Assembly: GCF_901538355.1 (NCBI RefSeq)
Contig: NZ_LR593887.1
Span: 6,300,920-6,364,919 of the forward strand
Length of the DNA: 64,000 nt
Direction of reading: 5' to 3'
Source: Tuwongella immobilis
Lineage (GTDB): Bacteria > Planctomycetota > Planctomycetia > Gemmatales > Gemmataceae
The position numbers were made by a program, and so were the translations under genes. How positions within the stretch are numbered: position 1 is the stretch's first letter; every line of letters begins with the position of its first letter. Under the pieces are notes generated by a model. The model saw only the letters and a program-made list of their open reading frames with translations, searched no databases and had not been told where the DNA came from. Shown piece after piece: positions 1-64,000 of this stretch.

Positions 1-129
1 TCCACCGGTCAGATCATCGATCAGCGCTGGGCGGCGATTCGACTCACCGACACCACCGCTTGTGGCGAATTTCTGGAACGATCCGCTCAGGAGACCGCCA
101 ACGATCCAACAGTCGCCCAGCCATCCTGA
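1..129 (+). CDS. C-terminal end of an unidentified protein (5' end outside window)
   Basis: Frame 1 is open from the first base of the window to a TGA at 127-129, giving a 42-residue C-terminal tail that ends DPTVAQPS. Codon choice is G/C-ending like the real genes nearby and no competing frame is better. The fragment is too short to assign a family. It runs toward the anti-sigma gene, which is on the opposite strand, so the two are convergent. It could be a chance open frame, but its position at the window edge makes a truncated gene more likely. Confidence 0.5.
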   Translation, partial: STGQIIDQRWAAIRLTDTTACGEFLERSAQETANDPTVAQPS

Positions 130-264
130 TGGAGCGATCCTGACGTTCACCGGGGCCAAAACTATCGGCCTGCGAACCACTCGATTTCCGTCTATTGCGA
201 CGATCGAGAATTCGCAGGCCCGTTGATTTTCAATCTACCGCTCAATCGCCAGCCGCCGCTGCTC

Positions 265-1029
265 TCAGGCCACCGGCACCAGCGTCTTCGACAGAAACGG
301 ATCCAGAGTCGCCCCGGTGTAAACCACCACATAGGCCACCCGATTCGGCTCGTCGCGATCGGCCAATACCGTCACTGCGCAATTGCTTTGTTGGGCTTCC
401 GCTCGCACGGCAGGCAGATCAAACTGCCGCGAATGGACGATATACACCCGCGCCACTGCATGTTCCCGATGGTTGGTGAGAATCAGCATCGGCACGGTAT
501 TGCCCTGGAACTGGACCATCTCAAATCCCACGACCAGGGTCGGGTCCAGGGGCATTGCCGGGGTGAACCGCAACTGCTGATCCGCCAGCCAAGCGATGGC
601 TTGGTTGAACGGCTCCCGACTTTGCGCATCATACGAAATGGCAAGGGTTTCCGCATCCAGCTGCGGCGCGGGTTTGGACCACTGCCAGACACCGACTCCG
701 GCTAAAATCGCCGCCGCAACGGTGCTCGCCACCCGCCAGGGGAAACGCCGTCCCGGTCGATTCGCGGGAGCCGATGCCGGGGTGAGCGTCGGTGGGTTCG
801 GTTGAGCCGGGGCAGTCAGCTTCGCAACCAAACGAACATGCAATCCTTCTGGAATTGCAATATCAGTCATCGCAGCTTGCATGCGACGATCGAACGCACG
901 TTCCGCCGCCGCCATTGCCGCGCAAGTCGGACAACTGGCCAAATGGGCTTCGATCTCGGCCAAGCGATTGGCATCGAGTTCGTTGGCCCGCAACAGTGGC
1001 AGATACGGTTGTGTGGTTCGGCAGTCCAT
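265..1029 (-). CDS. Anti-sigma factor, zinc-finger (ZAS-like), single-pass membrane protein
   Basis: The 254-residue protein begins with a short helical domain carrying His29-x3-Cys33-x2-Cys36, the core of the zinc-binding anti-sigma (ZAS) fold that holds ECF sigma factors inactive. A basic stretch (GRRF, about residue 92) leads into one membrane helix at about 97-115, so the C-terminal 135 residues would lie outside the cytoplasm as a sensor. A GGGAGGG ribosome site precedes the ATG. It lies 15 bp behind the ECF sigma gene in the same direction, the usual sigma/anti-sigma operon. The sensor part shows no family I recognise. Confidence 0.85.
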   Translation of the reverse strand: MDCRTTQPYLPLLRANELDANRLAEIEAHLASCPTCAAMAAAERAFDRRMQAAMTDIAIPEGLHVRLVAKLTAPAQPNPPTLTPASAPANRPGRRFPWRVASTVAAAILAGVGVWQWSKPAPQLDAETLAISYDAQSREPFNQAIAWLADQQLRFTPAMPLDPTLVVGFEMVQFQGNTVPMLILTNHREHAVARVYIVHSRQFDLPAVRAEAQQSNCAVTVLADRDEPNRVAYVVVYTGATLDPFLSKTLVPVA

Positions 1030-1044
1030 GGTCGCCCTCCCGGT

Positions 1045-1575
1045 TCATTCCGAGGCGGGAAGCGACTCCGATGCCGGGGAATGGGAACCTGTGAGCCGTT
1101 GGCGCAAATACGCCTTGGCCCGTGCCAACCGCGACATCACCGTACCAATGGGAAGATCCATCTGTTCGGCAATGTCCCGATAGCTAAAATCTTCGAAATA
1201 ATACAAAATCAACGGAGTCCGCCATTCTTCGGCCAGATCGTTCAACGCGTGTTGCAGTTCCGCACGTTGTTCGGCAAGATCGGATTCGCCCGAAATGGCA
1301 AGATCCTCGACCTGGTCCAACGAAATCGCAGGATGAAGCTGTTCCGCACGATAGCGATGCAGATAGGCATTCCGCAAGATCCGAAACAGCCAGTTGCGAA
1401 TCCGCTTGGGATCCCGCAGTTGGCCTTGATGCTCTTGCACTTTGCAGAATGTCTCTTGGACAAGGTCTTCCGCATCCGCCGCACTTCCGCTTAGGCGATA
1501 ACCGTAGCGATACAGCGCAGCATAATGGGAAGTGACCCATTCCAACAAGTCGGCTTTACCGTCCGACGCCTCCAT
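1045..1575 (-). CDS. ECF (sigma-70 group 4) RNA polymerase sigma factor
   Basis: The 176-residue protein has the two ECF domains: region 2 with the DAEDLVQETF motif used for core binding and promoter melting, and region 4 with a helix-turn-helix around SYRDIAEQMDLPIGTVMSRL. The chosen ATG is preceded by AAGGAG at 5-nt spacing; the frame stays open 23 codons further upstream without a better start. The downstream neighbour is a zinc anti-sigma factor, so activity is probably released by an envelope signal. The ribosome site lies inside a small perfect hairpin (see the regulatory entry). Target genes are unknown. Confidence 0.93.
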   Translation of the reverse strand: MEASDGKADLLEWVTSHYAALYRYGYRLSGSAADAEDLVQETFCKVQEHQGQLRDPKRIRNWLFRILRNAYLHRYRAEQLHPAISLDQVEDLAISGESDLAEQRAELQHALNDLAEEWRTPLILYYFEDFSYRDIAEQMDLPIGTVMSRLARAKAYLRQRLTGSHSPASESLPASE

Positions 1576-1580
1576 CCCGC

Positions 1581-1595
1581 CTCCTTCACAAGGAG
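1581..1595 (-). promoter_or_regulatory. Hairpin enclosing the Shine-Dalgarno of the ECF sigma gene
   Basis: Read on the minus strand, CTCCTT-GTG-AAGGAG is a perfect 6-bp inverted repeat with a 3-nt loop. Its 3' arm is the AAGGAG ribosome site 5 nt ahead of the sigma-factor ATG. If it forms in the mRNA it would hide the ribosome site, allowing translational control of the sigma factor. The stem is short, so this is a suggestion from sequence only. Confidence 0.4.
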
Positions 1596-1836
1596 TGATC
1601 CCCAACGCGGTGTTTTTATTCCCGCTATTCGTCGGAAATGTCACCCGATTCGATGAAAATTGAGCTTACCAACTTTCGCATGAATAACCCACCCAAAGCC
1701 GCTTGAGAAAAACGGAACGATTTCCAAAAAACTCGGGAATAAATCCGGCACTTCGGGATCATTCTTTTCGACAAGGCTGGTGTTGGAGTGGTCCGACCCG
1801 CCAAAACCCAGGTGCTCACAATTCAGGAAGCACAAC

Positions 1837-2058
1837 ATGAAGAAGATCATCGCCGTTGCTATGTTGGCTGGTGTGTTCGCGATCGGCTGCGATTCGGCCA
1901 AGCCGACCACCGCCGCCAAGGCCACCCCGAGCAGCGCCGCCAAGGCCCCGGAAACCAAGAAGGAAGAAGGCAAGGCTCCGGAAGCTCCGAAGGCCCCCGA
2001 AGCCAAGGCTCCCGAAGCCCCCAAGGCTCCCGAAGCCCCCAAGGCTGAAAAGAAGTAA
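1837..2058 (+). CDS. Small secreted lipoprotein with Lys-Ala-Pro-Glu repeats
   Basis: The start MKKIIAVAML follows an AGGAAG site; the frame extends upstream but the signal peptide fixes the start here. A hydrophobic segment ends in a lipobox (FAIGC, Cys17), predicting acylation and membrane anchoring after export. The remaining 56 residues are low complexity, built of KAPEAP-type units in imperfect tandem from about residue 45. Such short, charged Pro/Ala tails occur in planctomycete lipoproteins of unknown role; a spacer or cell-wall-contact function is possible but not shown. Total length is 73 residues. Confidence 0.75.
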   Translation: MKKIIAVAMLAGVFAIGCDSAKPTTAAKATPSSAAKAPETKKEEGKAPEAPKAPEAKAPEAPKAPEAPKAEKK

Positions 2059-2264
2059 TTCCTCTCCGGAAATCATCTTGATTTCCGCTTGAGTGATTCT
2101 TCACGATTCACCACACTCGGACTCGATCCTCGCGGATTGCGTCCGAGTGTTGCATTTCCATTCTCATCGCTGTACCATTCACCCCATGACCGTCCGCTTC
2201 CGTTTGCCGAACGGATTCATCACGGACGTTCCTGCATTCGGCTTGGCGTTCTTGGAGTTCGTTT

Positions 2265-2525
2265 ATGCGCTACCGTTCTCTGTTCCTGGCCTGCTTCGCC
2301 GCGATGCTCTTGGGATGCTCCGGAGCCACCGATAGCGCCAAGAACCGCAATCTCGACCGACCCAAACCGTCCGGCGAACTCCCCGGCCCCGTCACCCCCG
2401 ATGTCGAAAAAGCGACTCCCAAAATGGAAGCCGCCCCCAAAACCGACGCCGATCCCGCCGCACCCGCCGAAAAAGAACCCGCACCCGCACCCGTCGCGCC
2501 GCCGATCAATCCCCCATCTCCGTGA
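2265..2525 (+). CDS. Small Pro/Ala-rich secreted lipoprotein
   Basis: This 86-residue protein starts MRYRSLFLACFAAMLLGCSG, a compact signal peptide with a lipobox (MLLGC, Cys18). A GGAG site lies upstream. The mature part is rich in Pro, Ala, Glu and Lys (for example EKEPAPAPVAPP) and has no recognisable domain. It resembles the lipoprotein 200 bp upstream in design but not in exact repeats, so the two may be distant paralogues or convergent. Function unknown. Confidence 0.7.
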   Translation: MRYRSLFLACFAAMLLGCSGATDSAKNRNLDRPKPSGELPGPVTPDVEKATPKMEAAPKTDADPAAPAEKEPAPAPVAPPINPPSP

Positions 2526-2656
2526 TGCCGATTCACGCATCCTCCGAAACCGAATCGATCGCCGCCCGCGCTTCCGCGCCAGCCGCGATCGATTTCAGCA
2601 TCCTCACAGAGTTCCACCAGGCAGAATCGAAATAATTCGATCTCCGATCCTCAGCC

Positions 2657-2932
2657 TCATTCAAACTCGAAATCATCGCAAGGCAAACATCGCAAATCGC
2701 CGGCAACCGATCGACAGCCGACCAACTCGTATCGCCAGAACAACTCGGCGGGCAATCGTTTCCGCAAATGTTTTCCACGGGGCAAATCGGGATGAAAACA
2801 CCAATTGCCGCACAAGGAACAAACACCGAATAATGGCGGATCTCCCCACAAGGTCAAGACTTGCGCCGTTCGCTCGATCACATCTGCTGCAAATCCCCAC
2901 TCCAATAATCGCTGTCGTTCGTCAGCAATCAT
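2657..2932 (-). CDS. Small Cys-rich hypothetical protein, possibly metal-binding
   Basis: From an internal ATG (MIADERQRLLEWGF) the frame encodes 91 residues with normal codon bias for this genome. The middle holds CSLCGNWC and the end CLPCDDFE, with another Cys between; this four-to-six-Cys pattern could bind zinc. The frame is open 39 codons further upstream, but those residues look non-coding. It lies 118 bp beyond the DUF433/DUF5615 pair on the same strand. I do not recognise the family, and a chance frame cannot be ruled out. Confidence 0.5.
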   Translation of the reverse strand: MIADERQRLLEWGFAADVIERTAQVLTLWGDPPLFGVCSLCGNWCFHPDLPRGKHLRKRLPAELFWRYELVGCRSVAGDLRCLPCDDFEFE

Positions 2933-3050
2933 CGTCGCTCGCCTCGTGAATCCGCACCATTTCGCCCAACGAAACCCACGTCGCTCCCGCCGCCAATCAC
3001 TCCCGGCCATCCCGAAATTTCCCGCATTCCGATGCAGCGAGCGATTCAAC

Positions 3051-3404
3051 TCAGTCTGGACGAGAGGATGGTCGGGGAGGTACGCGAATGATGCGACCTG
3101 CCAGTTCTCCAGCGATCAGAATTTCCTGATGAATTGCCCGGGCAAGTCGATCGAAGTCAGGATCAACTACACAAACGATGATCCCTGCATGCTTCAAATT
3201 CGATGCATGAAGTCGATAAAAGTCCTTGCGATTGAATGTTACGATTGCACGATTTTCTTGCGTCGCCAGCTGCAAAACCTCTGGATCAGAAACCGCCTCG
3301 CTCGCGCGACCTCGCTCCTGAATCGTCACCACATCATGACCTAACAATCGCAAGGCGACGACAACTGGAATCGGAAAATTCTCGTTCGAATATAATCTCG
3401 CCAT
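3051..3404 (-). CDS. DUF5615 PIN-like protein, putative toxin of a type II pair
   Basis: The 117-residue protein matches the DUF5615 (PIN/Mut7-C-like) pattern: an N-terminal strand with an acidic site (YSNENFP), LGHDVVTIQERG, then DPEVLQLA and IVTFNRKDF. PIN-type members are predicted ribonucleases. The usual family start reads DENxP; here the Asp is Asn (SNEN), which may weaken metal binding. The ATG is 1 bp after the stop of the DUF433 gene, so the two are translationally linked. DUF433/DUF5615 pairs are a recurring toxin-antitoxin-like module, but activity is not proven by sequence. Confidence 0.82.
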   Translation of the reverse strand: MARLYSNENFPIPVVVALRLLGHDVVTIQERGRASEAVSDPEVLQLATQENRAIVTFNRKDFYRLHASNLKHAGIIVCVVDPDFDRLARAIHQEILIAGELAGRIIRVPPRPSSRPD

Positions 3405-3405
3405 C

Positions 3406-3783
3406 TCAATCTAACTGATTCTCTTGAATTGCCTTTTGAATTTCATCGCGATGTATCATCACATATTCCCAGGCTTCGGCAAGATCTCTTGCAGTCAGTG
3501 TCGGATACGATTCAAGAATTTTTGATTCCGAAAACCCTGCCTGACGCATTTGCTCAAGTAACCAGATCGGGATGCGAGTTCGAATCAACCGAGCATCCCC
3601 TCCACAAACATCTGGCGTCTGCACGATCGAAGGAAAATCTCGCTCTTCCACAACCATTGTATACGATCTGTCGTATCCGCGATGAAATTCGGGAACTCCT
3701 GCCGTCAGATACTGGATAAACTGGCGCTTACGTTCCGGAGACAATTCTAACAACTGATCCAGCAAATCTTTGGATTCATTCAT
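3406..3783 (-). CDS. DUF433 protein, putative antitoxin
   Basis: The 125-residue protein has an N-terminal helix (DLLDQLLELSPERKRQF), a basic linker, and the DUF433 signature in its second half: CGGDARLIRTRIPIWLL, GFSESKILESYPTLTARDL and a final AWEYVMIHRDEI helix. DUF433 carries a winged-helix-like DNA-binding fold and usually precedes a DUF5615 gene. It is first in the pair, as antitoxins commonly are. It probably neutralises the downstream protein and represses the operon; this is family-based inference. Confidence 0.83.
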   Translation of the reverse strand: MNESKDLLDQLLELSPERKRQFIQYLTAGVPEFHRGYDRSYTMVVEERDFPSIVQTPDVCGGDARLIRTRIPIWLLEQMRQAGFSESKILESYPTLTARDLAEAWEYVMIHRDEIQKAIQENQLD

Positions 3784-3931
3784 ATTTCCTTCTCATCAAT
3801 CAGAATAGCCCTCACTAGATCCACCTGAATTGGGAATCATCAAAAAAACAAATCTACACACGAAAATCCAATAATCTCAGGCACCGCAGCGAGAGGGACG
3901 GTGATCCCATGCCCCCTCGCCGGAGTCGCCG

Positions 3932-5017
3932 TTATCGCTTGATGCGCGAGGCTCCGCCTTCTTCGTTGCCTTCCTCACCCCGCTGGTAGATCGGCAAGAA
4001 GCGGTATTCCACCGTCAATGCCAACACCCCCATCGCAGTCGTGTAGTTGGTCCCGAAGGTCACATCATCGGCCGCCCGTCCACGCCAACCACCGGCTGCA
4101 TTGGGTGGATTATCCCGCAGCAACAATTGATGCAACGTCTGACGATACGACTTCCAGTAGTTGTCCCCCAATTGGAACATCGCCTGCGACGTATAGTACA
4201 CGCCATAGAAGAAATGCGTCTGTGTCACATACAGTGGATTGCGCAGAATAAACGAACCCGCCTTCATCGCCTCACGGGATCGGTGATGCTCTCGGCCGCA
4301 AAGCTCAAGTGCTAAAATACTTGTGCCCGTGCAAGGCACCGTGACTCCGCTGTATACCTGATAGCGATATCCACCACTATTCGCATCGTAGCACCGGCGA
4401 ATATACTTCACTGCCGCTTCGATCGCTTCAGGGGGCACATCGCACCCGACATTCTTGGCCGCCCGCAGTGCCATCAACTGCCAGCCGGTGACGCTGATGT
4501 CGCTGTCGCTACCGCGCACCTGGTACCGCCACCCGCCCGCATCTGTTCCTGCGGTCCGTTGCCCGCGGAGAATCACCTCCACCGCCTTTTCCAACTTGGC
4601 GCGATATTTCCCCGCCTCGGCATTGTTCGGCATCAGGCCAATCGTCTCAGCAAGCATCAACGTACAAATGCCATGGTAATACATCTCGTATTGCCCACGA
4701 TTTTGCCCGGCAAACAATCCGTTGGATTGCTGCGAACTGGCCACGAAGCGAATGCCCCGCTCCACGGCCTCCGCGTGCGGCCCCTCGCCGGGCACATGCC
4801 CCGCCGAGAGGAACGCCATCACACACAAGGCAGAAATCGCCGGATCACTCCGCCCCGATCGCCCTGCCGACCAGGAGCCGTCGTTGGCCTGATTTTCCTT
4901 CAGATACAACAACGCTCGATCGATCGCCTCATCCATCGGCTCGCGGGCCGTCGGATCGGCCGCCAACAGCGGCCCGCACCCGACGAATAACCCGAGGAAC
5001 GCTATCCACGCACGCAT
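3932..5017 (-). CDS. Secreted prenyltransferase/squalene-oxidase-type repeat protein (alpha-alpha toroid)
   Basis: A signal peptide (MRAWIAFLGLFVGCGPLLA) is followed by about 340 residues of repeated helical units with QxxDGSW-type motifs: NQANDGSWSAG, QQSNGLFAGQN, TAGTDAGGWRYQ, DANSGGYRYQV and NAAGGWRGRA. These are the turns of the alpha/alpha toroid shared by terpene cyclases and prenyltransferases. No DxDD cyclase or zinc-site prenyltransferase motif is evident, so a non-enzymatic or unknown role is likely. It starts 14 bp after the stop of the giant upstream gene and is probably cotranscribed with it. Confidence 0.85.
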   Translation of the reverse strand: MRAWIAFLGLFVGCGPLLAADPTAREPMDEAIDRALLYLKENQANDGSWSAGRSGRSDPAISALCVMAFLSAGHVPGEGPHAEAVERGIRFVASSQQSNGLFAGQNRGQYEMYYHGICTLMLAETIGLMPNNAEAGKYRAKLEKAVEVILRGQRTAGTDAGGWRYQVRGSDSDISVTGWQLMALRAAKNVGCDVPPEAIEAAVKYIRRCYDANSGGYRYQVYSGVTVPCTGTSILALELCGREHHRSREAMKAGSFILRNPLYVTQTHFFYGVYYTSQAMFQLGDNYWKSYRQTLHQLLLRDNPPNAAGGWRGRAADDVTFGTNYTTAMGVLALTVEYRFLPIYQRGEEGNEEGGASRIKR

Positions 5018-5031
5018 GATTCGATCCTCGA

Positions 5032-8000
5032 TTATTTGCGATCCGCCAATTGTTCAAAGTAATACCGAATCACGCGGGCATCATCTTCGCCGTAGCGGGC
5101 TTTGAAATCTTGCAGAATGCGCGTCCGCAATTCGCCCGGCAATTCGCCCCAAGGCTTGCCTGCGTATTTCTTTGCGTCCGGTCCAAACTGCGTCAGATCG
5201 ATTTGTCCCGAGCCAGGAGACGAATTTTGACCATTCGCCGGCCCCTGATTCGGCTGCCCTGGATTCGGTTGCCCCTGATTTTGCTGCGACGACGCCAACT
5301 GTTGCGCCGCGTTTTGCAGTTGCTGGGCCGCCTGTTGCATGGCTTGCTGCGCCTGCCCCGGCTGATTCTGACCCAACTGAGACTGTGCCCGCGACATCTG
5401 ATTCGACGCTTGCTGAAGGGCTTGCGCCGCTTGCTGTTCCGAACTTCCTTGGTTCCCCATTGGCTGGCCATTCGCTTGCTGATTGCCCATCGGCTGACCG
5501 TTCATCGGTTGACCATTCGCTTGCTGATTGCCCATCGGCTGACCATTCATTGGTTGACCGTTCATCGGTTGACCATTGGCCTGTTGATTGCCCATGGGTT
5601 GCCCAGCGGAACGGGCCAACTGCTCGGCCGCGTTCTGAAGGGATTGCTCCGCTTGCTGTTGCGACTGCTGGGCCGATTGATTCTGCCCCTGGCGAGCCTG
5701 CTGTTGGGCCGCCTGCATTTGACCGCTGGCTTGCTGAGCACGGTTGGCCGCTTGCTGAGCTGCGTTCCGCACTTCGGAATTCGCCTTCGGTCCCTGCATC
5801 TGATTCGCCAACTGCTGGAGCTGTTGGGCCAGATCCGCCGCTTGCTGCTTCAGCTCCCCTTGCCGAGCTTGCTGCTGGGCTTGAGCCGCCGCTGCCGGAT
5901 TGTTCATCCCTTCCAGTCGACGATTCAACGCTTCTTGCTGTTTCGCAAGTTGTTGTGCCTGTTGACCTTGCGGAGATGCCGGTTCGGATTGCGCCAACTG
6001 CTGCAATTTCTGCGCGGCCATTTGCCCCGCATTCTTCGCTTGGTTGGAATTTCCATTCTGCATCTGTTTGGCCGCTTGTTGACTCGCCTGGGCCGCTTGC
6101 TGGGCCTGCTGACTGGCCTGAGCCTGTTGTCCCTGTTGTTGGGCCATCTGCTCGGCCAATTTCTGCGCCTCCTGGGCAATCGCCTGCTGCTGCTTGGCCA
6201 TTTCGCCCAGCGGATTCTCTCCGTTTTGTGCGGCCTGCTGCTGAGCTTGCTGCCCCTTCGCCGCCTGCTGCATCGCCGCATCCCGAATCGCCCGTTGCTG
6301 TTGCGCCAAGTAGCGGGCCATCTGTGCCTGCTGCTTGGCCTGCAATGCCGATTCACCGGATGCATCCTGCGGATTGGCCGGTTGTCCTTGCTGCGGCTTG
6401 GCTTGCGCTTGCTGTGCGGCCTGCTGAGCCAACTTCTCCAGGGCTTGGGCGGCTTGCTGCTGTGCCGCTTCCGCGGCTTTCGCATCTTGTTTCGCCAACG
6501 CCTGTTGCGCCTGATTCATCGCCGCACGCGCTTGCTGCATCGCTTGCGGCTGATTCGCGGCGGGCAGATTCGCAGCCTCCTCATTCAACTTGGCTTGTGC
6601 CTGCTGAAGTTGCTGCATCGCTTCGCCCTGTTTGGCCGCATCTCCTTGCTTTGCAGCTTGTTGCGTCTGCTGAGCGAGTTTTTGCTGTTCCTTGGCCAAC
6701 GCTTGCGCTTGCTGGGCCAAATCGCCCTTTTCGCCTTTTTCGCCCTTTTCGCCAGCTTCGCCTTTCTGCCCAGCATCCCCCATCGGCTGACCGTTCGGCT
6801 GATTCATCGGCTTTGCATTCGCTTGAGCATCGCCTTGTGGATCGAGCTGCTTCGCCAATTGTTGAGCCGCTTCAGCCGCCTTTTCGAGCGCATCCTTCGC
6901 CTGGGCCGGAGTTTGCGCCTTGTCGAGCTGCTGACGAGCCTGTTCCATGGCGGCTTGCGCTTTTTCCGCTGCCTTCTGCTGGGCGGAATCGGCGGGCTGC
7001 TCGCGTGCCAATTGTTCGGCTTGCTGCTCGAGATTCGCTTGCTGCTTCGCCGCATCTGCTGCCGCAGCCTGGGCTTGCGCAGGATTCATCGGCGGATTCT
7101 TGGCCGCATCCGCGAGCTTTTGCTGTTCCCGCGCCATGGCCTGCGCTTGAGCCGCCGCATCCGCCATGGGGTTATCCATGGGATTCAGCTTCTTGGCCAA
7201 CTGCTCAGCCGCCTCAGCCGCTTTTTCCAGCGCATCCTTTGCCTGAGCCGGAGTTTGCGCTTTTTCGAGCTGTTCACGGGCTTGCTGCATTGCCGCTTGG
7301 GCGGCTTGGGCCGCTTTCTGCTCTGCGGAATTTTCCGGCTGATTTTTCGCCAGTTGTTCCGTTCGCTTGGCCAAGTCCGCTTGCTGATTTGCAGCTTGCT
7401 TCGCGGCCTTGTTCGCATCCAACGGATTTTGCGGATTTTGGGCCGCTTCTTCCGCCGCCTGCTTCAATTCGGCCTGTTCGCGGGCCAGCTGTTGCGCCTG
7501 CTCCGCCGCGTTGCGTTGCGCCAATTCATCGGCCAGTTTTCGCAGCGCATCTGCCGCCTCGCGTTGGGCTTGCGCCTTTTGCTGGGGCGATTTCGCCTGA
7601 TCCAACTTCGCCATGGCTTGCTGCGCATCTTGCTTTTCTTGGGCCGCTTGCTCACCGCCACGAATCTGCTTCGCTTCTTCGGCGATTCGCTGTTGCTCCT
7701 GGCGTCGCTCCATCTGTTCGATGGGGCTTTGAGCATTCGGATTCTTCGCCAGACGTTCGGCCTCGGCCGCCTGCTCGGCTTGCTTCTTCGCCAGGCGATC
7801 GGCCCGATCCGCGTCCGATTCCTTCCCGGCGAGTTGATTCGCCAACTTCTGCAGGGCTTCCGCCGCCTTCTCAGCTCGCTCCAACGCTTGTTCGCTGGTC
7901 GGCTCTTTTGCGATGGCTTCCGCCGCCTTCTTCGTCGCTTCGGCGGCTTCGGCCTGACGTTGCGGAGCTTCGATATTCGGCAGACTTTGCACCTCACGAG

Positions 8001-11000
8001 CAATCGCTTGTTGCTGACGTTGCAACTCCTGATTGGCCTTGGGGTTCGGCATCGGCTCCTTCGCGGCTTCCGCCACTTTCTTCGCCACATCTGCCTGCTG
8101 TTTCGCCAGTTCCGCCGCCCGTTCATCGACCGGCTTGGCACCGTTCAACGCCTGCTGCAAGCGTTCAATCTGACGCTTGGCTACCGCTTGGGATGCCGGA
8201 ATATCTTGCGCTCGTGCATCGGTTGCATCTTGGATCGCATCTTGCATCGCTTCCAAGGCTTGCTGACGGCGCGCTTCCTGATTCGGGGCATCGAGTTGCG
8301 CCAATTTCTCGGCGTTCTCCGCCTGCTTGCGAGCATTCTCGGCGAGCTTCTGCGCCAACTCCTCACGGGCCTTCGCATCGTTCGCCGGTTTGTTCTCAAA
8401 CGGCTTGGCAATCTGCTCGGCTTCGCGGGCAAGTTTTTGCTGCTGCTGCGCGATTTGCGCCAACTCCTGACGTGCTTTGGCCAATCGCTGATCTTTCGAT
8501 GGCAGTTGATCGGCCAACTTTTGAAGCGCATCGCGGACTTGATTCATCTCCGCCTTGGCGACATCCGGCTGATCCTTTTCGATCGCCGCTTTCGCTTCGT
8601 CGGCGTTTTTCACCGCATCCTGTTGCGCTGCTTCGGCTTTCGGATCATTCGGGGGCAACGACAGTGCATCGGCAGCCCGCTGAATCGCGTTCTGCTCCCG
8701 TTGAAATGCCTGTTTCTTCTCGGGTGCCAGCGGTTGATTCGGGGTCTTCTTCGCCTCAGCTTCCACGCGATTTCGCAAATCGTCTTGCATGCGTGCCAAT
8801 TGACGAGCGGCTTCTCGTGGATCTTCCGCTTGAGCCGCGGCCCGTTCCAACTCGGCGGCGAGTCGGTCCAGTTCCAGCGCGGCTTTTTCTTGATTCTTCA
8901 CCGCTTCGAACAATTCGCCCTTCTCCAGAGCTTTCTCGGCTTGCTTGCCAGACTCCGGACTCACGGGTCGGGCTTGGGCTGCTCGGGTGCTCGGATCCGC
9001 CTTGTTCGCAAACTCTTGCAATTGCTTATTGAACTCTTGTTGCCGACGAGTCAGATCCGCAAATTGCTGCTGCTTCATCTCCTGATTCGTCTGTTCCATC
9101 GCTTGCCGAAGATCGCGTTGCTGTTGGGCCAACTCTTCGGCCCGATTCGCCATCTCGCGGGCCTGTTCGGTCCGATTCTCTTGCAAAGCATCTTGCAATG
9201 GTTCGGAACGCTGCATCAGCCGTTCCAACTCGCGTTCGAGTTCCCGCTGTTGCTCCCGAATCTTCGCAAGGTCTTCTGGCTTCGCGGTTTCCGCTTGCTG
9301 GGCTAACTGCTCCTGCTTCGTCGCCAACTGCTCAATCTGAGCACGATCTTGCCGCTCTTGGGCAATCTGATCGTTGGTCTTCTTCAGGGCTTCGAGCTTG
9401 GTGATCGCATCGCGATACAATCGATCGGATTGATCGAACTTCTGATTTCGCGGCGATGGTTCTTTTTCGGATTGGACTTGCTTAAGCGTCGATTCAATCG
9501 ACCGAAGTTCTTGATCAGCAACAGCTTGCAACACATCCGCAATCGGTTGCAACTCGGGAACAAGGGCCGTATCGCGGGCAAATTCTTCCAACTGCTCCAA
9601 CACGCGATGTGCCGATTCTCGGAGCGTGATGAGTTCGGTCACGGTCACACCGCGCAACGGAACATCATCTCGAGATTCCGATTTCAGTCGGAATAAGGTT
9701 CGTTGTTGGGCCACCAGCTCGCGAATGATTTCGTCCAATCGTTCGCGAATCTGCTTCTGTTGAGCTGCAATCTCTTGCTGCTTCAGGGGTTCCGCACTGC
9801 GGGCAATCTGGAGTTCGGCCCACTTCCCTTCTTCGGGATAGTAGGTCGCTTGCGGCTTCAACTTCGCTTCAGGAACCGAGCGGTTATCCACCGCCTTGAG
9901 ACGATACTGAACGCGATCGCCTTCCTTGGCCTGAGCGGGCATGGTCAGCGCCAGCATGCCCGTCACTTGTGTGGTTTTCAGACCTTTCACGTCAATCGGC
10001 CGCACGATGGGGCTTCCGCCCGCGACGCGCATTTCGACTTCGACGGTTTCAACCGACAAATCATCGACCACCGAAAATTCAATCGGCAGCTTGTCTGCAG
10101 GGTTGATCGCGCGAATCGTCTCGGTGATGCCACTCACTTTCCAGAATTTCGGTGCGGTGTCGAGTTTGACATTCATAGCCAACGCGGGAATTTCCGTACG
10201 AATGCCATGTTCTGCTTCGATGATGAGCTGCAATTGGCCGGACTCGGTGGCCAATCGGCTCCAGGTGGCGCTGGCGTCGTCGTGCAGACCAATCGGCAAT
10301 CGTTCCGTTTTCGCAACTGGTTCCCGGTTCGAGGGTTGCGGCGTCCACTCCATCCAAACTTGGGTGGGTCGGCGGCTAAATTGCAGATTGAAGGTGGCGA
10401 TTCCGTATTGCCAAATCGTGAAATCGGCGACTCCACGCGTCGGCTCGATCGGATCCACGGATGTCTCTGCGTATGCCGGCGGAGTCACTCGGATTTCCGT
10501 GTCGCCCAAAAGCTCAATCGGCGGAACCACCGTCACGGGATACCAATCGGTGGTCACTTCGCCAGCTTGAATGGCATATTCAAAGCTCGTCTCGACCGTC
10601 GCACGGCGGGCCACAAACAAATTTTCTGCATCCGATGTCATGGCAACGCTTTCGGGCGAGGCATCGGGCGTGGAGCGCATCAGGATTTTCGCGGTCGTCG
10701 GCAGAATTGCTCGGGGTTGGGTCGCTTCGATGGCCGCCGTCAGCGTGACCGAGTCGCCCTTTTTCATGAAAATTTCGCCGGATGTCACCACGACTCGATA
10801 CGGTGCGGTGGCAGCGGGCGACAGCCAGGGCATGAAGAACCGTTGCGCGAAGCGTTGCAGCGGTTCCGAGAACGCCAACGTGGTGACGCTTGCCCCCAGG
10901 ACGGCGGCGGTGGTTAGCACCAGTGCCACAACGGTCTTCATGGGCAGTGCGGATTCAAAATCCATCGACCGCGTGCGAATTTCGGTTTCATGTCCTAATA

Positions 11001-11439
11001 GGGCAATGAGTTCGGGCGAGCCAGTCCCATTTTTCTCAGCCAGCAGTTCCACGGTGGTCGTCAGTCGTTCGCCCAAATTCGGGTAGTGGTCTTCCACCAC
11101 AGCGGCGAGTGAGGCAGCCGAATCTTGCTGGCGGAACGGGCGAATGACGCACGTGGCCACCAGAGTAACGGCCAACGTGCTCCACATCGAGAACAATCCG
11201 ATGCGGATTTGGCTGGACAGATCCAACAGTGCATCGGCAGTCATGGCGACTGCAGCGGTGCCCACGAGGATGAGCGTGGTAAGGCTTACCCCACGCAACA
11301 GCCGACGACTGCGAATATGGCTCGCAAACGAGTCCATCTTGTCCTGAAGGGACGAAGGCAATGCCGCGATGGTCGCCATAGTGGCCCCGAAATTAGCAAA
11401 CGTGGCGGGCGGAATGGATTCCGCGATGGATTCCTTCAC
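5032..11439 (-). CDS. Giant membrane-anchored coiled-coil protein (DUF4175-like N-terminus, Ala/Gln-rich rod)
   Basis: The protein has 2135 residues. The first 200 hold three hydrophobic segments (about 50-70, 80-100 and 165-185), followed by a beta-rich extracytoplasmic part to about 560, an arrangement like DUF4175-family membrane proteins. From about 570 to 2060 the chain is almost pure Ala/Gln/Glu/Lys heptad-like coiled coil. Within it are two near-identical blocks about 116 residues apart (each with KAQTPAQAKDALEKAAEAA, near 1390 and 1505), a short collagen-like GEKGEKGEKGD run near 1560 and a GQPMG/NGQPM array at about 1945-1997. A compact end domain (GELPGELRTRILQDF) follows. The role is unknown; a periplasm-spanning or stalk function fits. 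Confidence 0.85.
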   Translation of the reverse strand: MKESIAESIPPATFANFGATMATIAALPSSLQDKMDSFASHIRSRRLLRGVSLTTLILVGTAAVAMTADALLDLSSQIRIGLFSMWSTLAVTLVATCVIRPFRQQDSAASLAAVVEDHYPNLGERLTTTVELLAEKNGTGSPELIALLGHETEIRTRSMDFESALPMKTVVALVLTTAAVLGASVTTLAFSEPLQRFAQRFFMPWLSPAATAPYRVVVTSGEIFMKKGDSVTLTAAIEATQPRAILPTTAKILMRSTPDASPESVAMTSDAENLFVARRATVETSFEYAIQAGEVTTDWYPVTVVPPIELLGDTEIRVTPPAYAETSVDPIEPTRGVADFTIWQYGIATFNLQFSRRPTQVWMEWTPQPSNREPVAKTERLPIGLHDDASATWSRLATESGQLQLIIEAEHGIRTEIPALAMNVKLDTAPKFWKVSGITETIRAINPADKLPIEFSVVDDLSVETVEVEMRVAGGSPIVRPIDVKGLKTTQVTGMLALTMPAQAKEGDRVQYRLKAVDNRSVPEAKLKPQATYYPEEGKWAELQIARSAEPLKQQEIAAQQKQIRERLDEIIRELVAQQRTLFRLKSESRDDVPLRGVTVTELITLRESAHRVLEQLEEFARDTALVPELQPIADVLQAVADQELRSIESTLKQVQSEKEPSPRNQKFDQSDRLYRDAITKLEALKKTNDQIAQERQDRAQIEQLATKQEQLAQQAETAKPEDLAKIREQQRELERELERLMQRSEPLQDALQENRTEQAREMANRAEELAQQQRDLRQAMEQTNQEMKQQQFADLTRRQQEFNKQLQEFANKADPSTRAAQARPVSPESGKQAEKALEKGELFEAVKNQEKAALELDRLAAELERAAAQAEDPREAARQLARMQDDLRNRVEAEAKKTPNQPLAPEKKQAFQREQNAIQRAADALSLPPNDPKAEAAQQDAVKNADEAKAAIEKDQPDVAKAEMNQVRDALQKLADQLPSKDQRLAKARQELAQIAQQQQKLAREAEQIAKPFENKPANDAKAREELAQKLAENARKQAENAEKLAQLDAPNQEARRQQALEAMQDAIQDATDARAQDIPASQAVAKRQIERLQQALNGAKPVDERAAELAKQQADVAKKVAEAAKEPMPNPKANQELQRQQQAIAREVQSLPNIEAPQRQAEAAEATKKAAEAIAKEPTSEQALERAEKAAEALQKLANQLAGKESDADRADRLAKKQAEQAAEAERLAKNPNAQSPIEQMERRQEQQRIAEEAKQIRGGEQAAQEKQDAQQAMAKLDQAKSPQQKAQAQREAADALRKLADELAQRNAAEQAQQLAREQAELKQAAEEAAQNPQNPLDANKAAKQAANQQADLAKRTEQLAKNQPENSAEQKAAQAAQAAMQQAREQLEKAQTPAQAKDALEKAAEAAEQLAKKLNPMDNPMADAAAQAQAMAREQQKLADAAKNPPMNPAQAQAAAADAAKQQANLEQQAEQLAREQPADSAQQKAAEKAQAAMEQARQQLDKAQTPAQAKDALEKAAEAAQQLAKQLDPQGDAQANAKPMNQPNGQPMGDAGQKGEAGEKGEKGEKGDLAQQAQALAKEQQKLAQQTQQAAKQGDAAKQGEAMQQLQQAQAKLNEEAANLPAANQPQAMQQARAAMNQAQQALAKQDAKAAEAAQQQAAQALEKLAQQAAQQAQAKPQQGQPANPQDASGESALQAKQQAQMARYLAQQQRAIRDAAMQQAAKGQQAQQQAAQNGENPLGEMAKQQQAIAQEAQKLAEQMAQQQGQQAQASQQAQQAAQASQQAAKQMQNGNSNQAKNAGQMAAQKLQQLAQSEPASPQGQQAQQLAKQQEALNRRLEGMNNPAAAAQAQQQARQGELKQQAADLAQQLQQLANQMQGPKANSEVRNAAQQAANRAQQASGQMQAAQQQARQGQNQSAQQSQQQAEQSLQNAAEQLARSAGQPMGNQQANGQPMNGQPMNGQPMGNQQANGQPMNGQPMGNQQANGQPMGNQGSSEQQAAQALQQASNQMSRAQSQLGQNQPGQAQQAMQQAAQQLQNAAQQLASSQQNQGQPNPGQPNQGPANGQNSSPGSGQIDLTQFGPDAKKYAGKPWGELPGELRTRILQDFKARYGEDDARVIRYYFEQLADRK
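5450..5605 (-). repeat. In-frame tandem repeat encoding NGQPMG units
   Basis: About 150 bp contain repeated near-identical 15-21 bp units that translate as NGQPM and GNQQANGQPM in the giant coiled-coil gene. All copies stay in frame, so length changes would only lengthen or shorten the linker. The array sits just before the C-terminal domain of that protein. Confidence 0.8.
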
Positions 11440-11706
11440 ACTGCGGAGCTGGCAGCAGGCTCGTTAGTCTTCCCTCTCGGGTGCGGATCGAGGCTGGAAT
11501 TGGCAGCAGAGTTCCAGGTCGGCGGCTGCATCGAGAAGTATTGACGATTGTAGACGCTTGAGGAATCGGACATCAAGCGCGAAATCTCAAGAATTGAATC
11601 GAGATTGGCGAAGAAACAGGCCAGTGACTGCCGCGCGACTCATCCACCATCGTGGATTGGATCGCGTGGCCCGACCGACCGTCTGGGAACGGTCGGCAAT
11701 TCGAGC
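11440..11706. other. Intergenic gap between kinase gene and giant gene
   Basis: This 267-bp stretch lies between two genes that both read leftward. It holds the kinase terminator hairpin (11675-11696) at one end and presumably the promoter of the giant gene near 11450-11600. I see no convincing -35/-10 pair, small gene or RNA in it. Confidence 0.4.
11675..11696 (-). terminator. Hairpin downstream of the Ser/Thr kinase gene
   Basis: A perfect 8-bp inverted repeat (CCGACCGT, 6-nt loop, ACGGTCGG) lies 10 bp after the kinase stop codon. There is no T-run after it on the minus strand, so it may work as a weak terminator or mRNA 3'-end stabiliser. Confidence 0.45.
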
Positions 11707-13287
11707 TTACTCTTGACGCTTCTGATAGCGTTTGAGCAATTCGGCGAGTCGGCCGGAACTTTTCGCGAAGTCCGAATTGGCCACCGTGGGAGTTTCGGTC
11801 GGCACTTCCGTGGGTGCGGCCGAGGCGGTCGGTCGCGTCGTCATCAGCGTCTTGCGAAGTGCCACAATTCGTGTGGTGCGTTGGGTTTCCGATTCCGGAG
11901 ACCGACACAACCGATGATAAACCGGCAGCAAATCTGCGAGCAGTTCTTCGTAGGTGCCGTAACGATCTTCTTGCTTTTTGGCGAGCATGCGATGAATAAT
12001 CGCCGCCAAGCCGCCGTCTACATTCGGCACCAACTGCGTCAGCGGGGTGGGATTCTTCATCGCGTGGGCCATCAGCACTTCCATGGAACTGCCGGTGAAC
12101 ACCATCTTACCCGTCAACGCATGATAGAAAGTCGCTCCTAGCGAATAAATATCCGACTGGTGGTTGACCAGATTATTCGATCGGGCCTGTTCCGGAGACA
12201 TGTACGCGATCGTGCCCACCATGCGATTGGCATCAAACGCCATCGATTGATCCGGAGCATGGGTCGTGGTCCGCAGCCCCAAGCCGAGATCGGCCAACTT
12301 CGCCGTGCCATCCGACGCCAACAGGATATTGGCGGGCTTGAGATCGCGGTGAATGATGCCCAGATTTTGAGCCGATGCCAGGGCATCAATCACTTCGTAA
12401 AGGACTTGCACTGCACGGGTTTGCGGCACCGATCCGGCTTGCTCGATCAATTGCTGCAAATTCGGCCCTTCGACCAATTCCATCACCAAATACGGCATGG
12501 AGGGATGATCGTCGAAATCCCAGATTCGCACGATATGCGGATGATTCAATTGCGCAAGCAATCGTGCTTCCCGGCGAAGGAGCCGGTACATCTCCATATC
12601 TTGATCGGTTTTCGCGCGGTGCAATAATTTGACGGCCACCGGAACATCTAGCGTCAGATGCTGGGCCCGATACACCGATCCGCAGGTGCCCCGGCCGATC
12701 CGTTCGAGCAGTTTGCAGCGGCCCAAGACCGTGCCGATTTCCAAATCCGAGACGGTGTCGGTTGTGGAACGCATCTCGGTGGCCGTGCTGGGGACCACCG
12801 ACGGCGGCGGCACCATCGGCGGTGCATCCACGCGGACCGTCTCGGTGACTTCTCCCGGTTCGACGCCATTTTGCGACGCGGGAGTTTCGCCAGCCAACTT
12901 CACGTATTGCTGAAACTTTTCGGGCAGGGCTGAAATCATCGCCGTCGTGCGGTGCGATGACTTGGTTCGATGGACCGACGGCGATTGCGTCGGCGTCACC
13001 AGATAGGCTTGCTGGGCCGCCACTTCACGGGAGAGCTTATCCACCCCCAACCGATGAAAGATCCGTTGGACGGCTCCCTGGAGGGCGATGCCTTGATGCA
13101 GCAGCTCCACGAGAAGCGGGGCTTCGCTGCTGAAGACTTCTTGCCGGATCAAAAAATCCAGCATTTCCTCGCCGGGCAGCGCATCGCGTTGATGCCAACT
13201 GCGGATCGCGGTGACATCGGATTCCGCCAGCAGCCGATGATCCACCAGTAGATTCAGAGGGATTCTCGCGTTTCGTTCCGTCAACAT
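11707..13287 (-). CDS. Hanks-type Ser/Thr protein kinase
   Basis: This 526-residue cytoplasmic kinase has about 170 residues of helical N-terminal sequence, then a full kinase domain: glycine loop IGRGTCGSVY, VAVKLLHR lysine, HRDLKPANILL with catalytic Asp315, DLGLGLR in place of DFG, and SPEQARS. No membrane helix follows; the tail is Thr/Pro-rich. I chose the ATG at MLTERNARIP because AAGGA lies 8 nt before it; a GTG 16 codons upstream lacks a ribosome site. A promoter is visible about 60 bp upstream. Planctomycetes carry many such kinases; the substrate is unknown. Confidence 0.92.
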   Translation of the reverse strand: MLTERNARIPLNLLVDHRLLAESDVTAIRSWHQRDALPGEEMLDFLIRQEVFSSEAPLLVELLHQGIALQGAVQRIFHRLGVDKLSREVAAQQAYLVTPTQSPSVHRTKSSHRTTAMISALPEKFQQYVKLAGETPASQNGVEPGEVTETVRVDAPPMVPPPSVVPSTATEMRSTTDTVSDLEIGTVLGRCKLLERIGRGTCGSVYRAQHLTLDVPVAVKLLHRAKTDQDMEMYRLLRREARLLAQLNHPHIVRIWDFDDHPSMPYLVMELVEGPNLQQLIEQAGSVPQTRAVQVLYEVIDALASAQNLGIIHRDLKPANILLASDGTAKLADLGLGLRTTTHAPDQSMAFDANRMVGTIAYMSPEQARSNNLVNHQSDIYSLGATFYHALTGKMVFTGSSMEVLMAHAMKNPTPLTQLVPNVDGGLAAIIHRMLAKKQEDRYGTYEELLADLLPVYHRLCRSPESETQRTTRIVALRKTLMTTRPTASAAPTEVPTETPTVANSDFAKSSGRLAELLKRYQKRQE

Positions 13288-13625
13288 CGGTGAATCCTTT
13301 TGCCGATCCATTCGCCGCGACCCCGCTTTGCTCACAGCTTAAATTTATGCTGATATAATAGTCGTCAGTCAGGTGAGGTCAAGGATATTCCGGACAGCCG
13401 GATTAATCCTGCAAAATAATTTTCAACTGTGAGACACAATTGGCACCCGAATCTAAATTTTATTCTCCCACAGAAACCGCTCATTGTCGACACAATTTAA
13501 CGGTCTTGACGATTCTCTCAGCAATTCTTCATATCTCGACGAATCACATACCAATCCGTTGATGCGACCATGGCAATCGGGAGAATTTTGGGAATTTGGG
13601 GAAATGTCGGACTGGGGTGGGGCAA
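13288..13625. other. Gene-free region upstream of the kinase
   Basis: About 340 bp between the rplX terminator and the kinase start. It is more AT-rich than the neighbouring genes and contains the kinase promoter at 13355-13382. I see no other gene or structured RNA; a frame overlapping 13453-13662 reads through the rplX terminator and is not credible. Confidence 0.5.
13355..13382 (-). promoter_or_regulatory. Candidate housekeeping-type promoter of the kinase gene
   Basis: On the minus strand TTGACC (13382-13377) and TATTAT (13360-13355) are separated by 16 bp, each a 5/6 match to the sigma-70 -35 and -10 consensus. Transcription would begin near 13348, leaving a leader of about 60 nt before the chosen ATG. 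Confidence 0.55.
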
Positions 13626-13672
13626 GCAAAAACCCCGGTTGACCACAGGAGATGTGGGCCAATCGGGGTTTG
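13626..13672 (-). terminator. Strong Rho-independent terminator of rplX
   Basis: On the minus strand a long hairpin pairs AAACCCCG with CGGGGTTT and continues with inner pairs (ATTG/GGTT wobble, CCACA/TGTGG) around a 5-nt loop, then runs into TTTTTGC. It lies about 35 bp after the rplX stop and is the clearest terminator in this part of the window. Confidence 0.8.
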
Positions 13673-13706
13673 GAATCGCGTTCGCTCGAGGCGGAGTCTT
13701 CGCCGC

Positions 13707-14063
13707 TTAGCTTTGGGCAGGCTTGGCGTAGGACGGACGCGGGCGGGACAGGACGCGGATGGTCATGCCCGATTTCTTGGCGTAAAGTTCCTTGGTGCCG
13801 TCTTCGCGGTAGCGAACGCCAACCCGAGTCGGCTGTTGGGTTTGCGGATCGATCAGCATGGCCTTGCTGGCGTCGATCGGCATTTCTTTTTCGATCACGC
13901 CGCCACGCGGATTACGACGATCCGGGCGAACGTGCTTCTTGACAACATGAACCCCTTCGACCACGATCTTGTTGTTCTTCGGATCGACGCGAAGGACTTT
14001 CCGACGGAGGCCCGCGGATTCGCCGCTAATAATGGCGACGATGTCTCCGGTGCGAATATGCAT
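13707..14063 (-). CDS. rplX: Large-subunit ribosomal protein L24 (uL24)
   Basis: The 118-residue protein starts MHIRTGDIVAIISGESAG, a KOW motif, and continues KVLRVDPKNNKIVVEGVHVVKKHVRP, the hallmark of L24, which helps start 50S assembly at the 5' end of 23S rRNA. Length is slightly above the usual 100-105 because of a C-terminal extension (RPSYAKPAQS). It stands alone here, with no spc-operon neighbours (rplN, rplE), which is unusual, and has its own terminator. Confidence 0.93.
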   Translation of the reverse strand: MHIRTGDIVAIISGESAGLRRKVLRVDPKNNKIVVEGVHVVKKHVRPDRRNPRGGVIEKEMPIDASKAMLIDPQTQQPTRVGVRYREDGTKELYAKKSGMTIRVLSRPRPSYAKPAQS

Positions 14064-14237
14064 GATTCGAGTCCTTAAATTCCAATCCAGCCACTGGTTG
14101 CCCGGCCCGAGTGGAGGAATCAGTCCATCCTACCTCGCAAGCGGGGCCTCGGAACGGTTATCATAGAGGAAGACGGCTGATTGTCCACCGGGTTTATTTC
14201 ACGAATTCCGGTGATTGCTTGGGGAGTGGGGCGGAAG

Positions 14238-14537
14238 ATGGCCAGTTCAATCCAAAAGAAACGCAGTATCCGCCTCGTGCGATCGCCCCAAATCGATGGT
14301 GTGGGCGTCTTTGCGATTGACACCCCGCAGGAGACGATGTTCTACACCTTGCGGGAAATTCCCTGCGAAATCGGCGGGCGAGGCTTTGCGGTTCACCGTC
14401 TCGGATTGGGCGATTTGTACCATGTGCGGATCGGCGATCCGGTCGATTGCTCCTGCGAATGTCTTGGCTTTCTCCGCCATGGCGATTGCAAGCATGTTCG
14501 CGGATTGCTCGCCCTGCTGCAGGCCAAAAAAATCTGA
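14238..14537 (+). CDS. Small SWIM-type zinc-finger protein
   Basis: The 99-residue protein ends with CSCECLGFLRHGDCKHVRG, which fits the SWIM zinc finger (CxC...CxH) used for nucleic-acid or protein binding. The front half (VRSPQIDGVGVFAIDTP) resembles a small beta domain. I start at MASSIQKKRS, preceded by GGGAG; the frame also reaches a TTG 19 codons upstream. Being little more than the finger itself, it could be an accessory DNA-binding protein. It is convergent with mqnE. Function inferred only from the motif. Confidence 0.7.
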   Translation: MASSIQKKRSIRLVRSPQIDGVGVFAIDTPQETMFYTLREIPCEIGGRGFAVHRLGLGDLYHVRIGDPVDCSCECLGFLRHGDCKHVRGLLALLQAKKI

Positions 14538-14598
14538 GCTGGGCGAATGGACAGTTAGTTTTCTCGCCCCGCATGATTTTTCATGCCGAAATAACAAT

Positions 14599-14635
14599 CC
14601 CCTCCGCACGATTCACTCGGAATCGGGCTGAGGGG
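14599..14635. terminator. Hairpin between convergent SWIM-protein and mqnE genes
   Basis: Nested inverted repeats (outer CCCCTC/GAGGGG, inner CGATTC/GAATCG, 5-nt loop) lie between two genes whose 3' ends face each other. A bidirectional terminator is plausible, although neither strand has a strong T-run. Confidence 0.45.
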
Positions 14636-14676
14636 AGCGGAACGAGCACCATTCAGTAGATCGAGTGCAACAATCT

Positions 14677-15822
14677 TCAGATCGTCGCCAATTGGAGCTT
14701 TCGGCCAATCTGCCACTGATTTGGACCTTCACCGCGAACGACTTCGTGATACAGCGTATCGCGCTCCATTGGCACGCGCCCCGCTTCTTCGATCAGTCGG
14801 CGAATTTCGGCGACGGTCATTTCTTGGGGCGAATCGCTGCCCGCATCGTGGTAAATCTTTTCGTGGACGACGGTTCCGTCGAGATCGTCGGCGCCGTAGC
14901 TTTGGGCCACCTGCGCGGTTTGGATGCCGAGCATGATCCAATAGGCTTTCACATGATCGAAGTTATCGAGCATGAGTCGGCTGAGTGCCATCACACGGAG
15001 GTCGGTCATTCCGCTTGGCTTCTGAATGTGGTTCAGCCGAGTATTGTCCGGGTGGAACGCCAACGGGATGAAGGTCTGGAATCCGCCAGTGCGATCCTGC
15101 AACTCTCGCAATCGAATCAGATGGTCTACGCGATGCTCCGGCGATTCGATGTGGCCGTAGAGCATGGTCGCGTTGGAACGCAGCCCCAATTCGTGGGCTT
15201 CCTGATGGATGCGCAGCCAATCATCGGCCGAGGCTTTGTATTCGCAAATCTTACTGCGAACATCGGGATGAAAAATTTCCGCCCCGCCACCCGGCAGACT
15301 GCCTAGCCCCACCGACTTGAATTCCGCCAGAATGTCCCGCGTCGGTCGGCCCGTCAGCCGATGGAACCAATCCCATTCGACTGCGGTGTACCCCTTCAGG
15401 TGCAACCGGGGGAAATTTTCGTGGATGATGCGAATGATATTCAAATACCATTCATAGGGCTTTTGGTGATGCAGCCCACCGACAACGTGCAACTCGGTGC
15501 AACCGCGTTCGGTCGCTTCGCGGGCACGCTCTAAAATTTGCTCATCGCTCATCACATAGGCACGCGGGCCTTTGAGGTCGGAGCGAAAGGCACAGAACGA
15601 ACAACGGTACACGCACACATTCGTCGGATTGAGATGCTCGTTGACGTTGTAGTACGTCACGTTGCCGTTTTTGCGTTCGCGGACGATATTGGCCAGCTCG
15701 CCGAGCGTGAACAGGTCGGCGTGATTGTGCAGGTACAGGCCATCTTCAAAGCTGAGCCGCTGGTTGGCCTCCACTTTGGTGCGGATCAGCCGCAGACGGT
15801 CAGAATCAGCATGGGTCGTCAT
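14677..15822 (-). CDS. mqnE: Aminofutalosine synthase, radical SAM (menaquinone synthesis)
   Basis: The 381-residue enzyme has the radical-SAM cluster site Cys70-x3-Cys74-x2-Cys77 (CVYRCSFC), preceded by NEHLNPTNV, and later GGLHHQKPYEWYL and LPGGGAEIF, all typical of MqnE. MqnE joins S-adenosylmethionine with 3-[(1-carboxyvinyl)oxy]benzoate to give aminofutalosine in the futalosine route to menaquinone. The ATG at MTTHADSDRL follows GGAG; an upstream 24-codon extension is unlikely. No other mqn gene is adjacent. CofH-type enzymes are related, but the motif context favours MqnE. Confidence 0.92.
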   Translation of the reverse strand: MTTHADSDRLRLIRTKVEANQRLSFEDGLYLHNHADLFTLGELANIVRERKNGNVTYYNVNEHLNPTNVCVYRCSFCAFRSDLKGPRAYVMSDEQILERAREATERGCTELHVVGGLHHQKPYEWYLNIIRIIHENFPRLHLKGYTAVEWDWFHRLTGRPTRDILAEFKSVGLGSLPGGGAEIFHPDVRSKICEYKASADDWLRIHQEAHELGLRSNATMLYGHIESPEHRVDHLIRLRELQDRTGGFQTFIPLAFHPDNTRLNHIQKPSGMTDLRVMALSRLMLDNFDHVKAYWIMLGIQTAQVAQSYGADDLDGTVVHEKIYHDAGSDSPQEMTVAEIRRLIEEAGRVPMERDTLYHEVVRGEGPNQWQIGRKLQLATI

Positions 15823-15986
15823 GATACAGGCTCCTGGAGCCGGGCGGATTCGGTCGCTGCTCGAATCTGTATGAGTCAGCTTCCGAATTTTCAAGCCTGG
15901 GCGATATTCTCCTTCGGTTAACCGGATTCGCCGAGGGGGAACAACGCCCGCCTACCCATCGCTCGCTGAATCGCTGCTGGCATCGC

Positions 15987-18900
15987 TCACTGGAAGCGAA
16001 TGATCAGATACGCCATCAGGCCGATTTGATCGTAATCGCGGGAGTAGAATCCGCGGGTTTCCATGCCCAGGGTCAACCACGAGCAGTAGTCGTAGTTGAA
16101 CGCGGCACGCAAGTCTTGATAGAAGACTTGGCTGGAATCAATCGCCAGACCGTAACTCAGCAGATACCAGCACTGGTTGGAATGGGCGAAGTAATCGCGG
16201 CTGAGCCAATGCTTCCATTCCAGGCGGGTCATGGTGCTGACGAAACTCGACGGGGCAAAGTACGGGTGAACCGTGCCATCGAGCCGGGCCGGATTCGCGG
16301 GATCAAACGCGAGCACCGTAGTATCCGAATAGCCCTGATACATGATGCTGCTAATCAGCCGCAGTTGCTTGGGCGGCAGCGTCAGGCTGACATCGCTGGA
16401 AGCATCGGCTTGAATCAGCGAGTTATTATCCGAGTACCGCACATAGCCAATGTTGGCATCGGTGTTCCACAGCTTGGAAATGCGGTAGTTGGCCCCGACA
16501 TTGAAGCCGTAGCGGTAGATGTCTTGCCGCATCGATTCGCCGTTTTCCGCGACATTCTCCAGGAACGCATTCCCCCGCAGGGTGACGCAATCGTTGAAGC
16601 GGTCGCTGAAGCCGATATCGAACGTCGGGCGCGTCGTGAATCGCTCGGCGAATTGTTCGATGTTCAATTGCGCATACGCCAGGGTATGCTCGGTGATCAT
16701 TTTCTGAACGCGAATGAACGGAATGTTGCCATACAAGAGCGAGTCCGCCACGGGCGAATAGAACGCCGAAGCATAGCCCACATCCAGGAATTCATTTTCG
16801 TCGCCATACGGAATCCGCGCCCAGGTTTTGAGCGTATTTCGGGTGATATTCGCCAGCCCGCTTCGGCCATCCTGGTAGTACAGTTCCCAGCGATTGTGCC
16901 ATTGCGGCTTCAGCTCCGCGCTGGCGCGATCGATCGCCACCAGCGCCCCGTGATTGGCCGGCTCGACATTCAGCGTGTCGGAATAGGCCATGATTGCGGC
17001 TCGCGTCTGTTGCAGCACGGCGTGCGCTTGCCCCAGATCGAAGCGGGTTTCGACATTGTCCAGATCTTCCACCACCGATTGCCGAAATGCCGCAACCGCC
17101 GCCTCGCGCTTGTAATCCTTCACTTCTTTGCCGTTGAATTCCAGCCGCACCACATGATCGACGGCAACTTCCGCATCGTAATCGTGCAGACTTCGCAGCA
17201 GGGTATCGCGTTGATCCGGCGGCAGCGCACCGGCCACCCGCGCCATCTCCGTCCGCAGCCGATCGCCACTCGCTTTCGCGTGCAGATACGGCTCGATGAC
17301 CGGCCGCAATTTCAAATCATTTGCCGCCAATTCACTCAGCGAGTGAATCAGCACCTCATCCGGCGATGGGAACATCAGGCTTTGATACGTCCCCCGCGCG
17401 GCGGCAAATTGCTTGTTGTTGTACTGCGTTCGCGCCTTTTCCACGGTGGCCAGATAGAATTCCGGATCCAACCCGATGACGCGATCGTATTGCTGCACCG
17501 CGCGATTGAAATCCTGCGCAATCACATACAGCCGCGATGCCCCGAGATGCGCCCGGAAGTTGGCCGGCGAAACCCGCATGATCGCAAAGGCATTCTCGAA
17601 TCCCGGCTTGACATTGACATCCGCCCCCGCCATCCGCACTTGCGAATCGAGCATCCGAATCCGCGACGGGATAAAATACGGATCATTTCTCAACACCGCG
17701 CCGCACAAATCCAGCACCATGTAATCGTTCTGATCTTCGGAATACAGGTCGGACATCGCCATGCGGTTGCGGAGTTCATACGGTCCCGGCGCAACGGCCA
17801 TGCCGATGATGTCGCGGGATCGCTCGACATATCCCAGCCGTTCCAACGACAATGCCAAGCCGTAGAATGCCTCGGGCACCTGAGCCGTGGAGCGGGACAG
17901 GAGCACTTCGTAATTCCGGGCCGCTTCCATCCACTTTTGATTCTTCAACAGCGCATAGCCCATGGCGAATCGCACGGTAATCGCCATCGATTCCCGCGGC
18001 GGATTCGACGCCAGATAACTGCGGCACAACGCCTCAGCACGGTCGAATTGCTTGGCTTTGGTCAATGTGCGCGACAGCAGCGCCACCACTTCGGCATCGC
18101 TGGGATCTTCGGTGAGAATCGCCCGCAGCGCATCAATCGCCTCATCGAATCGGCGCTGCCGAGCCAATGTTGAAGCAAAGCCAATGCGAGCGCGTTTGGC
18201 CCACGGTTTGACATTGGGCGGAATCTTGGCGTACTCCGCTTTCGCATGCTCGTATTCGCCCCGCGCGGGCTTCTCGAACAGCGCCCCGAGTGCGAGATGC
18301 AATTCCGGGTCGGCCGGGGCACGCCGCAGCAAGTCGCGGTAAATCTGCTTCGCTTCCGGGACTTCGCCAATCTGCTGATGCCACTCGGCCAATGCGAGAA
18401 AATAGATGCGGGCGGTATCGGCATCCGGCGTGAAACTTTCCAGAATCTGCCGCGCTCGCAGAATGTGGTACAACCCCGTTTCCACACGAGCCAACCCGAC
18501 TCGCGCCACCTGGAAATCGGGCTTCAACTCCAGGATTTGCTCGTACATCAGCCCGGCGGCTTCGAGATCGTCCACCTTGTACAGAATCTCCGCCAGGGCG
18601 AGTCGCACGCCGATTTCGTTGCGCTTGACCTTCTTCATGAAGGTAATCAGCTCGCGCATTGGCTCCCGTCGCCCCATGCGCGAATAGGCCCGCACAATGC
18701 CCGCCAGCACTTCCAAATCGCTGGGATCTTTGGCGCGAAACTGCGCGAGAAACAAGAGCGCATCGCCCGGCCGTTCGAGATCGAGCAGCAGCGCGGCCAA
18801 TCCCTTGGGCGCATTCGGATCGCCGGGGCGAATGCTGGCCAAATAGCGATCGTACACTTGTTTGGCCCGCACAAAATCGGAATCAAACGTATACACCCGC

Positions 18901-20543
18901 GCCAATCGGGTGGCGACTTCGAGATTGCCCGGCTCGTACTCCAACGCGGTGGTCAACTGCGAGACCGCAGCCCGGAAATCGCCGCCGAAAACATAGACAT
19001 CCGCCAGCAGAATGCGCAGCTTGCCATCGCCGGGCTTGCGGGCCAGCAGCCCTTCATATTCCCGAATCGCCTGCGGAATGCGCTTCCCCTGCACCAGCAC
19101 GCCGGCATATTCCATGCGCACCGTGTCATCGACAGGGAATCGCCGCAGATATTCCTCGAATCGGGCGATGCCCAGCTCGACATCACCCCGAGCGACGGCA
19201 TTGCGAGCCGCTCCCAGCAGCACGGCGCGCTCGGTGCCCGCGCTCGGCTCCTCGCGGGGGGTGTTATCCAATTTCGGCGGCGGCGCTTGCAGCACTTCGC
19301 CCTGCATGGCGGAGGTTTCGAGCCGCCACGGACGGCCATCGGTGAGATCGACCTGCGGCCGCGCAATGCGATTGGCCGGAGCGGGCGGCACCGGTTTCGT
19401 GACATCAAATTTCGGTTGCGTTTGCGGCGGGCGCGGCGGAATCGGCTGACCATTCGGGCCAAACGGCGCATCGCCACTCGCACCTGGTGCAGGCAACGGA
19501 ACCGCGTCCAGATCGCCGGGCACGGGGTCCGGCGGCGGCGGATTCGCTCCCAGATTCGGCGGCGGCATGCGTTGCGGTGGCGGCAACGGGGTCGAATTCG
19601 GCGGCAGATCCAGAGTCGGCGGCGATTGCGGCACACCTTCCCGAGTGGGCATCGCCGGAATCGGCTCACTGCCACTCAGATCGGGCACCACCACCCCTTC
19701 ATACGATGGAACGGCCGCCGGTGCGGGAAACGGAGCCACTGGTGCCGGTTGCAGCGGCCGCACCGTGCTGGGCAGCGGCACCACGGGCACCGGCGCACCC
19801 ACCGCATTGGGCGAAATTCCCGACGGCATTCCAGTCGATGGAAGCAACCCCGGCTGATTCGGCGAACCACCGACCGATGCGGGAGTCATCACCGGCACCG
19901 CCTCTTGCGGCAGCGGCACACTCGGACCGGCATCAATCGGATTCCAAGTCGGTTCCAAGTCGCTCGGCCCATGATACGCTGGCGAAGGGCGGCGCTTCGG
20001 AATCCCCGGCCCAGTCGGCGCAGCCACTCCGGCCGATGACGATTTGCCCGGCAGCCCCATAAACGGCGTCCCCGGCCCAGTCGGACGAGCGGGCGCGGTC
20101 TGGCCGGGATTCCCGGGCGGCGTCCCTTCTCGCATCCCTGGCGGCATCGCGGGTGTGGGGCCACGATATCCCGAATTCGACTGAGTTGCCGATTCGGTCA
20201 GATCATCCAAAAATCCCACCGGGCGGATTGATCCCGCAGTCGCTCCGGTCACATCCTTGGAATCGGCCGGGAATTCAAACAGTCGACGTGGCAGAGCGGA
20301 TGGTGCGCGAGGGGGCACAGCGGCCGAGTCTGGCCGGGGCGATTTCGGCCGACTGATTTGCGCCAATGCCGCATCCGAAAGCAGATCCGATGCCCGTTTC
20401 CCCGAATTTCGGCCCAGGACGAAGAGCACGACCGCCACCAAAACCAACGCCACTCCCCCGATCAACACGCAGCGCGTTGCACGCGACAGCTTCCCCCATT
20501 CGGGAAACTCCGGCATCGGAAAGGGGTTGGATGGTGGCATCAT
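15987..20543 (-). CDS. Large TPR protein with N-terminal membrane anchor and C-terminal outer-membrane-type barrel
   Basis: The protein has 1518 residues. One membrane helix (about 25-45, VLIGGVALVLVAVVLFVLG) is followed by a Pro/Gly-rich stretch to about 430. Many tetratricopeptide-like helical pairs follow to about 1160 (for example ARNAVARGDVELGIARFEEY, AVQQYDRVIGLDPEFYLATV). About 280 residues of alternating beta strands end in YLIIRFQ, an aromatic-ended C-terminus like outer-membrane barrels. The TPR-plus-barrel layout recalls BcsC, PelB and similar exopolysaccharide export proteins, but those lack the inner-membrane helix. GGAG precedes the ATG pair. No polysaccharide synthase lies beside it, so the cargo is unknown. 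Confidence 0.85.
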   Translation of the reverse strand: MMPPSNPFPMPEFPEWGKLSRATRCVLIGGVALVLVAVVLFVLGRNSGKRASDLLSDAALAQISRPKSPRPDSAAVPPRAPSALPRRLFEFPADSKDVTGATAGSIRPVGFLDDLTESATQSNSGYRGPTPAMPPGMREGTPPGNPGQTAPARPTGPGTPFMGLPGKSSSAGVAAPTGPGIPKRRPSPAYHGPSDLEPTWNPIDAGPSVPLPQEAVPVMTPASVGGSPNQPGLLPSTGMPSGISPNAVGAPVPVVPLPSTVRPLQPAPVAPFPAPAAVPSYEGVVVPDLSGSEPIPAMPTREGVPQSPPTLDLPPNSTPLPPPQRMPPPNLGANPPPPDPVPGDLDAVPLPAPGASGDAPFGPNGQPIPPRPPQTQPKFDVTKPVPPAPANRIARPQVDLTDGRPWRLETSAMQGEVLQAPPPKLDNTPREEPSAGTERAVLLGAARNAVARGDVELGIARFEEYLRRFPVDDTVRMEYAGVLVQGKRIPQAIREYEGLLARKPGDGKLRILLADVYVFGGDFRAAVSQLTTALEYEPGNLEVATRLARVYTFDSDFVRAKQVYDRYLASIRPGDPNAPKGLAALLLDLERPGDALLFLAQFRAKDPSDLEVLAGIVRAYSRMGRREPMRELITFMKKVKRNEIGVRLALAEILYKVDDLEAAGLMYEQILELKPDFQVARVGLARVETGLYHILRARQILESFTPDADTARIYFLALAEWHQQIGEVPEAKQIYRDLLRRAPADPELHLALGALFEKPARGEYEHAKAEYAKIPPNVKPWAKRARIGFASTLARQRRFDEAIDALRAILTEDPSDAEVVALLSRTLTKAKQFDRAEALCRSYLASNPPRESMAITVRFAMGYALLKNQKWMEAARNYEVLLSRSTAQVPEAFYGLALSLERLGYVERSRDIIGMAVAPGPYELRNRMAMSDLYSEDQNDYMVLDLCGAVLRNDPYFIPSRIRMLDSQVRMAGADVNVKPGFENAFAIMRVSPANFRAHLGASRLYVIAQDFNRAVQQYDRVIGLDPEFYLATVEKARTQYNNKQFAAARGTYQSLMFPSPDEVLIHSLSELAANDLKLRPVIEPYLHAKASGDRLRTEMARVAGALPPDQRDTLLRSLHDYDAEVAVDHVVRLEFNGKEVKDYKREAAVAAFRQSVVEDLDNVETRFDLGQAHAVLQQTRAAIMAYSDTLNVEPANHGALVAIDRASAELKPQWHNRWELYYQDGRSGLANITRNTLKTWARIPYGDENEFLDVGYASAFYSPVADSLLYGNIPFIRVQKMITEHTLAYAQLNIEQFAERFTTRPTFDIGFSDRFNDCVTLRGNAFLENVAENGESMRQDIYRYGFNVGANYRISKLWNTDANIGYVRYSDNNSLIQADASSDVSLTLPPKQLRLISSIMYQGYSDTTVLAFDPANPARLDGTVHPYFAPSSFVSTMTRLEWKHWLSRDYFAHSNQCWYLLSYGLAIDSSQVFYQDLRAAFNYDYCSWLTLGMETRGFYSRDYDQIGLMAYLIIRFQ

Positions 20544-20896
20544 GATCTCCAGGGGCGTTTTCGATCGACCAGGACTCGATTCGTTGGGCGAACCCGAATC
20601 GCGGCCAATTTCACACCGCAGACTCCGAACGATCGTTGTTATCGTCACCCCTTTCCATCAACTTCAGGAAATCGAGAATTTTTCTCTCAAGTCTCAAGTT
20701 TCCGCAACGATTCCACGACGAAACGAGGGAACCGCTCAGCCCCTTGAATCCACAAGCGACCCTTGGAGACTTCCCTGACATCCACAGCGGACAATCATCG
20801 AGTCGGGGGCTTGGGATTGACAGGAGTTTCGCCCGTGGCTAGGGTCCGACGATGCGGTGAGGAGCACCGAGGGATCGACACACGCGGAGGCGGATC
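20544..20896. other. Divergent intergenic region
   Basis: About 350 bp separate two genes reading away from each other, so it must hold both promoters. A short direct repeat (CTCAAGT-CTCAAGT, near 20686-20700) is visible. I see no clear -35/-10 pair, gene or RNA. Confidence 0.4.
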
Positions 20897-21913
20897 ATGC
20901 GTCGCAAAGGATTCTGGCTGACCCTGGGCATGCTGAGCTTTCTCGCTGCCGGGGTGGTGGGGATTCTGCTGGTGATGCTCCGCCGCGAGCCGGCCCATTA
21001 TTCGCTGCTGGAAATTGAAGATTCGCCCGTTCGCAAGAAGAACTCCGTCGAATTTCAGACGCACTTCTTCGACCTGATGAACAGCATCACCAACAACGAT
21101 AGCCATTGGAGTGCGGAGTTCACTGCCGAGCAGATGAACAGCTATTTCCAAGAGGATTTCATTCGCTCGAATGCGTTTGAGAGCATGCTGCCGGATGGGG
21201 TGCATTCCCCGCGCATCGGCATCAACGCCGACTGTGTGCGACTCGCATTCCGATACAATAGCAGCCTGGGCACCACGGTTGTTTCGTTGGAAATGAAATG
21301 TTGGCTGGTGGCGAACGAAACCAATCTGCTGGCGGTGGAACTGCTTGCACTGCGGGCGGGTCATCTGCCGTTGCCCACGCAGACGCTGCTGGACACGATC
21401 ACCGAAGCCGCTCATCAGATGAATATCGATGTGAAGTGGTATCGGCACAATGGTCATCCGGTTGGGCTGATGCGCTTCCAAGCGGATCAACTGCGGCCGA
21501 CTGAACAATTGCAGCGCCTGCATATTGAGAATGGGAAAATCACCATCGCCGGTCGATCGCTGCTCAACGGTGCGATTCCGCCCACGCGAACGCCCAGCGC
21601 CACCCCCGCGACTCCGGCCTCGAATTCCAAACCAGCGGACACACCGGCGACGCTGCCAATCAACCCGCCCGCAGCTCCGACAACGCCGGGTATTCCGGCG
21701 ACGCCGATGAAACCCGCGCCCGCGGCCCCCGCTCCGCCGACGCCGATGGGACCGCAAGCCCAGCTCCCCGGAATTCCGCCGGGCACCGCATCGGTCATTC
21801 TGCCAGTGAGTGCGAGCGAAGCCGCCCCCGCACCGCTCACGCCGCCCGCGAATCTGCCAGGCTTGATTATTCCCCCGGCTCCGCCTGCGGTGACTGGGGC
21901 ACCGAATCCGTAA
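20897..21913 (+). CDS. Membrane-anchored hypothetical protein with Pro/Thr/Ala-rich tail
   Basis: This 338-residue protein has an N-terminal membrane helix (FWLTLGMLSFLAAGVVGILLV), a folded extracytoplasmic part of about 190 residues (SAEFTAEQMNSYFQEDF; LEMKCWLVANETNLLAVEL), then a low-complexity tail of Ala, Pro and Thr with PATPAS-type repeats. GGAGGCGG precedes the ATG. The folded part resembles hypothetical proteins I associate with planctomycetes, but I assign no function. Its last 47 bp overlap the 3' end of the convergent LigD-PE-like gene. Confidence 0.75.
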   Translation: MRRKGFWLTLGMLSFLAAGVVGILLVMLRREPAHYSLLEIEDSPVRKKNSVEFQTHFFDLMNSITNNDSHWSAEFTAEQMNSYFQEDFIRSNAFESMLPDGVHSPRIGINADCVRLAFRYNSSLGTTVVSLEMKCWLVANETNLLAVELLALRAGHLPLPTQTLLDTITEAAHQMNIDVKWYRHNGHPVGLMRFQADQLRPTEQLQRLHIENGKITIAGRSLLNGAIPPTRTPSATPATPASNSKPADTPATLPINPPAAPTTPGIPATPMKPAPAAPAPPTPMGPQAQLPGIPPGTASVILPVSASEAAPAPLTPPANLPGLIIPPAPPAVTGAPNP

Positions 21914-22259
21914 GCCACGGCGAGGCAATCGCTTGCCAATCCTCCCCGGCGAGATGGCGCAATTCGAGGGTGCCTTGCCATTGTTCGCCGACGAGTCGAA
22001 TCAACACACGTTCGGGTGAATCTTCCACCCAGCAAAATTCGCCCGTATCCCAACGGGTAATCTGCCCACGATTTTGCGAGATGGCCCCGGAATAGTCCAG
22101 ATAGATGCGTCGATGCGGAAAGGTGAACACGGCCGGAATCGTCGCCTCGTGATCCGGTCGGGCCAGCAGCCGCCAGGTTCGCAGCGCATCGCCATCTTCC
22201 AGAAACAGATCCCAATGTCGATGCGGCCAATCATGTTCGGAAATCGCATAACGCGGCAT
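21867..22259 (-). CDS. Stand-alone LigD-type 3'-phosphoesterase domain
   Basis: The 130-residue protein begins RYAISEHDWPHRHWDLFLE, matching the phosphoesterase (PE) domain of DNA ligase D, whose family motif is EHDxRxxHxDxRLE. His9, His15 and Asp17 fall where metal-site residues are expected. LigD-PE trims 3'-phosphates and ribonucleotides during end joining. No polymerase or ligase domain is attached or adjacent, so it may work alone or with a distant LigD. It overlaps the convergent upstream gene by 47 bp. Confidence 0.72.
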   Translation of the reverse strand: MPRYAISEHDWPHRHWDLFLEDGDALRTWRLLARPDHEATIPAVFTFPHRRIYLDYSGAISQNRGQITRWDTGEFCWVEDSPERVLIRLVGEQWQGTLELRHLAGEDWQAIASPWLTDSVPQSPQAEPGE

Positions 22260-22397
22260 GGATGCCTCGGAATCGGGGTGTCACACGGTCGGGGAATGCC
22301 GATTGAACCAACTCCGGCGAGAATCGTTGGAAATTTTCCCGCGAGTGGATACCATAAACGGGTAAGGCTGCACTCTTTCTACGGTGAGATCGGTCGA

Positions 22398-22886
22398 ATG
22401 GCAGGCAAAGGCAAGAAGGAATCCTCGGACGGCGAAATTCGCATGGTCTGTCGCAATCGACGGGCCTCGTTCGACTACGAACTCAGCGATAAATTGGAAT
22501 GCGGCATCGTGCTGGTCGGCACCGAGGTGAAAAGCCTGCGCGATGGGCATGCGAATTTGGACGGGGCATATGCTTCGATTGAAAATGAGGAACTCTGGCT
22601 GATTGATGCCGAGATTCCCGAATACGCCATGGGCAACCTGCTGAATCATAAGCCGAAGCGGACACGGAAGTTGCTCGTCCATCGCCGCGAAATTGCGAAG
22701 TTCGCAGGGAAAGCGAGTCTGCGAGGGTACACGCTGGTGCCCTTGGCGATCTATTTCCGCAACGGGCGTGCCAAAGTGGAAATTGCGGTTGCCAAAGGGA
22801 AACAGTTACACGATAAACGGGAGTCGTTGAAGAACGCCGAAGCGAATCGGGATATTCAACGGGCCATGCGCAGTCGCTCGCGGTGA
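22398..22886 (+). CDS. smpB: SsrA (tmRNA)-binding protein
   Basis: The 162-residue protein shows the SmpB signature: RRASFDYELSDKLECGIVL, GTEVKSLRDGHANLDGAYA, HKPKRTRKLLVHRREI and the basic C-terminal tail GKQLHDKRESLKNAEANRD. SmpB carries tmRNA to stalled ribosomes for trans-translation. The start MAGKGKKESS gives the normal family length. No ssrA gene is visible in the window. Confidence 0.95.
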   Translation: MAGKGKKESSDGEIRMVCRNRRASFDYELSDKLECGIVLVGTEVKSLRDGHANLDGAYASIENEELWLIDAEIPEYAMGNLLNHKPKRTRKLLVHRREIAKFAGKASLRGYTLVPLAIYFRNGRAKVEIAVAKGKQLHDKRESLKNAEANRDIQRAMRSRSR

Positions 22887-22948
22887 ATGGATTCTGCCGC
22901 GCCCCGTGACCCGCCGCGTTCGGGCTCACCGTCAAGGAGGACGGTTCC

Positions 22949-23959
22949 GTGCATTTGGTTGCCCTTGTCGAATCGCCGGAACACGTCTGCTGTCGCTATC
23001 GGCTTCGGGCGTTCATGCCCGTGTGGGATCGTGCCGGGCACACGCTCGAGCTGCGTTCCTTGCCACGCGGCTGGTGGGACAAACTCGCCCTGGGCCGCGA
23101 TTTGGTCCACGCCGATGCCGTCATTGTCCAGCGCAAGTTGCTGCATCCCTGGCAAATCAGCCTGCTTCATCGCCGCGTCAAACGACTCATCTTTGATTAT
23201 GACGACGCCGTCTGGTCGCGGGATTCGTATTCCAAACGCGGATTCACCGATCTTCGCCGACTCACCCGCTTTCGCGCCATGGTGAAATCGTCCGATCTTG
23301 TCATTGCCGGCAATCGCTATCTCGCCGACCAAGCCCGCCAGTGGGTGCCCGCCGATCAGGTGCAGGTCATCCCCACCTGTGTGCAGCCGGAACTCTACCC
23401 CATTTCGCTGCATCGCCCCAGCGACACCGTCGAAATGGTCTGGATTGGCTCGCGAAGCACGCTGCAAGGCATCGAGCGCATTGCGGGAATGCTTGACCGC
23501 CTGGGGCAACGGCTGCCGTTCCTTCGGCTGAAACTCATCTGCGATCGATTCCTGGAATTTCCGAATCTGCCCGTGATCCCCTGCCCGTGGAGCAGCGATA
23601 CCGAGGGGATCGAATTGGCGAATTCGGCCATTGGCGTCAGTTGGATTCCGGATGATCCCTGGAGTCGCGGCAAGTGCGGGTTGAAGGTGCTGCAATACAT
23701 GGCGGCGGGGTTGCCGGTGGTGGCCAACCCCGTGGGCGTGCATCCGGAAATGATCGTGCATGGCGAAACCGGATTGCTCGCCGAATCCGCCGAAGAATGG
23801 CAAGACGCCATCTCCCTACTCGCCAACGACCCGCAATTGCGGCGGCGCATGGGCGAAGCGGGCCGGGATCGACTCGAAACGCATTATAGCGTCCGCGCTG
23901 GTGCCGATCGCTGGTTGACGGCATTGAATCGACTCTCTCACGAACGCCTGTCTGCATAA
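22949..23959 (+). CDS. Glycosyltransferase, GT4-like (GT-B fold)
   Basis: This 336-residue enzyme starts with GTG nine bases after a strong AAGGAGG. The C-terminal half is typical of GT4: a Rossmann core with EGIELANSAIGVSWIPDDPWSRGKCGLKVLQYMAAGLPVVA, in which Lys-Cys-Gly-Leu-Lys and the later acidic position bind the sugar nucleotide, then GETGLLAESAEEW. No membrane helix. The next gene starts 11 bp downstream and encodes a WaaP-like double kinase, and hldD lies a few kb away, so it probably adds a sugar to LPS core or a related surface glycan. Confidence 0.87.
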   Translation: MHLVALVESPEHVCCRYRLRAFMPVWDRAGHTLELRSLPRGWWDKLALGRDLVHADAVIVQRKLLHPWQISLLHRRVKRLIFDYDDAVWSRDSYSKRGFTDLRRLTRFRAMVKSSDLVIAGNRYLADQARQWVPADQVQVIPTCVQPELYPISLHRPSDTVEMVWIGSRSTLQGIERIAGMLDRLGQRLPFLRLKLICDRFLEFPNLPVIPCPWSSDTEGIELANSAIGVSWIPDDPWSRGKCGLKVLQYMAAGLPVVANPVGVHPEMIVHGETGLLAESAEEWQDAISLLANDPQLRRRMGEAGRDRLETHYSVRAGADRWLTALNRLSHERLSA

Positions 23960-23970
23960 TCGAGGCTACC

Positions 23971-25644
23971 ATGAGTGCCCCGCAGGTGACGACTCCCGAC
24001 GGTGTCCGCTGGACAATCGCCCCCGACGCGACCAATCTGGTGGCCGACGATGCACTTCCCACCGACACCCTGGCGCTGCAGCGTTGGCTCGAATCCGGCC
24101 AGGCAGACATCGTCAAAACCGGGCCGCATCGCACCGTCTACCGCGTGCGCTTGCCGCAGATGATCGTCTATTGGAAACGCTGCCGATTGTTGGGGATTCG
24201 CGGCTGGTTGCGGCAACTGCTGCGGCCGCCCAAAGCCCGCATGGAATTCGACCGCGCCCAGGCACTCCGGGCCAAGCAGATTCCGACAATTGAGCCCATC
24301 GCCTGGGGCACCCGCCATCGCCTCTGGCCCAGCGAAAGCATGCTCATCACCCGCAACTGCGACGGCACCCACGCGCTGCGGGAAATCCTGGAAGAGCAAT
24401 TGCCGCGGCTGTCTGGCCCCGAACAAGCCGCGCTGCGACGGATGATCGCCTGCGAATTGGGGATCTTCCTGGCGAAATTGCATCAAGCGGGGATTGTGCA
24501 TCCGGATCTGCACCCGGGGAACTTTCTGGTCAAATTGCCGGCCAACGGGGTGCCGATTTTCTATCTGCTGGACCTGCACGCAATCCGCATGACTGGCCCG
24601 CTCGATTGGCAGTCCGCCCGCGCCAATTTGGTGCTGTTCCATCGCTATTTTCAACTGCGAGCCAGCCGCGCGGATCGGGCCCGATTCTGGCGCAGTTATC
24701 GAGGCCACCGCAGCGATTGGCCACAAGATCCGCCACTGGCTCGTCAGCAAGCCCTGGAATTGGAAACTGCCACTGCCGAATCCAATCACCGCTTTTGGCG
24801 ATCGCGCAAGGCCCGCTGCACAGGCAAGAATCGCTATTTTCAGCCGATTCGCAGTCGAATCGCCCACGGATTCGCCGTCCGGGATCTGGACGCCGCCTTT
24901 CTGCGGACCTTCGCCGCCGATCCCGATGCCCCCTTCCGCGATGCCAGCAATCGCGTGCTGAAATCCGGCGGCGCATCCACCGTCATTGAAATGATGCTCC
25001 CGACACCGCAGGGGAATCGCCCGGTGATTCTGAAGCGGTTCAACATGCCGCACCTGGTCGATGGCCTGAAGAATCTGCTGCGTCCCAGCCCGGCGTTGCG
25101 CTCATGGATTGCCGGAAATGCCCTGCTCGACCGCGGATTACCCACCGCCAGGCCGTTGGTGATGCTGCACCGCCGCCGATTCGGCCTGCCCACGGTCGGC
25201 TATCTGCTGTGCGAGAAGGTGGCCGATGCCGTCGAACTGCCCGACGCCATTCCCACGCGGGATCCGCACACGCTTCGCCGCCGCATCGACCGACTTGGCC
25301 AACTTCTCGCCTGCATGCACGACCGGCAATTGGCCCATCGCGACCTCAAAGCCGCCAATTTGCTGATGGATTCGCAGGAACAATTTTGGTTCATCGATCT
25401 CGTCGGCATGGAATGCGACATCGCCCCATCGACGGAGCGCCGTTTGCGGGATTTGACCCGCTTGGCGGTGAGTTTCGCCAGCGATCCACGCATCCGCAAC
25501 ACCGATCGATTGCGGTTTCTGCGAGCGTATTTCGCCTGGGGGCTTCACGGTTCTGCCGGCTGGAAATCGACCTGGCGCACACTCGCCGATGCCGTTGCCC
25601 GCAAAATCGACCGCAACCGCAAGCGTGGCCGCGTCATCGCCTAA
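23971..25644 (+). CDS. Tandem WaaP/KdkA-like sugar kinase fusion (two kinase lobes)
   Basis: The 557-residue protein contains two lipopolysaccharide-kinase-like domains in a row. The first has IVHPDLHPGNFLV and LLDLHAIRM (about 175-215), the second LAHRDLKAANLLM and FIDLVGMEC (about 445-485), each the catalytic loop and metal-binding Asp of the Kdo/WaaP (RIO-like) kinase family that phosphorylates LPS-core sugars. The first loop reads HPD rather than HRD. It follows the glycosyltransferase by 11 bp and is surely cotranscribed. Two active sites could modify two positions, or one may be regulatory. Confidence 0.83.
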   Translation: MSAPQVTTPDGVRWTIAPDATNLVADDALPTDTLALQRWLESGQADIVKTGPHRTVYRVRLPQMIVYWKRCRLLGIRGWLRQLLRPPKARMEFDRAQALRAKQIPTIEPIAWGTRHRLWPSESMLITRNCDGTHALREILEEQLPRLSGPEQAALRRMIACELGIFLAKLHQAGIVHPDLHPGNFLVKLPANGVPIFYLLDLHAIRMTGPLDWQSARANLVLFHRYFQLRASRADRARFWRSYRGHRSDWPQDPPLARQQALELETATAESNHRFWRSRKARCTGKNRYFQPIRSRIAHGFAVRDLDAAFLRTFAADPDAPFRDASNRVLKSGGASTVIEMMLPTPQGNRPVILKRFNMPHLVDGLKNLLRPSPALRSWIAGNALLDRGLPTARPLVMLHRRRFGLPTVGYLLCEKVADAVELPDAIPTRDPHTLRRRIDRLGQLLACMHDRQLAHRDLKAANLLMDSQEQFWFIDLVGMECDIAPSTERRLRDLTRLAVSFASDPRIRNTDRLRFLRAYFAWGLHGSAGWKSTWRTLADAVARKIDRNRKRGRVIA

Positions 25645-25807
25645 TCAACGGCGCGGTTTCTGGATTGCGAATCCTCTCCGGTAAGGCGACAATCGCTTCG
25701 GTACGCAATTGCGGCCATTCCATTGTGGCACGCGCCGCACCACGGAAATACTGCGGCATAGCAGCGCGGTGGCGTGGCGGCGGTGTTCGAGTCCCCGGCG
25801 AATCATC

Positions 25808-27343
25808 ATGAAAACCAGTCCGTTTCTCCTGGCACTTCTCGTGTTGGTGCCGATGCCCCAATTGCTGGCCGCGGAGATGCCCGCGAAACCCAACATCGTC
25901 CTGATTCTTGCGGACGATCTCGGCTACGGGGATGTGAGTTGCTACAACCCGGATGCGAAAGTGCCCACGCCGAACATTGACAAACTCGCCAAGCAAGGAA
26001 TGCGATTCACCGACGCCCACAGCCCCGCAACCGTTTGCACCCCCACCCGCTACAGCCTGATGACCGGACAAATGGCGTTTCGTGTGCCGGGCGGCGGCAA
26101 TGTCTTCACCGGCATCGGCGGCCCATCGCTGATCGCACCCGGTCGGCTCACGCTGCCTGGAATGCTCCGCAAACAAGGCTATGCCACCGCCGCAGTTGGC
26201 AAATGGCACATCGGGTTCACCTTCCGCGACGCCCAAAATCAACCGATCCGGACGCCCGGCGTCGACGGAGTGCGCCAAGTCGACTTTTCGAAACGCATCG
26301 AAGGCGGCCCAATCGACCATGGATTCGATCGCTTCTTCGGCACCGCCTGCTGCCCATCGACCGATTGGCTCTATGCATTCATCGACGGCGACCGGATTCC
26401 GCAACCGCCGACTGGGCTGCTGAAACGGGCGAATCTCCCGAAACATCCCTACGCCAACGATTGTCGCCTGGGCTGGATCGCGCCGGACTTTGATCTCGAA
26501 GAAGTGGACATGCGATTTCTTCAAAAGAGCCGCGAATTCCTTGCGGAACATCTGCGAACCGCCCCCCAGCAACCGTTCTTCCTGGTTCACGCCACCCACG
26601 CCGTGCATCTGCCGTCATTTGCCGGCAAGGACTTCCGAGGCAAAACCAAAGTCGGCCCCCATGGTGATTTTCTCTTCGAGTTCGATCAGATCGTCGGGGA
26701 ATTGATGAAGGATCTGGAGCGCCACGGGATCGCCGACAACACGATTGTCATTTTAACGAGCGACAACGGCCCCGAAACCGCGACGGTCGTTCACATGCGG
26801 GCCGATCATCAGCACGATCCCGCGAAGCCGTGGCGCGGTGTCAAACGCGATGCCTGGGAAGGCGGACATCGCGTGCCGTTCATCGTGCGTTGGCCGGGGC
26901 GAATCCAAGCCAACACGAAGTGCGACCAACTCGCCTGTCTCACGGATGTAATGGCGACCCTGGCGGCGGTCACCGGCGCGGAATTGCCCAAGTATGCCGC
27001 CGAGGATAGCTTCAATCTGCTGCCAGCGTTCGAAGGCACCACAACGGAGCCAATCCGCCCCTATTTGCTGACGCAGGCATTCGCCGGGGCGCGTACCCTG
27101 TCCATTCGCCAAGGACGCTGGAAATATATCGATCACCCCGGTTCGGGCGGAAACAATTACAACCAAGGCGAACTCGCTCGTTTTGCGCTGCCCGAGGCGG
27201 CTCCCGACGCGAAATCGCAACTCTACGACCTCGTCACCGACCCCGGCGAGAGAAATAATCTCGCGTTGAAACATCCCGAACAGGTCAAGCAAATGAAAGC
27301 ACTGCTGGAACAGTCGAAAACGACCGGCCGCAGTCGTCCGTAG
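25808..27343 (+). CDS. Secreted arylsulfatase (formylglycine-dependent)
   Basis: The start MKTSPFLLALLVLVPMPQLLA is a signal peptide; the frame extends 33 codons upstream with no coding character. The mature enzyme opens KPNIVLILADDLGYGD, the metal-binding motif, and has CTPTR with Cys77 as the residue converted to formylglycine, then YATAAVGKWHIG and TSDNGPE. These are the S1 sulfatase hallmarks for hydrolysing sulfate esters from polysaccharides or sulfolipids. Length 511 residues is normal. Planctomycetes carry many such enzymes. The converting enzyme is not in the window. Confidence 0.94.
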   Translation: MKTSPFLLALLVLVPMPQLLAAEMPAKPNIVLILADDLGYGDVSCYNPDAKVPTPNIDKLAKQGMRFTDAHSPATVCTPTRYSLMTGQMAFRVPGGGNVFTGIGGPSLIAPGRLTLPGMLRKQGYATAAVGKWHIGFTFRDAQNQPIRTPGVDGVRQVDFSKRIEGGPIDHGFDRFFGTACCPSTDWLYAFIDGDRIPQPPTGLLKRANLPKHPYANDCRLGWIAPDFDLEEVDMRFLQKSREFLAEHLRTAPQQPFFLVHATHAVHLPSFAGKDFRGKTKVGPHGDFLFEFDQIVGELMKDLERHGIADNTIVILTSDNGPETATVVHMRADHQHDPAKPWRGVKRDAWEGGHRVPFIVRWPGRIQANTKCDQLACLTDVMATLAAVTGAELPKYAAEDSFNLLPAFEGTTTEPIRPYLLTQAFAGARTLSIRQGRWKYIDHPGSGGNNYNQGELARFALPEAAPDAKSQLYDLVTDPGERNNLALKHPEQVKQMKALLEQSKTTGRSRP

Positions 27344-27418
27344 ACGGTCAGCGTTCACGCCAGGTGAAATTGGCGGCGGTCGGCAACAGATGTCGCAACG
27401 CCCGCTGGAAATGGCACA

Positions 27419-27452
27419 CGCGTTCGATCGGATCAATCCCGGATCGAACGCG
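27419..27452. terminator. Perfect 11-bp inverted repeat between convergent genes
   Basis: CGCGTTCGATC and its exact complement GATCGAACGCG are separated by 12 nt, between the 3' ends of the sulfatase and hldD genes. On the plus strand ATTTTAT follows a few bases later. A shared terminator is the simplest reading; a protein-binding palindrome is the alternative. Confidence 0.5.
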
Positions 27453-27551
27453 TGGCATGGATTTTATCAACAATCGCTCATTTCCCGTTCATTCGCGGAA
27501 TCCGAATAGAGCCGGGAATGCGTCGTGGCCCGACATTTGGGCGAATTTGCA

Positions 27552-28526
27552 TCACGCGGCGGCGGATTGTGCGGAGTGCAACTCGGCGACATAGCGGCGG
27601 ATGCCTTCTTCCAGTGATGTGCTGGGGAGTTTGCAGCCCACTTCGCGGAGTTTGCCCATTTCAGCTTGGGTGTAGTTCTGATAATGTGCGGAGAGCGATT
27701 CCGGCATGTCAATGAAGCGAATGCGGGGTGGCAAATTCATGGCCGAATAGACCCCACGCGCCAGATCAAAAAACGATCGCGCCTGCCCCGTGCCGCTATT
27801 GTAAATTCCGTTGGGGCCACGCCGTTGCCACAGCCACAGCATGTGGGCGATGCAGTCATCGACAAACACGAAATCCCGCAGTTGGCCGCCGTCGGGAATG
27901 CGGACATCGTTGGAGCGGAACAGCGTCACTTCGCCTTGGCTGAGAATCTGCCGATACGCCTTCAGCACCACGCTGCACATGGTGCCTTTGTGGGCTTCGC
28001 CGGGGCCGTAGACATTGAAAAACTTCATCCCCGCCCAGGTGGATGGCGTCAATCGACCGTTGCGGGCCTCGTTCAACGCCCAGATATCGAAATCGTTCTT
28101 ACTTTTGCCGTACAGATTCATCGGTCGCAGATGTTCCGGCGGAGTACGATCGCTGAATCCCGCACTGCCATCGCCATAGGTCGCCGCGCTGGAAGCATAG
28201 ATGAACGGTCGCCGAGCGCGGGCCGCCCACGTCCACAATCGCTGAGAATAGACGACATTATTCTGAAGCAGATAGTCCCAATTGGTTTCCGTGGTGCTGG
28301 AACAGGCACCGAGATGGAAAATCGCTTCGGGAACGATGCTCCCAGATTCGAGTTGATTCAGGAACGACTGATGATCGAGGAATCGCAACGGGGCAATGCC
28401 CATGAGATTGACAAGCTTATTGGCGGGGAGATCACAATCGACCAACAGCAACGGATAATGTTGGCGTGCCAGATGTTGCGCCAAACGTGAGCCGATAAAT
28501 CCCGCCGCACCGGTGATCGCGATCAT
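27552..28526 (-). CDS. hldD: ADP-L-glycero-D-manno-heptose 6-epimerase
   Basis: The 324-residue SDR-type epimerase starts MIAITGAAGFIGS, the NAD(P)-binding Rossmann motif, and contains HLGACSSTTETNWDYLLQNN and MNLYGKSKNDFD (catalytic Tyr/Lys), both characteristic of HldD (RfaD). It makes ADP-L-glycero-D-manno-heptose, the LPS inner-core precursor. GGAG lies upstream of the chosen ATG. With the glycosyltransferase and WaaP-like kinase nearby it indicates heptose-containing LPS in this organism. Confidence 0.93.
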   Translation of the reverse strand: MIAITGAAGFIGSRLAQHLARQHYPLLLVDCDLPANKLVNLMGIAPLRFLDHQSFLNQLESGSIVPEAIFHLGACSSTTETNWDYLLQNNVVYSQRLWTWAARARRPFIYASSAATYGDGSAGFSDRTPPEHLRPMNLYGKSKNDFDIWALNEARNGRLTPSTWAGMKFFNVYGPGEAHKGTMCSVVLKAYRQILSQGEVTLFRSNDVRIPDGGQLRDFVFVDDCIAHMLWLWQRRGPNGIYNSGTGQARSFFDLARGVYSAMNLPPRIRFIDMPESLSAHYQNYTQAEMGKLREVGCKLPSTSLEEGIRRYVAELHSAQSAAA

Positions 28527-28639
28527 CCTTGTTCGCTCCTGAGAAAGCCCCAATCCATGGGTCGAATCTGCCGATATTTGTGGAGTTATACCAAACCCTC
28601 ACAACCACCGCCAGCACAATCCGCTTCCCAAACGAATTT

Positions 28640-28792
28640 TCACCTCCAATGCGGAATGCCTGCAATTTGCTTCAAGACACCACTCAAGTCGAGTCGAAAG
28701 CTCTCGCCTAATCCGGCACGACGCTCGTCATAAAAATCAACAGCATCGTTCGCCTCGTTGGCTGCTTCAGGATGGAAGAGAATCGGCTTCAT
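28640..28792 (-). pseudogene. Truncated ParE/RelE-type toxin
   Basis: A 50-residue frame starts with an ATG that overlaps the antitoxin stop as ATGA. It reads MKPILFHPEAANEANDAVDF, then YDERRAGLGESFR, the N-terminal half of ParE/RelE toxins (family pattern FHPEAxxE...WYExRxxGLG). It stops after AGIPHW-Arg, where full-length toxins of about 95-100 residues continue with their catalytic C-terminal strands. No other frame downstream clearly restores them. It is most likely an inactive remnant. Confidence 0.65.
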
Positions 28793-29016
28793 GAGCGGGG
28801 TCGCCGCATGCGAGCAAAAACGATCTCCGCAGGCACGCCAACGACACTTCCGCCCTGGATTTCGGCGAGTCGTGTTTCTGCCAACAACTGCCAGGCTGGT
28901 GCGGAATGTTCTTCTGGCATTTCAATCGATTCGAGAAGATGCCGAACCAACTCAACACGTTCCGATTCGGATAATCGGTCGGCAATCTGCTTCAGTTCTT
29001 CCAACGTGACTGACAT
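28789..29016 (-). CDS. Addiction-module antitoxin (TIGR02574-like)
   Basis: The 75-residue protein begins VTLEELKQIADRLSESERVE, then LVRHLLESIE, the pattern of the putative addiction-module component family that pairs with ParE/RelE toxins. GGAGGAAACG precedes the ATG. It is intact, whereas the toxin frame that overlaps its stop by 4 bp is cut to 50 residues. Kept alone, it may be relaxing or may antidote a related toxin elsewhere. Confidence 0.75.
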   Translation of the reverse strand: MSVTLEELKQIADRLSESERVELVRHLLESIEMPEEHSAPAWQLLAETRLAEIQGGSVVGVPAEIVFARMRRPRS

Positions 29017-29211
29017 CGTTTCCTCCGTTTCGAATCGACAACCGTCTTGTGATGCCGCGCTCCGATCATTGAATCATCGACGATCTCTGGTGGAAAATCA
29101 AGCAACGCTGAGCGAATGGAAACTCGGCATTTCCTACGGACTTTGGCAACGCATGGCGGAGTCGCTACAATCCTGTGGGGGGAATTCTGGCGTTTGCGGA
29201 GGAGGGGCAGC

Positions 29212-31275
29212 ATGGCGGCACGCTTTGAATTGGTCAGCGAATACGCACCCGCAGGCGATCAACCCAAAGCCATTGAGCAAATCCTGGGCGGATTCCGCAG
29301 CGGCAAACGCACCCAGACGCTTCTTGGCGCCACCGGAACCGGCAAAACCTTCACCGCCGCCAATGTCATTGCCTCGCTGGGGCTGCCCACGTTGGTGTTG
29401 GCCCATAACAAAACCCTGGCGGCGCAATTATACAAAGAATTAAAGGATTTCTTCCCGAATAACGCCGTCTGTTATTTTGTGAGTTATTACGATTATTATC
29501 AGCCCGAAGCCTATATCCCGCAGCGCGATATTTACATCGAAAAAGATGCCTCGATTAACGAAAATATCGACCGATTGCGATTGGCCGCGACCAGCGCGCT
29601 GGTCAGCCGGGAAGATGTGATTATCGTCGCCAGCGTCTCGTGCATTTACGGCCTTGGTTCGCCCAGCGATTACAAGCGCATGATGGTGCGGCTGGCCAAG
29701 GGCGAAGTGATCGAACGCGAAGAAATTCTCTTAAAACTCATTGATATTCAATATCAACGCAACGACATTGAATTTGAACGCGGCAAATTTCGCGTGCGCG
29801 GCGATGTCGTCGAAATCTACCCCGCATCCGAAGAATACGGGTTGCGTGTCGAACTCTTTGGCGATGAAGTCGATGCGCTTTCCGTCATCCATCCCACCAC
29901 CGGCGAAGTCCTTCGCGAACTCAACGAACTATACATCTACCCCGCCAAGCACTTCGTCACCCCCGAAGAACGCATCAAAGCGGCCATTGAAGGAATCGAA
30001 AGCGAACTCGAACAGCGGCTCAAAGAATTCAAAGCCGAGGGGAAATTGCTCGAATCCGAGCGATTGAAATTGCGGACCATGAACGATTTGGACATGCTCC
30101 GCGAAGTGGGCTATTGCAGCGGCATCGAGAACTACGCCCGATGGTTTTCCGGCCGTGGCGCGGGCCAACCGCCGTACACGCTCATCGACTTTTTCCCCAA
30201 GGAATTTCTCTGCGTGGTCGATGAATCGCACGTCACCCTGCCCCAATTGCGCGGGATGTTCGCTGGCGATCGCAGCCGCAAAGAAACCCTCGTCGAACAC
30301 GGCTTCCGACTCCCCAGCGCCATGGACAATCGACCGCTGCGATTCGAGGAATGGGAACAGTTTTTGCATCAATCGCTGTTTATGTCTGCTACCCCCGGCG
30401 CACTCGAACTCGAACGCACTGGCGGCGAAGTCGTGGAGCAGGTGATTCGCCCCACCGGACTGGTCGATCCGGTCATTCACATTCGCCCCGCTCGTGGTCA
30501 AGTGCAAGACCTGCTCGGCGAAATCAAGCTGCGGGTGGAACGCAAAGATCGCGTACTGGTGACGGCACTCACCAAGCGCATGTCGGAAGATCTCACGAAT
30601 TATCTCAAAGAACAGGGCATCCGCACCAAATGGCTCCACTCGGAACTCGACGCAATTGAGCGGGTCACGGTATTACGCGAATTGCGGGAAGGTGCCTTTG
30701 ATGTGTTAGTGGGGGTGAACTTATTGCGGGAAGGGTTAGACTTACCCGAAGTGGCGTTAGTCGCCATTTTAGATGCGGATAAAGAAGGATTTTTAAGAAG
30801 CGCGACATCGTTAATTCAAACCATTGGCCGCGCGGCCCGGAATGTGAATGCCGAGGTGATTCTATATGCCGATAGCACCACGCCGAGCATGCAACAAGCG
30901 ATTGATGAAACCAATCGCCGCCGCGAATTGCAATTGGCATATAACGCGGAACATGGCATCACACCGCGAAGCGTGAAGACCGCGATTCGCTCCGTGATTG
31001 AAGACGAGATCAAGGCCCACGAAATCGCCCAGGAAGCCGCGGGGCAAACCGGCGAAGACTCCGTGACCGCGGAATATCTCGAAGCCCTGCAAGCGGAAAT
31101 GCTCGCCGCCGCGAAAAACCTCGAATTCGAGCGGGCCGCCCAATTGCGTGATAAAATCGCCGAACTGAAGGGCGAAAAAGTCGCCACGCCGCAGGTGAAA
31201 AAAGGCCGCGGCAAGAAAAATAGTGCCAGCGGTGGCAGTGGGCGTCGCCCGCCGCGCCCCGGCACCACCAGCTAA
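29212..31275 (+). CDS. uvrB: Excinuclease ABC subunit B
   Basis: The 687-residue DNA-repair helicase has the Walker [18 protein letters not shown], the beta-hairpin region [25 protein letters not shown], the helicase motifs [16 protein letters not shown] and QTIGRAARN, and a C-terminal UVR motif ([18 protein letters not shown]) that binds UvrC. It verifies damage loaded by UvrA. The start [10 protein letters not shown] follows GGAGG. Lysine-rich tail. A cluster of TTA codons lies in the helicase motifs (see findings). Confidence 0.97.
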
Positions 31276-31284
31276 CGGAATCCG

Positions 31285-32259
31285 ATGACTCCCTCTCCGT
31301 CAACGATCGCCGATTGGACAATCGCCGTGGCCGCTTCCGATGAATGGAACGCGGCCCTGCTGCGACTTTGGCAGCACGAATCCCCGTTGCGACAGCAGTT
31401 TCTGGTCGATCAATTCCGGGATCTACTCGAACGCGGATTGCTCTCACCAGACTCGCTCTGGGTCGTGCGGCATGCGCAACCGCAACGCTCGCCGCATGAT
31501 CGCATTTTGGCCAGCGTGCTCATCGAACGGATGGCTGGGCATGGCAGCGCGATCTGGCCCGCGCGCGGTCTGATTCCGCCACTCACCGAACCGATTCTGG
31601 ATCAACTCACCATCGCCGCCTGGGAGCAACTCCCATCGGAAGGCGTTCGCTTCACGCAAGCGATGCTGCATCCCGATGATGCGATTGCCGCCGAACGTCT
31701 GATTCGGCAAGGGTTTACACCGCTGGGGCGAGCGTGGTACCTGCTCCGCGATGCGAATGCCCCGCCCCCCCCGCGTCCGCCGGCAACGCTGAATTGGGAA
31801 CCGATCGCCCCCGATTCGCCATCGGCGGAATTCTGCCAGACACTGCAAGCCACCCACGAACACTCGCAGGATTATCCCGAATTGGATGCCGTCCGCGATT
31901 TGCAATCCAGCCTGGACTCCATGCGTGTCGGTCATCTGCAATCGCAATGGTGGCTGGCGCGGCAGGGGTCGCAACCCGTGGGCGTGCTGCTCATGGGCGA
32001 TGGAGCGGCCCCCAATCGCTGGGAACTCGTCTACTTGGGGGTGGTCGCGGCGGCTCGCAACCAGGGAGTTGGATCGCAACTGCTTCGCAAAGCCATTGAC
32101 ACAGCCGCACAAGTGCCCGATCGTGCGATCTTGGCAATGGTCGATGGCCGAAATTTACCCGCCAGAAATCTCTATCGCCGCTTCGGCTTCCGGGCTTATG
32201 ATGCCCGTGCGGTCTTTTTACGCTGCATCGGGGAGCCTGCGGATGACCACCGAGCATGA
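31285..32259 (+). CDS. GNAT-family N-acetyltransferase (double-length)
   Basis: The 324-residue protein has a C-terminal GNAT fold with the acetyl-CoA loop GVVAAARNQGVGSQLLRKAI and the closing NLPARNLYRRFGFRAYDAR. The first 150 residues look like a degenerate second GNAT half (LIRQGFTPLGRAWYLLRD). It starts 9 bp after uvrB and its last 17 bp overlap the ABC transporter start, so the three are probably cotranscribed. The acceptor substrate is unknown. Confidence 0.83.
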   Translation: MTPSPSTIADWTIAVAASDEWNAALLRLWQHESPLRQQFLVDQFRDLLERGLLSPDSLWVVRHAQPQRSPHDRILASVLIERMAGHGSAIWPARGLIPPLTEPILDQLTIAAWEQLPSEGVRFTQAMLHPDDAIAAERLIRQGFTPLGRAWYLLRDANAPPPPRPPATLNWEPIAPDSPSAEFCQTLQATHEHSQDYPELDAVRDLQSSLDSMRVGHLQSQWWLARQGSQPVGVLLMGDGAAPNRWELVYLGVVAAARNQGVGSQLLRKAIDTAAQVPDRAILAMVDGRNLPARNLYRRFGFRAYDARAVFLRCIGEPADDHRA

Positions 32260-34405
32260 CCCGCGTTTGCTGCTGCGCGTGCTCCGTTGGCTGGGCACCG
32301 AACAGGGCATCCGCTTTCACGAACCGGCGGTTCTCCACCCGGTCGCGGTCGAACTGCCCACCCAACTGGCCGCCATTGCGGTGCGCTCCGGCATCCGCTG
32401 CCGCACCGTGCGACTCGGTGCCCGCTGGTGGACCACCGATTGCGGCCCACTCTTGGGATTGCAGCCTCGCATCGATCCGCAAAATCCCGATCGCATCCAT
32501 TGGCACCCCATCGGGTTACGTCCGAAACCCGGTGGCGGCTACGAAGCCTACGACCCGGAAACCGACGCCGTCGCCCCGCTCACCGATGCGGATGCGGCAC
32601 CAATCGCCGACCGCGCCACCCAATTCTACCGGCCACTCCCGGAATCCCCCCTGCGGCTGCGCGACCTGCCCGCTCGTGTTCTCAAACCATTCCGCCGCGA
32701 ATTGGGCCAATTTCTGTTCGCGCTTGTTTTCGTGTTGCTCCCGGCAATTTTGCTTCCGCGATTGACGCAAACCATTCTGGATGAAGCCGTTCCAGACGCC
32801 AATCGACGCATGTTGCTCGAATTGGGCGGCGGAATTGTCGCGGTGATGCTCGGCCAACTGATCGGCACACTCGTCCAAGGCTTTGTCTTTCTGCGGGTCC
32901 GTTCCGCCGGCACGCTCGCCGTTCAGACCGCCATTTGGGATCGCCTCCTGCGCTTGCCGCTGCGATTCTTCCGCCGCTACCCCAGTGGCGAACTGCTCAA
33001 TCGGGCCATGCTCATGGAAGAATTCGCCGAATCGCTGGGCGAGTCGCTCTATCGCGGATTCTTCGGAGCCGTCACTGCGTTGCTCTATCTCCTGATTCTG
33101 ATTCCACTTGCGCCGAGCCTTGCGATTCTCGCCTGGGGATTATCGCTGATAGCGGCCAGCGTGACGGTGGGAATTGGTCTGTTGATGGTCCGAACAACCC
33201 TGCGAGCCGGTCGCGTGGATGGGCGAGTGTACGGCTGGCTGGTGCAACTGCTTCGCGGGCTGTTTGTGCTGCGCACCGCCGCCGCCGAGGAACGCGCCCA
33301 TGGCCGCTGGGCGGATCGCTACGCGGAATCGCTCGCCTTGGCCGTGCAGATGCGCCGCTGGGAAGATTGGAAGCAGATGTTCCATCTCGTCTTCCCCGCC
33401 CTGGCAATGATGTTGCTGTATCTGCAAGTCGTTGGTATTTCGGAAGATCCGACCACTGATACCCGCATCACCACCGGCAGCTTTCTGGCGTTTGTCACCG
33501 CATTTGGATTCGTGCTAAGCGGGGTGCAATCGGCAAGTACCGCCATCCTCGAATGGTTCGATGGCTGGTCCCGTTTGCGACTCTTGGAGCCAATTCTTCT
33601 CGAATCGCCCCACCCGCCCAGCAGCCGACCGGAAACACCCTGGAGCCAACTGGCCGATCCCGGCGAACTGCGGGGCCGCGTGCAAGTCGATGCCGTGGGC
33701 TTTCGCTATTCGCCGCAAGGGCCGCTGGTGCTTCAGGATGTGCAATTCGCGGTCGAACCCGGCAGCTTCACCGCCATTGTCGGCCCATCTGGGTGCGGCA
33801 AATCGACACTCCTGCGATTGTTACTCGGACTCGAAGCCCCAACGCAGGGGCAAATTCGCTGGGATGGCCAACCGTTGGGCGAACTCAACCCCGTGCGACT
33901 TCGCCAACAATGCGGCGTCGTGCTGCAATCCGCCGAAATGCTCTCCGGCACCCTGCTCGATAACCTGCTCATGGGTCGCCCGATCCCAGAAGACGCGATC
34001 GAAATCGCACTCCGCGACGCCCAATTGCTCGACGATGTCCAAGCCATGCCAATGAACATCCACACGATGATCAACGATGGCGGCCGCAACCTTTCCGGTG
34101 GACAACGGCAGCGCTTGCTCATCGCCCGCGCGTTGGCCGGAATGCCGCGAGTTTTGCTGTTCGACGAAGCCACCAGCGCCTTAGATCAACAGACGCAAAC
34201 CCAGATTATTCAAGCACTTGCATCGCGAGCCATCACCCGAATCGTCGTCGCGCATCGACTCAGCACCATCGAAGCGGCCGACCAGATTCTCGTGCTCGAT
34301 TCCGGGCGAATCATTCAACAGGGGCGGTTCGCCGAACTCGCCGCCCAACCGGGATTGTTTCAGGATCTCCTGGCCCGGCAACAACTTCGGCAAGAATCTT
34401 CTTAA
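32243..34405 (+). CDS. ABC transporter, fused permease-ATPase, NHLM bacteriocin-export-like
   Basis: The 720-residue half-transporter has an N-terminal domain of about 155 residues without a Cys-protease site, five to six membrane helices (about 165-440), then an ATPase with Walker A GPSGCGKST (514-522), LSGGQRQR (617) and LLFDEATSALD. The N-terminal pattern (WWTTDCGPLLGL; YEAYDPETD; ATQFYRPLPESPLRL) resembles the second ABC protein of NHLM-type bacteriocin clusters, which export modified peptides without cleaving them. It overlaps the GNAT gene by 17 bp. The RiPP-like locus is 17 kb away, so a link is only possible. Confidence 0.82.
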   Translation: MTTEHDPRLLLRVLRWLGTEQGIRFHEPAVLHPVAVELPTQLAAIAVRSGIRCRTVRLGARWWTTDCGPLLGLQPRIDPQNPDRIHWHPIGLRPKPGGGYEAYDPETDAVAPLTDADAAPIADRATQFYRPLPESPLRLRDLPARVLKPFRRELGQFLFALVFVLLPAILLPRLTQTILDEAVPDANRRMLLELGGGIVAVMLGQLIGTLVQGFVFLRVRSAGTLAVQTAIWDRLLRLPLRFFRRYPSGELLNRAMLMEEFAESLGESLYRGFFGAVTALLYLLILIPLAPSLAILAWGLSLIAASVTVGIGLLMVRTTLRAGRVDGRVYGWLVQLLRGLFVLRTAAAEERAHGRWADRYAESLALAVQMRRWEDWKQMFHLVFPALAMMLLYLQVVGISEDPTTDTRITTGSFLAFVTAFGFVLSGVQSASTAILEWFDGWSRLRLLEPILLESPHPPSSRPETPWSQLADPGELRGRVQVDAVGFRYSPQGPLVLQDVQFAVEPGSFTAIVGPSGCGKSTLLRLLLGLEAPTQGQIRWDGQPLGELNPVRLRQQCGVVLQSAEMLSGTLLDNLLMGRPIPEDAIEIALRDAQLLDDVQAMPMNIHTMINDGGRNLSGGQRQRLLIARALAGMPRVLLFDEATSALDQQTQTQIIQALASRAITRIVVAHRLSTIEAADQILVLDSGRIIQQGRFAELAAQPGLFQDLLARQQLRQESS

Positions 34406-34529
34406 TTCCTGACCAGCCAACGCTTGTCATGCCCTCACGCCAGACGGTAGAATCTATCTCATCATCGGTCCATCCCGACGGCCCGCTGCGACGTTCGTTC
34501 GATTCGATCACCGTCTGAGACGCATCGCA

Positions 34530-36329
34530 ATGACTGTGGATTCCACAACTTCGCTGCTCGAACACGCACTCCGCCTCGGGTTGTTGACCCGCGATCAACT
34601 CGACCAGTTGTACCGCGATCCGGAAACACCCCTGCAGCAACTCGATGCCCTGCAAGAGTTTCTGATTCACCGCCAACTGCTAACCCGCCACCAAGCGGAG
34701 ACGATCCGCAGCGGCCAAGGCGGTGAATTGATCTTCAGTGGCTATCGCATTCTGGAACCGTCTCCGCATCCTGCCCGCACCCGGCTGCCAGGTCGAAGCG
34801 ATTTGGCCATTCATCCGCAGCTTCACACGATCGTTCAAATTGATCGACTCGAACCGCATCGCGTGCCCCCAACCGACACCCTCGCCGACATTCTGAAACG
34901 TGCCCAACAAGCCAGCCGATATGCCGAAGCCGCACTGGTCAACGTGATCGATGCCGGGTCGCATCAGCAGCAAGCGTTTCTCGTGACGGAATCGCCCGAT
35001 GGGCAGGATGTCTATTCCCGCGTCCGCAGTCATGGTGCCATTTCGGTGCCGCAGGCGTGTAAGTGGCTGCACCCAATCGCCGTTGCGCTCGGTCGGCTGC
35101 ATCAGGCGGGGATTGTTCACGGCGAAATTCGCCCCGGCAATCTGCTGATTACGCCAGCCGGAATTGTGAAATTGGTCGGCACCGGCCAGGTGGTCCGCGA
35201 AGGGCCGCTGCGTCACCGTTCCGATCTCTCGCCCCACAAGCCGCACGAACAGGCATCGTTCCAACCCGAGGAACGCTGGGATTCCGGTAATCCGACCGCC
35301 GCCGCCGATGTCTATTCGCTCGCGGCCTCGTTCATGTTTCTGATCATCGGCGATTTGCCGGGGAGCGCGGCCCCCTCCGCAGCGGTCGTCAAAGCCTTGG
35401 GATCGATGGCAGGCTTTTTGAAGACCGCCCTGAGTCGCAATCCCGCCGAACGCCCCGCCGCCAGCGCATTCGCCGAAATTCTCAAAGCGTATCAAGATGA
35501 TTCCGAATCCGAAGAAGCACCACTCGGAGTCGCACAATTCCCAGCCGATGTGCCCCTGGCATCGCTCACTGGCACCTCGCATTTGCGCGCGGAAGCCGAA
35601 GATGCCGTGCCATTTGCGCTCGATGCATCCGCCAACTCTCAAAATTCTGCCGGGATTTTAATCGCCGATCCTGTTTCGGGAATTCTCTCGAAGCCACCGG
35701 AAATCGACGGCCCAATTGATGCGTTCGTGCCCAGTTTCGGCCCACCCGACGTGGTGCCGCCCCCCAACGCATTTATCCCCCCCGTGCAATCGCCGCAACC
35801 CTTTGTGCCAGAAGCACCTGCGTTTGTCCCGCATCTGCCCACGACCGCGTCGCATTTTACTCCGCCACCCCTCCCGCCAGCCGGGGTATTCACGCCCGGC
35901 ATGCCGCAACCGCTTCCGCCGATGGGTCACCCCGGCCAAGCGATGCCCCACGCCGGTCACTATCCCGCTCCGGCCTACCCGCAGCCTGGCTATCCCCAGG
36001 CCCATTATGTGGCCGCACCTGCCGCCGGTTTGATGGGTGAGCCAGCGACCGCCGATGATCCGTACTCTAATGTCGATCAAGAAGGTAATGATTCACCTCC
36101 GCCGCGCCGCCGTCAAACAGGTGGCAGCAACTGGAAGTTGTTGGCATTGGGTGGGTTAACGCTGCACCTAACCGCGATGTTGTTGCTGGCGGCCTTCTTC
36201 CTCGGTTGGTTTAATAGTTCGAAGCCCGCCCCGACATCTCCGCAAGAGCGGAAGAAATCGCGGCTGCCGCCCCCACCGGGCAACTCTCGTGTCGAACCAC
36301 CCCAAGCCCCCATGATCCGCTCCGCGTGA
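34530..36329 (+). CDS. Membrane-anchored pseudokinase with Pro-rich linker
   Basis: The 599-residue protein keeps a kinase-like C-lobe (VALGRLHQAGIVHGEIRPGN; ADVYSLAASFMFLIIGDLP), but the catalytic HRD is HGE (Glu199 for Asp), DFG is replaced by LVGTGQ, and no VAxK lysine or glycine loop is evident. It is therefore expected to be inactive as a kinase. The N-terminal 70 residues are a helical domain similar in style to the kinase at 11.7 kb. A Pro-rich linker (about 390-520) leads to one membrane helix (about 540-560) near the C-terminus. A scaffolding or sensing role is inferred. Confidence 0.82.
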   Translation: MTVDSTTSLLEHALRLGLLTRDQLDQLYRDPETPLQQLDALQEFLIHRQLLTRHQAETIRSGQGGELIFSGYRILEPSPHPARTRLPGRSDLAIHPQLHTIVQIDRLEPHRVPPTDTLADILKRAQQASRYAEAALVNVIDAGSHQQQAFLVTESPDGQDVYSRVRSHGAISVPQACKWLHPIAVALGRLHQAGIVHGEIRPGNLLITPAGIVKLVGTGQVVREGPLRHRSDLSPHKPHEQASFQPEERWDSGNPTAAADVYSLAASFMFLIIGDLPGSAAPSAAVVKALGSMAGFLKTALSRNPAERPAASAFAEILKAYQDDSESEEAPLGVAQFPADVPLASLTGTSHLRAEAEDAVPFALDASANSQNSAGILIADPVSGILSKPPEIDGPIDAFVPSFGPPDVVPPPNAFIPPVQSPQPFVPEAPAFVPHLPTTASHFTPPPLPPAGVFTPGMPQPLPPMGHPGQAMPHAGHYPAPAYPQPGYPQAHYVAAPAAGLMGEPATADDPYSNVDQEGNDSPPPRRRQTGGSNWKLLALGGLTLHLTAMLLLAAFFLGWFNSSKPAPTSPQERKKSRLPPPPGNSRVEPPQAPMIRSA

Positions 36330-36345
36330 TCGCCAAGGAATCGCC

Positions 36346-37161
36346 GTGAAGCCCTGCATCGCCCAAGCGACTATTTTAACAAGTTCCTTTGCCGACGATC
36401 TCGACGCGATGGTCGCTGGCGGATGCACGGCCATGGAAGTTTGGATGACCAAACTCGAAACTCACTTGGAGCAGCACAGCGTTGATTCCACGAAGGAACT
36501 CCTGGCTGAGAAAGGAGTTACGCCGATCGCTGCTGCATACCAAGGCGGACTCCTCTTGTCCCAAGGTGAAGCACGCAAAAGCCATTTTGAACATTTTCGC
36601 AGCCGCCTGAATCTCTGCCAAACTTTTGATATTCCATTACTGCTCGTGATCGCCGACTTCACCACGCGCATCGATGGCACTGCGTTTGAACGGGCATTGG
36701 TTTCACTTCAACAAGCCGCCCAATGGGCCGCGGCATTCAATATCCGACTGGGATTGGAATTTCGAGCAAATGCGACATTCTGCAACAATCTCGACACCGC
36801 TCTCACTCTGATCGAACAATGCAATGAACCGAATCTCGGAATTGTCTTGGATGCGTTCCATTATCACTGTGGGCCAAGCAAGCCAGAAGACTTGCAGCGA
36901 TTGACTGCCGAAAATCTGGCATTGGTCCAAGTCGCCGACCTTGCGGGGGTGCCGCGTGAATTGGCGGGGGACAGCGATCGAATCATGCCGGGCGAAGGCG
37001 ATTTGCACTATCCACCGATTTTGAAACGACTTCGGGAAATCCATTACTCCGGGTATCTCTCGCTGGAGTTGTTCAATCCAACACTCTGGCAAATGAAATC
37101 GTCCCAAGTGACGCAATTGGGAATGACTGCTCTCAACTCGCTCATGCAGATCCCCGCATGA
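36346..37161 (+). CDS. Sugar phosphate isomerase/epimerase-like TIM-barrel protein
   Basis: The 271-residue protein starts with GTG eight bases after AAGGA. It follows the xylose-isomerase-like TIM barrel (AP endonuclease 2 superfamily): LGLEFRA, GIVLDAFHYHCG, VQVADLAG and YSGYLSLELFN, where Glu, Asp, His and Glu are the usual metal ligands. Members isomerise or epimerise sugars or act on inositols; the exact substrate cannot be told. It begins 17 bp after the pseudokinase gene. Confidence 0.8.
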   Translation: MKPCIAQATILTSSFADDLDAMVAGGCTAMEVWMTKLETHLEQHSVDSTKELLAEKGVTPIAAAYQGGLLLSQGEARKSHFEHFRSRLNLCQTFDIPLLLVIADFTTRIDGTAFERALVSLQQAAQWAAAFNIRLGLEFRANATFCNNLDTALTLIEQCNEPNLGIVLDAFHYHCGPSKPEDLQRLTAENLALVQVADLAGVPRELAGDSDRIMPGEGDLHYPPILKRLREIHYSGYLSLELFNPTLWQMKSSQVTQLGMTALNSLMQIPA

Positions 37162-37251
37162 ACGATGCTGGACATTCCCCGTCGATTCGGGTATGTCAAC
37201 CGGCCACAAACCACCAGTTGAGGGGCTGGATGTGAGGGCCACGTTTCGACT

Positions 37252-38505
37252 ATGCTCCCCATGCAACGGATGATCAATCAAGCAAACGATCGCCAATCGA
37301 TTCCGTCCATTCTGTCGGCCATCGCCCAAGCGATTGTCGAAGTAACTCGGACCTGGAATCTGCTTCCCGCCGTGCGATGGCGACCAGAACTCGAAGCGGA
37401 ATTCTTGGCGAATCACGGGTTGGAACCGCCGTTTCATCCGACGCAACATCCGTTCGCACAACCACTTCCGGCAAATCTGGATTCCGGTGCCAAACGATTG
37501 GATCGGCTCGCCGTTCATCTGCGACAAACCGAATCCGGCCACCCATTCGCCCGATTTCTCTGCCAGCGATTGGAACAAGCCCATCGTCTCCGAGATTGGC
37601 TGCAAGCCCGTGGTACACCACGCTTTGCGGAATATGCTCGGGCGATTTTCGGGACAACCAAGCCAAACCATCCCAATTCCGTCGATCCGGATGCAATTCT
37701 CGCATGCTTTCATCGCTATCAGACTCATGCGGAGATTCCGCCCGATTCGCCAACGATTTCCGCCCCACTCGCGCTTCAGGAATTGCAGCAGCGTCTGTCT
37801 GAATATTTTGCCGATACACCACAAACGCTTGTCTGCTTGTCGGACCATCTAACAGCAAATGCGGCGGTTCGGTCGGAAATCCTGTATCTGAAAGCAGATG
37901 CGACATTCTCTGCTGCGGATGTTGCGATGCTCGAAGTGCATGAAGGATGGATTCACCAAGGCACGAGTCGCAACGCACGACAGGGATCACGGTTACGATT
38001 GTTTCAACGCCCAACTCCCGAATCGACACGGTTGCAAGAAGGGCTTGCGGTGGCTGCAGAATTGTTATTTCAAACGGCGGGACCGCGTCGAATTCGGAAG
38101 CATCAGGCTCGCGTCCAAGCGATTCAGATGGCGGAATCGGGTAGCGACTTTCGGCAGATTTTCCGAATGCTAGGCGAAATGGGGATGCCGCCGCGCGAGG
38201 CGTATCAGCAAACCATGCGAATTTTTCGCGGGTGTCCGTTGGACGGTGCACCGTTTACCAAAGATTTGTGTTATGGTGCAGGCTTGCTACAAACCCTGAC
38301 GTGGCTTCGAGATTGGGCCGATGCCCCCGCCCCGGAACGACTGCAAGCGATCTTCGCGGGCAAATTCGCGTGGGAAGAACTCCCGCTGGTGGAATCTGGA
38401 CTTCGCGATGGATGGCTCCGAACGCCACGTTATCTCCCGCGCCCATTTCGCGATGCAAAATGGGTACGGGAATCGGTGTCGCGATACTTGCCACCAGCGA
38501 ATTAG
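37252..38505 (+). CDS. QEGLA-motif zinc metalloprotease-like protein (DUF1704)
   Basis: The 417-residue protein carries VHEGWIHQGTSRN with His230-Glu231 and His235, and LQEGLAVAAELLF with Glu263. These are the HExxxH zinc site and the name-giving QEGLA motif of the DUF1704 family, which is related to MATCAP tyrosine carboxypeptidases. In bacteria the family is annotated as flavohemoglobin expression-modulating, with unknown substrate. Several in-frame ATGs lie at the start and no ribosome site decides among them. Its stop overlaps the convergent pheS stop by 4 bp. Confidence 0.85.
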   Translation: MLPMQRMINQANDRQSIPSILSAIAQAIVEVTRTWNLLPAVRWRPELEAEFLANHGLEPPFHPTQHPFAQPLPANLDSGAKRLDRLAVHLRQTESGHPFARFLCQRLEQAHRLRDWLQARGTPRFAEYARAIFGTTKPNHPNSVDPDAILACFHRYQTHAEIPPDSPTISAPLALQELQQRLSEYFADTPQTLVCLSDHLTANAAVRSEILYLKADATFSAADVAMLEVHEGWIHQGTSRNARQGSRLRLFQRPTPESTRLQEGLAVAAELLFQTAGPRRIRKHQARVQAIQMAESGSDFRQIFRMLGEMGMPPREAYQQTMRIFRGCPLDGAPFTKDLCYGAGLLQTLTWLRDWADAPAPERLQAIFAGKFAWEELPLVESGLRDGWLRTPRYLPRPFRDAKWVRESVSRYLPPAN

Positions 38506-39548
38506 AACTGTCGCAAGAATCGCAGATCATTCGACCAGAATTGGCGAATATCATCGATGGCGTATTGCAGCATGGTGATCCGCTGCGGTCCCATGCCGAA
38601 GGCAAAGCCGCTGACGCGGTCGGGATCGTAACCACCGTTGCGCAAAACGGTTGGGTGAATCATCCCCGCGCCCATAATCTCCAGCCAGCCGGTGCCTTTG
38701 GTCAGACGATCGGCATTCGGATCTTCTTTCGGCCAATCGATATCGACTTCGATCGACGGTTCCGTGAACGGGAAGTAGCTCGAACGAATGCGAATTTGCC
38801 GTTCTTGACCGAACATTCGACGGGCGAAACTGGTGATCGTCCCCTTCAGGTCGGCCATGGTGATGCCTTCGCCGACGACCAGCCCTTCCACCTGATGGAA
38901 TTGCATTTCGCTTCGGGTGGTCACTTGCTCGTAGCGGTACACCATTCCGGGCAGAATCACGCGAATCGGGTTGGGCACCATTTCCCGCATGACGTGGATT
39001 TGGCCGGGCGAGGTGTGGGTTCGCAAAATCACGCCGGGCGTGGTGGTGTGGAAGGTGTCCCACATATCCCGCGCGGGGTGATGCGGCGGCATGTTCAGCA
39101 ACTCGAAATTCGTCAGATCATCTTCCACTTCACGCGAGCGATAGACCTGGAATCCCATATCCGCAAATACGCTGTAAATGTTCCGCAGCACACGACTTGC
39201 GATGTGTGGCCGGCCCAATGGACCGCGTCGGCCTGGTAACGTCACATCCAGCGGGTTGGCGTTCAGACTCGCCAAAAGCGCGGCTTCTTTGACGGTCGCC
39301 AACGATTGTTCGTATGCCTGACTCAGTGCTTCTTTGACCCGATTGGCCTCTTGCCCGTAACCTTTTCGTTCCGGCGGCGGAAGGGTCGCCACTTTTTTGG
39401 TCGCTGCGGGCACTTCGCCGGTGGGACCGAAATAGCGAGTATTCCAGGCTTTGAGAGCGGGTTCGTCGGTACTGGCGTGGAGATCGGCCAAACCGCGTTG
39501 GAGCAGCGCCGCCAGATCCGGATTGGAGATGGTCAGTTCAGCGGTCAT
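38502..39548 (-). CDS. pheS: Phenylalanine-tRNA ligase alpha subunit
   Basis: The 348-residue subunit has the N-terminal coiled coil, then class II motifs: GPLGRPHIASRVLRNIYSVF, PPHHPARDMWDTFH, LRTHTSPGQIHVM, motif 2 MVYRYEQVTTRSEMQFHQVEG, EVDIDWPKEDP, and motif 3 GFAFGMGPQRITML. It charges tRNA-Phe together with PheT. No pheT follows; the next gene is convergent. It is last in an infC-rpmI-rplT-pheS run, separated from rplT by a terminator-like hairpin. Confidence 0.96.
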   Translation of the reverse strand: MTAELTISNPDLAALLQRGLADLHASTDEPALKAWNTRYFGPTGEVPAATKKVATLPPPERKGYGQEANRVKEALSQAYEQSLATVKEAALLASLNANPLDVTLPGRRGPLGRPHIASRVLRNIYSVFADMGFQVYRSREVEDDLTNFELLNMPPHHPARDMWDTFHTTTPGVILRTHTSPGQIHVMREMVPNPIRVILPGMVYRYEQVTTRSEMQFHQVEGLVVGEGITMADLKGTITSFARRMFGQERQIRIRSSYFPFTEPSIEVDIDWPKEDPNADRLTKGTGWLEIMGAGMIHPTVLRNGGYDPDRVSGFAFGMGPQRITMLQYAIDDIRQFWSNDLRFLRQF

Positions 39549-39609
39549 GCGTGGGTGTCCGAGAACAGAGGACTACGGCGTATCGGCAGCCGGAATCCAA
39601 CTTGAGAGA

Positions 39610-39650
39610 CAAAACGACCGCCGATGAGCGAACGAACGCGGCATCGGCGG
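39610..39650 (-). terminator. Terminator or attenuator between rplT and pheS
   Basis: On the minus strand a perfect 9-bp inverted repeat (CCGCCGATG, 15-nt loop, CATCGGCGG) is followed by TCGTTTTG. It lies about 40 bp after rplT and 60 bp before pheS, so it could end the ribosomal-protein transcript or attenuate pheS. Confidence 0.65.
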
Positions 39651-39690
39651 TACGCAGTTTTCAGAGTCGAGCGAAACGCCCGAGGTTCGC

Positions 39691-40059
39691 TTATTTGAGA
39701 CCTGCGGGGAGGTTCGCCTTGGCGATTTCGACCAGCTTATCGAAGGTTTCCGGATCGTGGATGGCGATTTCGGAAAGGCTCTTGCGATTCAGGATGATCA
39801 TCGCGTTGGTCAGTCCGGCGATGAAGGCGCTGTAGCGCATTCCACGAGCGCGGCAAGCCGCGTTGATGCGGACGATCCAGAGTCGGCGGAAATCACGCTT
39901 ACGGACGCGACGATCGCGGAAGGCGTAAACGCGGGAGCGAATGAGGGTAACAATCGCTTGCCGAAAGAGATTATGGCGGCTCAACCGAAAGCCTTTGGTC
40001 AGCTTCCGGGTCCGCTTGCGGCGAGCAGCCAGGGTCTTGCCGCTTCCTGCACGTACCAT
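39691..40059 (-). CDS. rplT: Large-subunit ribosomal protein L20 (bL20)
   Basis: The 122-residue protein shows the L20 signature: basic N-terminal extension ([20 protein letters not shown]), [21 protein letters not shown] and [20 protein letters not shown]20 is needed early in 50S assembly and in many bacteria represses its own operon by binding the mRNA. It lies 75 bp after rpmI in the standard order. Confidence 0.97.
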
Positions 40060-40134
40060 GAATGAAACTCCTCGAAATCAATCAGGCAGATGGCCCGAGT
40101 CGGCTGGGGTAGGTCCAGCACACCAGCTCGCGAA

Positions 40135-40335
40135 TCAGGCTCCACCCATCGCGAGGACAATCTTCTTGGCCACGATATCATTGCGCACGGCGGGTTGGCC
40201 GAGTTGGCGTTTCCGCTTGCTGGTTCGACCGGCGAGAAGGTGGCGACGATTCACATGCCCGTGCTTAATTTTGCCCGTGGCGGTAATCCGGAATCGCTTT
40301 TTCAAGCTTCTGTTTGTTTTATTCTTCTTGGCCAT
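40135..40335 (-). CDS. rpmI: Large-subunit ribosomal protein L35 (bL35)
   Basis: The 66-residue very basic protein (KNKTNRSLKKRFRITATGKI, KHGHVNRRHLLAGRTSKRKR) matches L35 in length and sequence. It is second in the infC-rpmI-rplT operon. The 190-bp gap upstream of it contains two hairpins that may carry regulation. Confidence 0.96.
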   Translation of the reverse strand: MAKKNKTNRSLKKRFRITATGKIKHGHVNRRHLLAGRTSKRKRQLGQPAVRNDIVAKKIVLAMGGA

Positions 40336-40525
40336 GGCATCCGCTTCCGTTTCCCGCAGTCCGGTATGGGTGCTTCCCAGTCATTCGGGAAGTACGGGTG
40401 AATCGATGAAACGAACGGAACCCAAAGGAACATTCCCCATGGGTTCCGGGAGTCGTCACTATCTCGCTAAAGATCGAATTATAACGGCTGAGAGCAGCGT
40501 GGAAAGGGGCAAATTCCGCAATCCC
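40336..40525 (-). promoter_or_regulatory. Structured infC-rpmI intergenic leader
   Basis: Two perfect hairpins are visible: GGAACCCA/TGGGTTCC (arms 40417-40424 and 40440-40447) and CTTCCC/GGGAAG (arms 40373-40378 and 40387-40392). In other bacteria L20 or attenuation controls rpmI-rplT through structures in this position. I did not match a known L20-leader consensus, so the role is inferred from place and structure. Confidence 0.45.
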
Positions 40526-41089
40526 TCACGATTTCGACGACTTCGGCGCGAGGATCGCTGACATTTGCTTGCCTTCGAGCGAGGGCGGGCGTTCGAGTTT
40601 TCCAACTTCGAGTAGTTTTTCGATCATCGCTTGGATGATGCGTTGACCTTCTTCGATGTGTTGGATTTCTCGACCGCGGAATTGGACCTTCAGCAGCACT
40701 TTATCCGAGGCTTCCAAGAATTTGCGAGCTTGGGCCAGTTTGGTTTCGACGTCGTGCTCGCCAGTTTTGGGGCGGACGCGAATTTCCTTGGTTTTTTGCT
40801 GGTGCGACTTGGTTTTGCCGCTTTTACGGGATTGCTGATAGCGGAACTTCCCGTAGTCCATGATCTTGCACACCGGCGGGCGTTCCGTCGCCGCGACTTC
40901 GACAAGGTCGAGATTCAGCTCGCGTGCCATTTCCATCGCTTGCGACGTGGGAATGATCCCTAACTGTTCCCCGTTGGCGCCGATGACGCGAATGGGGGTC
41001 AGTCGGATCTGTTCATTGATCCGGGGACCACTGCGTGCGCCCGGTCCGGGCGGCGGGACATTGCGATCGTTCGGTGTGAGACGTGAGAT
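40526..41089 (-). CDS. infC: Translation initiation factor IF-3, apparent AUC start codon
   Basis: The protein has the IF-3 halves: GPRINEQIRLTPIRVIGANGEQLG, then KIMDYGKFRYQQ, and the C-terminal KEIRVRPKTGEHDVETKLAQ with KVLLKVQFRGREIQH. I place the start at an ATC codon (41089-41087) because AAGGAG stands 7 nt ahead and the product is then 187 residues, the family norm. The nearest in-frame ATG, 14 codons upstream, lacks a ribosome site. infC commonly starts with a rare AUU-type codon that IF-3 itself discriminates against, giving self-control. First gene of infC-rpmI-rplT-pheS. Confidence 0.93.
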   Translation of the reverse strand: MSRLTPNDRNVPPPGPGARSGPRINEQIRLTPIRVIGANGEQLGIIPTSQAMEMARELNLDLVEVAATERPPVCKIMDYGKFRYQQSRKSGKTKSHQQKTKEIRVRPKTGEHDVETKLAQARKFLEASDKVLLKVQFRGREIQHIEEGQRIIQAMIEKLLEVGKLERPPSLEGKQMSAILAPKSSKS

Positions 41090-41203
41090 ACGCCGACTCC
41101 TTGCTGATGACTGCCCCCAATAGGTCGCCATTGGGGAGAATGGTACTTTCGGGTGGGTTGTGGGTGCGAAGTCCCCCTCAACTCCCCAACTCCTAATCAT
41201 TTA

Positions 41204-41232
41204 TCGATACCTACCCAAACCCACAAGGTCAA
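41204..41232 (-). promoter_or_regulatory. Possible promoter upstream of infC
   Basis: On the minus strand TTGACC (41232-41227) lies 17 bp ahead of TATCGA (41209-41204). The -35 box matches 5/6 and equals that of the kinase promoter at 13.4 kb; the -10 box is poor. Transcription would give an infC leader of about 105 nt. Confidence 0.3.
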
Positions 41233-41326
41233 GGCGGGTTCCGGGATATTCCCGAAATTTTCTTCCTACGATTGTTACGTTCGTGATTTTCTTCCCAAAC
41301 TCGTCGGCTTTCCATCGCCTCGCAAA

Positions 41327-42010
41327 TTAGGTTGCTGGGGGTGGATTCGACGGCTGAATCAGCGCAAGTGTCATCTCCACAATGGTTTGCACTTCGGCAA
41401 TGGCTCCAATGCCGATATCGCCGCAGGCCAACCGCTTGGATTGGGGGGGGGCGATGCGGAGCGTGGGGCTGCGATCGTTGATGCAGGCAATGACGCCGAG
41501 TTCGTCGAGATGGCCGGGAATGTGGGCGGCCCCGGCATCGACCGCAAGCATGCGAAGTTGCCGCCGCGTCATCGGGTGTTGCCACATCAGAGTGTTCATG
41601 GCGGGGGCCAGCACCACCGGCCGCTGCGTGTCCCAGGCTCGCCAAACACAGGTCAGGCAATTATCGCAAATGCCGCAAGCCATTTTAGCCAAAGTGTTTG
41701 CGTCAAGCGGCGCGATCACCAACACATCCGCCCAGTTTCGCAATTCGATATGCAGCACCGGATCATCCCGCTCCCAGCGTCGCCCCGAATCGTGACCGGG
41801 CCACTCATCCGCATCGAGCGTCAATCGGCTCGGATCGCGCTGGTGGGGATGCTCGGGATGCGGAGCAATTGCGATAGGATCGAAAAAATACGTTGCGGCA
41901 TGAGTGGCGACGATTCGCACGGCGTGCCCCTGCTGTCGAAAGGCGGCATCCAACGCGGGAGTGCGGATCGCCGCGACCGAACCAGTGACGCCCAAGACGA
42001 TATTTGCCAT
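41327..42010 (-). CDS. coaC: Phosphopantothenoylcysteine decarboxylase (separate CoaC, flavoprotein)
   Basis: The 227-residue HFCD-type flavoprotein starts MANIVLGVTGSVAAIRTPAL and has NWADVLVIAPLDANTLAKMACGICDN and PVVLAPAMNTLMWQHP, the latter holding the PAMN motif of 4'-phosphopantothenoylcysteine decarboxylase. In most bacteria this domain is fused to the synthetase as CoaBC. Here the synthetase-like gene is separate, ending 2 bp before this start. It acts in coenzyme A synthesis. Another HFCD decarboxylase is possible, but the pairing favours CoaC. Confidence 0.88.
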   Translation of the reverse strand: MANIVLGVTGSVAAIRTPALDAAFRQQGHAVRIVATHAATYFFDPIAIAPHPEHPHQRDPSRLTLDADEWPGHDSGRRWERDDPVLHIELRNWADVLVIAPLDANTLAKMACGICDNCLTCVWRAWDTQRPVVLAPAMNTLMWQHPMTRRQLRMLAVDAGAAHIPGHLDELGVIACINDRSPTLRIAPPQSKRLACGDIGIGAIAEVQTIVEMTLALIQPSNPPPAT

Positions 42011-42012
42011 TC

Positions 42013-42801
42013 CTATCCTCGTCGGTATCGCGTTGCGTGCAATCGAGCCACTTCTTGGTACAATCGTGATGCCAATGCGTTGCGTTCAATTCGGGGGTAC
42101 GCATCCGCATCCGCCGCCGCATCGGTCGCATCCACCGATTCCAATACGGGGCCGATGATTGCCCAATCGGACGCCCCTTCCAAAGTGTTGGCCACAATCA
42201 AATCGGCATCGGATTGCTGGCGGGACTTCACCGCAATCTGCCGCAGTTCGGCTTCGGTCGGCCCGACTTCGAGTTTGAATTTGACCAACACGCCGCGAAA
42301 TCCCCACGGATTGCGAATTCGGTCGATCAACTTCGGTGTGCGAACCAGCCGCATCCAGAGTTCCGGCTCATCGGATTTCACCTTCCCGGCTTGCCGATCG
42401 ACCAACTTTGCCGGTCCGCGGTCGGTGGTATGCCAGGTTGCGGCGGTGGAGTCGAATGACGTCCCAGTTTCTGGGCTGAAAATTCCGGCCACACGATAAT
42501 CACTCACCGCCGCACAGTGGACAATCGTATCATATTCTCCCTGCGTTGTCTCGACTTCGAGGATATTCGCCAAATCATCGAAGGTACGATACGGCAGCAC
42601 GCGGAAGCGGTCAGTTGGGGTTGATTCGGCCCGAACCGCTTGCAGGGCTTCGGGATGCGACGTGGCCAAGGTGACCTGCATTCCGGCATCCCAGGCGGCC
42701 CAGGCGATGGTCGCCCCCGTTTTGCCGGTGAAAATGTTGGTGATGCATCGCACCTGATCGATGGGGGTTTGCGTGTTACCTGCGGTGATGAGCCAGCGCA
42801 T
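42013..42801 (-). CDS. coaB: Phosphopantothenate-cysteine ligase-like protein (separate CoaB)
   Basis: The 262-residue protein begins MRWLITAGNTQTPIDQVRCI, close to the CoaB start (TAGGTxExID.VR.ITN), and has NIFTGKTGATIAWAA, DTIVHCAAVSDYR and ADLIVANTLEG. CoaB joins 4'-phosphopantothenate and cysteine. GAGG precedes the ATG; 74 further codons of open frame upstream look non-coding. The gene precedes coaC with a 2-bp gap. Its middle (CAAVSDYRVAGIF) keeps the active-site region. The free-standing form is seen in eukaryotes and some bacteria. Confidence 0.83.
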   Translation of the reverse strand: MRWLITAGNTQTPIDQVRCITNIFTGKTGATIAWAAWDAGMQVTLATSHPEALQAVRAESTPTDRFRVLPYRTFDDLANILEVETTQGEYDTIVHCAAVSDYRVAGIFSPETGTSFDSTAATWHTTDRGPAKLVDRQAGKVKSDEPELWMRLVRTPKLIDRIRNPWGFRGVLVKFKLEVGPTEAELRQIAVKSRQQSDADLIVANTLEGASDWAIIGPVLESVDATDAAADADAYPRIERNALASRLYQEVARLHATRYRRG

Positions 42802-42949
42802 GGGATGCCTCGTGACAATCCGGACCGTGAGATGAGATGCGGAACCGCCGCTGCGGGGTTCGACTGGCAATCGCCGGTGCGATCGTGGTAGCATGGTGCG
42901 CGCTGCCGAGAAGGGACATCGGCGAATGTTCGCACAAGGATGGTGCCTG

Positions 42950-44098
42950 ATGGAATCTCCCCGCCCCTTGCCAACCACCTTATTGGTCGGCACTCTGTTG
43001 CTCACCGCGTTGTTTCTGCCCACATTGTCGGCCCCCTGGGATTGTAGCTGGGATGGCTCCCGATTCGACCCGGCGGGAAATCGCGGCGATCAAACGGCAC
43101 TCACCAAAGGAATGCAAGTCCTTGGTGAAATGGCAGTTGGGACGAATGCGCTACCGTGGCGGATGTTGGGCCTGCTGACGATGGCGGGGTCGGGAATGCT
43201 CCTGGCGCGGTCGCTGTTTCGTCGCGGTCTGGCGGAGCAAACGGCGCTGGTGTGCGTGGCGTTATTCTTGTGGAATCCCACCATTCTCAGCGAATGGCTG
43301 CGGCCGATGAGCGGCAGCATGCTTGGCTTGCCCCTGGCGATTCTCGGGCTGGGAATCTCCGCATCGTCAGCGTCAGCGGCGGCGACGGGAGCTTGGACGG
43401 GGCGGATGCTGATTGTGGTGGCGGCCTGTTGTCAGCCAGCGTGGATTGGCCTGCTGCTGATGCGGTGGCAACCCGTTGCGGCAATTGCAGTTACGGCGGG
43501 TCTGGGTGCATCGACCGGCGCGTGGATGCCGCTGGCGCTGTCACTTGCCTGGACGGTCGCCGTCCCGTTGGATCGATTTATCACGCGGCCAGTCACGAAT
43601 CCCGTGCGGTTGGGCTGGATCGGGTTGGGCGGCGTGTTGGCGATTGCGGTGGTCGGCACGATGGGGCAAATGGATCGGCAGATTGCCCGCGCCAAGATGT
43701 TCGATGAAGTGCTGCAATGGTGCCTGCGTGAGGCATTGCCGGGCGAAACCATCGGGTGGACGGCCACCAACGGAGCGCCGAACGGCCCAAGCGACACGGA
43801 GTTGGGGCAATTTGGGGCACATTTGCGACGAGTGGGACGGGGCGATTTGCAGATTGCGCTGTATGATACCAGCAGTCAATCGACCGCGCCGAGATACCGC
43901 GTTGCGTTGGGGGAACCCGGCGAATCGGATCTGTCGTGGTCGCTGTTGCAACCGGTGCAGATTCGCTATTGGGCCGGTTCGCGGCAGGAAGTCTGTACCA
44001 TCACCGAACGCAATGACGTGGCCGCCGCTCAGGCTGCATGGCTGCGAGCCGAACTCGAGCGTGCAATCGCCCCGCAAGGTTCCCTTATTGAGAAGTAA
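42950..44098 (+). CDS. Multi-pass membrane protein of unknown function
   Basis: About 382 residues with roughly eight hydrophobic segments between residues 8 and 240 (for example LLVGTLLLTALFLPTLSA, LVCVALFLWNPTI), then a soluble C-terminal part of 140 residues (EVLQWCLREALPGETIGWTA). The hydrophobic layout recalls small glycosyltransferase-like membrane proteins, but no DxD or other motif is clear. The start is uncertain: ATGs at 42926 and 42950 are both possible. It ends 5 bp before the peptidase gene and is likely cotranscribed. Confidence 0.7.
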   Translation: MESPRPLPTTLLVGTLLLTALFLPTLSAPWDCSWDGSRFDPAGNRGDQTALTKGMQVLGEMAVGTNALPWRMLGLLTMAGSGMLLARSLFRRGLAEQTALVCVALFLWNPTILSEWLRPMSGSMLGLPLAILGLGISASSASAAATGAWTGRMLIVVAACCQPAWIGLLLMRWQPVAAIAVTAGLGASTGAWMPLALSLAWTVAVPLDRFITRPVTNPVRLGWIGLGGVLAIAVVGTMGQMDRQIARAKMFDEVLQWCLREALPGETIGWTATNGAPNGPSDTELGQFGAHLRRVGRGDLQIALYDTSSQSTAPRYRVALGEPGESDLSWSLLQPVQIRYWAGSRQEVCTITERNDVAAAQAAWLRAELERAIAPQGSLIEK

Positions 44099-44103
44099 CC
44101 CGC

Positions 44104-45315
44104 ATGCCGTCCAAAAAGTCGATCGCCCTCGATACCGAAGCTGCCATTGACCGGCTGATGCACTTTCTCGCAATCGAGGGCATCACAGGCGAAGAACAGG
44201 CGATCGCCACCGCGATCCGCCAATCGCTGCTGGATCTGGGCGTCCCGGAATCGGCGATTCGCTTTGATACCGCTAACGAACGCATCCCGCTGCCGACGCA
44301 GACCGGCAACCTAATTGTTGAACTGCCCGGCACACGGGACGATGAACCCCGACTGCTGTTTAGCACCCACATGGACACAGTTCCGCTGGCGCGCGGCGCG
44401 GTGCCCGTCCGCAAAGGAAGCCGCATCGTTCCGCAGGGCGAAACCGCTCTCGGCGGCGACAATCGCACCGGAGTGGCGGTGCTGGTCACGCTGGTGGCGG
44501 AGTTATTCAAGCAGAAATTGCCGCATCCGCCGATCACGCTGCTGTTTACGGTGCGTGAAGAAAGCGGCCTGTTCGGGGCACGCTACCTGGAGAAGGCCGA
44601 TCTGGGGGATGACCTGGCGATGTGCTTCAATGTCGATGGTCGCAGCGCCGCGCATCTGACGATTGGAGCCGTGGGCGCGGAACGCTGGGAAATCGAAATC
44701 ACGGGCAAAGCCTCGCATGCGGGGGTCTACCCGGATCGTGGCATCTCGGCGACGCTGATTGCCGCGTTGGGGCTGACTCGCGTGCATGAAGGTGGCTGGT
44801 TTGGCAAAGTGGAGAAAGATAGCAAATTCGGCACCAGCAACATTGGCACCTTCGGCGATGCCCAGGGGCGTGCGGCCGGCGATGCGACCAATGTCGTCAC
44901 CGATTTTGTGAAAATCACCGGCGAAAGCCGCAGTCACGATGCCCGATTCATTCGGGAAATCAGCGGCGCGTACAAAGCCGCGTTCCACGATGCCGCCGAG
45001 CAGGTCCGCGACCATGAAGGCAAAAAAGGCAAAGTGAAGTTCACCAGCCGACAAGACTATCACCCGTTCAAACTCAAGGAAGATGCCCCGGTGGTGCTGC
45101 GAGCGCGGGCGGCAGTCGAGGCCATTTCGCGCACGCCGGAAGTGAAGACCACCAACGGCGGTCTGGATGCCAATTGGCTGGTCAAGCATGGCATTCCGAC
45201 GGTGACATTCGGCGCGGGGCAGAATGAAATCCACACCATCAAGGAATTTGTGGATTTGGCGGAATTCGATTCCGGCTGCCGACTCGCACTCGCCTTAGCG
45301 ACCATGGCAGAATAA
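44104..45315 (+). CDS. M20-family aminopeptidase, PepT (tripeptidase T)-like
   Basis: The 403-residue metallopeptidase shows the M20 zinc ligands in order: FSTHMDTVP (His, Asp), LGGDNRTGVA (Asp), TVREESGLFGARYL (catalytic Glu, zinc Glu), FNVDGR (Asp) and a C-terminal GAGQNEIHTIKEF (His). The GGDNRTG and HT patterns favour the PepT-like branch, which removes N-terminal residues from short peptides. It starts 5 bp after the membrane protein gene. A terminator follows at 45344. Confidence 0.87.
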   Translation: MPSKKSIALDTEAAIDRLMHFLAIEGITGEEQAIATAIRQSLLDLGVPESAIRFDTANERIPLPTQTGNLIVELPGTRDDEPRLLFSTHMDTVPLARGAVPVRKGSRIVPQGETALGGDNRTGVAVLVTLVAELFKQKLPHPPITLLFTVREESGLFGARYLEKADLGDDLAMCFNVDGRSAAHLTIGAVGAERWEIEITGKASHAGVYPDRGISATLIAALGLTRVHEGGWFGKVEKDSKFGTSNIGTFGDAQGRAAGDATNVVTDFVKITGESRSHDARFIREISGAYKAAFHDAAEQVRDHEGKKGKVKFTSRQDYHPFKLKEDAPVVLRARAAVEAISRTPEVKTTNGGLDANWLVKHGIPTVTFGAGQNEIHTIKEFVDLAEFDSGCRLALALATMAE

Positions 45316-45343
45316 CCGCCGAATTGCTGAGATCGAACCCCAC

Positions 45344-45386
45344 CACGACCCCACTCGGAATTTCCGCAGTGGGATCGTGCGTTTTT
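45344..45386 (+). terminator. Rho-independent terminator of the peptidase gene
   Basis: A 12-bp stem with one mismatch (CACGACCCCACT / AGTGGGATCGTG, 12-nt loop) is followed by CGTTTTTAGG. It lies about 30 bp after the stop codon. Confidence 0.75.
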
Positions 45387-45449
45387 AGGCTTGTCTGAGC
45401 ATTGTCACACACCGTATGATGATGGCTAAGTTTCCATGACATTCACCTC

Positions 45450-46691
45450 ATGAGTCGCCCCATGCATCGCATTCGAGCCTGTTTGATCGGCATTGTGGCG
45501 TTATCCGCGTTGATTGGCTGCGGCAAACGGCCGAATCGCAAGCCGATTCGACCCGTTGAAATTTCGAGAACGGCTGCCCCGATTTTGGACAAAATCCTGC
45601 AAGAGACTCAGTCGAAGTTTGCTCCCGATTGGCCCGCCGTGCAGATTCGCGTGCTTCCCGATGGCGAATTGCAAGCGGACATCGTCGCAGTCAACAGTCA
45701 ATCGTGGGCCAGCGAATATCTATCGGGGGGGGTGCCGATTGTGGTTTCCGAGGAGGATCTGACGAAAATTCAGAATGGCAAGATACTAACGATCACCAAT
45801 TCGTCGAATCCGCCACGATTCGGGTTTGTCAATTTTCCCGCACAACCGCAAGGAAAACTGGTCGATGCTCGGAAGAATTTCTCCACCCGATTAACCAAGA
45901 AGAGCCATCCACAAGGTTCGGCAGGGTATCCGCCACGCGAAACATTCAACCTGGTGCTGTATCCCACATCGTTGGGGTTTTTTGAAGCCTTTCTCTCCAA
46001 ACTGCCCAAGGATGACCAAAAACATCCGGCGATCATTTGGATTACCGGCGGTGATTGCAACACGATCGATCAGGGCTGTTACAACCAGGGACCGTATTCC
46101 GCCGATCAATCGGCGTCCGCCTATCGTGAAGCGGGAATCGTGATGATGTTCCCATCACTTCGGGGTGGCAACAGCAACCCCGGACAGAAAGAGGGCTTTC
46201 TCGGCGAAGTCGATGATGTCATTGCCGCCGCCGATTTTCTGGCCAAACAACCAGGAATCGACCCCAATCGCATCTACCTGGGTGGACACAGTACGGGTGG
46301 TACCCTAGTGCTGTTGGCGGCAGCCTCCAGCTCGAAATTCCGCGCAGTGTTCTCCTTCGGCCCCGCGGATACCCCCGTTGGCTACCCGGAAGAATTCACG
46401 CCGTTCGACACCAATGACCCCTTCGAAGTGGAACTGCGTGCGCCAATCAAATGGCTGCAAGACATTACCACGCCGACGTTTCTATTCGAAGGCGCGAAAG
46501 AACCCTCGAACGCCGATGCGGTGCACGCCATGAGCAATCGGGTGCCCTTGGTTCAGGGCTTTGTGGTGCAGGGACGGGATCACTTCACCGTCTTGGCCGT
46601 CAACAACCTGATCGCCGAGCGAATTCTGGCCGACACTGGCCCCACGTGCAATCTGAAATTCAGCGAACCGGATTTCGCGCAATTCCGGTAA
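45450..46691 (+). CDS. Secreted lipoprotein alpha/beta-hydrolase (prolyl-oligopeptidase-like)
   Basis: The 413-residue protein has a signal peptide with lipobox (LSALIGC). About 180 residues of variable sequence are followed by an alpha/beta-hydrolase core: WITGGDC oxyanion region, MMFPSLRGG, AADFLAKQPGIDPNRIYLGGHSTGG with the nucleophile Ser, TPTFLFEGAKEPSNADA (acid) and VQGRDHFT (His). This is the S9/dienelactone-hydrolase pattern, so it is probably an outer-face esterase or peptidase. The terminator just upstream makes it a separate unit. Confidence 0.8.
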   Translation: MSRPMHRIRACLIGIVALSALIGCGKRPNRKPIRPVEISRTAAPILDKILQETQSKFAPDWPAVQIRVLPDGELQADIVAVNSQSWASEYLSGGVPIVVSEEDLTKIQNGKILTITNSSNPPRFGFVNFPAQPQGKLVDARKNFSTRLTKKSHPQGSAGYPPRETFNLVLYPTSLGFFEAFLSKLPKDDQKHPAIIWITGGDCNTIDQGCYNQGPYSADQSASAYREAGIVMMFPSLRGGNSNPGQKEGFLGEVDDVIAAADFLAKQPGIDPNRIYLGGHSTGGTLVLLAAASSSKFRAVFSFGPADTPVGYPEEFTPFDTNDPFEVELRAPIKWLQDITTPTFLFEGAKEPSNADAVHAMSNRVPLVQGFVVQGRDHFTVLAVNNLIAERILADTGPTCNLKFSEPDFAQFR

Positions 46692-46851
46692 ATCGCCAAG
46701 ATCCGCCTCCCGCGTCGCCGCCGATTCACCGTGGCGACGCCCTTCCGATCGCATTTCGCAACTTTTTTCAAAATTCCTGAAAGAACCCACCGGCATGCCG
46801 CTTTCTCTCGGTAAGGGTTGATCCACACACATTCCCAATCTGGAGCGTGTC

Positions 46852-47562
46852 ATGCCGTTGGTCCAATTTCCGTCTACGGTTTGGGAAGATATCGAAAATC
46901 TCAAATCCGAGAATGCAGCCGTCGTCAAGCAGGCGATGGAATCGCTGTTGAAGCGGTACGAATATCCCATCGAGCAATACTTCAAGATCCGATTTCGGAA
47001 TCATCCGCTGCTGAAAAATGAAATCGATTCGATCAAGAATCAAACGCTCGCCGATTTATCGGTCGGCAAAGGGGCCGAACATCTGCGGTCGATGACTTCG
47101 GAATCGACGCCCAGCTTTCGGGCGTGGCTGTTGAAGCGGATCAAATGGGCAGCTCAAAGTGTCGAACGCACGTTGTATGCCCGCCAATCCAGCCACATTC
47201 ACGGAGCGGCATCGTTGAATGAGCTACAAGCAAACCAAGACAGCATCGCCGATGAGGCCGATACCGCCTACGATCGCGCATTTGTCGAATCGACCTTGCG
47301 AGAAGTGGATCGGCGATTGAAAGCTCGCTGCGATCACCCGCAGTATTTCGACATCCTCAAACCGTATGTCCGCTCCGATTCCACGGTCCCCTATGCCGAC
47401 TTGTGTGCCCAGACCGGCCTGCGGAAAGAGCAACTGTATGGCATCGTGCACAAATTCCGGGAACTCTGGAAAGTGTTGCTGCGCGAAATCGTGTTGGAAA
47501 CCGTCGGCTCTCCCTCCGAGGTGGAGCGCGAATTGTTGGAACTGATGCGGCAATGCCTGTGA
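46852..47562 (+). CDS. Sigma-factor-like (ECF-type) protein paired with a Ser/Thr kinase
   Basis: The 236-residue protein resembles the divergent planctomycete ECF proteins found beside Hanks kinases. The region-2-like part (AMESLLKRYEYPIEQYFKIR; TPSFRAWLLKRIKWAAQSVE) is followed by a C-terminal helical region-4-like part (TVPYADLCAQTGLRKEQLYG) that could be a helix-turn-helix. The classic DAEDLVQETF motif is absent. It precedes the kinase by 9 bp, so the two form one unit and the kinase probably controls it. DNA binding or polymerase binding is inferred, not shown. Confidence 0.7.
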   Translation: MPLVQFPSTVWEDIENLKSENAAVVKQAMESLLKRYEYPIEQYFKIRFRNHPLLKNEIDSIKNQTLADLSVGKGAEHLRSMTSESTPSFRAWLLKRIKWAAQSVERTLYARQSSHIHGAASLNELQANQDSIADEADTAYDRAFVESTLREVDRRLKARCDHPQYFDILKPYVRSDSTVPYADLCAQTGLRKEQLYGIVHKFRELWKVLLREIVLETVGSPSEVERELLELMRQCL

Positions 47563-47571
47563 GGAATCGCC

Positions 47572-50500
47572 ATGAGCAACGGATCAATCGCGGAACCGCT
47601 GTGCATTCGCTGTCAACGGGTTGCAGTTGTGCCCGATTTTGACATGTGCCACGATTGCATGATCCAAGAAGCCCTCGTCATTCCGGCGTATCGATCCGTT
47701 GGTTCACCGCCCGACTCCCCGGCGGCGGCGCTTGCGGTGGCCCAGCCGGATTCCAGCTCCGCTCCTCCGCAATCGGCCGATTCGCAATCGCGGATTCCCG
47801 GCTACCGCCTCGTTCGCTTTCTGGGCGAAGGGGCGATGGGCCGCGTCTATTTTGCCTATCGGCTGCACGAGGTTGGCTCGACTCGCACCGAAGTGGCGGA
47901 ACCAGTGGCCGTGAAGGTGATTCGGCGGGAACGGCTGGCACGTCGGCCCGATGCGATTGCGAATTTCGCCCGCGAAGCGACCGTGATGCAGGCACTTCGG
48001 CATCCGCACATCATTCAGGTGATCGACTTCGATTTGGAAGGCGAAATTCCATATCTGGCCATGCCCTGGTGCGAAGGCGGACGATTAACCGACTACCTGG
48101 AACGGGTGATGGATCTTGCCCGACATCCCTGGTTTGGGCAACGCACCGTCGCGTCGAAACCGCCGCAGTCCGATGCCACCCAGATGCCGAGTGAATCGAT
48201 CCTCCGTTCACAATCGCCGGGGTTGGGAACGGACTTCAGTCGTTCCACCGATGCGGATACCGATGCCGATGCCGATGCAACTCCATCATCGGGGCTGATT
48301 CGGATTGGGATGCATCAACATGAGCCGATGTTTCTGGAACTGAGCGAAGACGATTTGCCGAATCCGAATCTGCAAGCCAACCAAGCCATGACTTGGCTGA
48401 ATGAGTCATTGCTGGCCACGGATGCGGGTCAACGGCAAGTGCTGCGGACCTTTGTGGGATGGATCGCGGACATCGCCAACGGCATGAATTATGTGCATGC
48501 GATGCGCATTTCGCATCTCGATATCAAGCCCGATAATCTGCTGGTGGTCAACGAAACGGTCATTCAAGTCACCGATTTCGGAATCGCGTTTCGGTCGCAA
48601 TCGCTGGATCAGGCACACAATTTGGAGCGTGGGACACCACCGTTTATCCCACCGGAGCAATTCCACGCGTATGCCGACGCAAACGAACGCGGGACACCGA
48701 TTTTACATGACATTTACTCGCTGGGCACGACGCTCTATTGCTGCCTGACGCTGTCGATGCCGTTTATTGCAATGGACGATCAGGGCAATCCCAAATTGGA
48801 CGATCAGGGCAAAATCCTGATCGACCGCGACGCCAAGCGAGCGAATCGCTTCCCGACGCCACGTGCGTTGTGCCCGAAAATTCCGCGTGATTTGGAAGCG
48901 ATTTGCCTGCGTGCGATGGCGACCGATCCGGCATCGCGCTACCCTAGCATGGCCGAATTCGAGCAGGATTTGCGTCATTATCTGGCAAATCGCCCCGTGA
49001 CGGCTCGCCCCGCGTCGATGGTGCATCGCGCTCGGCTGTGGCGTCGCCGCAATCCGTCGCTGAGTATCGCCATTGGATTGTCGCTGGTGGCACTGATGAC
49101 GGTCAGCATTGCGATTGTGCGCGCGATTCGCTCGGAATTCGCCGTGCTGACCGCCGAGAATCGGATTCGCGAGCAGGAAAATCAAATCCTCACCGCCGAA
49201 TTGAAGCAAGCCTCCGAAGAGAATCGTCGCCAATTCGTGCAATTGGCGGAAGATGCCAGCCATCGCGGAAATTGGGACGAAGCGTTGCGGCTCACCGATC
49301 GCGCCCTGCAACATGCAGATGATCCGCTACCGTTGCAGGTGGGCCGCATTCCCGCACTGCTCGCGCTCAATCGCCAATTTGAAGCCCAAGACGAACTACG
49401 ACGATTGAGCGAGACCGTTCAGACGCCGGAACTCCAGGGATTGGTGCAATTCTACCAGGCGGATTTGGTGTTGTGGGAACCGACCCGAGCCAAAGAAGGC
49501 CAACGATTGCTGGAACAGGCAATCCAAAACGGCTTGCCCCCCGCGGAATTGGCCACCGCCAAGGGATTGCTCGCCAGCAAAACCCGCGAATCGATCCAAT
49601 GTTTTCGCGATGCTCTGGGGCACGATCCGTACTGCCACCGCGCTCGAACGCACCTGATTCTGTCGCACTTGTTTGTGTGCGATCTCGAGGTGACGCAGCA
49701 GGAAATCCAGCGATTCCGCGAGTTGTATCCGCACGATGGCTTTGCGGATCTGGCGGATGCTTGGCAGGCGTTATTGTCGCTGAAACTCGACGAAATCCCC
49801 CCGTATTTGGATGCGTTCCTTGCCAAGCGACCGGATGTCGATCCCAAGCCACTGCGGGAATTCTTCCAAACCTTTGGCCCCGTCCTGAAGGACGCCGTTC
49901 AGTATTGGAATTCCGACGGAGAGAATCCACTGGTGCTGTTCAAGATTGCCTCACGCTTGAAGCCGCTCAGCAGCCAATCATCCGGCCAATTCGCGGCGTT
50001 GGGATACGGCAGCCCGATTATTCAACGGCTCACGCGGGTGATTCCCATCGTTTCGCAAAGCCTGGCCAACCGCATCTGGGGCCCCTCACAGGCCGCGGTT
50101 CAGAAGATGCGCGAGGAATACGCCCAGCACCCCGAAGCGTTGTTGTTGTACACCGCGGCGATCTTGCAACTGGACATCGCCGTGACAACATCGACCGCGG
50201 GGAAAGTCCCGGAAACCAAGCAAGCCTTGCTCGAATTGGCCGATTTGAACCAACTCGGAATGCTGGCCCCTTCGTTGTTACAAACCAAGAATTTCCGCTG
50301 GCGATTCCGCATGTTGAACTGCGTCGCCAACGGCGCACTGCTCACATTGGAACCGGACTCATCCCCGGAACGGGAGCGGCAATTGCACGATGATTTACGC
50401 CTGCTGATTCTCGAAACCCGCGAAGAAGTCGTCTTCCGGGACACCTTCCCGATCGTCCTCCAAGCCGTTGGCCCGGCACGTGGCCGACTGTTTTTGTTGG

Positions 50501-50715
50501 ATTGGATCGAAGACAATGCACGGGATATTCGCCCGTTGCGTCTGCTCGCTCGACTGGAATTCAAGGCAGGGAATCTCGCCGAGGCGCGAAAACGCACCGA
50601 GCAAGCACTCGCACTCGCGCCAAACGACCAAGAAGCCCGCGAACTGTTACAAACCATCGATGCGGCCCCCGAAATGATTCCGGTGGCCCCCCGACCTCTC
50701 CCCGACATGAAATGA
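47572..50715 (+). CDS. Large Ser/Thr protein kinase with TPR-like sensor region
   Basis: The 1047-residue protein opens with a zinc-ribbon-like CIRCQ...CHDC, then a kinase domain (about 75-470): FLGEGAMGRVYFAY, VAVKVIRR, HLDIKPDN with catalytic Asp317, TDFG (Asp335) and IPPEQF. The RD arginine is Leu (HLD), so it is a non-RD kinase. About 110 extra residues (180-290, with an Asp-Ala repeat STDADTDADADA) interrupt the domain before the catalytic loop. One membrane helix (about 494-520) leads to 520 outer residues of TPR-like helices. It follows the sigma-like gene by 9 bp. Confidence 0.9.
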   Translation: MSNGSIAEPLCIRCQRVAVVPDFDMCHDCMIQEALVIPAYRSVGSPPDSPAAALAVAQPDSSSAPPQSADSQSRIPGYRLVRFLGEGAMGRVYFAYRLHEVGSTRTEVAEPVAVKVIRRERLARRPDAIANFAREATVMQALRHPHIIQVIDFDLEGEIPYLAMPWCEGGRLTDYLERVMDLARHPWFGQRTVASKPPQSDATQMPSESILRSQSPGLGTDFSRSTDADTDADADATPSSGLIRIGMHQHEPMFLELSEDDLPNPNLQANQAMTWLNESLLATDAGQRQVLRTFVGWIADIANGMNYVHAMRISHLDIKPDNLLVVNETVIQVTDFGIAFRSQSLDQAHNLERGTPPFIPPEQFHAYADANERGTPILHDIYSLGTTLYCCLTLSMPFIAMDDQGNPKLDDQGKILIDRDAKRANRFPTPRALCPKIPRDLEAICLRAMATDPASRYPSMAEFEQDLRHYLANRPVTARPASMVHRARLWRRRNPSLSIAIGLSLVALMTVSIAIVRAIRSEFAVLTAENRIREQENQILTAELKQASEENRRQFVQLAEDASHRGNWDEALRLTDRALQHADDPLPLQVGRIPALLALNRQFEAQDELRRLSETVQTPELQGLVQFYQADLVLWEPTRAKEGQRLLEQAIQNGLPPAELATAKGLLASKTRESIQCFRDALGHDPYCHRARTHLILSHLFVCDLEVTQQEIQRFRELYPHDGFADLADAWQALLSLKLDEIPPYLDAFLAKRPDVDPKPLREFFQTFGPVLKDAVQYWNSDGENPLVLFKIASRLKPLSSQSSGQFAALGYGSPIIQRLTRVIPIVSQSLANRIWGPSQAAVQKMREEYAQHPEALLLYTAAILQLDIAVTTSTAGKVPETKQALLELADLNQLGMLAPSLLQTKNFRWRFRMLNCVANGALLTLEPDSSPERERQLHDDLRLLILETREEVVFRDTFPIVLQAVGPARGRLFLLDWIEDNARDIRPLRLLARLEFKAGNLAEARKRTEQALALAPNDQEARELLQTIDAAPEMIPVAPRPLPDMK

Positions 50716-50724
50716 GCGTCCGAA

Positions 50725-51498
50725 ATGGCATCTCTGCCCACTTACGAACAAATGCTGAAAACCACTCCATTGACCGCCGAAATGACCCGATTGGAGCGAC
50801 AAGCCGCCCGCACTTGGCCGACCGAATCGCACTGGTTGACGCAATTTGGCCTGCGCGATGGCCAGCGCGTGTTGGATCTCGGCTGTGGCACGGGTGCGTT
50901 CACGCATCGGCTGCATGCGCTCTGCCCGGCCAGCCCGATTACGGGTGTCGATCACAATGTCGCCTGGCTGAACAAGGCCCAGCAACAAACGCCACACGCC
51001 GCGATTCGCTGGGTCGAAGCCACCGTCACCGAAACCGGGTTGCCCGATGAATCGTTCGATTGGGTCATTTCCCGATTTGTGCTGCGCTTTCTGCCCGATC
51101 CGATGGCGGCGATTCGGGAAGCGATGCGGCTGTTGGTCCCCGGCGGCAAGCTCGTGCTGATCGACGCCGACGATGATCTCGCCGCGATTATCGATCCGCC
51201 GATCCGCCCCCAGACCGGCCACGGTCCCCCCTGGCGCGATCAATCGATGTATCGCGCGGGCCGCCATCTCATTCGTTGGCTGCGGCAGGCGGATTGTCAC
51301 AACATTCAATTCCAGGCCATCGCCAGCCATAGCGATTTGCTCGGGCTGGATGCGTTTTCCGTGACTGCATGGGGGGATTCCGCATCGCAATCCTGGCAGC
51401 ACGATTTCGTGCAAAACCCCGATGCGCTGATCTTGTTGATGCACTTCTTGGCGTGCGGCGAAAAAAGTTCGGGAAATTCCCCGATTCCGAAAAAATGA
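50725..51498 (+). CDS. SAM-dependent methyltransferase (class I)
   Basis: The 257-residue enzyme has motif I VLDLGCGTGAFTHRL (S-adenosylmethionine binding), GVDHNVAWLN, motif II/III FDWVISRFVLRFLPDP and PGGKLVLIDADDD. It looks like a small-molecule or peptide methyltransferase rather than an rRNA enzyme. It starts 9 bp after the kinase gene and ends 68 bp before the Cys-rich peptide gene, so it may tailor that peptide; this link rests on position. A hairpin lies between it and the peptide gene. Confidence 0.86.
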   Translation: MASLPTYEQMLKTTPLTAEMTRLERQAARTWPTESHWLTQFGLRDGQRVLDLGCGTGAFTHRLHALCPASPITGVDHNVAWLNKAQQQTPHAAIRWVEATVTETGLPDESFDWVISRFVLRFLPDPMAAIREAMRLLVPGGKLVLIDADDDLAAIIDPPIRPQTGHGPPWRDQSMYRAGRHLIRWLRQADCHNIQFQAIASHSDLLGLDAFSVTAWGDSASQSWQHDFVQNPDALILLMHFLACGEKSSGNSPIPKK

Positions 51499-51522
51499 CG
51501 CATCTGCACCCGTTTTCCAGGT

Positions 51523-51549
51523 GAGCCACTGAGCAAGGTGCTCAGACTC
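51523..51549 (+). promoter_or_regulatory. Hairpin in the leader of the Cys-rich peptide gene
   Basis: CTGAGCA-AGG-TGCTCAG (51529-51545) is a perfect 7-bp stem with a 3-nt loop, and outer GAG/CTC can extend it. It ends 10 bases before the GGAG ribosome site of the peptide gene. No T-run follows, so processing or translation control is as likely as termination. Confidence 0.5.
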
Positions 51550-51566
51550 AACCTGGAGAAATGACC

Positions 51567-51764
51567 ATGAAGATGATCGATCTGATGGTGGCGGTCCTCC
51601 CCGGCCCGGCGATGGCCAACTGCGGCGCGACCTGCGGCGCAACCTGCACCTGTAGCCCCGCCTGCTCGCACCTGCCCAAGGCGGGCAATGACACGGCCAA
51701 GCCGGTGGTCAGCAGCGACGACCTCGACGCGCTGCTGGCCGCGGTGGAATCCATCTCCGCCTAA
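51567..51764 (+). CDS. Candidate RiPP (lanthipeptide-type) precursor peptide
   Basis: The 65-residue peptide starts at the second of three close ATGs, 8 nt after GGAG. A hydrophobic N-terminus (MIDLMVAVLPGPAMA) is followed by NCGATCGATCTCSPACSH, five Cys (19, 23, 27, 29, 33) interleaved with Thr and Ser, including three Thr-Cys pairs suited to methyllanthionine rings. The last 19 residues (VVSSDDLDALLAAVESISA) form an acidic amphipathic helix of the kind seen in RiPP leaders, but here it is C-terminal. Genes for a kinase-cyclase and a HopA1-like protein follow. The family is unknown to me; a small metal-binding protein is the alternative. Confidence 0.7.
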   Translation: MKMIDLMVAVLPGPAMANCGATCGATCTCSPACSHLPKAGNDTAKPVVSSDDLDALLAAVESISA

Positions 51765-51828
51765 CATTGTCCACTTCCAATCGACTCCGAATGCCCGATA
51801 CGAACCCTCCGATTTCAGGAGCCACCCC

Positions 51829-52971
51829 ATGACCCGATGGAACTGGATCGCTGCAACGTATCGGCTGCATCCGGAAGTCGAAATCCGCCGGATTCCGGAC
51901 CTTTCCCCAATCGAGCGAGACCGATTGGGGAAAGGTCTGGACCCGGAGATTCACGCCGTCATCTGGCCCAAACTCGGCGTGCTTCGCTCCGTGAAGGCCA
52001 TCTGCGGTCGCACCTTGGCGATTCTGGATTGGGCATTGTCGGCGAATCGACTCCCGCCGGAATCGGCGGCCTTGCTGTCAGTCGCCCAAGGGCAACCACT
52101 GGAGCAGTGGTTGCAACGGCTGGTCATCGCCGAGATTCTGGAAGTCGAATCGCAGGGGCGATGGAGCAGCGGGCCGAGCGTGGCTGCATGGGCGGAATCC
52201 CCATTGGGCACCGATTCGCTCTCGGCACAAGCGTTGCGATACGCCGCCTGTCTGCCGGTGAGCGATCCGCACGAATTATCCGCCCGGTTGTATTTTTTCC
52301 AACGCCGCCCGGTATCCCCGACATTGGAGGCGAAATGGCCCCATCTGCCCCTGCAAACGCCCCAATGGCTGAGCGATCGCATCCCGGCAGACTGGTCGGC
52401 GGTACCGATTCGGCGGGAGGATGGCTGGCAGCATTTGCTGCCCCCGCGCCCCGGCCCCAAGCCACGCCACACCACCTGGAAACTCTATGTCAGCACCACA
52501 CCGGAACAGCTCATCGCGCATCTGCCCGCAATGTTGCAGACACTCGCCGAGCAACCGCTGACCGCCGCGAAAATCGTCTGCACAGCGGCGGGGCTGCAAC
52601 GTCCCGATCATTTTGTGGCTTACTTTGCGGAACAAGCCGAGCTGCGCGACGCGGCAAAGCGGCTGCGGATTCGGTTCGATGGCCTGCCCGGCACCGGCAT
52701 TCCGTTCACGGCGTCGGCCGGCGTTCCCTGGTTGGGATGGGGAGTCGATCCCCCGCGATTGCGACCACGAACCGACCAGCACGAACCCGAAAGCTGGCGA
52801 TTATGGCTCACCAACCGGCTGGCACTGGCAATCGTACAAGCGAAATCCCGCCAAGATGCCGCTCAATCGCCGCAATCCGCCGTCGATTTTGCCCTTCTAC
52901 GCATTCGCGCGGAGGGGGTCGATCCCCAACTTTGGCTACCGCTTGCGGAATGGATGGAGAATCATGCGTAA
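51829..52971 (+). CDS. HopA1-like protein, candidate phospho-Ser/Thr lyase of the peptide locus
   Basis: The 380-residue protein follows AGGAG and ends 8 bp inside the next gene. Its second half (WKLYVSTTPEQLIAHLPAML; LQRPDHFVAYF; TGIPFTASAG; EPESWRLWLTNRLALAI; AEGVDPQLWLP) has the order of elements I associate with HopA1-type lyases that make dehydroamino acids in class V lanthipeptide systems. The first 125 residues are helical and could be a winged-helix recognition domain. By eye the match is weak but consistent, and it would supply the lyase missing from the downstream kinase-cyclase. Function is inferred from context. Confidence 0.6.
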   Translation: MTRWNWIAATYRLHPEVEIRRIPDLSPIERDRLGKGLDPEIHAVIWPKLGVLRSVKAICGRTLAILDWALSANRLPPESAALLSVAQGQPLEQWLQRLVIAEILEVESQGRWSSGPSVAAWAESPLGTDSLSAQALRYAACLPVSDPHELSARLYFFQRRPVSPTLEAKWPHLPLQTPQWLSDRIPADWSAVPIRREDGWQHLLPPRPGPKPRHTTWKLYVSTTPEQLIAHLPAMLQTLAEQPLTAAKIVCTAAGLQRPDHFVAYFAEQAELRDAAKRLRIRFDGLPGTGIPFTASAGVPWLGWGVDPPRLRPRTDQHEPESWRLWLTNRLALAIVQAKSRQDAAQSPQSAVDFALLRIRAEGVDPQLWLPLAEWMENHA

Positions 52972-55351
52972 CCCGTTGCTCGCTCCGGATCAAGCGTATC
53001 GACTATCTGCCGATGTGCTGTTTGTCGATCCGCAGGAACTCAGCCTTGAACAAGCCCGCGCGCTCAACGCCGCCCCCGGCGATGTCGCGCTGACCAAGCG
53101 AGGCAGCCGAATCCCCTCGCGGCTCATCGATGCCCGCACCGCCAATCTGCTGCGGGGCTTTACCACGCCGAGCACCATTCCGGAGCGAATCCGCGAATTT
53201 TGCCTTGCCGAGCAGCAGCCCGCCGCCAGCATGGTGCGGGAAATCGCTCCCATGTTGCTGCAACTCATTGAGGAGCGATTTCTGCTGCGAATCGATGACC
53301 ATTCATCGCAATTGCAGCCGATTCTCCGCCCGGAGATGACCATCGGCGGATATTTCACTCTGCGAAATGTGCAATGTCTGGACGATACGGAAGTCTGGGA
53401 AGCTCGATCCGCATCGGGCGAACGCTGGGCGTTGAAACTGGCCCGCGACCCCGCCCATTTCGCCAAACGACAGCGACTCCAACACGAAGCGACCATACTC
53501 CGCGAACTCGCGCTGCCGATGATTCCTCGCGTCGGTGAGCCGTTCGAGTGGGAAAATCGTCTGATTGTCCCGATTCAATGGATCGACGGCGAGCGGGTCG
53601 ATCTCGCCCTGGAAAAAATCCGCTCCCTGGGCGTGCTTGGCTCCGCGAAGCCGCTGCTGGCCATCGCGCAATCGATCGCCCATGCCGTGGCGCAAGTCCA
53701 CGACGCCGGTTGGCTGCATGGCGATCTTCACCCCGGAAATCTGCTGCTAACCGCCGATCATTCCATTGCGTTAATCGATTTCGAGCAAGCGATTCGCATC
53801 GATGCGGCGGAATCGGGCAGCCGCGCGGGGGTCGCCTATTTCCTTGCTCCGGAACAGGCCCGCGCTCGATTCGCAGGCCACCCCGAACCCCGCACTCCGG
53901 CCAGCGAACAATACGCCATCTGTGTGCTGCTCTGGTTGTTGCTGACCGGGAAATATCCGCAGTCATTCGACCTGCAACGCGACCGCATGCTCCGACAAAT
54001 CGCGGATGAATCCATCGACCGAATGAAGGGGCTACCGATCGATTTCCCCGTAGGAATCGAAGGCATTCTCCGTCGGGGGTTGCAAAAACATCCCGCCGAT
54101 CGCTATGCCAATTTGCACGAATTGACCGCCGCCCTGGCTGAGTTGGGCCGCCGTCCGCCATCGGCTCCGCAGGTGGTACGCTCGAAGCCGCCGGAATTGC
54201 TGGCCCGATTTTGCGACCCGGATTCGGTTGGTTCGCGTCCCGATTGGTTGCCGGATTTCAATCACGCGCGGGCGTCGCTGGCGTTGGGGTTGGCGGGGGT
54301 TGCGTATGCGGTTTGGCGGCGGGCGATTCACACGAATTCCGCATCGGCGCTGGCGGCGGCCGATCTCTGGGCCTGTCACGCCGAGCAAGCTGCGCATGCG
54401 GACCGATTCCATCATCCGAAATGGGATTTGACTGCCGACACGGTTGCCCCCGCTTCCATCTGGTATCATCAGGCGGGGGTGGCGTGGATTCGCAGCCTCA
54501 TCAGCCACAGCCAGGGCGACACGCTGACCCGCGATCGGGCCGTGCAGCAATTCTTGGATTGCACGGCATCTCCCGCCGCGTGGGATCTCACGCATGGGAA
54601 ATCGGGAATTCTGCTCGCGGCAACCTACCTGCACGAATTTGGCATCCGCAGCGAGTCGCTGCACCAGCGTGCCGCGACGCTGGCAACCGACTTACAAGGT
54701 CTGCTGGCAGACGCCCCCCGCATCGGCACCGATCCCGATCGTCCCTATTTGGGGATCGCGCACGGCTGGTCCGGGCCGCTGGTGGCGCTGATCCGCTGGC
54801 ATCGCGCCCATCAACGGACGTGGCCGCCGGCGATTCATCCGCGATTGCAGGAACTTGCGGCATGTGGCACGCCTCAACCCACCCCGCACGGCCAGGCCAT
54901 CGCGTGGCGTCGCCAATCGCCATGTGCCCAAAATCGAGGCGATTTTCAGGGATGGTGGTGCAACGGCACGTCGGGAATGGCGACGCTGTGGAGTTTGGCC
55001 GCCGATTCCGACCGCCGATATCTGCCGCTGTTGGAACAGACCGCTTGCCACATCGCGGCGACGGTACCAATTGGCGCGGATCTCTGCTGCGGCGCGGCCG
55101 GCCACGCCTACGCTCTGCTGCAAGCCAGCGCGATTCTCGATCGCCCCGAGTGGCGCACGCGCGCCGTCGAACTGGCACACTCCGCCGAGCAATCGCCGCC
55201 GCCCGTGGAGCAAACGCTTAGCCTCTTCAAAGGCTGGCTCGGAATCGCCCTCCTCCACGATGAACTCCAAGACGGCCTCACCCTGCCCATGCCATTGATG
55301 GAAGCTTACCCCGCACTCCCCGGCACCAACACAACCCACCCTGCCCCATGA
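52964..55351 (+). CDS. Kinase-LanC fusion, lanthionine-synthetase-like
   Basis: The 795-residue protein has three parts. Residues 1-115 are a small domain whose end (IREFCLAEQQPAASMVREIA) looks like a PqqD/RRE-type leader-binding winged helix. Residues 125-400 are a protein kinase (WALKLAR with Lys158, LHGDLHPGN with Asp254, IDFEQA with Asp272). Residues about 430-790 are a LanC-type cyclase with GIAHGWSG (His600), WWCNGTSG (Cys666) and CCGAAGH (Cys708, Cys709), the expected zinc site in CCG form rather than CHG. No lyase domain of the LanL/LanKC kind is present. GGAG precedes the ATG, which overlaps the upstream stop. Confidence 0.88.
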   Translation: MRNPLLAPDQAYRLSADVLFVDPQELSLEQARALNAAPGDVALTKRGSRIPSRLIDARTANLLRGFTTPSTIPERIREFCLAEQQPAASMVREIAPMLLQLIEERFLLRIDDHSSQLQPILRPEMTIGGYFTLRNVQCLDDTEVWEARSASGERWALKLARDPAHFAKRQRLQHEATILRELALPMIPRVGEPFEWENRLIVPIQWIDGERVDLALEKIRSLGVLGSAKPLLAIAQSIAHAVAQVHDAGWLHGDLHPGNLLLTADHSIALIDFEQAIRIDAAESGSRAGVAYFLAPEQARARFAGHPEPRTPASEQYAICVLLWLLLTGKYPQSFDLQRDRMLRQIADESIDRMKGLPIDFPVGIEGILRRGLQKHPADRYANLHELTAALAELGRRPPSAPQVVRSKPPELLARFCDPDSVGSRPDWLPDFNHARASLALGLAGVAYAVWRRAIHTNSASALAAADLWACHAEQAAHADRFHHPKWDLTADTVAPASIWYHQAGVAWIRSLISHSQGDTLTRDRAVQQFLDCTASPAAWDLTHGKSGILLAATYLHEFGIRSESLHQRAATLATDLQGLLADAPRIGTDPDRPYLGIAHGWSGPLVALIRWHRAHQRTWPPAIHPRLQELAACGTPQPTPHGQAIAWRRQSPCAQNRGDFQGWWCNGTSGMATLWSLAADSDRRYLPLLEQTACHIAATVPIGADLCCGAAGHAYALLQASAILDRPEWRTRAVELAHSAEQSPPPVEQTLSLFKGWLGIALLHDELQDGLTLPMPLMEAYPALPGTNTTHPAP

Positions 55352-55387
55352 ATCGCCGAATGTCTTGCGTCTGGCCTGGATTGGAGG

Positions 55388-55861
55388 CTATTGAAGCGGA
55401 TGCTCAACAAACCCATCGGTCACGACAGCAGCGTAGAACGCGGCCAAGTCGGGCAAGCGACCGAACGACCCGGGAAGATAGTCGCCGCCGCACACGTGGC
55501 CGAAAAATGCCCGTATCCGCCCGCCACTGTCTCGCATCACCACCGTGCCCCCACCCCGCAGCCAGACGCCGTGGCTGCTCTGGGTCCGCCCGAACACCCA
55601 GTCGCCATTTTCGCAACGCACCACGATCATCGAGGGGTCAGCCGCCTTTGCAGAATCCGGGTCGGGAAACTGGGCAAGTTGGTCCCGCCACTCGGCGGCT
55701 AGGGCTGGCGATCCGCGATCACTGCCCGACGCTGCCGCCATCCATAATCCGAAGAACCCACACGGTAGCAAAAGCAACCCTAGGCATCCGATCAATACCC
55801 CGCGGACAAGCCGCCTGCGCCCGATCACCGGAACGTTCTCTTGTGAATCACGGCTTCGCAT
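55388..55861 (-). CDS. Small membrane-anchored hypothetical protein
   Basis: The 157-residue protein has one N-terminal membrane helix (about 20-45, LVRGVLIGCLGLLLLPCGFF) and an outer domain with SMIVVRCENGDWVFGRTQSS and GVWLRGGGTVVMRD, which suggests a small beta fold. Its ATG overlaps the end of the upstream DUF1573-like gene by 14 bp, so the two are translationally linked. It is convergent with the kinase-cyclase gene (36-bp gap). Family not recognised. Confidence 0.75.
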   Translation of the reverse strand: MRSRDSQENVPVIGRRRLVRGVLIGCLGLLLLPCGFFGLWMAAASGSDRGSPALAAEWRDQLAQFPDPDSAKAADPSMIVVRCENGDWVFGRTQSSHGVWLRGGGTVVMRDSGGRIRAFFGHVCGGDYLPGSFGRLPDLAAFYAAVVTDGFVEHPLQ

Positions 55862-56300
55862 CGGATTCTCCCGTGGGCGGTGCGACGGCGATGCCGGTGA
55901 TGCGCACGGGTTGCATTTTCAGCACGCCGCGATCGTTCAGGTGCGCAGTCGTCCGAAATTCAAACGGTCCCGCGGCCATCACGCGCAACTCGCCGACGAA
56001 TTCCAGCACTTGACCCGCGGCAATCGGCGTGCGTGGCGGAACATTCGGATTGCAGCAGCAATTCTTCCCGCAACTGTAAAACACGCTGATAATCTCGCCA
56101 TCCACCGGACCCGGATTGCTGATCCACAGCCGAACCGGCGAACTCCCCACCGGCACCTCGCCCACATCTTGATCGCCGTTGACCACCACAATCGGCTCCG
56201 ATTCCGACGCTCCCGAACTGCGAAGGGACTCTCGCGTCGCCAAAACCACACAGCCCACCGCACCCACCACACAAACCCAGCCCATGATCCGACTCAACAT
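55848..56300 (-). CDS. DUF1573-like secreted protein
   Basis: The 150-residue protein has an N-terminal signal/anchor (MGWVCVVGAVGCVVLA) and an Ig-like domain in the style of DUF1573: VGEVPVGSSPVRLWISNPGP, a Cys-rich turn SCGKNCCCNPN, and LRVMAAGPFEFRTTAHLND. DUF1573 domains are common in planctomycete and Bacteroidetes secreted proteins and probably bind or scaffold. The four clustered Cys are the usual position of a conserved Cys pair in this family. It overlaps the downstream membrane protein gene. Confidence 0.75.
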   Translation of the reverse strand: MLSRIMGWVCVVGAVGCVVLATRESLRSSGASESEPIVVVNGDQDVGEVPVGSSPVRLWISNPGPVDGEIISVFYSCGKNCCCNPNVPPRTPIAAGQVLEFVGELRVMAAGPFEFRTTAHLNDRGVLKMQPVRITGIAVAPPTGESDAKP

Positions 56301-56344
56301 GATTCACTCCTTGCCAGTCGCAACCATCGAATTTCGACACCCCA

Positions 56345-57358
56345 TCACCCCGCCGCGACCGGATTCCGCTTCCGTGCCAGCCAGCGGAATAGCCCCGCCA
56401 CCACGAACAGTACCGCCGCGCCCACCACATACCACGTCCGAGACACTCCGCTCGACACTGGCTCCACACCCACCGACGCTGATCCCGCTGACTCCGATCC
56501 CGCTGGCTCCGGCAATCCATAATGCGACAGCCGAAACTCCGCTTCCGGGACCGGCTCCCACGAGTAATCCGTGTATGTCCACCGTTGATGACGAAGCGGA
56601 TCATCCGCGGTTGCGGTATGCAGGATCACATCCACTTGTTTGCCCAAATACGCCTGCGGGTCATTCGGCGAAACATCCACCTCCCGCGTTGTTTCCATCT
56701 TCCACGGGCGATTCGTGCTCGCAATCACCCCTTCCAGCACACACTTCACCGGCAAATAATGCCGCTTCGGATCCAGCGTCAATTCGCCACTTCCAGCCGT
56801 GCATCGAAAGACCAGCGTTCGCTGCTGGTCGTTCGCCTCACCGATCTTCACAACAGTGAATCCTGGCAACGATGGCAAATCCAACACCGTCGTCTGTCTG
56901 AATCGATCAAAGTACTGATGCACTACCGTCAATGGATGTAACAACTGAGGATAGCCAGCACTCGCCCTGAGCTTATCAATTGTTTCAGAATCATCTTTCG
57001 AAAGAAAATGAATGAGACTCCATGGTGCACCAGGAGGTGTGGATCGCAGCGATAAAAGATAATCACTCGACTGACCGAGTACGACGTTAAACACATCGCT
57101 TTCGTTGAAAAGGAGCCATTGACGATCTCGCTGCTTGAGATCACAAAACATCAATTCTTGCACACCCTTGGAGTTCACGACATGTTCGCGCGAGCGATAG
57201 CGTGGCGGTTTCGACTCCATCGCGCGAAGTTGCTGCCATTCTTGCTGAATCGTCGCAAAATCGACTTGCGGTTCCGCTCCAACCATCGGCATCCATGCCA
57301 ACGGAAGCAACAACGGAAGCAACATCGCAAGGCAATCGAGCATCCATTGTCGGCACAT
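56345..57358 (-). CDS. Tail-anchored secreted protein, paralogue 1 of 3
   Basis: The 337-residue protein has a signal peptide (LLPLLLPLAWMPMVGA), about 250 residues of outer domain (QQEWQQLRAMESKPPRYRSR; TVLDLPSLPGFTVVKIGE; LTLDPKRHYLPVK), then FRLSHYGLPEPAG, a Ser/Gly-rich spacer, one membrane helix (WYVVGAAVLFVVAGLFRWL) and ARKR. A perfect AGGAGGTGA site precedes the ATG. The pattern of PEP-containing spacer, helix and Arg/Lys end resembles a C-terminal sorting or anchoring tail. It is closest to paralogue 3. Function unknown. Confidence 0.78.
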   Translation of the reverse strand: MCRQWMLDCLAMLLPLLLPLAWMPMVGAEPQVDFATIQQEWQQLRAMESKPPRYRSREHVVNSKGVQELMFCDLKQRDRQWLLFNESDVFNVVLGQSSDYLLSLRSTPPGAPWSLIHFLSKDDSETIDKLRASAGYPQLLHPLTVVHQYFDRFRQTTVLDLPSLPGFTVVKIGEANDQQRTLVFRCTAGSGELTLDPKRHYLPVKCVLEGVIASTNRPWKMETTREVDVSPNDPQAYLGKQVDVILHTATADDPLRHQRWTYTDYSWEPVPEAEFRLSHYGLPEPAGSESAGSASVGVEPVSSGVSRTWYVVGAAVLFVVAGLFRWLARKRNPVAAG

Positions 57359-57371
57359 CGATCTCACCTCC

Positions 57372-58379
57372 TCACCCCGCCGCGACGTGAGTCCGCTTCC
57401 GTGCCAGCCAGCGGAATAGCCCCGCCACCACGAACAGCACCACCGCACCCACCACATACCACGTCCGAGACACTCCGCCCGACGCCGGCTCCACACCCAC
57501 CGACGCTGATCCCGCTGACTCCGATCCCGCTGGCTCCGGCAACCCATAATGCGACAGACGAAACTCTTCCTCTGGTGCAGGAATTGTGGTGTACCCAGAA
57601 TAATCATACCGATGACTAACGGTCATCTTTTCCGACGCCGATGCGGCAGTAACGAAGAGACGATATTCTAGGCGGCGACATTGAATCGATTTCCCATCCG
57701 ATGCGGGGTCAACTTCCCGGTCCGTTTCGTTCCGCCAATCGACATTCCGATCGGTGTTCCGCCCACGACAGATCGATTGCACGGGGAGATAGTGACGTTT
57801 CGGATCGAGCAATAATTCCCCATTTCCCGCATCACATCGAAACGAAAGTCGAATCAACCCATCTTTCGCCGATGCGGAATTCGTCACTTGAAAACCGGGA
57901 AGTTGTGGAAGTTCACAAACACGCATGGCACTTCGAGAATCAAAGCCCGATTGAATCGCAGTCAGCGGATACACAAACAGATTAAACCCCATCGCCGCCC
58001 GCATCGCGTCGGCATTCGGACTGGACGTGTCTTGCTCAATCGTCAGTAATGTCCACGGAGCATCCAACGGTTCGGATCGGATCACGAACACATATTTTTC
58101 GGAATTTGCAATTGTTGACGATCCGAATGGATTCGAATGAGCAACCAGCCAATGATTGCTGCGTTTTTTGACATGGAAGTCGAGAAGAATCACATTCGTT
58201 CTCGGTGCCAGTTCTTTGTCGGTGATCTTGTAGCCGGTTTGTGCGAGTTCCATTGTTTGGAGAATCTGCCACTCGCGGCGGATTGTCTCAAAGTCCAAAT
58301 CCGGCTCCGCTCCGACAATGCTGTTGGAGGAAATTGACAGCATCAACAATAACCACAACATCCGCCAGCGATGGATCAT
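57372..58379 (-). CDS. Tail-anchored secreted protein, paralogue 2 of 3
   Basis: The 335-residue protein shares the plan of its neighbours: signal peptide (MLWLLLMLSISSNSIVGA), EPDLDFETIRREWQIL, LPQLPGFQVTN, LLLDPKRHYLPVQ and the same C-terminal tail. The central region is well diverged from the other two copies, but the last 65 residues are almost identical to theirs. GGGGAG precedes the ATG. It ends 13 bp before paralogue 1 starts. Function unknown. Confidence 0.77.
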   Translation of the reverse strand: MIHRWRMLWLLLMLSISSNSIVGAEPDLDFETIRREWQILQTMELAQTGYKITDKELAPRTNVILLDFHVKKRSNHWLVAHSNPFGSSTIANSEKYVFVIRSEPLDAPWTLLTIEQDTSSPNADAMRAAMGFNLFVYPLTAIQSGFDSRSAMRVCELPQLPGFQVTNSASAKDGLIRLSFRCDAGNGELLLDPKRHYLPVQSICRGRNTDRNVDWRNETDREVDPASDGKSIQCRRLEYRLFVTAASASEKMTVSHRYDYSGYTTIPAPEEEFRLSHYGLPEPAGSESAGSASVGVEPASGGVSRTWYVVGAVVLFVVAGLFRWLARKRTHVAAG

Positions 58380-58466
58380 CCGTCTCCCCTTGTTTCGTTC
58401 CTCGGTGCTCCGAAACCCTCTTGCAATTTCTGCATCGCTTCAGCCAATGCCAACGACGAATCCCCA

Positions 58467-59468
58467 TCACCCCGCCGCGACCGGATTCCGCTTTCGTGCC
58501 AGCCAGCGGAATAGCCCCGCCACCACGAACAGCACCACCGCACCCACCACATACCACGTCCGAGACACTCCACCCGACACTGGCTCCACACCCACCGACG
58601 CTGATCCCGCTGACTCCGATCCCGCTGGCTCCGGCAACCCATAATGCGACAGCCGAAACTCCGCTTCCGGGACCGGCTCCCACGAGTAATCCGTGTACGT
58701 CCAACGTTGATGACGAAGCGGATTATCCGCTTTGGTCGTCAGGTTAATCACATCCACTTGCTTGCCCAAATACGCCTGCGGATCATTCGGCGAAACATCC
58801 ACCTCCCGCGTTGTTTCCAACTTCCACGGAGTTGTTGATCCAGGATAAACACCCTCGAGCACACACTTTACAGGCAAATAATGCCGCTTCGGATCCAGCG
58901 TTAGTTCGCCACTTCCAGCCGTGCATCGAAAGACCAGCGTTCGCTGCTGGTCGTTCGTCTCACCGATCTTCACAACAGTAAATCCTGGCAACGATGGCAA
59001 ATCCAACACCGTCGTCATCTGCGTTCGATCGAACGCGTGATGGAGCACTGTCAACGGATGAAATATTTGGTCATATTTGATCACGGCTCGGAGTGGAAGC
59101 GATTGGGCGGTATCACTTGCATCACAAACCCCGAGAACCGTCCACGGGGCACCTGGCGGAGTCGATCGCAACGCAAAGAAATACTCATCCGACTGCCCAA
59201 ACGACGCATTAAACACATCGCTCTCGTTGAATGTGAACCACTGCTGATCCCGTTGTTTGTTCTCCATCACCAACAATTCTTGCACACCCTTGGCAAGCAC
59301 TGCGTGTTCGCGGGAACGATAGCGTGGCGGTTTCGACTCCATCGCGCGAAGTTGCTGCCATTCTTGCTGAATGAGTTGGAATTCGTTGCTTTGCGCGGCC
59401 AAATTCGCCGGTGCAATCAGAATCGCCAGGAGCAGAAGCCCCACACCCAAAACCTGTTGGCTTACCAT
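58467..59468 (-). CDS. Tail-anchored secreted protein, paralogue 3 of 3
   Basis: The 333-residue protein has a signal peptide (VLGVGLLLLAILIAPANLAA), the same EWQQLRAMESKPPRYRSREH segment as paralogue 1, NESDVFNASFGQSDEYFFAL, and from about residue 165 to the end is almost the same as paralogue 1. GGAGG precedes the ATG at MVSQQ. It is the first gene of the three-gene run. The copies may give related surface proteins with different middle regions. Function unknown. Confidence 0.78.
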   Translation of the reverse strand: MVSQQVLGVGLLLLAILIAPANLAAQSNEFQLIQQEWQQLRAMESKPPRYRSREHAVLAKGVQELLVMENKQRDQQWFTFNESDVFNASFGQSDEYFFALRSTPPGAPWTVLGVCDASDTAQSLPLRAVIKYDQIFHPLTVLHHAFDRTQMTTVLDLPSLPGFTVVKIGETNDQQRTLVFRCTAGSGELTLDPKRHYLPVKCVLEGVYPGSTTPWKLETTREVDVSPNDPQAYLGKQVDVINLTTKADNPLRHQRWTYTDYSWEPVPEAEFRLSHYGLPEPAGSESAGSASVGVEPVSGGVSRTWYVVGAVVLFVVAGLFRWLARKRNPVAAG

Positions 59469-59846
59469 GCTGCCTCCGAGCGGGGCGACACGAAACGGAC
59501 GAACCACGAAATGGGCCGCGTGGCCGAGAATGCAGCGATCCGACGAGATCACGCGGTGATTCGATCATAACCGGCCAGAGTGAGCGAAAGCAAGTCTCTG
59601 CGATTGTATTTTCGTATTTCCCGACGATCTTCGCCTCATCGCCAAATCATCCAAGATTCGAAGCACTGATGAACCTGAGTTAGTGACACCGTCTCCGTTG
59701 TGAATCGCCCGGATTCAGCGGTGCGGTGGCGTGATTTTCGCAAGCGAGGAGCGGAATCTTGCCTGAGCCCGTACGAGTTTCACCATGGCGGGGAGGCGGC
59801 GGGTTTCTATCATATTGGGGAATGTTGCCATTAGCCTGGAGTGGTC
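59469..59846. other. Divergent intergenic region upstream of alaS
   Basis: About 380 bp separate the three-paralogue operon (leftward) from alaS (rightward), so promoters for both must lie here. I see no clear -35/-10 pair, inverted repeat or small gene, and no T-box-like structure before alaS. Confidence 0.4.
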
Positions 59847-62543
59847 ATGCTTACCGCCAATGAAATTCGCAAGCAGTTTATTGACTTCTTCACCGAGAAG
59901 CATGGGCATACGTTTGTGCCCTCGTCGCCGGTGGTGCCGTTGGACGATCCAACGCTCATGTTCACCAATGCGGGCATGAATCAGTTCAAAGACGTGTTCC
60001 TGGGCACCGGTTCTCGCCCCTTCAAACGTGCGGTCAACACGCAGAAATGTATTCGTGCCGGTGGTAAGCACAACGATTTGGACGATGTCGGCAAAGACAC
60101 GTATCACCACACCTTTTTTGAGATGCTGGGCAACTGGAGCTTTGGCGATTACTTCAAGAAAGACGCCATTGCCTGGGCGTGGGAACTGCTCACGGAAGTC
60201 TGGAAACTCGACAAATCGCGGCTGCATGTGACCGTCTTCGAGGGCGATGAGAAGAACGGCATTCCCCGCGATGATGAGGCGATTCAATACTGGCGAGATG
60301 TCGCCGGGGTTGATCCATCGCATATCCATCTGGGAAACAAAAAAGATAATTTCTGGGAAATGGGCGACACGGGGCCGTGTGGTCCCTGCACGGAAATCCA
60401 CATCGACCGGACACCGGACAAGTCCGGTGCGCATCTGGTGAACGCGGGCACGCCGGATGTCATCGAAATCTGGAACAACGTGTTCATTCAGTTCAACCGC
60501 AATCCGGATGGCAGCCTGACGCCGTTGCCCGCGCAGCATGTCGATACCGGCATGGGGTTTGAGCGGATTGCCGCGGTGCTGCAAGGGAAATCGTCGAATT
60601 ACGATACCGATGTGTTTCTGCCGATTTTCAAGGCGATTCAATCGACGACGAATGCGCCAAACTACACCGGCAAACTCGACAGCCTGCCGGATATTGCCTA
60701 TCGTGTTATCGCCGACCATATTCGCACCTTGACCTTCGCGCTGACCGATGGTGCGGTTCCCTCGAACGAAAAGCGCGGCTATGTGCTGCGCAGTGTGCTG
60801 CGACGGGCCGCGCGGTATGCGTGGCAGGTATTCGAGCGCAAGACGCCGTTTTTGCATCTGCTGGTGCCGGTGGTTGTCGATCACTTTGGCGATGCCTTCC
60901 CGGAATTGAAGCGCGATCCCAAGAAGGTCGCGGGCATCATCGAAGATGAGGAAAAGTCGTTCCTGCGCACCCTGGATAAGGGGATCAAGGGCTTCAACAA
61001 AGCGGCCAAGACGGCTCGCGAAGATGGCAGCAACACCATCTCCGGCAAAGTGGCGTTTGACCTGCACACCGAACAAGGCGTGTTCATCGACATTACCCGG
61101 CAAATGGCGGAAGAAGCCAATCTGCGCGTCGATCTGACCGAGTACAATCGGTTGCTCGAAGAATTCAAGCGCATCTCGGGCGAAGGCCGCACGAAATTCG
61201 TCATCACAGCGATTCAAGGCGATCTGCCCGCGACGGATGATTCGCCCAAATTCGGCGAGGCGTCGCTGCCTGGCGTGACCGTATTGGGGTGGGTCACCGG
61301 CTCCACCGTCACCCGCGAAGGGAGCCTGAACACGACCGAAGAAGTGGCGTTGCTGTTGGATCGCACTCCGTTTTACGCGGAACAGGGCGGCCAAGTCGGG
61401 GATCGCGGCGAAATCATCGTCGGCAATGTCCGCTTTTTGGTCCGAGACACCCAGCGATTGGGCGACAGTGTGCTGCACATTGGCAGTCTGCTGGAAGGCT
61501 CGCTCGCGGTTGGCAGCAGCGCCACGGCGACCGTCACCGGCCCCCGACTGCACATCGAGCGCAACCACACCACCACACACTTGCTCAACCTGGCATTGCG
61601 CCGCGTATTGGGCGACCATGTCGAGCAAAAAGGCTCGCTGGTGGACGGTGAGAAAACCCGCTTCGACTTCAGCCACGACAAGCCCGTGACGCCCGACCAA
61701 ATGCGGGAAATCGAAGCGATTGTCAACGAACACATCGCGGCAAACTTCCCGGTTTCCGCGCACGTGGTGCCGTTGCCAGAAGCGAAGAAACTGCCCGGCG
61801 TGCGAGCGGTCTTCGGCGAAAAATACCCCGATCCGGTTCGCGTGGTGGTGATCGGCACCGACTCGCTCGACCGCACCACCGCGGAGATGTCGATCGAATT
61901 CTGCGGCGGCACGCACCTGCGAAGCACCGGGCAAATCGGCCTGTTCAAGCTGATTAGCCAGGAAGCAGTCGCCAAGGGGATTCGTCGCGTCATCGGGGTG
62001 ACTGCCGAGAAGGCGATGGACGCGATTCAGGAAACGCAGTCGATTGTCGAAGACCTCACGGGTAAACTGAATTGCAAGCCCGAAGAGTTGGCGACGCGAC
62101 TGACGGCCCTGCAAGACGAAATCAAGCGGCTGCAAACCGCCGCGAAGAAAGCCGCCATTGCGGAGGTGGGCAACACCATCGATCGGCTGATCGCCTCGGC
62201 CACGGTCATCAACGGCAGCAAACTGGTGATTGGCGAACTGCCCGCCGTCCCGATGGACGCGGTGCGTTCGCAGATCGAAGGCATGCGGCAAAAAGCAGGC
62301 TCGGCGGTGATCGCGCTGGCCTGGGCCGATGATGGCAAAGCGTCGTTGTTGGTGGCGTTGACGGAAGACCTGGTGGCCAAAGGACTTTCGGCCAGCGAAC
62401 TCATGAAGCCAATCGCTGCCACGGTCGGCGGCGGCGGCGGCGGCAAGCGACCCGAACTCGCTCAAGCCGGGGGCAAGGATGTGAGCAAAATCCCCGATGC
62501 GCTCGCAACCGCCACCCAACTGGCCACCAACGCCCTGAGTTGA
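59847..62543 (+). CDS. alaS: Alanine-tRNA ligase
   Basis: The 898-residue enzyme begins MLTANEIRKQFIDFFTEKHG and has the class II motifs (PTLMFTNAGMNQFKDVFLG; NTQKCIRAGGKHNDLDDVG; TFFEMLGNWSFGDYFKKDA; DTGMGFERIAAVLQGK), the editing domain (RNHTTTHLLNLALRRVLG) with EFCGGTHLRSTGQIG, and the glycine-rich C-terminal domain. GGAG lies 6 nt before the ATG. It charges tRNA-Ala and clears mischarged Ser/Gly. Length is normal. Confidence 0.97.
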   Translation: MLTANEIRKQFIDFFTEKHGHTFVPSSPVVPLDDPTLMFTNAGMNQFKDVFLGTGSRPFKRAVNTQKCIRAGGKHNDLDDVGKDTYHHTFFEMLGNWSFGDYFKKDAIAWAWELLTEVWKLDKSRLHVTVFEGDEKNGIPRDDEAIQYWRDVAGVDPSHIHLGNKKDNFWEMGDTGPCGPCTEIHIDRTPDKSGAHLVNAGTPDVIEIWNNVFIQFNRNPDGSLTPLPAQHVDTGMGFERIAAVLQGKSSNYDTDVFLPIFKAIQSTTNAPNYTGKLDSLPDIAYRVIADHIRTLTFALTDGAVPSNEKRGYVLRSVLRRAARYAWQVFERKTPFLHLLVPVVVDHFGDAFPELKRDPKKVAGIIEDEEKSFLRTLDKGIKGFNKAAKTAREDGSNTISGKVAFDLHTEQGVFIDITRQMAEEANLRVDLTEYNRLLEEFKRISGEGRTKFVITAIQGDLPATDDSPKFGEASLPGVTVLGWVTGSTVTREGSLNTTEEVALLLDRTPFYAEQGGQVGDRGEIIVGNVRFLVRDTQRLGDSVLHIGSLLEGSLAVGSSATATVTGPRLHIERNHTTTHLLNLALRRVLGDHVEQKGSLVDGEKTRFDFSHDKPVTPDQMREIEAIVNEHIAANFPVSAHVVPLPEAKKLPGVRAVFGEKYPDPVRVVVIGTDSLDRTTAEMSIEFCGGTHLRSTGQIGLFKLISQEAVAKGIRRVIGVTAEKAMDAIQETQSIVEDLTGKLNCKPEELATRLTALQDEIKRLQTAAKKAAIAEVGNTIDRLIASATVINGSKLVIGELPAVPMDAVRSQIEGMRQKAGSAVIALAWADDGKASLLVALTEDLVAKGLSASELMKPIAATVGGGGGGKRPELAQAGGKDVSKIPDALATATQLATNALS

Positions 62544-62710
62544 TTGGGAAGTCGATCGTCTCCGTTGATGTGCGGCTGCTCCGCAATCACACGACGATCA
62601 CTCCGCAATCGTTTTTGGGTCATTTTGAGATTGTGGTCGAGCGCGGCCCACCGCCTCGGCCACGATCCCGGCAATCGGTATCATCCGACTATTCGCCTGG
62701 AGTGCCCCGA

Positions 62711-63154
62711 ATGACCGAGTCCCTTCCCGAATCCGATCCCCGATTTCCCAGCGGTCGCTGGGTGGGGTTCTTCTTGCAAAAACAGCTTCCCGGCAAGCAT
62801 CAAATGGAATTGCTGCTCACCTTTGCGAATGGCCGCATTCGGGGAGAGGGGCGCGATCTCGTCGGCGAATTCACCATCAACGGCATCTACGAACTTGCCG
62901 ATGGAACGTGTCGCTGGATGAAACACTACTTGGGCAAGCACAGCGTTCACTATCGCGGCTTCAACGAAGGCAAAGGCATTTGGGGCACCTGGCAGTTGGA
63001 AACCATGGGCGAGCGCTGGACCGGCGGATTTCACATCTGGCCCGAAGGCATGGCCGCGCCAGACGGCTCCACACTCGCGGAATCGATCGAAGAACCCGTT
63101 GATGCCGAGGAAGCCTTCGTCGTCAACGAATTGCGAAGATCGGCGAATGGCTGA
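62711..63154 (+). CDS. Conserved-looking small protein of unknown function
   Basis: The 147-residue protein starts MTESLPESDPRFPSGRWVGF and has a regular beta-strand pattern with many Gly and aromatic residues (MELLLTFANGRIRGEGRDLV; FTINGIYELADGTCRWMKHY; GKGIWGTWQLETMGERWTGG), suggesting a small beta-barrel or lipocalin-like fold. No signal peptide. It follows alaS by 167 bp. I know no function for it. Confidence 0.7.
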   Translation: MTESLPESDPRFPSGRWVGFFLQKQLPGKHQMELLLTFANGRIRGEGRDLVGEFTINGIYELADGTCRWMKHYLGKHSVHYRGFNEGKGIWGTWQLETMGERWTGGFHIWPEGMAAPDGSTLAESIEEPVDAEEAFVVNELRRSANG

Positions 63155-63289
63155 CACGGGCGGCCCAATCGTGATCCCAAACCGATCGCCCACGATTCCA
63201 CAAGGGCTCATCGACCGACGCAATCCGCGATCGATTCGTGATCCCATGCGGAAAACGCGGGCAATCGCCCCACTGCCACGATCGGTGGC

Positions 63290-64000
63290 TCAATCGGTCG
63301 CCCCCATCTCGCCAGCGGGCAATTGCCAATCGATGGGGGATTGGCCCCATTGTTCGAGTTGGTCGTTGATTTGCGAAAACGGGCGAGTGCCGAGGAACTT
63401 CTTGACCGACAGCGGCGAGGGGTGTGCGGATTGAATGATCCGATGCCGCGATTGATCGATTAACGGCACTTTCTTCTGTGCATACCCGCCCCACAGCACA
63501 AAGACAATCGGCTGACTGCGTGCGGAAAGCGTGCGAATCACCGCATCCGTAAAGCGTTCCCAGCCTTGATCTTTGTGCGAATTCGCCTCGTGTGCCCGCA
63601 CGGTCAGTACCGCATTCATCAGCAGCACACCCCGTTTCGCCCACGCTTCCAAACAACCATGTTTGGGCGGCGAAATGCCAAGATCGCTCTGCAATTCCTT
63701 GTAGATATTTTTCAGCGACGGCGGAATCGCAATCCCGTGCCGCACCGAGAAGCACAGCCCATGGGCCTGGTTGTTATCGTGATACGGATCTTGCCCCAAC
63801 AGCAGCACCCGCACCGAATCGACTGGCGTATAGCGAAAGGCGTTGAAGACATCTTCCGGCGGCGGAAACACCTCATTCGCGGCCCGCTCCGCCGTCACAA
63901 ACTCCGACAGCTTCTGGAAATACGGCATCGTCAATTCCGCACCCAGCAGCGCAGCCCAATCCGGTGGCAGCGCATTGGGATCGCCCGCCCCGGTGCCAGC
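63290..64000 (-). CDS. ung: Uracil-DNA glycosylase, 5' end beyond the window
   Basis: The frame encodes LLLGQDPYHDNNQAHGLCFS (catalytic Asp water-activating loop), SLKNIYKELQSDLG, GVLLMNAVLTVRAHEANSH, FVLWGGYAQKK and SAHPSPLSVKKFLGTRPFSQ (leucine/His loop), the full family-1 UNG set, which removes uracil from DNA. An internal ATG near 63928 is often picked as the start, but the frame is open to the window edge and reads LPPDWAALLGAELTMPYFQ, the normal UNG N-terminus. So the real start lies outside. Confidence 0.95.
   Translation of the reverse strand, partial: AGTGAGDPNALPPDWAALLGAELTMPYFQKLSEFVTAERAANEVFPPPEDVFNAFRYTPVDSVRVLLLGQDPYHDNNQAHGLCFSVRHGIAIPPSLKNIYKELQSDLGISPPKHGCLEAWAKRGVLLMNAVLTVRAHEANSHKDQGWERFTDAVIRTLSARSQPIVFVLWGGYAQKKVPLIDQSRHRIIQSAHPSPLSVKKFLGTRPFSQINDQLEQWGQSPIDWQLPAGEMGATD

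Follow-up and report, generated by a model that had tools for sequence, protein, structure and literature searches.

Lanthipeptide classes are defined by the arrangement of lyase, kinase, and cyclase. Class IV enzymes, which we take to include CuvL (PDB 8car/8cav), have a PF00069-type kinase followed by a zinc-binding LanC cyclase in one chain. According to a review (PMC10676316), class III LanKC enzymes are single chains without zinc ligands, and class VI (He et al. 2023), from streptococci, has truncated cyclase and lyase domains. PMC12291118 describes class Vb as using LanK, LanY, and LanC and the class V LanK as standing alone. In the lyase CaoY the catalytic residues are Lys219, Arg229, and Tyr236, as given in PMC9486802. 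Cyclases with a Cys-Cys-Cys zinc triad (CCC) are known from class IIa; PMC11251773 tallies 8 "L-CCC" peptides near a lyase and a CCC cyclase, with a lyase profile built from VenL (class IV).

We analyzed a window of 64,000 nucleotides, the whole stretch of Tuwongella immobilis DNA under study. We found that four intact plus-strand frames lie in a row and encode a methyltransferase, a 65-aa peptide, a lyase-like protein, and a kinase-LanC fusion. The open reading frames agree with the original prediction, which had claimed four consecutive genes, as do the Pfam matches of the methyltransferase and of the kinase-LanC protein. The gene set for the peptide and the two enzymes spans 51567-55351 (+), and the lyase and kinase-LanC frames share 8 bases. 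By eye, we saw no transporter or leader peptidase in the window's open reading frame list. Judging from sequences and models, we put at roughly 80% the probability that a two-protein synthetase, a "split LanL," produces a lanthipeptide from this locus. The features are as follows.

50725..51498, plus strand: class I SAM methyltransferase (Pfam); tailoring role possible, membership doubtful
51567..51764, plus strand: putative precursor peptide gene, 65 aa, Cys/Thr-rich, 5 Cys (protein P0004; alternative start 51561)
51567..51602, plus strand: N-terminal motif MKMIDLMVAVLP, residues 1-12, counterpart of M-x-F-K-x-K-D-L-M-I-x-V
51618..51677, plus strand: Cys-rich core, residues 18-37 (sequence; Cys distribution in 16 precursors)
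51711..51761, plus strand: C-terminal helix-like segment SSDDLDALLAAVESISA, residues 49-65 (alignment of precursors)
51829..52971, plus strand: predicted stand-alone lyase of the LanY/HopA1 type, 380 aa (P0001; fold, residues)
51829..52197, plus strand: RRE-like domain at the lyase N terminus, residues 1-123 (modeled as strands followed by three helices)
52198..52968, plus strand: lyase domain, residues 124-380, with candidate catalytic Lys218, Lys248, Arg258, and Tyr265 (fold, conservation)
52964..55351, plus strand: fused Ser/Thr kinase-LanC cyclase, 795 aa (P0002; profiles, residues, structure model)
52964..53329, plus strand: RRE-like domain at the N terminus of the fusion protein, residues 1-122 (strand/helix order as in the lyase)
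53330..54178, plus strand: kinase domain, residues 123-405, with Lys158, Glu175, HGD252-254, Asn259, and Asp272 (Pfam, conservation, structure)
54191..55306, plus strand: LanC cyclase domain, residues 410-781, with zinc triad Cys666, Cys708, and Cys709 and with His600 in AHGW

P0002 exceeded the Pfam cutoffs for both of its parts, scoring 59.2 bits against 31.7 for Pkinase (PF00069) and 68.3 bits against 23.2 for LANC_like (PF05147), the latter matched over positions 5-342 of 350. PF01636 (APH) also passed, at 31.3 bits with a cutoff of 23.2. Residues 165-740 aligned with residues 232-803 of LanL (E 1.1e-42); the score for the LanL model NF038150 was 146.4 bits against a curated cutoff of 650. 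We found that the kinase residues and the Cys-Cys-Cys zinc triad were invariant in all 16 aligned fusion proteins. The P0002 model matched CuvL residues 210-861 (Z 31.6, rmsd 15.5), with kinase preceding cyclase in both; given this rmsd, the domains of P0002 sit differently, in a model whose domain arrangement is uncertain (pTM 0.53). In the structure comparison, the LanC part was closest to GCR2 and LanCL1/2 (Z 34.8-35.7). The window copy of the system is divergent: P0002 forms the longest branch of the tree (3.13 versus a median of 0.92) and has DFE instead of DFG.

By sequence, P0001 is barely HopA1-like (PF17914, E 0.18; RamC_N, E 0.085; LanL start, E 0.016). Its PF17914 score was 12.1 bits against a curated cutoff of 22.7. 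Two of 15 lyase family members touched this profile at E up to 1 (best E 1.4e-4), and the NCBIfam LanL model touched one, P0001 itself. Single-sequence and profile searches of PDB sequences with P0001 gave nothing useful; 9wj0 and 9wop, at E 2, are perhaps relevant. The predicted structure (pLDDT 85.6) had its best match in LxmY, a lyase of class V (Z 16.7, rmsd 3.6, 226 aligned, residues 124-373), followed by HopA1 (Z 16.1) and CuvL (14.7), with rows outside the superfamily from 8.4 down. P0001 is thus predicted to have the phospho-Ser/Thr lyase fold of the LanY/HopA1/OspF superfamily. It is placed there by fold only, because it missed the PF17914 cutoff. The original prediction had called the protein starting at 51829 HopA1-like, and structure prediction does give it a lyase fold, nearest to LxmY and then HopA1; at the sequence level the label is weak.

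Lys218, Lys248, Arg258, and Tyr265 of P0001 were invariant in all 15 aligned sequences. The last three have the spacing of the CaoY catalytic residues, and it is by this spacing, not by side-chain superposition, that the catalytic residues were assigned. Lys218 sits 30 residues before Lys248; the CaoY counterpart, seemingly Arg187, sits 32 before.

We also found that the N termini of the two enzymes are homologous (hhalign E 1.4e-6, probability 90; seven control pairs, E 0.09-0.46). Both are modeled as four strands, the second of which is followed by a short helix, and then three helices. An RRE is a winged helix-turn-helix of three strands and then three helices. Pfam scans of either enzyme gave no PqqD or RRE family over threshold, and the fold-search tables, centered on residues 167-376 (P0001) and 125-410 (P0002), barely sampled the N-terminal domains. 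We refer to these domains as RRE-like by topology only. The same domain heads a 2OG-Fe(II) oxygenase at locus L044 and a like protein at L051.

The kinase-LanC fusion gene occurs at 17 loci besides the window (18 in total), a lower bound, with 15 member loci coming from one pattern-based scan. Members include Paenibacillus peoriae HS311, Dictyobacter kobayashii Uno11, Kribbella pittospori NRRL B-24813, Cupriavidus oxalaticus X32, and Microvirga vignae BR3299. We found that the lyase gene adjoins the fusion gene at all 17 loci with a visible flank, window included, in at least seven phyla; L046, which begins inside the fusion gene, is excluded from this count and from the precursor count. The claim that kinase and LanC are fused and the lyase is separate therefore holds at every such locus. 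Two candidates were dropped: L059, where a LanC lies beside a LanB-like gene without a kinase part, and a Sinorhizobium match (H3, E 0.07) with no LanC seen among its neighbor genes.

Closer to T. immobilis, searches with P0001 hit 1 of 95 genomes of its own family, its own, and 2 of 392 genomes of its phylum. The second was a weak 81-residue match (E 8.7e-4) that we judged false, since the surrounding 3.2 kb contained neither a LanC nor a kinase relative. A lyase profile search hit 1 of 294 genomes, again its own; the phylum searches scored only 4 to 6 candidates per genome and may have missed members. The LanC domain was matched in 2 of 95 family genomes, the second at E 3.8e-4. PF05147 was present in 58 of 392 phylum genomes, with one match in T. 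immobilis itself, and among the 30 PF05147 loci of other genomes that were compared (L013-L042) only L025 resembled the window's LanC domain, weakly (E 1.3e-5). The two-gene layout is conserved across phyla, not among near relatives. The recurrence that the original prediction looked for in related genomes was found for the two-gene layout in other phyla, not in the organism's own family; neither this result nor the predicted fold of the protein starting at 51829 refutes the original prediction.

A precursor-like gene lies directly upstream of the enzyme genes at all 16 loci with upstream sequence, a count that excludes L053, which begins just before the lyase gene. We chose these genes by eye from open reading frame lists. 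Their plan is an N-terminal motif (clear in 15 of 16, the exception being the L057 precursor), a Cys-rich core also rich in Ser/Thr, and a helix-like C-terminal region; 124 of the 129 Cys in the 16 precursors fall between the motif and the C-terminal region. Extreme forms have three units in tandem or a long TCKRTNDDD-like repeat core. The Paenibacillus precursor has three tandem motif-core-helix units, and the core is repeated in that of a Chitinophagaceae MAG. In the window peptide, the core (Cys 19, 23, 27, 29, and 33; Thr 22, 26, and 28; Ser 30 and 34) is likely the ring-forming region. With a motif matrix built without the window, the MKMIDLMVAVLP site ranked 2nd among 3,257 window start sites, at a weak 10.7 bits versus 20-31 for the 14 matrix-building segments. 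SSDDLDALLAAVESISA, a shorter form of the conserved C-terminal region in the precursor alignment, would be helical. None of ten precursors searched had a meaningful NCBIfam match, and a search of the genome found no second copy of the window precursor.

A gap of 68 bases separates the methyltransferase gene (Methyltransf_11, E 2.7e-22) from the peptide gene that follows it. Using phmmer (E up to 10), we found no relative of the methyltransferase in the stretches analyzed of 18 other loci. Its membership is unproven because no similar protein occurs there, and we rejected it as a core part, contrary to the original prediction, which had counted it in the locus. The gene at 46852-47562 was also rejected as an ECF sigma factor, having matched nothing in Pfam at E 0.001 or below.

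Classes III, IV, V, and VI each fail at least one feature that we checked. As in class IV LanL (NF038150, CuvL), kinase and then zinc LanC are in one chain; unlike LanL, the system has the lyase, of the LanY/HopA1 type, as its own gene (17/17 loci) and an RRE-like domain N-terminal of the kinase. It shares with class V LanK/LanY (LxmKY, CaoKY) a lyase that stands alone, has the LxmY/HopA1 fold, and shows the same Lys/Arg/Tyr spacing. In contrast to class V, kinase and cyclase form one protein, the best kinase match is PF00069, although PF01636 also passes, and P0001 has an N-terminal domain extra to class V lyases. Class III LanKC (ThurKC, SalKC, PneKC) likewise has the three functions and a related lyase fold (Z 9.7-13.6), whereas here the zinc triad is present in 16/16 and the lyase is separate. 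Class VI, as described in the review (PMC10676316), also has a protein that joins kinase and cyclase but lacks a full lyase; here the LanC is complete, zinc triad included, and a full lyase is encoded separately. The triad is that of CCC (CCG) cyclases, but those of class IIa are fused to a DUF4135 dehydratase. We did not find the two-piece layout described in the open-licence literature searched, as the original prediction had supposed; the "L-CCC" tally in PMC11251773 may have recorded loci of this kind before.

According to our model, the RRE-like N-terminal domains of both enzymes would hold the peptide by its N-terminal motif. Core Ser/Thr would be phosphorylated by the P0002 kinase domain, whose kinase residues are intact. 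P0001 probably docks on the kinase, as LxmY does on LxmK, and its fold and residues suggest that it would eliminate the phosphate to give Dha/Dhb, with Lys248 as the base together with Lys218, Arg258, and Tyr265. The Cys-Cys-Cys zinc LanC would add Cys thiols to form (methyl)lanthionine rings. Overall, the system would be a LanL in which a recognition domain has taken the position of the lyase, whose role passes to a free LanY-type protein.

We lean slightly toward a further synthetase class, spread over at least seven phyla. It would pair a kinase-LanC fusion with a free LanY-type lyase, each headed by the same N-terminal recognition domain, which would also recruit tailoring enzymes (the 2OG oxygenase in Cupriavidus). 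Because its precursors would begin with a short motif and end in a helical "follower," the core would be held at both ends. We think it unlikely that the system is instead a class V (Vb) subtype with LanK and LanC fused and no class of its own. Such a subtype would fit the lyase's top match to LxmY, the LanK, LanY, and LanC of class Vb (PMC12291118), and the passing PF01636 score, APH being the family of class V kinases. However, PF00069 fits the kinase better (59.2 bits), and P0002 matches LanL over most of its length, whereas the class V LanK stands alone. The N-terminal domain of P0001 also falls outside the LxmY match, and Lys218 stands where CaoY seems to have Arg187, with spacing differing by two residues.

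A recent fission, perhaps decay, of a class IV LanL gene in the organism's own lineage would be consistent with the long branch and with P0001 weakly aligning with the LanL start and P0002 with the remainder. We consider it extremely improbable, since the same split recurs at 16 other loci over many phyla with frames intact, both parts have added N-terminal domains, the lyase resembles LxmY and HopA1 (Z 16) somewhat more than it does CuvL (Z 14.7), and own-family searches show no single-chain ancestor in close relatives. The GCR2 and LanCL1/2 matches raise another reading, in which the Cys-rich peptides are not substrates and the two enzymes instead act on proteins or, like eukaryotic LanCL, attach a small thiol where a residue has been dehydrated. 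The upstream precursor-like gene rich in Cys and Ser/Thr (16/16 loci), the three tandem units in Paenibacillus, and the repeated core of the Chitinophagaceae MAG make this very unlikely. Decay of the window copy, leaving it without a product while the family is active elsewhere, is somewhat less improbable, though we still doubt it: the long branch, the DFE, the shortened precursor C-terminal region, and the single precursor copy in the genome are set against four intact frames and the retention of the kinase Lys/Glu/HGD/Asn/Asp, the lyase Lys/Lys/Arg/Tyr, and the zinc triad.

The products of such loci have likely been overlooked, because some rules (as in PMC7268733) assign any LanC protein that has PF00069 to class III or IV, and the ten precursors searched lack a meaningful NCBIfam match. 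The named strains make the system directly testable. The shared N-terminal domain and short leader motif may serve engineering as a modular handle, and cores made of repeats would be unusual substrates. A split LanL with a class V-like lyase would link classes IV and V and would bear on how single-chain enzymes were assembled.

The original prediction described four consecutive plus-strand genes in the window. We found that these are real and tightly packed:

50725-51498, plus strand: methyltransferase gene (Pfam Methyltransf_11)
51567-51764, plus strand: gene for a 65-residue peptide (P0004) without a Pfam match
51829-52971, plus strand: gene for a lyase-like protein (P0001; Pfam HopA1 E 0.18 and RamC_N E 0.085, both sub-threshold)
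52964-55351, plus strand: kinase-LanC gene (P0002; Pfam Pkinase and LANC_like)

The peptide gene lies 64 bases before the lyase gene, which overlaps the kinase-LanC gene by 8. The predicted fusion of kinase and LanC in the fourth gene was borne out, as both Pfam matches are over cut-offs; besides P0002, no PF05147 match is listed for the organism's own genome. Against NCBIfam, both proteins matched class IV LanL: P0001 194-249 aligned with its very first residues (E 0.016) and P0002 165-740 with its residues 232-803 (E 1.1e-42, 146 bits versus a cut-off of 650). At the sequence level, these matches suggest a LanL in two pieces. Inspection by eye revealed no transporter or peptidase near the window's genes. 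Only 9 bases separate the methyltransferase gene from the end of the preceding kinase-TPR gene (47572-50715). On the minus strand at 56345-59552, three adjacent reading frames have a common C-terminal end (EFRLSHYGLPEPAGSESAGSASVGVEP...SRTWYVVGA...LARKR) and are apparently a local duplicated family.

Searches with the lyase protein matched 1 of 95 genomes of the organism's own family, its own, and 2 of 392 of its phylum, namely its own genome and one judged false; an initial scan of genome contigs returned no relatives. Near relatives seem to lack the locus. When we searched plasmid records with the lyase protein, full-length relatives were found in Paenibacillus peoriae (E 3e-31) and Cupriavidus oxalaticus (E 5e-26), both adjoining a LanC relative; two further plasmid searches with other members' lyases returned the same two records. 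The three LanC domains were aligned and then used on genome contigs, giving 16 loci. Of 18 loci searched with profiles of both proteins (L043, L044 and L046-L061), 17 have a fused kinase-LanC protein. We dropped L059, from a Spartobacteria MAG, as its LanC has no kinase part. The 17 loci come from Chloroflexota, Planctomycetota (Fuerstiella), Acidobacteriota, Pseudomonadota, Bacteroidota, Actinomycetota and Bacillota. Among other planctomycetes, the pair of lyase and fusion genes is thus present in Fuerstiella.

The lyase gene adjoins the fusion gene in 16 of these 17 loci and in the window, which is 17 of 17 with a visible flank (L046 starts inside the fusion gene and falls outside this count). 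It is directly 5' of the fusion gene on the same strand in 15 of 17, with gaps ranging from -14 to +40 bases under the start codons used. The other two are the Cupriavidus loci, where lyase and fusion genes lie on opposite strands and are separated by an oxygenase-type gene. Nothing similar to the methyltransferase turned up in the stretches compared from the other loci. In the Fuerstiella locus (L047, 11531-18479), the pair is followed by an ECF sigma factor gene (PF07638) and by a 2150-aa kinase/FGE-sulfatase frame.

We chose precursor-like genes by eye from ORF lists and by motif pattern. In all 16 loci whose upstream sequence is available (L046 and L053 are truncated there and not counted), such a gene immediately precedes the lyase gene; Kribbella has two. 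The encoded peptides have a common plan. They share an N-terminal motif (for example MPFKIKDLMISVVP), their middle is rich in Cys and also has Ser/Thr, and their C-terminal region is helix-like, resembling LKQQLKEALAEVE. The motif is recognisable in 15 of 16 precursors, the exception being L057, and 124 of 129 Cys lie between the motif and the C-terminal region (16 precursors, the Paenibacillus one excluded). With a motif matrix built without the window, the window's peptide ranked second of 3,257 window start sites at 10.7 bits; the top site (11.6 bits) is an unrelated minus-strand ORF, and the 14 matrix-building segments score 20-31 bits, partly by construction. Ten precursors, P0004 among them, had no meaningful NCBIfam match, two giving weak rows far below cut-offs, and no second copy of P0004 was found in its own genome at E up to 1. 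The Paenibacillus plasmid precursor gene (L043:11017-11769) has three motif-core-helix units in tandem, and the Chitinophagaceae core (L054:6848-7474) is a run of TCKRTNDDD-like repeats.

The AlphaFold2 model of P0001 (15-sequence alignment; mean pLDDT 85.6, pTM 0.85) has a lyase fold. Its best Foldseek match in the PDB is LxmY of the class V lexapeptide dehydratase (E 8.6e-9), followed by HopA1, lyase parts of single-chain synthetases and OspF/SpvC. The HopA1-like assignment of the third gene is weak by Pfam and supported by the predicted fold. VIA-align gave Z 16.7 for LxmY (226 residues, rmsd 3.6), 16.1 for HopA1, 14.7 for the single-chain LanL CuvL and 11.3 for OspF, with matches outside the superfamily from 8.4. 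In the class V lyase CaoY, Lys219 and Arg187 are described as required for elimination, Arg229 as important and Tyr236 as conserved (PMC9486802). Assigning catalytic residues by spacing and not by superposed side chains, we found that Lys248, Arg258 and Tyr265 of P0001 are spaced identically to Lys219, Arg229 and Tyr236, and that Lys218 is near the position of CaoY Arg187 and SpvC Lys104 (30 residues before the base versus 32). Each of the 15 aligned lyases has these four residues. Two residues beyond Lys218, at the place of the SpvC acid His106, the lyases have an invariant Tyr.

All 16 aligned sequences of the fusion protein keep the Lys, Glu, HGD, Asn and Asp of the kinase as well as His600, Cys666, Cys708 and Cys709 of LanC; a Cys-Cys-Cys triad is known for class IIa cyclases (PMC11251773). 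The P0002 model has pLDDT 82.0 and pTM 0.53, so its domain arrangement is uncertain. Its LanC part matched LanCL/GCR2 (Z 34.8-35.7), its kinase part matched PknB (Z 27.1), and both together matched CuvL 210-861 in order (Z 31.6, rmsd 15.5).

About 120 N-terminal residues of each enzyme lie outside the LxmY and kinase matches. Both are modelled as two strands, a short helix, two strands and three helices, an order resembling the RRE as defined in PMC12710340. One-to-one profile comparison of these N-termini gave probability 90 and E 1.4e-6, versus E 0.09-0.46 for seven control pairs. In both Cupriavidus loci, the domain also heads a 387-residue protein (L044:12903-14063 and L051:5164-6324; domain E 2.5e-35 and 8.2e-36), which in L044 ends in a 2OG-Fe(II) oxygenase (PF13640). 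We infer that the domain binds the precursor N-motif. L044 also encodes a full LanB-like dehydratase (8256-11420; PF04738 and PF14028), and L051 has a similar-looking frame (7808-11008) and a Cupin_8 protein (10975-11904); these clusters apparently hold two dehydration systems.

Of all copies compared, the window's diverges most (end branch 3.13 versus a median of 0.92, in a poorly resolved tree with 4 of 15 inner branches well supported). It has DFE instead of DFG and a short precursor, and its lyase lacks Gly250 and Lys261, which all 14 others in the alignment keep. This copy may be evolving fast or decaying.

A kinase-LanC fusion beside a class V-like lyase could be called a class V variant. 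Class V, described as having LanK of PF01636 and LanY of PF17914, with LanC in class Vb (PMC12291118), differs from the locus in at least one tested feature. So do classes III and IV, which are single-chain, and class VI, described in a review as a kinase whose cyclase and lyase domains are truncated (PMC10676316). According to the original prediction, a separate lyase beside a kinase-LanC fusion is not known to have been described, and we found no description in the open-licence literature, which is weak evidence of absence. Eight peptides that PMC11251773 tabulates as neighbours of a lyase and a CCC cyclase may be an earlier sighting. A large mining study put LanC proteins with PF00069 into class III or IV (PMC7268733); therefore, such loci could sit there unnoticed.

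For the split lyase and fused kinase-cyclase, we propose that the precursor would probably be bound through its N-motif; the kinase would phosphorylate its Ser/Thr, the lyase would remove the phosphate by elimination and LanC would then cyclise the product. By analogy with LxmKY, described as a heterodimer (PMC12141560), the lyase and kinase probably form a complex.
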